From the NCBI GenBank assembly GCA_031275035.1, contig JAISPH010000031.1, forward strand, positions 1 to 17,977: a stretch of 17,977 bases of DNA, in the 5' to 3' direction. The translations under genes were made by a program, and so were the position numbers. The notes beneath the pieces are model-generated. The model did no database searches, was not told where the DNA came from, and saw only the letters and a list, made by a program, of their open reading frames with translations. Below are positions 1-17,977 of the stretch, piece by piece (position 1 is the stretch's first letter; each line of letters starts with the position of its first letter). Source of the DNA: Treponema sp. (GTDB taxonomy: Bacteria > Spirochaetota > Spirochaetia > Treponematales > Breznakiellaceae).

Positions 1-366
1 AAATGGCTTCAGTCCGACGCCCGGGACCGGATGACCGAAATTCTCCGCGTCCAGCCCCAGATCGACGTGCTCTACGGCCATAACGATCCCATGGCCATAG
101 GCGCCTACCTGGCCGCCCAGGAACTGGGCCGGGAGAAGGAGATGATCTTCATCGGCGTGGACGGCCTTAACGGCGAAGCCGGCGGAATCAAGAAGGTAAT
201 CGACGGCGTCCTGGCCGCCACCTTCATCTATCCTCCCTGCACCGAAAAAGCGGTGGAGATTGGCTACAAGATGATAAGCGATCCTGCCTTCAGGCCCGAA
301 AAGCAGTACGAAGTTAAGTCCCAGATGATCACCATTGAGAACGCGCGGCAGCTTTACAAGCCGTAA
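1..366 (+). CDS. Sugar-type periplasmic substrate-binding protein, C-terminal part
   Basis: The reading frame is open from the first base, so the gene began upstream of the window and about 121 C-terminal residues remain. The fragment reads as the second lobe of a ribose/galactose-type periplasmic binding protein (Peripla_BP_4 class). Visible marks are YGHNDPMAIGAYLAAQE (a 'lookup of genomic-style N-D-xMA-GA' strand-helix), then IFIGVDGLNG, then the IDGVLAATFIYPP stretch that lines the hinge in RbsB-like proteins. Such proteins capture a sugar in the periplasm and hand it to an ABC permease. The substrate cannot be read from this fragment. The downstream nagA-nagB pair makes an amino sugar possible, but a terminator separates them, so this is only inference. 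The internal ATG at 31 is not the true start. Confidence 0.85.
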   Translation, partial: KWLQSDARDRMTEILRVQPQIDVLYGHNDPMAIGAYLAAQELGREKEMIFIGVDGLNGEAGGIKKVIDGVLAATFIYPPCTEKAVEIGYKMISDPAFRPEKQYEVKSQMITIENARQLYKP

Positions 367-432
367 TTTCTTTTAAGCGGCTGCCGGCGGGCCTTTGGCC
401 GGACGGCAATTGAAGTTTCACAATTTCAGCAT

Positions 433-464
433 AAAAAGGGACTGTTTCCGGCAGTCCCTTTTTT
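433..464 (+). terminator. Intrinsic terminator after the binding-protein gene
   Basis: GGGACTG (438-444) pairs with CAGTCCC (452-458) around a 7-nt loop. The stem is extended by A5/T5 pairing, and the T-run continues to 464. This is a classic rho-independent terminator. It separates the binding-protein transcript from nagA. Confidence 0.88.
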
Positions 465-481
465 ATGGGCCTCCGGTGTAT

Positions 482-487
482 TATATT
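482..487 (+). promoter_or_regulatory. Possible -10 box of nagA
   Basis: TATATT lies 7 nt before the chosen nagA ATG, and overlapping TATTAT (479-484) and TAGAAT (487-492) are alternatives. No convincing -35 is visible: the region upstream is the T-run of the preceding terminator. If the box is real, the nagA mRNA would start at or within a few nucleotides of the start codon. Confidence 0.4.
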
Positions 488-494
488 AGAATTG

Positions 495-1673
495 ATGGGT
501 AATACGATTTCCCTTTGCCTGCACAATGGTACGGTGATGACCGGTTTTGCCTCCATGGAAAACTGCGCCGTCCTTGTCGAAGAAGGCAAGGTAGCCGATG
601 TTTTTTCAAAAAAACGTTTTGAACAGAAACACTTCGATCCGGGCGTCAAGATTATCGATGTCGAAGGGGCCTTCATAGCTCCCGGTTTTATTGATACCCA
701 CATTCACGGTTTCGGCGGCTATGGGACCGACGACGCCTCCACCGGTTCGGTTCTGGAGATGTCCCGGCTCCTCTGCCGCTGCGGGGTAACCGCATTTAAT
801 CCGACCCTCTACCCTTCGGAGCCGGAGGAGATGCTCAGGGCGGTGACCAATGTCGCCGCCGCCATGGGCAGCGAAGAGGGCGCCCGGATCATGGGGCTGC
901 ACCTGGAGGGCCCCTTCATCTCCCCGGAACGACTGGGGGTACAGAAGCCCGGAACCGTAAGGGCCGTGGACATTTCGCTGATGGAACAGCTCTGGCAGGC
1001 CGCGGAGGGGCGCATTGTAAACATGACCGTAGCCCCGGAACTAAAGGGCATGCGGGAACTGGCCCTGTACTGTATCAAGAAGGGGATCGTCCTCCAAGCG
1101 GGACATACCGACGCAAAGTACGAAAACATGGTAGAGGGAATGCAGGCCGGGATACTCCACAGTACCCACCTCTTCAACGCCATGAGCAGGCTGGATCACC
1201 GGAACCCCAATGCGGTGGGCGCAATCCTTACTCACCCGGAAATGTCCTGCGAAATTATCGCCGACGGCCGTCATGTACACCCCGGCCTCTTTAAGCTGCT
1301 CCTTAGGGATAAGTCCATCGACAAGATTGTGCTGATCACCGACGGCCTTAAACCGACGGAGCAGGAGAAAGGACCCTTCTTTGCCAATCAGGAAGAGGTG
1401 GTTTTTCACGGCGGACTTTTTCACCGTAAAATAGACGATGTTATTGCCGGTTCCGGCCTTACCATGATCCGGGGGGTTAAAAATCTGGTGTCCTTCGGCT
1501 TCAGCCTGGAAGATGCGGTAAAGGCCGCTTCCTCCAATCCCGCCCAGGTGATGCGTTATACCCGCAAGGGAACTATCATCCCCGGCAGCGATGCGGATCT
1601 GACGGTGTTTGACCGCGATTTTAAGGTGCGGATCGTCCTTGCGGGGGGGGAGATTAAATTCAATGCGCTTTGA
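495..1673 (+). CDS. nagA: N-acetylglucosamine-6-phosphate deacetylase
   Basis: Converts GlcNAc-6-phosphate to glucosamine-6-phosphate plus acetate in the cytoplasm, the first committed step of amino-sugar use. The 392-residue product is of normal family length. Amidohydrolase-fold marks appear in order: the HxH metal motif in IDTHIHGFGGYGTDD (His 69 and 71), metal-ligand Glu 138 in LHLEGPF, His 204 in QAGHTDA, His 225 in STHLFNAM, then ADGRHVHP, and catalytic Asp 283 in ITDGLKP. I start at ATG 495. The longer frame from 465 would begin inside the terminator T-run, and residues from 495 align with the usual NagA N-terminal beta strand. TTG 492 is a weaker in-frame alternative. There is no Shine-Dalgarno, so translation may be leaderless. 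nagB follows 123 bp downstream. Confidence 0.95.
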   Translation: MGNTISLCLHNGTVMTGFASMENCAVLVEEGKVADVFSKKRFEQKHFDPGVKIIDVEGAFIAPGFIDTHIHGFGGYGTDDASTGSVLEMSRLLCRCGVTAFNPTLYPSEPEEMLRAVTNVAAAMGSEEGARIMGLHLEGPFISPERLGVQKPGTVRAVDISLMEQLWQAAEGRIVNMTVAPELKGMRELALYCIKKGIVLQAGHTDAKYENMVEGMQAGILHSTHLFNAMSRLDHRNPNAVGAILTHPEMSCEIIADGRHVHPGLFKLLLRDKSIDKIVLITDGLKPTEQEKGPFFANQEEVVFHGGLFHRKIDDVIAGSGLTMIRGVKNLVSFGFSLEDAVKAASSNPAQVMRYTRKGTIIPGSDADLTVFDRDFKVRIVLAGGEIKFNAL

Positions 1674-1719
1674 GGCCCTTTCAAACGGCTCAATTTTGAA
1701 AAAGCGGCCTCAAGTTTTT
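1671..1719 (+). terminator. Likely intrinsic terminator at the nagA stop codon
   Basis: TGAGGCC, which includes the nagA stop codon, pairs perfectly with GGCCTCA (1706-1712). The hairpin extends inward through CTTT/AAAG and CAAA/TTTG with small bulges and a 9-nt loop, and is followed by AGTTTTT. It may partly uncouple nagB from nagA. The stem is imperfect, so it may be only a partial terminator. Confidence 0.55.
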
Positions 1720-1732
1720 AAGTGATTGTTGG

Positions 1733-1746
1733 CGAACCTTGGTTCG
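1733..1746 (+). promoter_or_regulatory. Palindrome upstream of nagB, possible operator
   Basis: CGAACC-TT-GGTTCG is a 6-bp inverted repeat with a 2-nt centre, about 50 bp before the nagB start and after the terminator-like hairpin. The spacing is too tight for a good RNA hairpin, so a protein-binding half-site pair is more plausible. No regulator can be named. Confidence 0.3.
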
Positions 1747-1796
1747 ACAGAAGCTGAAGTTTCCGGACAACTCTATTTTTTTATGAGGAAGGTTGT

Positions 1797-2582
1797 ATGC
1801 GTCTTATCATTCATAAGGATTATGAAAAGGCCTGTACCTGGACGGCCCGGTATATTGCAAACCGGATCAACAAATTTAACCCCGCCCCGGACAGGCCCTT
1901 TGTCCTTGGGCTGCCCACAGGATCAAGCCCCCTGGGAATCTACGGGGAACTTATACGGCTGTGGAAGGACCGGCAGATCTCATTTTCCCAGGTGGTTACC
2001 TTCAATATGGATGAATATGTGGGCCTCGGCGCGGAACATCCCCAGAGCTACCACTCGTTTATGTGGAATAACTTTTTCAGCCATGTGGACATCGATAAAA
2101 AGAACGTTCATATCCTGGACGGCATGGCCGGAGATCTGGAAGCCGAATGCAGGGCCTACGAGAATCGCATCGTCTCGTTTGGGGGGATAGAACTGTTCCT
2201 CGGCGGAATGGGCGCCGACGGCCACATTGCCTTTAACGAACCGGGATCTTCCCTCCATTCCCGGACCAGGGTAAAGACCCTTACCCGGAACACCCGGATT
2301 GCCAACGCCCGGTTCTTCGGGGGAGATCCCGAAGCGGTGCCCGCCACGGCCCTTACCGTGGGGGTGGGAACCATCATGGACGCCCGGGAGGCGCTTATCC
2401 TGGTAACCGGCCATGCCAAAGCCCGGGCGCTCCAGGCCGCCGTCGAAAACGGGATCAACCACATGTGGACCGCCTCCTGCCTGCAGACCCACCCCCGGGC
2501 GATCATTGTCTGCGACGAAGCGGCCACCGATGAATTAAAGGTCGGCACCGTGCGGTACTTCAGGGATATTGAAACCCCCTGA
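1797..2582 (+). CDS. nagB: Glucosamine-6-phosphate deaminase
   Basis: Isomerises and deaminates glucosamine-6-phosphate to fructose-6-phosphate and ammonia, feeding amino sugars into glycolysis downstream of NagA. The 261-residue length is typical. Family motifs are intact: phosphate-binding LPTGSSP (residues 39-45), FNMDEYVGL with the catalytic base Asp 72, and the [14 protein letters not shown] signature with Asp 141, His 143 and Glu 148. ATG 1797 follows a GAGGAAGG Shine-Dalgarno at 1785-1792, which fixes the start. An overlapping frame from 1726 has no family similarity and is a shadow. The 123-bp gap after nagA holds a terminator-like hairpin and a small palindrome, so nagB could be partly independent of nagA. 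Confidence 0.96.
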
Positions 2583-2623
2583 AGAACGGCCTCCGGAAAC
2601 AGAATCCGCTCTTAACCCCTTGG

Positions 2624-2651
2624 TTGACAAAGCCCTTCCCTTTTCTATAAT
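2624..2651 (+). promoter_or_regulatory. Near-perfect sigma-70 promoter for infA
   Basis: TTGACA at 2624-2629 and TATAAT at 2646-2651 are separated by 16 bp. Both hexamers match consensus exactly. Transcription would start near 2658, giving infA a leader of about 35 nt with a good ribosome binding site. Confidence 0.88.
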
Positions 2652-2693
2652 AGAAATGTCCGCAAAGGGACGAACGTAAACCAAGGAGTTACA

Positions 2694-2918
2694 GTGGCTA
2701 AAGAAGAAGCTATCGAAGTTGAAGGAGTCGTCAGAGAAGCTCTCCCCAATACCATGTTCAGGGTTGAGCTTGACAACCAGAACGGCCACCTTATACTAGC
2801 CCATCTTTCCGGCAAGATGCGCAAGCATTATATCCGCATAGTCCCCGGAGACCGGGTGCGGATTGCCCTTTCCCCCTACGATTTAAGCCGGGGCCGGATT
2901 ATATACCGGGAACGGTAA
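2694..2918 (+). CDS. infA: Translation initiation factor IF-1
   Basis: IF-1 occupies the ribosomal A site during initiation, working with IF-2 and IF-3. The 74-residue product is a single OB-fold. It shows the family pattern [17 protein letters not shown], then [19 protein letters not shown], then [19 protein letters not shown], essentially the whole conserved IF-1 core. The start is GTG at 2694, supported by AAGGAG at 2683-2688 and by the family N-terminus MAKEE. It is transcribed alone from a consensus promoter. It converges with the smr gene 44 bp downstream, and no clear terminator is seen between them. Confidence 0.97.
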
Positions 2919-2962
2919 AGTCCCGGCATCCCGCCCGCGGCAGCTTAATCCGCAGGAAAACT

Positions 2963-3457
2963 TCAGTCCTTCAGCAAAACCCAGGTGCTTCCCGTTCCTC
3001 CATCCCGGGCGCCGCCGTGTCCGCTTTCTCCCGCAAAGGGACAGCGTTCGATAAATTCCCTGGAGGCCCGCTTCAAAACCGCCTCACCCTCGGAGTGGTT
3101 TCCCTTTCCATGGATGATGAGCAGCTTTTCAAGACGCTGGCTCCGGGCATTGCGGAAAAAGCCGTCCATGACGATCCAGGCTTCATCTTTGGTAAGATTG
3201 TGGAGATCCAGCACCGCATCGGGTTTCTTTCTGAGCAGCCGGCGGCGGCGCTCCGCGGCGCAGATCTTGGGGTCTGCGGCGGAGACCGAATCTTCTGTTC
3301 CGGCATCCTTGTCGTAAACGCCCCCTCTTTGAAACGGCGGTTCTACAGCCCGCCCCGTTCCGGGGGAAGGTTCCGGCGGAGCCGTGGAATCCGTTTTTTC
3401 CGCGAAGGACCCCGCCGTCCGCCTGTCCCATTCGTCCAGAATAGATCCAAAGTCCAT
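2963..3457 (-). CDS. Smr-domain protein
   Basis: A 164-residue cytoplasmic protein. Residues 1-75 are low-complexity and charged; residues 82-164 form a Smr (small MutS-related) domain. Its two hallmarks are LDLHN (83-87, the LDxHG-type strand) and LLIIHGKGNHSEGEAVLK with HGKG at 116-119. Smr domains bind or nick branched DNA or act on RNA, and the substrate of this one is not evident. ATG 3457 has a GGTGAT element about 11 nt upstream, a weak ribosome site. The gene lies 41 bp after the batD stop on the same strand, so it is probably the last gene of the Bat operon transcript, although a functional link to Bat is not established. Confidence 0.82.
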   Translation of the reverse strand: MDFGSILDEWDRRTAGSFAEKTDSTAPPEPSPGTGRAVEPPFQRGGVYDKDAGTEDSVSAADPKICAAERRRRLLRKKPDAVLDLHNLTKDEAWIVMDGFFRNARSQRLEKLLIIHGKGNHSEGEAVLKRASREFIERCPFAGESGHGGARDGGTGSTWVLLKD

Positions 3458-3498
3458 GATAAACGTTCATCACCCCCGGCGGCTTAAAAGACAAGAGC

Positions 3499-4968
3499 CT
3501 AATAGTACACCAGATTTTCCCTAAGCACCCATCCGGCATTTCCCTCTGCAGATTCCACATAGACCCAAGAATCCGCCTCGGCCCGTACCACGGCGGGCAG
3601 TCCCTCGGGAAAACGGAACTCCTCCGTTCCCAGGACATCGGGCACCCGGTACGCCGTACAGGACCGCAGAACCGCCCTGGGAGCCCGGTCCAGAAACCTG
3701 TCCGCAAGGCCCGCCAGTCCCGCACAGAGGATCAGCGCCGATACCGCCAGTATGCATTTATAACACCAGGAACGGCCGGAGGTTACCCGTTTTTTCAGAT
3801 ATGTTATTCCCAGAATACCCGGGGGGATCGATGCGGCAATGATTACCAGGAGAAAGCGTACCGGGGGCCGCCGTTTTTCGTCCTCCGTGTCCGCTATGCC
3901 CAGAACCTGTTCCGCCTCCTGGCGGAGAGGCGCCAGGGTAAAACCGGCAAGACGATCCCCTTCGTTTTTACGGAGCAGCGCCAGGGCTTCGGGACGGCGG
4001 CCCTGATCCCACAGGGCCCGGGCCGCTCCGGCATTGCGGCGGTATGCGCCCCGGAACAAAAGGGGCGGCGGCCTTTCGGGAAAGGCTCCGGCGGTCCCGC
4101 CGGAAACCGCCGCCGAAACCACCGCTTCGGGGACGGCCCCGGAGGAAAGATCCGCCGCCCCGCCGCCGGCAGCGCCGGATAAACCCGTTTCCGTCTCTGC
4201 TTTATCCGGCGTTATCAGGATACGGATGCCGGGAATTTCCAGGTTAACGCCGCTGTAGTGGACATGGGGAAAAGTCAGGGAAAGATCCGTCTCCTCCAGG
4301 GGAATAATCCTGAGGCGGGAAACGATCCCCCGTTCCGCTTCCGGGGCGGAGACCGGCAGTTCTTCAAGTACCGCCTGTTCCATTGCCGCCAGGCTAAAGG
4401 AAAAACCGCCGGGCCGGGACAGCCGGGGGTCCCAATCGGAAAGGACCAGAGCCAGCTCGGCGGCCTCCCCCGTCCGAAATTCCATCCCTTCCCGAAGGGG
4501 CTCCGGCGGGGACAGCAATTCCCACTGCAGCCGGGGCCTGTACTCCCGGTCAATCCCGTCCTCCCGGCGGACCCGGAAAACCAGGGGCGATGTACGGGCC
4601 CTGTTGCCGGGGGTACTAATTTCAAAGGCATTGAGGAGAAATTCTCCGGCCCTGTGTGGAATAAAGGAAAACTCCACCGCAGTCCACCGTTCATTGGAAG
4701 CCCACCGGGCAAGGCGGGGCTCGGTACGGACCCGTTCCAAGGTAAGCGCCGGGGGCAGTTCCGGGGGGCGGACCGCAACCTCCGACGGGACCGGATGGGC
4801 CACCAGGATAGAAACCGTCCAGGGGGAACCGCGGACGGGATTTTCGGGAGAGGTCCATACCAGCACCGAAAGTTCCTTTCCGTACAGGGAAAGGGAATAG
4901 AGCAGGAGCAGACCTAGTAATCCGGGCCTAACGAAGAATCCGCCTCGGTCCATTCCCGGCTTTTCCAT
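3499..4968 (-). CDS. batD: BatD-like aerotolerance-operon protein with BatE/SH3-like C-terminus
   Basis: A 489-residue envelope protein. Residues 14-30 look like a signal or anchor segment (GLLGLLLLYSLSLYG). Residues 31-255 are a beta-rich exported region like BatD. Residues 259-300 are an Ala/Gly/Pro/Ser linker. Residues 305-358 are helical and TPR-like. Two membrane helices follow at about 371-391 and 405-423. Residues 433-489 look like a bacterial SH3 domain (AYRVPD...VRAEADSWVYVES...GWVLRENL). The last third resembles what I know of BatE, so this may be a BatD-BatE fusion. BatD-family proteins are thought to sit in the envelope with the vWA Bat proteins. ATG 4968 has an AAGGAG site 8 nt upstream, so the gene overlaps the batC end by 55 bp; Met 6 is a less likely start. 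Confidence 0.78.
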   Translation of the reverse strand: MEKPGMDRGGFFVRPGLLGLLLLYSLSLYGKELSVLVWTSPENPVRGSPWTVSILVAHPVPSEVAVRPPELPPALTLERVRTEPRLARWASNERWTAVEFSFIPHRAGEFLLNAFEISTPGNRARTSPLVFRVRREDGIDREYRPRLQWELLSPPEPLREGMEFRTGEAAELALVLSDWDPRLSRPGGFSFSLAAMEQAVLEELPVSAPEAERGIVSRLRIIPLEETDLSLTFPHVHYSGVNLEIPGIRILITPDKAETETGLSGAAGGGAADLSSGAVPEAVVSAAVSGGTAGAFPERPPPLLFRGAYRRNAGAARALWDQGRRPEALALLRKNEGDRLAGFTLAPLRQEAEQVLGIADTEDEKRRPPVRFLLVIIAASIPPGILGITYLKKRVTSGRSWCYKCILAVSALILCAGLAGLADRFLDRAPRAVLRSCTAYRVPDVLGTEEFRFPEGLPAVVRAEADSWVYVESAEGNAGWVLRENLVYY

Positions 4969-5513
4969 TGATCCTGCTCCTTTTCGCGGATATATTCAAA
5001 GAGGGTTTCATGTTTCCCGCCCCCGGAGATCTTCACCGGCGCTTCCGCCTCTACGCCGGCCCTGACCAGGGAGAGAAGGCTTAATTCCAGGTTCCGTTTC
5101 GCCTCAAGGCGGCTGCCGTCAAGTTCCAGGGCGCCCCTGAACTGTTCCGCCGCCCCGGCATAGTCTCCCTTCTCAAAGCGGATTACCCCGTTATTGTAGC
5201 GGATCCGGTACATCAGTTCCCGGTGGCCCTCCAGGGGCAGCAACCTGAGGGCTTCCTCCGCCGCAGCAAAACGTTCCCGGGCGGCGTTTCCTTCGTCAAG
5301 AGAGAGGTACACCAGGGCCAGGCCGTATTCCCCATAGGGTAGGGCCTGGGGAAAGCGGAGCGATTCCGTATAGGAGGCGATGGCCCTGGTGTAGAGACCC
5401 CGGGAATGGAAAAAATTTCCCTCCATAACGAGAAGCGGCCCGGCAAAACGGGAACAGCCTCCCAGCAGGGAAAACCCCCAGAGGAGGCCCCATAATTTAC
5501 CTTTTCCGGCCAT
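4914..5513 (-). CDS. batC: TPR lipoprotein of the Bat operon
   Basis: A 199-residue protein beginning MAGKGKLWGLLWGFSLLGGC. This is a short basic N-terminus, a hydrophobic stretch and a lipobox LGGC, with Cys 20 the probable lipidated residue. Three helical-repeat segments of about 34 residues follow at roughly 29-62, 63-96 and 105-138; the last (YNNGVIRFEKGDYAGAAEQF) is a clear TPR. The tail is charged. TPR proteins of this operon are taken to scaffold the vWA proteins. I chose ATG 5513 because GGAGAAAGG lies just upstream and a lipoprotein signal follows; the longer frame from 5636 has a Pro/Gly-rich N-terminus that is a shadow of batB. It overlaps the batB end by 17 bp and batD by 55 bp, so translation is probably coupled. 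Confidence 0.8.
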   Translation of the reverse strand: MAGKGKLWGLLWGFSLLGGCSRFAGPLLVMEGNFFHSRGLYTRAIASYTESLRFPQALPYGEYGLALVYLSLDEGNAARERFAAAEEALRLLPLEGHRELMYRIRYNNGVIRFEKGDYAGAAEQFRGALELDGSRLEAKRNLELSLLSLVRAGVEAEAPVKISGGGKHETLFEYIREKEQDQWKSREWTEADSSLGPDY

Positions 5514-6516
5514 ATCCTTTCTCCAAAAATTTTGCCGTCCCCAGGGCGGCAAGACCGGCGATAACAAAGAGATGCCACCGGGGCCGGGGCTCCCGCCGGT
5601 AACCCCGGGCGGTCCCGGCGGCGTCGATGGACGCAAGATGATTTATCAGGATCGATCCGGCGTCGCTCCTGCTGCCGTCCACATAGAAACCGCCGGTCCG
5701 TTCCGCGGCGCTGCGCAGGGTCCCGGCCCGCAGGCGGCTGAACACCGGAGCGCCGGTCCCGTCCTGAAGAATGTCCCCGTCCACAGGGACCGGCCCCCCC
5801 TCTTCGGAACCAAGTCCCAGGGCAATTACCTTGATATCCGCCGTCTTGGCCCGGTCCAGGGCGGCGTTGAGGGAGCCCGACAAGAGTTCTCCGTCGGAGA
5901 AGAGAATAATTTCCCGGCGGGTCGGCAGCGTATTTTGAAAGGCCGAACAGGCGGCGTCCAGAAGCTTCTCCAGATTGGTCCCCCTGCCGGTAACGGCGGA
6001 GCTGGACAGCGCATCGAGAAAGTTGATCACCGCTTCGGTATCGCCGGTAAGGGGAACCGCAAGAACGCCGCTTCCCTTGCCTATGGCAACGCCGAAGCGT
6101 ATCCCCGGCGAAGCACCTACCAACTCCCGGGCCACCGCCGCCCCCCGGCGTATCCGGGACAGGCCCTCCCCGCCGGGGATGCCCGGGGACAGAGGCAGGT
6201 CCTGTACGTCCATGCTGCGGGACAGATCCAGGGCCAGCACCACGTCAATTCCCCGGCGCATCTCCGGAACAATCCTGGTTCCCCAGCGGGGGCCCGCCAG
6301 GGCGGTAATCATCAAACATAAGAAGAGGACAAAGAAGAAAACCGAACAAATAAACCTGAGGCGGATCTCCCTGACCCCCTCCGCCAGGGCGGATTGGGAC
6401 AGGAGGCCCAATAGGCTCCTGCGCCGGTAATAATGGAAAAGAGCAATGCCGAAGGCGGGGATCGCAATAAAAAGGGCAAAGAGAAACCGGGGATTGTCAA
6501 AACCTATACCCTTCAT
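5497..6516 (-). CDS. batB: BatB-like von Willebrand factor A domain membrane protein
   Basis: A 339-residue membrane-anchored vWA protein. N-terminal helices at about 10-28 and 54-74 carry the BatA-type N-terminal region. The vWA domain (about 88-295) has a complete MIDAS: Asp 97, Ser 99 and Ser 101 in LDLSRSM, Thr 180 in GRGTN, and Asp 208 in FSDGE. A C-terminal helix lies near 314-328. MIDAS domains bind a divalent metal and a protein partner. Homologues form the Bacteroides aerotolerance (Bat) cluster, and a Borrelia vWA protein of this cluster has been reported as integrin-binding. The start ATG overlaps the stop of the preceding batA gene by 4 bp (ATGA), indicating translational coupling. 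No ancestral cut or frameshift is seen. Confidence 0.88.
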   Translation of the reverse strand: MKGIGFDNPRFLFALFIAIPAFGIALFHYYRRRSLLGLLSQSALAEGVREIRLRFICSVFFFVLFLCLMITALAGPRWGTRIVPEMRRGIDVVLALDLSRSMDVQDLPLSPGIPGGEGLSRIRRGAAVARELVGASPGIRFGVAIGKGSGVLAVPLTGDTEAVINFLDALSSSAVTGRGTNLEKLLDAACSAFQNTLPTRREIILFSDGELLSGSLNAALDRAKTADIKVIALGLGSEEGGPVPVDGDILQDGTGAPVFSRLRAGTLRSAAERTGGFYVDGSRSDAGSILINHLASIDAAGTARGYRREPRPRWHLFVIAGLAALGTAKFLEKGYGRKR

Positions 6517-7514
6517 AACAGCGCCCCCAGGATATAGCGGCGGATAAAACGGGCAAGGCAGAGGAGGATCAGGGCGGCGATGATGAAGGGCCGGTGAACG
6601 GAACGGGTTTTGGTTAAAAGCCCGGAACGGCGGATGATCATTTCCCCTTCGTGGAGCTGGGAAAAGGCTGCGGCAAAGGCCTGGGCGGAGGGCGCCGGCA
6701 GGTAGGTTCCTCCGGCCCTCCGGGCTATGGCCTTGAGGTTCTCCGGATCAAAGCGGGAATAGAAAGAACCGGTCCGGCGCATCCTGGTATGGGGGTCTAT
6801 ATAATCGATGGGAACTTCCCCGCTGCTGCCTACGCCGATTACCCAGAGGGAAATCCCCTCATCCCGCAGAACCGAGGCGGCGGTTTCGGGATGTACCGGT
6901 CCCGCATTATTCTCCCCGTCGGTGATCAGGACCACCACCTTTCTGGGGGCGGAGGATTTCCGCAGATGCAGGGCCGCCACCGAAAGACCGAGCCCCAGGG
7001 CGGTGCCGTCTCCCAGCTCGGCGATACGCAGGCTCTGGAGCCGGGAATCGAGGGCGCCCCTGTCCACCGTGGGGGGAATCAGAAGGGCTGCGCTGTCCCC
7101 CGCCGCCGCCAGTCCCACGGCGTCGGAGGGCCGTTCCCGGGCAAAGGCGGCGACCAGGTTTCTGGCGGCGTCAAAACGGTTTAGGCCGTCCATATCAAGT
7201 CCCGCCATGCTGGGGCTTACGTCCACCACAAAAAGTACGTCCGCCCCCCGGTTAAGCCATACCGTTTCGGAGCTGACCAGGTAAGGGCCGGAGGCGGCGA
7301 TAAAGAGAAACAGAGTCCCAGCCAGTTCCATGATAAAAATCAGTTTGATAAGAAGTTCAACCTTGAAGGGAGGAACAAAGGGACTTCCTCCGGGGGGGCC
7401 CAGGGGTATTTTCAGGGCGAAGGGATCTTTTACAAACCGGTTGATTCCCAGGATAAGGAGCCCCGTCAGCGCCGCCAGAAGGATCAGCAGGGGCCGTTCA
7501 AAACCGAGACTCAT
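6513..7514 (-). CDS. batA: BatA-like von Willebrand factor A domain membrane protein
   Basis: A 333-residue vWA protein with the same architecture as its neighbour batB: N-terminal helices at about 9-24 and 54-74, a vWA domain with intact MIDAS (Asp 98, Ser 100 and Ser 102 in VDVSPSM; Thr 171 in GDGTA; Asp 199 in ITDGENN), and a C-terminal helix near 313-331. The pair probably arose by an old duplication and may form a hetero-oligomer in the inner membrane with the domain facing the periplasm. The start overlaps the upstream stop by 4 bp (ATGA at 7511-7514), and the end overlaps batB by 4 bp. Its exact physiological function in spirochaetes is unsettled; the name reflects family and position only. 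Confidence 0.88.
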   Translation of the reverse strand: MSLGFERPLLILLAALTGLLILGINRFVKDPFALKIPLGPPGGSPFVPPFKVELLIKLIFIMELAGTLFLFIAASGPYLVSSETVWLNRGADVLFVVDVSPSMAGLDMDGLNRFDAARNLVAAFARERPSDAVGLAAAGDSAALLIPPTVDRGALDSRLQSLRIAELGDGTALGLGLSVAALHLRKSSAPRKVVVLITDGENNAGPVHPETAASVLRDEGISLWVIGVGSSGEVPIDYIDPHTRMRRTGSFYSRFDPENLKAIARRAGGTYLPAPSAQAFAAAFSQLHEGEMIIRRSGLLTKTRSVHRPFIIAALILLCLARFIRRYILGALL

Positions 7515-8539
7515 CGAAGTCCTCCGCCGCCGCGGGAAAACCGTTCCCCGGCGGAATACACGGCGCCCCCAGGGGACCCTCCGGTAATCCCGGCGGAAGC
7601 GGAAAGGGTCCTTTGTTTTTCGGCTTTTTCCAGGACGGATACAAAGTTCCTGATATCCTCCATAATACCGAGGATCGTCCCGCGATCGATGACGCCGCCG
7701 CTGAAACGGAGGGTGTCGCAGCGCCGGAAAAGATCCCGGAGAAAGCCGCCCGTACCGGACAGGGCCGTTTCCTCCTCCGGCGGAAACAGAGAAGACAGCC
7801 TCAGAAATTCTCCGGGAACCATGGCCCGGCAGTTCATCCCTGAAAAGCAGCTTAAAAAATTCCTAAACTCCAAAGATACCAGGGTCAGGGCCTCGCCTTC
7901 TCCGGTTTTATTCTTCCCCAGGGCAGAACGGACCCGCCGGAGTGTCCTCCACATATTCCGCAGCGCCCGCCGGCGCAGGCCGCGGGTCCGAAAATAATCC
8001 AGGTGATTTCTGTACCAGAACCCGCCAAAAACTGCCCCCAGGATGACGGCTATGACGGCAAAGACGGCGCCGTAAATGACCAGGACCGTACCGGGAACCG
8101 CCAACGGGGAGGCGGGGGGAGACAGAACCAGATCTTCATCGGATTCCAGTATGGACGTAACCCTTACCTCAAGCCCCGTAAAATTGCGGGAGGCGATTTC
8201 TACCGGAGGCAGGGGTATAAGCCCCGGCGCAAAGGCCTGAAAATCAATGAGCAGCCTGGCGTCCCCTCCCTGGCGGTCCAACTCCACCCGGGTAACGATC
8301 AGATCCTTTGCCTTGGGAAGATCTCCGGGCATGTCGAGGACAATATTCTTTCCCGGTGGGACGGCATCTTTCAACGGGCATACCAGCCGGCCCAGGTCTC
8401 CTACAAAGATGGTCTGGGGGATCATGTATGGCTCTGCGGGAGACCGGGACTCTGCCGGGACCGGCGGCTCCGAAACTTCCTGGGCGGCGGCGGAGACAAA
8501 AAGGCAGCTCAGACAGAAGAGGAGGAAGGACCGCCTCAT
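7511..8539 (-). CDS. Exported single-TM protein of the MoxR/Bat operon
   Basis: A 342-residue protein. Residues 1-19 form a signal peptide (MRRSFLLFCLSCLFVSAAA). Residues 20-148 are a beta-rich extracytoplasmic region, residues 149-174 a strong membrane helix, and residues 180-342 a basic helical cytoplasmic domain. The layout and position match the DUF4381-like or 'hypothetical' member between the DUF58 and vWA genes in MoxR operons, where Borrelia also has an unnamed gene. Sequence identity to a named family is not obvious to me. I start at ATG 8539: it begins the signal peptide and overlaps the DUF58 stop as ATGA, whereas the longer frame from 8623 adds a Gly/Arg-rich stretch inside the DUF58 gene. 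Confidence 0.75.
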   Translation of the reverse strand: MRRSFLLFCLSCLFVSAAAQEVSEPPVPAESRSPAEPYMIPQTIFVGDLGRLVCPLKDAVPPGKNIVLDMPGDLPKAKDLIVTRVELDRQGGDARLLIDFQAFAPGLIPLPPVEIASRNFTGLEVRVTSILESDEDLVLSPPASPLAVPGTVLVIYGAVFAVIAVILGAVFGGFWYRNHLDYFRTRGLRRRALRNMWRTLRRVRSALGKNKTGEGEALTLVSLEFRNFLSCFSGMNCRAMVPGEFLRLSSLFPPEEETALSGTGGFLRDLFRRCDTLRFSGGVIDRGTILGIMEDIRNFVSVLEKAEKQRTLSASAGITGGSPGGAVYSAGERFSRGGGGLR

Positions 8540-9411
8540 AGACGGCTCCGTCCGCCGAAGAAGCGCTTCAGGACCGCCGGCGCATCCGCGGCGGTGGAAA
8601 GTTCCGCCGCCGCAACGCCGCAACGGCGGCAGGCGGCCTTCCAGTAATTGGCCCGTTCCTCATGCCACTCGGCCCACGCCTTTTGAAAGGACGGGAAAGC
8701 TGCAGGAACGTGGAGGCGCAGCCCCGTTTCCGGGTCCTCCATGGCGATAAGCCCCGCGCCGGGGATTGCAAGATCCAGGGGGGAGGAGACCCGCAGGGCG
8801 ATCACATCGTGGCGGCGGGAAAGATCCCCCAGCTCCTCCTCCCAGTTAAGGCAGAGAAAATCCGAAATAACCGTTACCAGGCTCCGGCGCTTGAGCAGCC
8901 TCCCCGTCCCCCTGAGGGCCGCCCCAAGGCCGCTTCCCCTTCCCCGGGCCTCCCCCTGCAGGGCGGCGCTTATTACCGCCATAATATGGGCCCGTCCCTT
9001 CCGGGGTGAAAAGATCGTACCCAGCTCCCGATCAAAGAAAACCGCCCCCACCCGCTGGCCCGAACTTTCCGCGGAAAAGGCGATCAGGGCGGCGGCAAGT
9101 ACCCCCTGTTCGTAACGGCTCAAAGCTCCGCCGCCCCCGGTGTGCATGGAAGCGGAGCCGTCCAGTACAATGCAGACCGTCAATTCCCGCTCTTCCCGGT
9201 ACATCTTTACATAGGGAGTTCCAAAACGGGCGCTTACATTCCAGTCAATGGAGCGTACATCATCGCCAAGCTCATAATGCCTGACCTCATCAAACTCAAT
9301 ACCCTGGCCCTTAAAAACAGAACGGAAATCCCCCGAGAGCAGATCCTCCGCCAGCCCCGAAGCAATCAGGGGAAAGGTGGTAATTTTTTGCAGAAGTTCA
9401 TGCCTGTCCAT
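8536..9411 (-). CDS. DUF58 domain protein of the MoxR operon
   Basis: A 291-residue, apparently soluble protein. The DUF58 signature is nearly ideal: KGQGIEFDEVRHYELGDDVR, then IDWNVSARFGTPYVKMYREERELTV (residues 34-79). It is followed by a vWA-like LDGSASM with Asp 84, Ser 86 and Ser 88, so a MIDAS-type metal site may be kept. DUF58 proteins almost always follow a MoxR ATPase and are thought to be its partner or client. The gene starts 132 bp after the moxR stop, a long gap for this otherwise overlapping operon, and that gap is filled by two hairpins. The ribosome site is weak (GGGA a few nucleotides before ATG 9411). The next gene overlaps by 4 bp. Confidence 0.9.
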   Translation of the reverse strand: MDRHELLQKITTFPLIASGLAEDLLSGDFRSVFKGQGIEFDEVRHYELGDDVRSIDWNVSARFGTPYVKMYREERELTVCIVLDGSASMHTGGGGALSRYEQGVLAAALIAFSAESSGQRVGAVFFDRELGTIFSPRKGRAHIMAVISAALQGEARGRGSGLGAALRGTGRLLKRRSLVTVISDFLCLNWEEELGDLSRRHDVIALRVSSPLDLAIPGAGLIAMEDPETGLRLHVPAAFPSFQKAWAEWHEERANYWKAACRRCGVAAAELSTAADAPAVLKRFFGGRSRL

Positions 9412-9456
9412 GTTTTCCCATAACTTTGAACGGATTGGGGGTCCGAAACTTTTTAT

Positions 9457-9497
9457 GGGAACTTCCGGAAACCCGGCCGGGGCTTTCGGAGGTTCCC
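9457..9497 (-). promoter_or_regulatory. Long hairpin between moxR and the DUF58 gene
   Basis: Bases 9457-9474 pair with 9480-9497: 17 of 18 positions pair (two as G-T), with a 5-nt GGCCG loop. Neither strand has a T-run after the stem, so it is not an ordinary intrinsic terminator. In the moxR-DUF58 mRNA it would sit about 45 nt before the DUF58 start codon and could act in mRNA processing, in protection, or in differential expression of the ATPase versus downstream genes. Confidence 0.7.
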
Positions 9498-9503
9498 CTC
9501 TGT

Positions 9504-9529
9504 ATGGTCATGTCCTTTGGACAGACCAT
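9504..9529 (-). promoter_or_regulatory. Second hairpin just after the moxR stop
   Basis: ATGGTC (9504-9509) and TGTCC (9511-9515) pair with GGACA (9519-9523) and GACCAT (9524-9529): 11 bp with one bulged A and a TTT loop. It lies 14 nt past the moxR stop in transcript direction and stands in tandem with the larger 9457-9497 hairpin. No T-run follows. Confidence 0.6.
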
Positions 9530-9543
9530 CCGTGGATACGCCC

Positions 9544-10548
9544 CTAGGGTACCGGAACAAAGGCCAGAATCCTGGAGATAACCCCGTCCGGGTCCAGGCC
9601 GTCCGCCTCCGCCTCATAGGAAAGAACAATCCGGTGCCGCAAAACCGGAAGGGTTACTGCCTTTACATCCTCGGGGCTTACAAAGGAACGGCCCGCAAAG
9701 AGCGCGGCAATACGGCTGCAGCGGTGCAGGGCGATAGAAGCCCGGGGCGAAGCGCCGAAGGAAATGTACCGGTAAACCCCCTCTTTTACGGCGGCGTCCC
9801 CGGAGACGGGCCTGGTGGCGGCCGCCACCGAAACAATGTACCGGGTGATCCGCTCGTCGATCCTCACCGCATCCGCAGCGGCCCGGAGTTCCCCCAGGGT
9901 CTCTGCGGGCAGAACCGTCCCCAGGGGCCTGAGGGCCTGCCGTCCCCTGGAAATAGGGGCGGAAAAGTCCAGGACCCGGATCTCCTCCTCGTGGCTGGGA
10001 TAACGGATCAGCAGTTTGAGGAGAAAGCGATCCAGCTCCGCCTCGGGCAGCGCATAGGTTCCCTCATGTTCAATCGGGTTCTGGGTGGCCAGCACAAAAA
10101 AAGGCTCCGGCAGGGAATAGCTTTTTTCGCCGATGGTAACCTGCCGTTCTTCCATGGCCTCAAGCAGGGCGGACTGGACCTTGGCCGGCGCACGGTTGAT
10201 CTCATCCGCCAGGATCACATTGGCGAACACCGGTCCCCGGCGTACCGAAAAGGTCCCCGAAGATTGTTCCCAGATCAGGGTTCCGGTAAGATCCGCCGGA
10301 AGCAGATCCGGGGTAAACTGAATCCGCTTAAACGCCAGTCCCGTAATGTCCGCCAGGCTCTTTATGGCCAGGGTCTTCGCCAGTCCCGGCACCCCTTCCA
10401 GCAGCACATGGCCGCCGGCGATAAGGGCCATAAGGAGGCCGTCTATCATCTCTCCCTGACCGACAATGCGTTTGGCCAGTTCCTGCCGGGCGGCATTTAA
10501 AAACCCAAGGCATCTGCCCAGGCGGGTATCCCCACTGTTTTCACCCAT
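9544..10548 (-). CDS. MoxR-family AAA+ ATPase
   Basis: A 334-residue cytoplasmic AAA+ ATPase of the MoxR class, thought to act as a chaperone that assembles or activates vWA-domain partners, here the DUF58 and Bat proteins. Motifs: Walker A EGVPGLAKT (residues 51-59), Walker B VILADEINRAP with Asp 115 and Glu 116, the MoxR-typical KVQSALLEAMEERQVT, sensor 1 ATQNP (154-158), and the PEAELDRF arginine region (168-175). All ATPase residues look intact. It is first in the leftward operon. ATG 10548 has no Shine-Dalgarno, but a TAGAAT -10 sits 6 nt before it, so the mRNA may be leaderless. The transcript diverges from the aminotransferase gene, with 101 bp between the two starts. Confidence 0.95.
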   Translation of the reverse strand: MGENSGDTRLGRCLGFLNAARQELAKRIVGQGEMIDGLLMALIAGGHVLLEGVPGLAKTLAIKSLADITGLAFKRIQFTPDLLPADLTGTLIWEQSSGTFSVRRGPVFANVILADEINRAPAKVQSALLEAMEERQVTIGEKSYSLPEPFFVLATQNPIEHEGTYALPEAELDRFLLKLLIRYPSHEEEIRVLDFSAPISRGRQALRPLGTVLPAETLGELRAAADAVRIDERITRYIVSVAAATRPVSGDAAVKEGVYRYISFGASPRASIALHRCSRIAALFAGRSFVSPEDVKAVTLPVLRHRIVLSYEAEADGLDPDGVISRILAFVPVP

Positions 10549-10554
10549 GACTTT

Positions 10555-10584
10555 ATTCTAACCCCGAAGGGGGACGGATAGCAA
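10555..10584 (-). promoter_or_regulatory. Probable promoter of the moxR-bat operon
   Basis: On the reverse strand TTGCTA (10579-10584) and TAGAAT (10555-10560) are 18 bp apart, and the -10 ends 6 nt before the moxR ATG. Each hexamer keeps the key consensus bases. The spacer contains a small palindrome, CCCC-GAA-GGGG (10562-10572), which could be an operator. Confidence 0.55.
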
Positions 10585-10615
10585 TATTTCAGTCCGAAGG
10601 CGGAATCCCATGGCA

Positions 10616-10646
10616 TTGACACAGGGGCCTATTCTCATGACATAGT
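10616..10646 (+). promoter_or_regulatory. Possible promoter of the aminotransferase gene
   Basis: A perfect TTGACA (10616-10621) stands 19 bp before CATAGT (10641-10646), a weak -10; ACATAG at 18 bp is an alternative. The start codons ATGATG follow within 3-6 nt, with no Shine-Dalgarno between. Confidence 0.5.
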
Positions 10647-10649
10647 GGC

Positions 10650-11963
10650 ATGATGAACAGTCCTGCAAGTGAACTCAACCTTGTGCTTGAAGGAACCGTC
10701 GCGGGGCGGCTCCTGTCCCAGCTGGGCCGGCGTCTGTACTTTCCCAATGGTATCATTGCCCAATCTGCAGAAGCAAAAAAAGCCGCCCATAAAGCCAATG
10801 CCACCATAGGCATGGCCTATAGCGGCGGCCAGCCGATGATTCTCTCCGCCATTGCCGAAAGCATGCCTTCCCTCGGAGCGGAGGCGGCCGTGGCCTACGC
10901 TCCGACCGCAGGGCTGGAACAGGCCCGGGAAGCCTGGAAGGATCTGGTCCTTCAGAAAAACCCTTCCGTCAATACCGGCCACATTTCTCTGCCCGTGGTG
11001 ATTCCGGGCCTTACCGCCGGGCTTTCCTATACGGCGGATCTCTTCCTTGAAGCGGGAAAGACCATCCTGACCAGCGATCCCTGCTGGGACAATTACGGGC
11101 TGATCTTCGCCGGACGCCGGGAGGCGGATCTGCGGGGGATTCCCTTCTTCGGCAACGGCTCCCCCCGGGGGACCATTACCCCCGGCCTGGATATGGAAAC
11201 CATAATCCGGGCCGTCGGGGAAAGCGCCAAAACCGGAACGGTCAGGCTTATCCTCAACTTCCCCAACAATCCCTCGGGCTATTCCCCCACCTGTTCCGAA
11301 ACGGACGCGCTGGTACAATGTATCCGGGAGGCCGCCGAGGGAGGGGCGGACGTACTGATAATCTGCGACGACGCCTACTTTGGCCTTTTTTATGAGGATG
11401 AGATCAACAAGGAATCCCTCTTTGGCCGTTTTGCATCCCTCCATGAACGGATTTTGGCCATAAAGATCGACGGCCATATAAAGGAAGATTACGGCTGGGG
11501 GCTCAGGATGGGATTTCTTACCTTCGGTTCCCTGGGCCTGGGGCCGGAACACCACGAAGCCCTGGTCAAAAAGATGATGGGGGCGATCCGTTCCTCCGTT
11601 TCATGCGCCAATACCCCGGCCCAGCACTTTATGCTCAAGGCCATGGAGGACCCCCGGACCGGGGTGGAGAAGGACCGGTACTACGAAATACTCCGCCGCC
11701 GCTACCGGACGGTCAAAGACTTTATCGAAAAAAACCCCGAACATCCCCGGCTCAAGCCTCTTCCCTTCAACTCGGGCTACTTTATGAGTTTCCGCTGCGT
11801 GGGCATCGACGCCGAAGCGCTCCGGCGGGAGCTCCTGTCCAAAGAGGGAATAGGCGTCATAGCCTTGAGTGCGGACTACCTGAGGATAGCTTTTGCCGGC
11901 ATGGAAGAGGAGCAGATCCCCGGAGTTTACCGGATCATTTACGATACGGCGTCGAAGTTATAG
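10650..11963 (+). CDS. Fold-type I PLP-dependent aminotransferase
   Basis: A 437-residue aminotransferase class I/II protein that would move an amino group between an amino acid and a 2-oxo acid using pyridoxal phosphate. Visible PLP-site residues: Asn 207 in LNFPNNPSGY, Asp 240 and Tyr 243 in ICDDAYFGLFY, and Lys 278 in IKEDYGWGLRMGF, spaced eight residues before Arg 286 as in the SK...G.R.G motif. The usual serine before the lysine is replaced (HIK). The C-terminal FNSGYFMSF stretch is like aspartate/aromatic aminotransferases. Amino-acid specificity cannot be read. It is monocistronic, divergent from moxR and convergent with the next gene 16 bp away. ATG 10650 or 10653 may start a leaderless mRNA. 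Confidence 0.88.
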   Translation: MMNSPASELNLVLEGTVAGRLLSQLGRRLYFPNGIIAQSAEAKKAAHKANATIGMAYSGGQPMILSAIAESMPSLGAEAAVAYAPTAGLEQAREAWKDLVLQKNPSVNTGHISLPVVIPGLTAGLSYTADLFLEAGKTILTSDPCWDNYGLIFAGRREADLRGIPFFGNGSPRGTITPGLDMETIIRAVGESAKTGTVRLILNFPNNPSGYSPTCSETDALVQCIREAAEGGADVLIICDDAYFGLFYEDEINKESLFGRFASLHERILAIKIDGHIKEDYGWGLRMGFLTFGSLGLGPEHHEALVKKMMGAIRSSVSCANTPAQHFMLKAMEDPRTGVEKDRYYEILRRRYRTVKDFIEKNPEHPRLKPLPFNSGYFMSFRCVGIDAEALRRELLSKEGIGVIALSADYLRIAFAGMEEEQIPGVYRIIYDTASKL

Positions 11964-11979
11964 AACCGCCGCCGGAATA

Positions 11980-12465
11980 TTATCCGCCTATAAGCTGGCG
12001 GCCCACATCCTTTAGTTCCGGCATCTGGACATAAAGGGGCATGTGTCCCTTTGCGTCCATTTTGTCCATTTCCACCAATTTAACGTACAACTCGTTGATG
12101 AGGTCCGCAAAAACCTGTAAATTTGAAGCAAAATTGTTGATGGCCATGTCCCGAAGCACCTTGTTGGGACCGGTAACGGCGGGAATACTGGAACGGCTCC
12201 GCAGGCCCGGCACCAGATCCCGGCGGACCACCGAGACAAAACGGGCGCAGGCGGCTATCTGGCGGTATAATTCATCCAGGTGAAAACCCTGATAGCGGAA
12301 TTGTTCGACCTTTTCCGCAAGGATATCGATTAAATCCCAGGTTGCCTTATCCAGAGGCATTTGTAGCAGCGCCGGCCGTATATACTGGTTATAAATATTC
12401 GTCCGGTAATGCTCGCTGATCTGCTCTATTAACCTGACAATATGGGCGTCCCGTATTGGCTGCAT
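11980..12465 (-). CDS. Unrecognised helical protein
   Basis: A 161-residue protein I cannot assign. It is predicted soluble, almost entirely helical, with no signal peptide, membrane segment or metal motif. Aromatic and charged residues are spread evenly, as in a real protein (ISEHYRTNIYNQYIRPALL near the start, LQVFADLINELYVKLVEMDKMD near the end). Codon use is like its neighbours. Its own promoter (TTGTAA, 17 bp, TATTAT) lies directly upstream, and ATG 12465 comes 6 nt after the -10. A GGAGG occurs about 14 nt before the ATG, but inside the promoter spacer, so it would not be transcribed. The gene converges with the aminotransferase and diverges from the next small gene. Probably a spirochaete-lineage conserved protein. 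Confidence 0.7.
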   Translation of the reverse strand: MQPIRDAHIVRLIEQISEHYRTNIYNQYIRPALLQMPLDKATWDLIDILAEKVEQFRYQGFHLDELYRQIAACARFVSVVRRDLVPGLRSRSSIPAVTGPNKVLRDMAINNFASNLQVFADLINELYVKLVEMDKMDAKGHMPLYVQMPELKDVGRQLIGG

Positions 12466-12471
12466 TATTCT

Positions 12472-12500
12472 ATAATACTCCTCCCGAAACCGATTTACAA
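12472..12500 (-). promoter_or_regulatory. Promoter of the leftward unrecognised gene
   Basis: On the reverse strand TTGTAA (12495-12500), a 17-bp spacer and TATTAT (12472-12477) precede ATG 12465 by 6 nt. The geometry implies transcription starting at or next to the start codon. Confidence 0.6.
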
Positions 12501-12573
12501 GCTCCCGAAAAGAAAATCACGCTAAAATTTTCCCCGTCGATTCCGATACTGTAATTAGAGAAGGAGCGCTACC

Positions 12574-12966
12574 ATGACCCATGGGATTATGTCGGTAACC
12601 GCTTTTCCCAGTGTTGGATACGCAATCAGCGCCTCCCTGGGGGGCAGAATGTCCCTGCCCGTGGCTCCTTCCAGCCTTATCTATTCCCATTTTGAACATG
12701 TTTCCGGCGTTCCCGCCCCCGATGGCAGCCGGGGGGTTACCATCAACAAGCTGAAAATCCTGAATGTGCTTATTGAACAGCTGGGACAGATCAAAAAACA
12801 GCCCCAGAACGCCGGATCTGCGGGCCCCCTCTCCGATGAACGGATAGACGCCCTCATCGAACAGTACGAGAGCCAGATACGCTCCGCCCGGGCCGCCAGC
12901 GCCGCCATGCCCTATAAGCCCCGGCCCGCCGCCCCCCTGGGCGCTGTGTTCAGCCTGGTAGCCTGA
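12574..12966 (+). CDS. Unrecognised small protein
   Basis: A 130-residue protein with no family I recognise. The N-terminal 30 residues are Ala/Gly/Ser-rich and mildly hydrophobic but lack a clear signal peptide. The middle (about 57-77) is an amphipathic helix (INKLKILNVLIEQLGQIKK), followed by a Gly/Ala break and a second charged helix (DERIDALIEQYESQIR, about 88-103). The C-terminus is Pro/Ala-rich. AAGGAG lies about 9 nt before ATG 12574, a strong ribosome site, so the start is firm. A weak TGTAAT -10 is visible at 12550-12555. It is divergent from the leftward unrecognised gene by 108 bp and followed by the repeat-bearing 513-bp gap. Helix-loop-helix shape could suit a small oligomer, but that is inference. 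Confidence 0.65.
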   Translation: MTHGIMSVTAFPSVGYAISASLGGRMSLPVAPSSLIYSHFEHVSGVPAPDGSRGVTINKLKILNVLIEQLGQIKKQPQNAGSAGPLSDERIDALIEQYESQIRSARAASAAMPYKPRPAAPLGAVFSLVA

Positions 12967-13123
12967 AGGTACGCCAGCCGGCCCGTAAACGCAAAATCCG
13001 GCCCATTGCATGCAGAAAGAAAAGAGAGGGCTTACCCTGCCCATCTTTGTTTGTGAAATTCCTGTGGGCGGACCAAAGATCCGGCGTCGTTTTACCGGCG
13101 CCGGACGCCTCGTTTGCGCCGAT

Positions 13124-13271
13124 GCATATAGACGCTATTCGCCTAACCGGCCCTTTCTTGGCATATATACGCAGTTCGTCTAATCGGCCCTTTCCCGGTG
13201 TATATACGCAGTTCGCATATATCGACCCCTACCTGCATATAGACGCAATTCGCATATATCACCGCCCTCAG
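13124..13271. repeat. Tandem array, four 37-bp units with palindromic core
   Basis: Units start at 13124, 13161, 13198 and 13235, exactly 37 bp apart. Each has a core of about 26 bp reading GCATATANACGCANTTCG followed by CATATATC or a decayed version, then about 11 bp of C-rich linker. The core is an imperfect palindrome: in unit 4, ATATAGACG faces CGCATATAT around CAATT, with 7 of 9 arm positions symmetric. Units 1 and 2 share the linker CGGCCCTTTC, and units 3 and 4 keep the full right arm. A period of 37 is not a multiple of three, so this is not a coding repeat. It may be a protein-binding array or a decayed repeat family. Confidence 0.85.
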
Positions 13272-13293
13272 CGATATGTATTGCGTATATATC
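13272..13293. repeat. Diverged fifth repeat, probably inverted
   Basis: GATATGTATTGCGTATATATC resembles the reverse complement of the 37-bp unit core with about three bases lost. It directly abuts the fourth unit. Because the core is palindromic, orientation is uncertain. Confidence 0.5.
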
Positions 13294-13353
13294 TCCGCCG
13301 CCCCCGTCCCGCCGCCAAACCCGCCCCCCTCCATGCCGGATTGTGCCCGCAGG

Positions 13354-13379
13354 GCGGCGGCAAGGACGCCGCTGTTTTT
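13354..13379 (+). terminator. Possible weak intrinsic terminator
   Basis: GCGGCG (13354-13359) pairs with CGCCGC (13367-13372) around a 7-nt loop, followed by TGTTTTT. It lies almost 390 bp past the nearest rightward gene, so its role is doubtful. Confidence 0.35.
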
Positions 13380-13399
13380 AGGTCATAATCCGCCCCCCG

Positions 13400-13436
13400 G
13401 CATATAGACGTAGTTCGTATATATCGCCGCCCCGCC
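13400..13436. repeat. Distant sixth copy of the 37-bp repeat
   Basis: GCATATAGACGTAGTTCG, then TATATATC and a C-rich tail, matches the array consensus over the whole core. It is 165 bp from unit 4, out of register with the 37-bp period, and about 45 bp from the ecfT stop. Its separation shows that the unit can occur alone. Confidence 0.75.
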
Positions 13437-13479
13437 GCAGACGGAGCGCAGACTCCCGCCTGCCGGTCACCTGTTCCGG

Positions 13480-14244
13480 CTACAGTTCCAGTCCCCGCGC
13501 TTCCAGGGCCGCCGCCGTTTCCGCCGCGGCCTCGATCATCGTCTCGACCGCCAGGGGTATGAGCAACAAAAGCATTGCCGGGCCCCGCTTTCCCATCCGG
13601 GCCTTATAGGCAAGGCCGGCGTTTTCCCAGATCAAAAAAAACCGGGGCAGAAAACCCATCATCAGGGCGATCCCCAGGCTGAGCCGGGGATATTCCAGCC
13701 GCCGGACCAGACTGAGGGCCGGAGGTCTGCCGCTTTTTTTCAGCATAACGATGAGGGGTTTCAGGATCGCCCCTTCCCCCCGGCCAAGGGAATCCCGAAT
13801 CTCCACCATGGTGGTAACCGAAAAGAGAAGCCCCCCGGCGGCGAAAGAGACGAGGACGCCCCCGGCAAAACGGAGGCTCTCCATAAAACCGGCGCCGCTG
13901 AAAAAAACCCCCGGCGGCGTCCTCCCGGTAAAGAGTCCTCCCAGGAGTTCCCCCGCCGGTCCGGCATGGGCCGGAAATTGTACCGTTCTGATGATTCCCG
14001 TAAAGATCAACAGCGCCGCCAGGGGCCGGCTCCCCCGGAGCAGCTCCCAGGGCCGTCGTCCTGCGGCAACGGCCCCGGCGCTTACCGCCAAAGCCGCCGC
14101 CCCCAGGGCGGGGGGGCCAAAGAAGAAACAGCCTGCGGAGATGACGAGGAGCAGAACCAGTTTAAGCCCCGCCGGAAGACGGTGGAGGCAGCTTGCGCCG
14201 GAATGGTACTGCCAGGGAAGGGACCGGAATTTCAGTCGAGCCAT
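13480..14244 (-). CDS. ecfT: ECF transporter transmembrane coupling protein, biotin system
   Basis: A 254-residue integral membrane protein that couples ATP hydrolysis by EcfA to the substrate-binding subunit BioY (also called BioN in dedicated biotin systems). Several hydrophobic helices are visible at about 25-60, 73-85, 118-145, 190-208 and 222-238. The C-terminus carries ALEARG (246-251), the Ala-Arg-Gly coupling motif, and YKARMGKRG around 212-220 may be the second coupling region. Length fits EcfT. It is last in the birA operon and overlaps the ecfA end by 13 bp. No clear terminator follows; the nearest structure is the repeat region. Whether it is biotin-specific or shared with other S components cannot be decided, though its place in this operon favours biotin. 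Confidence 0.88.
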   Translation of the reverse strand: MARLKFRSLPWQYHSGASCLHRLPAGLKLVLLLVISAGCFFFGPPALGAAALAVSAGAVAAGRRPWELLRGSRPLAALLIFTGIIRTVQFPAHAGPAGELLGGLFTGRTPPGVFFSGAGFMESLRFAGGVLVSFAAGGLLFSVTTMVEIRDSLGRGEGAILKPLIVMLKKSGRPPALSLVRRLEYPRLSLGIALMMGFLPRFFLIWENAGLAYKARMGKRGPAMLLLLIPLAVETMIEAAAETAAALEARGLEL

Positions 14245-15002
14245 GTACAGTCCTCCGCCGAATCGTAATGCCTCCGGGGATCCCGGACGCCGTATTCCGG
14301 TTTCAGGCGGTTGAGCACTTCCTCCGGCCTGCCGTCGTCCCGAATCACGCCCCGGTCCAGGATGACAAGCCGGTCCGCAAAGGCCAGGGCCTTCTCCAGT
14401 TCATGGGTAAGGATGATCACCGTCTTTCCCGTCCGTTTCAGGCCAAGGATAATCTGCAGCGTCTGTACGACCCCGGGCCAGTCAAGATTGGCAAAAGGTT
14501 CGTCCAGGATCACCGTTTCACAGCCCATGGCCAGAACTCCCGCTATGGCAAGGCGGCGCTTCTCCCCCCCCGAAAGCCGCCGGGCCGGGGAGCCCCTCTT
14601 TTCCGCAAGGCCCACCGCCGTAAGACTTTCCCGCACCCGCCGCTCAACTTCATCCTTTGAAAACCTCAGGTTCCTGGGACCAAAGGCGGCGTCCTCCTCC
14701 GGGGTTTCGCCGATAATCTGGGCGTCCGCATCCTGAAACACCAGACCGGCCCGGCTCCCGCTTTCCGCCAGGGGCTTCCCCCGGCAGAGAATCTCTCCGC
14801 CGCTGGGTTCGATCAGCCCCGTCAGCATCCGGACCAGCAGGGTTTTCCCGGAGCCGTTAGAACCGGCGATGAGGAGACATTCCTCCCGGCGTATGTCGAG
14901 GTTTATCCCCGCAAGGGCCGGGATCGCCGTTCCCCCGGGACCCGGAAAGACTTTAACCAGGTTCCGTACCGAAAAGAGGGGCGTCTCGGCGGCGTCAGTC
15001 AT
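14232..15002 (-). CDS. ecfA: ECF transporter ATPase, biotin system
   Basis: A 256-residue cytoplasmic ABC ATPase (EcfA/BioM type) that powers biotin uptake with EcfT and BioY. Motifs are complete: Walker A GSNGSGKT (47-54), Q-loop Gln 90 in VFQDADAQI, the ECF-typical EEDAAFGPRNL (102-112), signature LSGGEKRRLAIAGVLAM (143-159), Walker B VILDEP (164-169) and switch His 200 in LTHE. Only one ATPase gene is present, so it probably works as a homodimer, as in BioMNY systems, rather than as an EcfA1/A2 pair. The start ATG 15002 overlaps the bioY stop by 4 bp (ATGA), and the end overlaps ecfT by 13 bp. Expression should follow the birA promoter. Confidence 0.93.
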   Translation of the reverse strand: MTDAAETPLFSVRNLVKVFPGPGGTAIPALAGINLDIRREECLLIAGSNGSGKTLLVRMLTGLIEPSGGEILCRGKPLAESGSRAGLVFQDADAQIIGETPEEDAAFGPRNLRFSKDEVERRVRESLTAVGLAEKRGSPARRLSGGEKRRLAIAGVLAMGCETVILDEPFANLDWPGVVQTLQIILGLKRTGKTVIILTHELEKALAFADRLVILDRGVIRDDGRPEEVLNRLKPEYGVRDPRRHYDSAEDCTWLD

Positions 15003-15628
15003 CGGCGGGGATTGGCGGAACCCTGAACATCCCCCGCATACGCGGTTCCTTCATCGGCGGCAGGTCCCGGATCAAGGTGAACCGCCGCGGCCCGTCTCAG
15101 CCTGGGGGCAATCAGCGCCGCCGCCGCCCCCTTGAGCAGATCCCCGATGATAAAGGGAAAGAAGCCCGCCGCCAGGGCCGTCGTCCAGGATTTGCCGATA
15201 ACGTATTTGAGCCGGATTACTCCGGGGATATAGATCACCAGGAGGCCCGCCGCCACCGCCAGGATAATCCGCCGGAGGGGCGTCTTCAATCCGTTTTTAG
15301 GGGGACCGGCGATGAGCCCCGCGGTAAGCGCCGAGAGAAGGTATCCGGCGAGGAAGCCTCCGGTGGGGCCGAAGAAGTGGACAAAGCCGCCTGTGGCTCC
15401 GGCGAATACCGGGGCCCCCACGGCTCCGGCAATCAGGTAAAGCGCCGCCGCCGCGCTCCCCAGGACGGGTCCCAGGATCAGTCCCGAAAGGAGGGCGAAG
15501 AGGTTCTGCAGTACCACCGGTACCGGAGAGAAGGGGAGGGGAATCGCAATAAAGGTCCCCGCCGCAGTAAGAGCCGCAAAGAGGGCCGTCAGGGTCAGGC
15601 CCGTTATGGCCCTCCGTTTTGTTTCCAT
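14999..15628 (-). CDS. bioY: Biotin-specific ECF substrate-binding membrane protein
   Basis: BioY binds biotin with high affinity in the membrane and delivers it through the EcfA/EcfT module. The 209-residue product has about six hydrophobic helices. It shows the BioY hallmarks IPLPFSPVPVVLQNLFALLSGLILGPVLGS (begins near residue 29, with the PVP..LQ core), YLIAGAVGAPVFAGATGG and GPTGGFLAGY. The C-terminal 35 residues are hydrophilic and poorly conserved. ATG 15628 has AAGGAG close upstream, so the start is firm. It begins 12 bp after the birA stop and overlaps ecfA by 4 bp. Adjacency to birA is consistent with a cell that imports biotin; no biotin-synthesis gene is in the window. Confidence 0.95.
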   Translation of the reverse strand: METKRRAITGLTLTALFAALTAAGTFIAIPLPFSPVPVVLQNLFALLSGLILGPVLGSAAAALYLIAGAVGAPVFAGATGGFVHFFGPTGGFLAGYLLSALTAGLIAGPPKNGLKTPLRRIILAVAAGLLVIYIPGVIRLKYVIGKSWTTALAAGFFPFIIGDLLKGAAAALIAPRLRRAAAVHLDPGPAADEGTAYAGDVQGSANPRR

Positions 15629-15640
15629 GTATACTCCTTG

Positions 15641-16672
15641 TTATATCCGCAGTGACGCCGAACCGGGGGCATAGGGGATGATTCCCCGGCCGCCTTTAAC
15701 GAGCCCCCGGCCCTGGCTGTCTATTCCCAGGAAGGTTCCCCTTTCCAGCGTTTTTTCCCCGGCGCCGTGATCCGGGGCTATCACCCGTACCTGACGGCCT
15801 ATGACGCCGGCGGATCTGTTCCACCCTTTTTTCAGATCCGCGGGATTCAGGGCGAGGGTACTCTCCAGGGTATCGAGGAATTTGAGAAGCAGCTCCCTCC
15901 GGGAGAGGGGATGTCCCGCCGCCTCCGCGCAGGCCGCCGTCCCCGGCGGGGTTTTATTGACATTGACCCCTATGCCGATGGCGATCCACCGTATCCTGTC
16001 TCCCGCCCCGGAAAGTTCCGTCAGGATTCCCGCCGCCTTTTTCCCCCGGAGGTATACATCGTTGGGCCAACGGAGCTGCGCCGGGATGCCGCATATCTCC
16101 GTTATGGTTATGCCCAGGGTCAGATGGGCCGCCGTTACCAGCCGGGTATAATCGGCAATCCCCAGATTGGGCCTCTCCACCAGGGTAAAGAAAAGGCCCC
16201 CCCTTGGGGAGGACCAGGCTCTTCCGTTTCTGCCCATCCCGGCGGTCTGGGTTTCCGCGGCGATCACCGTCCCGCCGGGGACTCCCCGTTCCGCCAGTTC
16301 CCTGGCCCGGTTCATGGTACTGTCGGTGCTTTCCCAGTGGTAGAAATGGGATATGCCGGGAAATTCCCAGGGATAGAGAAAATCATCCCCCGGACGGGTC
16401 AGGGCATAACCCCGTTCTTCCGTCTTTACCGGATACCCCGCCTCCTTCAAAGATCTCAGAGCCTTCCAGACCGCCACCCGGGAAACGCCCAGGGCCGCGG
16501 CCAGGCTTTCCCCGGAGGTAAAGCCGTCCTCCGCCCGTTCCCGGAGCAGCTCCAGAAGCCGCCCCTTCACGGCGCGCCCCCTGGGGCCGCCGGATCTCTG
16601 CCGCCCGGACTTCTCCCCGATGTTGCCCCCGCCCGCATTCCGCGGACGCCCTTCCGCTTTTTCGTTAACCAT
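15641..16672 (-). CDS. birA: Bifunctional biotin-protein ligase and biotin repressor
   Basis: Joins biotin to carrier proteins through biotinyl-AMP and, as a class II enzyme, also represses transcription. The 343 residues comprise a basic Gly-rich extension (1-33), a winged-helix DNA-binding domain (about 35-92, recognition region SRVAVWKALRSLKEAGY), a catalytic domain with ESTDSTMNRA, the biotinyl-AMP loop GMGRNGRAW (145-153; usually GRGRxGRxW, so one Arg is Met) and LRWPNDVYLRGKKAAGILTEL (200-220), and a C-terminal SH3-like domain. ATG 16672 lacks a Shine-Dalgarno. GTG 16570 (Val 35), preceded by AGGGGG, is a possible alternative start that would remove the extension. It leads the operon with bioY, ecfA and ecfT. 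An inverted repeat over its promoter and codons 1-4 suggests autoregulation. Confidence 0.93.
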   Translation of the reverse strand: MVNEKAEGRPRNAGGGNIGEKSGRQRSGGPRGRAVKGRLLELLRERAEDGFTSGESLAAALGVSRVAVWKALRSLKEAGYPVKTEERGYALTRPGDDFLYPWEFPGISHFYHWESTDSTMNRARELAERGVPGGTVIAAETQTAGMGRNGRAWSSPRGGLFFTLVERPNLGIADYTRLVTAAHLTLGITITEICGIPAQLRWPNDVYLRGKKAAGILTELSGAGDRIRWIAIGIGVNVNKTPPGTAACAEAAGHPLSRRELLLKFLDTLESTLALNPADLKKGWNRSAGVIGRQVRVIAPDHGAGEKTLERGTFLGIDSQGRGLVKGGRGIIPYAPGSASLRI

Positions 16673-16696
16673 GAATAATTCAAGGTTAACGAAAAA
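16658..16696. promoter_or_regulatory. BirA-operator-like inverted repeat
   Basis: TTCGTTAACC (16661-16670) and GGTTAACGAA (16684-16693) are a perfect inverted repeat around 13 bp. It extends with T/A bases to 13-bp arms (16658-16670 and 16684-16696). Each half matches the Gram-positive-type BirA half-site TTGTTAACC at 8 of 9 bases. One arm lies in birA codons 2-4 and the other over the likely -10 box. The usual spacer is about 14-16 bp, so 13 is slightly short. Confidence 0.78.
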
Positions 16697-16712
16697 AGCA
16701 GGATCCTGTCAA
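16683..16712 (-). promoter_or_regulatory. Promoter of the birA-bioY-ecfA-ecfT operon
   Basis: On the reverse strand TTGACA (16707-16712) is followed after 18 bp by TAACCT (16683-16688), a weak -10 lying inside the inverted repeat. ATG 16672 follows 10 nt later without a ribosome site. The -35 is perfect; the -10 assignment is less sure. Confidence 0.6.
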
Positions 16713-16747
16713 GGCGGCCCTCTCCGGCGGAATGTCCGCAGGCCCGC

Positions 16748-16777
16748 TTGCGGCGGGACTGCCGCCCTTGCTAAACT
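16748..16777 (+). promoter_or_regulatory. Weak promoter candidate for the FMN-reductase gene
   Basis: TTGCGG and TAAACT are separated by 18 bp, 25 bp before the ATG. Both hexamers are far from consensus, so this is a tentative call. Confidence 0.3.
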
Positions 16778-16801
16778 GAAACCCATGAGAGGAGGTTTGC
16801 C

Positions 16802-17603
16802 ATGAAGGTACTTGCCCTTAACGGCAGTCCCCATGAAGACAGGGTGATCCACAGGGGGCTCTCGGTTCTTGGGGAAGAATTGGAAAAGGCGGGAATAGCC
16901 GTTGAGCTTATCCATGCGGGACACGGGAAAATCCGGGGCTGTATCGACTGCAGAAAGTGCCGGAACCTGGGACGTTGCGTCTTTGACGATGATCCGGTAA
17001 ACGGCTGCGCGGAAAAGCTCAAAGAGGCGGACGGACTTGTTCTGGGTTCGCCGGTTTATTCGAAAGTCTGGTTTCATACCCCGCAGCTCTGCTGCGGCTC
17101 AAATAAAGCAACGCTTTCAAGAATTCGGTATTAAACCAGACGGTACTATAAACTTCCTATCGAACGAGCCTCCCGCAAATATGGCAACGCTTAGGATACC
17201 CCGTCGAACCTCTGGTTAGCGCTCTGCTCCGGGGAGGCTCATTACGGAAGGCGTGGCGGGAACCTTTAAGTCCTTTCTGGACCGGCTCTTTTTTCCCGGC
17301 CCGGATCTGCGCTATAAGGCGGGGGCGGCGGCGGTTTCCCTCCGGCGTTCCGGGGGAATCGCAGCCTATCAGCAGATGAACAACTATCTCAGCCTTGCCC
17401 AGATGGTAATCGTTCCCTCCATTTACTGGAATGTGATTCACGGCAACAATGCCGGGGAACTGCTTGAGGATGAAGAGGGGCTCCAGATCATGCGGGTTAC
17501 CGGCAGAAACATGGCCTGGCTCATCAAGACCCTGACGGCGGGTAAAGAAAAGATTCCCCCTCCGCCGGAGGACAGGCGGGTGCGGACCAATTTCATCCAT
17601 TAG
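16802..17603 (+). pseudogene. Flavodoxin-fold FMN reductase gene, interrupted
   Basis: Encodes a protein of the NADPH-dependent FMN reductase/flavodoxin-2 family in two pieces. The first (residues 1-87) has the phosphate loop LALNGSPHED, a Cys cluster GCIDCRKCRNLGRC (47-59) and the start of the GSPVY flavin loop. The second begins GVAGTFKSFLDRLFF and continues to HGNNAGELLEDEEGLQIM and a normal C-terminus. Removing 17063-17246 rejoins the frame as GSPVYSEGVAGTFK, exactly as expected for the family. The 184-bp insert shifts frame and supplies a stop (TAA 17132-17134). GAGGAGGT before ATG 16802 is intact. GTG 17253 could restart translation, but no ribosome site precedes it. The break looks recent because the halves show no other damage. 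Confidence 0.85.
17063..17246. mobile_element. 184-bp fold-back insertion, MITE-like
   Basis: Boundaries come from the restored reading frame of the host gene; CG flanks both ends, so any target duplication is at most 2 bp. Two modules are seen. In module 1 (17066-17141) 15-nt arms GTCTGGTTTCATACC and GGTATTAAACCAGAC pair at 14 of 15, enclosing the hairpins CCGCAG/CTGCGG and AAAGC/GCTTT, so a three-way junction is possible. Module 2 (17166-17240) has GAGCCTCCC facing GGGAGGCTC. Short words recur in both modules: ATACCCC, GCTCTGCT, CAAATA and GCAACGCTT. No coding potential is seen, and no terminal inverted repeats span the whole insert. The composition is less GC-rich than the host gene. Confidence 0.65.
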
Positions 17604-17605
17604 CC

Positions 17606-17634
17606 TTGACATGCTTCGGCAGGATTTCTATACT
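17606..17634 (+). promoter_or_regulatory. Strong sigma-70 promoter of the hisG leader
   Basis: TTGACA (17606-17611), a 17-bp spacer and TATACT (17629-17634): near-consensus in sequence and spacing. Transcription should begin near 17641, just after the interrupted reductase gene. Confidence 0.85.
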
Positions 17635-17640
17635 CTCCCT

Positions 17641-17809
17641 GTGAACCGGATTTTTGCAGATGATTTTTATGCCGCCCCCGGAAATGGACGCCGTTATGGA
17701 TATTTCTGTTCCCGGCCCGTCCGCACCGGCGGATAAGCGGTAATTGCCGGATTTCCGGCGTTAACGGCCGTGGGCTCGGAAACAAGTTTCCGCCCACGGC
17801 ATTTTTTTT
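17641..17809 (+). ncRNA. hisG leader RNA or small RNA
   Basis: About 169 nt from the expected transcription start to the T-run of a strong terminator. It contains alternative pairings: CCGGC (17726-17730) can pair with GCCGG (17746-17750), which can instead pair with CCGGC (17755-17759). Two tiny frames are present, GTG 17641-17736 (31 codons, starting at the expected +1) and ATG 17660-17743 (27 codons). Neither contains histidine codons, so a classical his leader peptide is not supported. No T-box element is recognised. It may be an attenuated leader of hisG or an independent small RNA. Confidence 0.5.
17767..17809 (+). terminator. Strong intrinsic terminator before hisG
   Basis: GCCGTGGG (17767-17774) pairs with CCCACGGC (17793-17800). 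An inner CGGAAA/TTTCCG stem is joined by a 2-nt bulge, and eight T residues follow (17802-17809). It stands 22 bp before the hisG ATG and downstream of a strong promoter, so it must be read through for hisG to be made from that promoter. Confidence 0.9.
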
Positions 17810-17831
17810 GAAATTCCATAACGGAGCTTGT

Positions 17832-17977
17832 ATGGACAAACTGCGGATACTGATCCCCAAAGGCCGGATCTTCGACAACGTGTCCCGGCTTTTTACCGAG
17901 GCCGGCTTCCCCATGTACCTGGCCGACCGGACCTACCGGCCCGTAACGCCCGCGGACTGGATGGACGTAAAAATCAT
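17832..17977 (+). CDS. hisG: ATP phosphoribosyltransferase, N-terminal part
   Basis: Forty-eight codons are visible before the window ends. HisG joins ATP and PRPP, the first step of histidine synthesis in the cytoplasm. The start MDKLRILIPKGRIFDNVSRL carries the family's N-terminal strand with the PKGR loop. It is followed by an AGFPMYLADRTYRP stretch that fits the (S/T)YRP-like region of some HisG proteins. ATG 17832 follows a modest GGAG at 17823-17826. The gene is the first after a terminator-bearing leader, which suggests regulated read-through. Identification rests on a short stretch; another PRPP-using enzyme is less likely. Confidence 0.75.
   Translation, partial: MDKLRILIPKGRIFDNVSRLFTEAGFPMYLADRTYRPVTPADWMDVKI

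Follow-up and report, generated by a model that had tools for sequence, protein, structure and literature searches.

A palindromic repeat array in a Treponema intergenic gap, probably one locus of a dispersed repeat family in termite-gut relatives

A short array of palindromic repeats in a gap between two Treponema genes raises the question of whether regularly spaced units form a binding array for a protein or represent one locus of a wider repeat family. The window analyzed here is the whole stretch of 17,977 nucleotides, and the array lies in a gene-free gap between two convergent ORFs. The array is real and its layout is confirmed (Table 1), with four units exactly 37 bp apart, an inverted unit and an isolated copy, as the first-pass annotation had described. 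Start-to-start spacing runs 37, 37, 37 and 35 bp, and the separate copy follows 130 bp further on. Tandem Repeats Finder recovers a period of 37 with 3.5 copies and a score of 139. A search for the core pattern allowing up to three mismatches finds six matches in the window, including the separate copy read on the reverse strand, against a shuffle mean of 0.18, and none of 200 shuffles reaches six. The four 37-mers share only 20-30 of 37 bases in pairwise comparison (54-81%), and the 37-bp spacing has thus outlasted the sequence. The proposed contrast of an A/T-rich core in very GC-rich DNA holds for the cores, which are AT-rich, and is limited to them, the spacers being C-rich.

Table 1. Features of the repeat array and its surroundings, in positions of the window.
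Feature	Position	Strand	Remark
Upstream convergent gene	12574..12966	+	Without Pfam or NCBIfam match
Tandem unit 1 (class A)	13124..13160	+	37-bp register
Tandem unit 2 (class A)	13161..13197	+	
Tandem unit 3 (class A)	13198..13234	+	
Tandem unit 4 (class A)	13235..13269	+	Adjoins the inverted unit directly
Inverted diverged unit, array end	13270..13296	-	
Terminator-like hairpin and T run	13353..13380	+	Between array and separate copy
Separate copy, palindrome intact	13399..13428	+	Fold test
Downstream convergent gene, EcfT-like	13480..14244	-	Without Pfam or NCBIfam match of its own

An ORF of 113 aa spans the array (13047-13388) and is probably not a gene because 37 bp is not divisible by three. 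CRISPR was rejected in agreement with the first reading of the locus, as the repeats diverge while the spacers are alike and no cas-like family occurs among the 11 window proteins scanned. The palindromic nature of the core is convincing in the separate copy, which has a DNA fold z of -3.9 with none of 200 shuffles as good, and fails in the rest of the array. Compared with shuffles, neither the tandem units (z +0.2 to +0.45 for all four) nor the inverted unit (z -0.5) has any folding advantage. Since this concerns five of the six window units, the tandem units may be remnants of an old array in decay, next to a single copy that has stayed intact.

Copies of the repeat occur in the genomes of relatives. 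The closest relative found is Treponema sp. Im510_bin16 (G001, represented at this locus by L001), with 91% protein identity for the aminotransferase at 10650-11963, compared with at most 67% in the next relatives. G001 is largely co-linear with window positions 822-12967 (main segments at 82-95% DNA identity); the alignment ends where the gene preceding the array ends, and past that point only a 149-bp piece at 17054 aligns. R1, a model built from sequence alone on 25 units of the window and G001, has 21 matches in G001, including the model's own members, on seven contigs and some in tandem. As R1 was partly built from G001 units, independent support comes from the pattern search. The class A core, with up to three mismatches, matches ten times on contigs C17 and C97, and a sister unit class B, GGAAGTAAAGCGAATGCGTGTTACATCC, seven times (six exact) on C17, C97 and C95; reversed-pattern controls gave zero for both. 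The two classes alternate on C17 and C97, and identical cores are found on two contigs. A second model (R2, below) adds one unit on C2, and the gap orthologous to the array, downstream of the ortholog of the gene at 12574-12966, holds one class B/C-like unit (L001 12369-12395, E 0.0019 in 39 kb). Nine G001 loci in total carry copies of the family, those on C92 and C51 being single copies. On C95, an RlmM-like gene (below the NCBIfam cut-off for RlmM, FtsJ-like according to Pfam) extends at its end into the first unit and takes its stop codon from it. Inverted units terminate both the window array (13270-13296) and the G001 array on C17 (L066 2503-2534), with different neighboring genes and ATGTATTGCGTATAT common to both.

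The genomes G108 and G109, of the same family as G001, carry many copies of a third class C, GGATTTAAAGCGCATTCGCTTTAAATCC, in arrays located both between genes and in frame within genes. R2, a structure model of 27 class C-type units with members from G001, G108 and G109, matches these three genomes among 195 of the family (E <= 0.001) and again these three among 390 of the order (E <= 0.0001). Scoring in both searches covered only the 19-38 best candidates of each genome, which makes absence elsewhere provisional. R1 has no match at E <= 0.01 in 22 other Treponema-type genomes, where two weak singles reach E 0.017 and 0.023. Over the 195 family genomes, R1 finds G001 and four weak singles (G099, G108, G109 and G187). 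Both models detect only sequences closely related to their own, and unit classes that differ in the arms would escape. Upon re-examination, the single in G099 (L103 1504-1534) is class A-like with a convincing palindrome (z -2.9), and a single in G002 (L080 1502-1531) is class A-like with a partial palindrome (z -2.2); the singles in G021 and G187 are doubtful, with z of -1.5 and -0.6, respectively. Because the G099 single and, less surely, the G002 single are palindromic, the family probably extends beyond the three array-bearing genomes. Likeness among the class A, B and C consensus units goes beyond that in composition shuffles (0 of 1000 for each), and arm-paired shuffles match it in 3, 1 and 0 of 1000 cases, respectively.

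Across these genomes, the unit is an imperfect palindrome of about 28 bp with variable arms and a conserved center close to CGCA(A)TTCG. Folding surpasses that of shuffles in five units of G001, G108 and G109 (z -2.8 to -7.1) and is only weak in the unit from the orthologous G001 gap (z -1.5). Class C units show no covariation beyond shuffles, and no consensus structure was predicted for class A units. Rfam gave no match at gathering cut-offs, and a distant blastn search of plasmids and phages with the G001 C17 array gave none either. Thirty stretches in viral contigs exactly match a loose pattern in which 15 bases are specified and were taken as chance (L125 alone was inspected); the class C pattern has no match in viral contigs. 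No description of the repeat family was recognized in the literature searched, in which subscription journals were thinly covered. The termite-gut Treponema MAG L019 carries different tandem arrays at 139-550 and 15724-16308, the first partly palindromic and of GTGAGAGCGACTCTCAC type, and L020 has yet another tandem repeat.

Copies are mostly located between genes in the window and in G001, and about half of the loci seen in G108 and G109 are in genes. Eight of the 15 G108/G109 loci examined are of this kind and form four gene pairs, whose orthology was assigned by sequence; a contig edge cuts two of the G108 genes. The hosts are an RluA-family pseudouridine synthase, with copies between the S4 and catalytic domains; TsaC/Sua5, with copies within the Sua5_C region; an Rsm22-like methyltransferase; and an NrdG-like radical-SAM activase, with copies directly after the CxxxCxxC motif. 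Copy number differs in three of the four pairs, with 7 vs 5 in the Rsm22-like pair, 3 vs 6 in the activase pair and 1 vs 2 in the TsaC pair. The further TsaC relatives P0243 and P0245 have 3 and 6 copies and are known from protein alone, from which we infer the DNA palindromes. Another TsaC protein, P0248, has eight tandem 12-aa repeats of DLTCDRNKPAGV type in its protein sequence, at a site that differs from G108 and G109. The genes holding units or ending in them (L102, L104, L169, L171, L173, L153 and L067) mostly encode RNA-modification enzymes (RluA, TsaC/Sua5, Rsm22-like and RlmM-like), the radical-SAM activase being the exception; this trend is post hoc and the cases are few.

The class C unit is open in one frame only, as DLKRIRFKS or its reverse-strand form, and all five copies with a computed phase use this DLKRIRFKS-type frame. 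The activase uses another frame (GFKANALKS type), in which the 28-nt form has a stop. All five matched units of the G109 activase are 27 nt long, with steps of 54, 51, 54 and 54 nt, as are two of three units in the G108 activase, and the RluA and TsaC copies tested have units of 28 nt. Units of 27 nt also occur twice outside genes (G001 C2 and L001), and the fit of unit length to frame may thus reflect selection among existing variants. A broader reading, which we put forward tentatively and judge somewhat less probable than its negation, is that the repeats form a spirochaete family of mobile hairpin micro-satellites that would spread into intergenic sites and also, in frame, into housekeeping enzymes, where they would expand by steps of codon size and lengthen loops and linkers, similar to Rickettsia palindromic elements (RPE) with added tandem growth.

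The first-pass annotation had preferred an array of binding sites for a dimeric DNA protein, such as a nucleoid, segregation or replication factor. On that view, dispersal would mean many sites. The dyad-like core is most conserved near its center and the window keeps its exact 37-bp spacing despite the divergence of the units, as such a function would lead one to expect. Outside genes, however, spacing is array-specific, at 36-46 bp in G001 and 39-53 bp in G108 and G109, with a range from 35 to 53 bp over all arrays, and it varies within arrays as well as between them; in-gene steps reach up to 60 nt. A fixed helical phase is not a trait of the repeat family, which argues against a helical-phase binding array. 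Relatives carrying copies inside coding genes, the restriction of class C model matches to three genomes in both searches given above, and the lack of any window match to parS-like or DnaA-box patterns also weigh against this proposal, and we regard a binding array as unlikely.

Hairpins acting on RNA, by ending transcription or protecting 3' ends between convergent genes, could account for the copies between convergent ORFs in the window, on G001 C144 and C2 and on the L001 contig, as well as for those located after an ORF on C97 and C95. Yet in G001 the largest array, on C17, is flanked by divergent ORFs, the stems are AT-rich and without a T run, the window tandem units fold poorly and relatives have copies in genes. 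Terminator-like sites number two in a 701-bp region, compared with a shuffle mean of 0.5 (sd 0.9), and the terminator-like site of the gap lies outside the units. An RNA-level element is therefore improbable. Purely local slippage without any wider family would explain the tandem register, and the lack of copies elsewhere had been named as the mark of such a local chance expansion. Copies were found, at the nine G001 loci and in G108 and G109, which refutes this explanation for the relatives and makes it hardly tenable overall.

The dispersed and tandem copies in relatives support what had been the alternative suggestion, a BIME-like repeat family of spirochaetes with tandem expansion. The array is most likely one locus of a dispersed, self-spreading and locally multiplying palindromic repeat family in some termite-gut Treponema, presumably without a host function. 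Single copies might arise at new sites by a copying process involving some enzyme or template switching. From these copies, head-to-tail arrays would grow or contract locally, most likely through replication slippage or unequal recombination aided by hairpins in single-stranded DNA. Copies in genes might be tolerated where the unit has an open reading frame. No mobilizing enzyme was found among Y1 transposases, of which G001 and G108 have one match each and G109 none, and the flanks examined around the two genes (L078 and L199) contain no R1 or R2 match. A transposase link was rejected, as 19 of the 28 searched genomes in which no arrays were found have Y1 matches, compared with two of the three array-bearing genomes. 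Four related genomes (G028-G031) have 33-97 Y1 matches each, far above the repeat-bearing genomes. As regards MITEs, which are defined by terminal inverted repeats with a target duplication, a palindrome is present here, but no empty site was identified from which a duplication could be read.

Several known repeat systems resemble the family. We liken it to REP/BIME and RPE and assign it to neither because the tag and transposase criteria tested fail. REPs are imperfect palindromes of 20-40 bp, often 3' of genes and some within genes (PMC3733652; PMC2817692), and the units of 27-30 bp fall within this range. By fold, imperfect palindromes comprise the separate window copy and the five units of G001, G108 and G109, but not the other five window units or the L001 unit. 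In contrast to REP/BIME, the repeat lacks a GTAG tag, no unit-flanked RAYT or transposase gene was found, and the order is mostly direct tandem. In the 6 nt beside 64 units, GTAG occurs once upstream and never downstream, as does CTAC. Fewer copies were found than the more than 100 usual for REP (PMC2817692).

RPE and CGTC repeats are short palindromes able to sit in frame within unrelated genes (PMC3733652; PMC10969869). The in-frame copies in unrelated genes (the eight genes in four G108/G109 pairs) resemble these, with none seen in the window. RPEs are about 150 bp long (PMC10969869), unlike the units of 27-30 bp in head-to-tail arrays. CGTC repeats have loops of 4-5, are said to be without a dedicated transposase and are mostly head-to-head dimers, grouped elements being rare except in Neisseria and Wolbachia (PMC3733652), whereas the arrays described here are head-to-tail. 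No consistent CGTC-type end tag was found beside the 64 units (upstream/downstream: CGTC 0/6, TGTC 2/1, CCTC 0/0; reverse complements GACG 1/0, GACA 4/0, GAGG 5/0). There may nevertheless be a link, because CGTC repeats are reported in Spirochaetes, with the species unnamed in the text (PMC3733652). Dispersed non-coding satellites of Leptospira interrogans form tandem-repeat families at several intergenic sites, with periods of 37 and 46 nt as interpreted from the family codes (PMC6749651). Compared by description only, they share a spirochaete host, intergenic tandem families and the 37-nt period. Similarly by description, PARCEL repeats are palindromic tandem repeats inside coding sequence (PMC2996958), and the family differs in having one unit type also between genes and in several unrelated enzymes.

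The gene order around the array has changed among relatives. The ortholog of the gene at 12574-12966 adjoins a PEPCK gene in all seven relatives' loci holding both, with gaps of 104-196 bp, and is inverted in three of them. At the PEPCK position, the window has EcfT-like, ATPase, BioY and BirA genes, and G001 has an acetate kinase gene before PEPCK. The EcfT-like gene is so named solely from its position beside the genes for an ECF-type ATPase, BioY and biotin ligase; for its protein, G108 has a single match and G001 and G109 have none. Arrays as a rearrangement hotspot causing such breaks are not claimed because in four other loci (L019, L020, L021 and L023) the ortholog occurs with neither PEPCK in the sequence examined nor any R1 or R2 match. 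An intergenic element of about 45 bp lies before nagB in the window (1733-1777) and, inverted, after nagB in G001 (L001 1806-1850), and is possibly another small mobile repeat.

Rickettsia provides the best-known cases of palindromic repeats that enter coding genes in frame. Among the related Treponema genomes, this kind of element is seen both singly and in tandem arrays, and both in intergenic positions and within genes, with copy-number differences between orthologs. Such variety among relatives makes the gain of copies, their loss and their tolerance in proteins testable by strain comparison.
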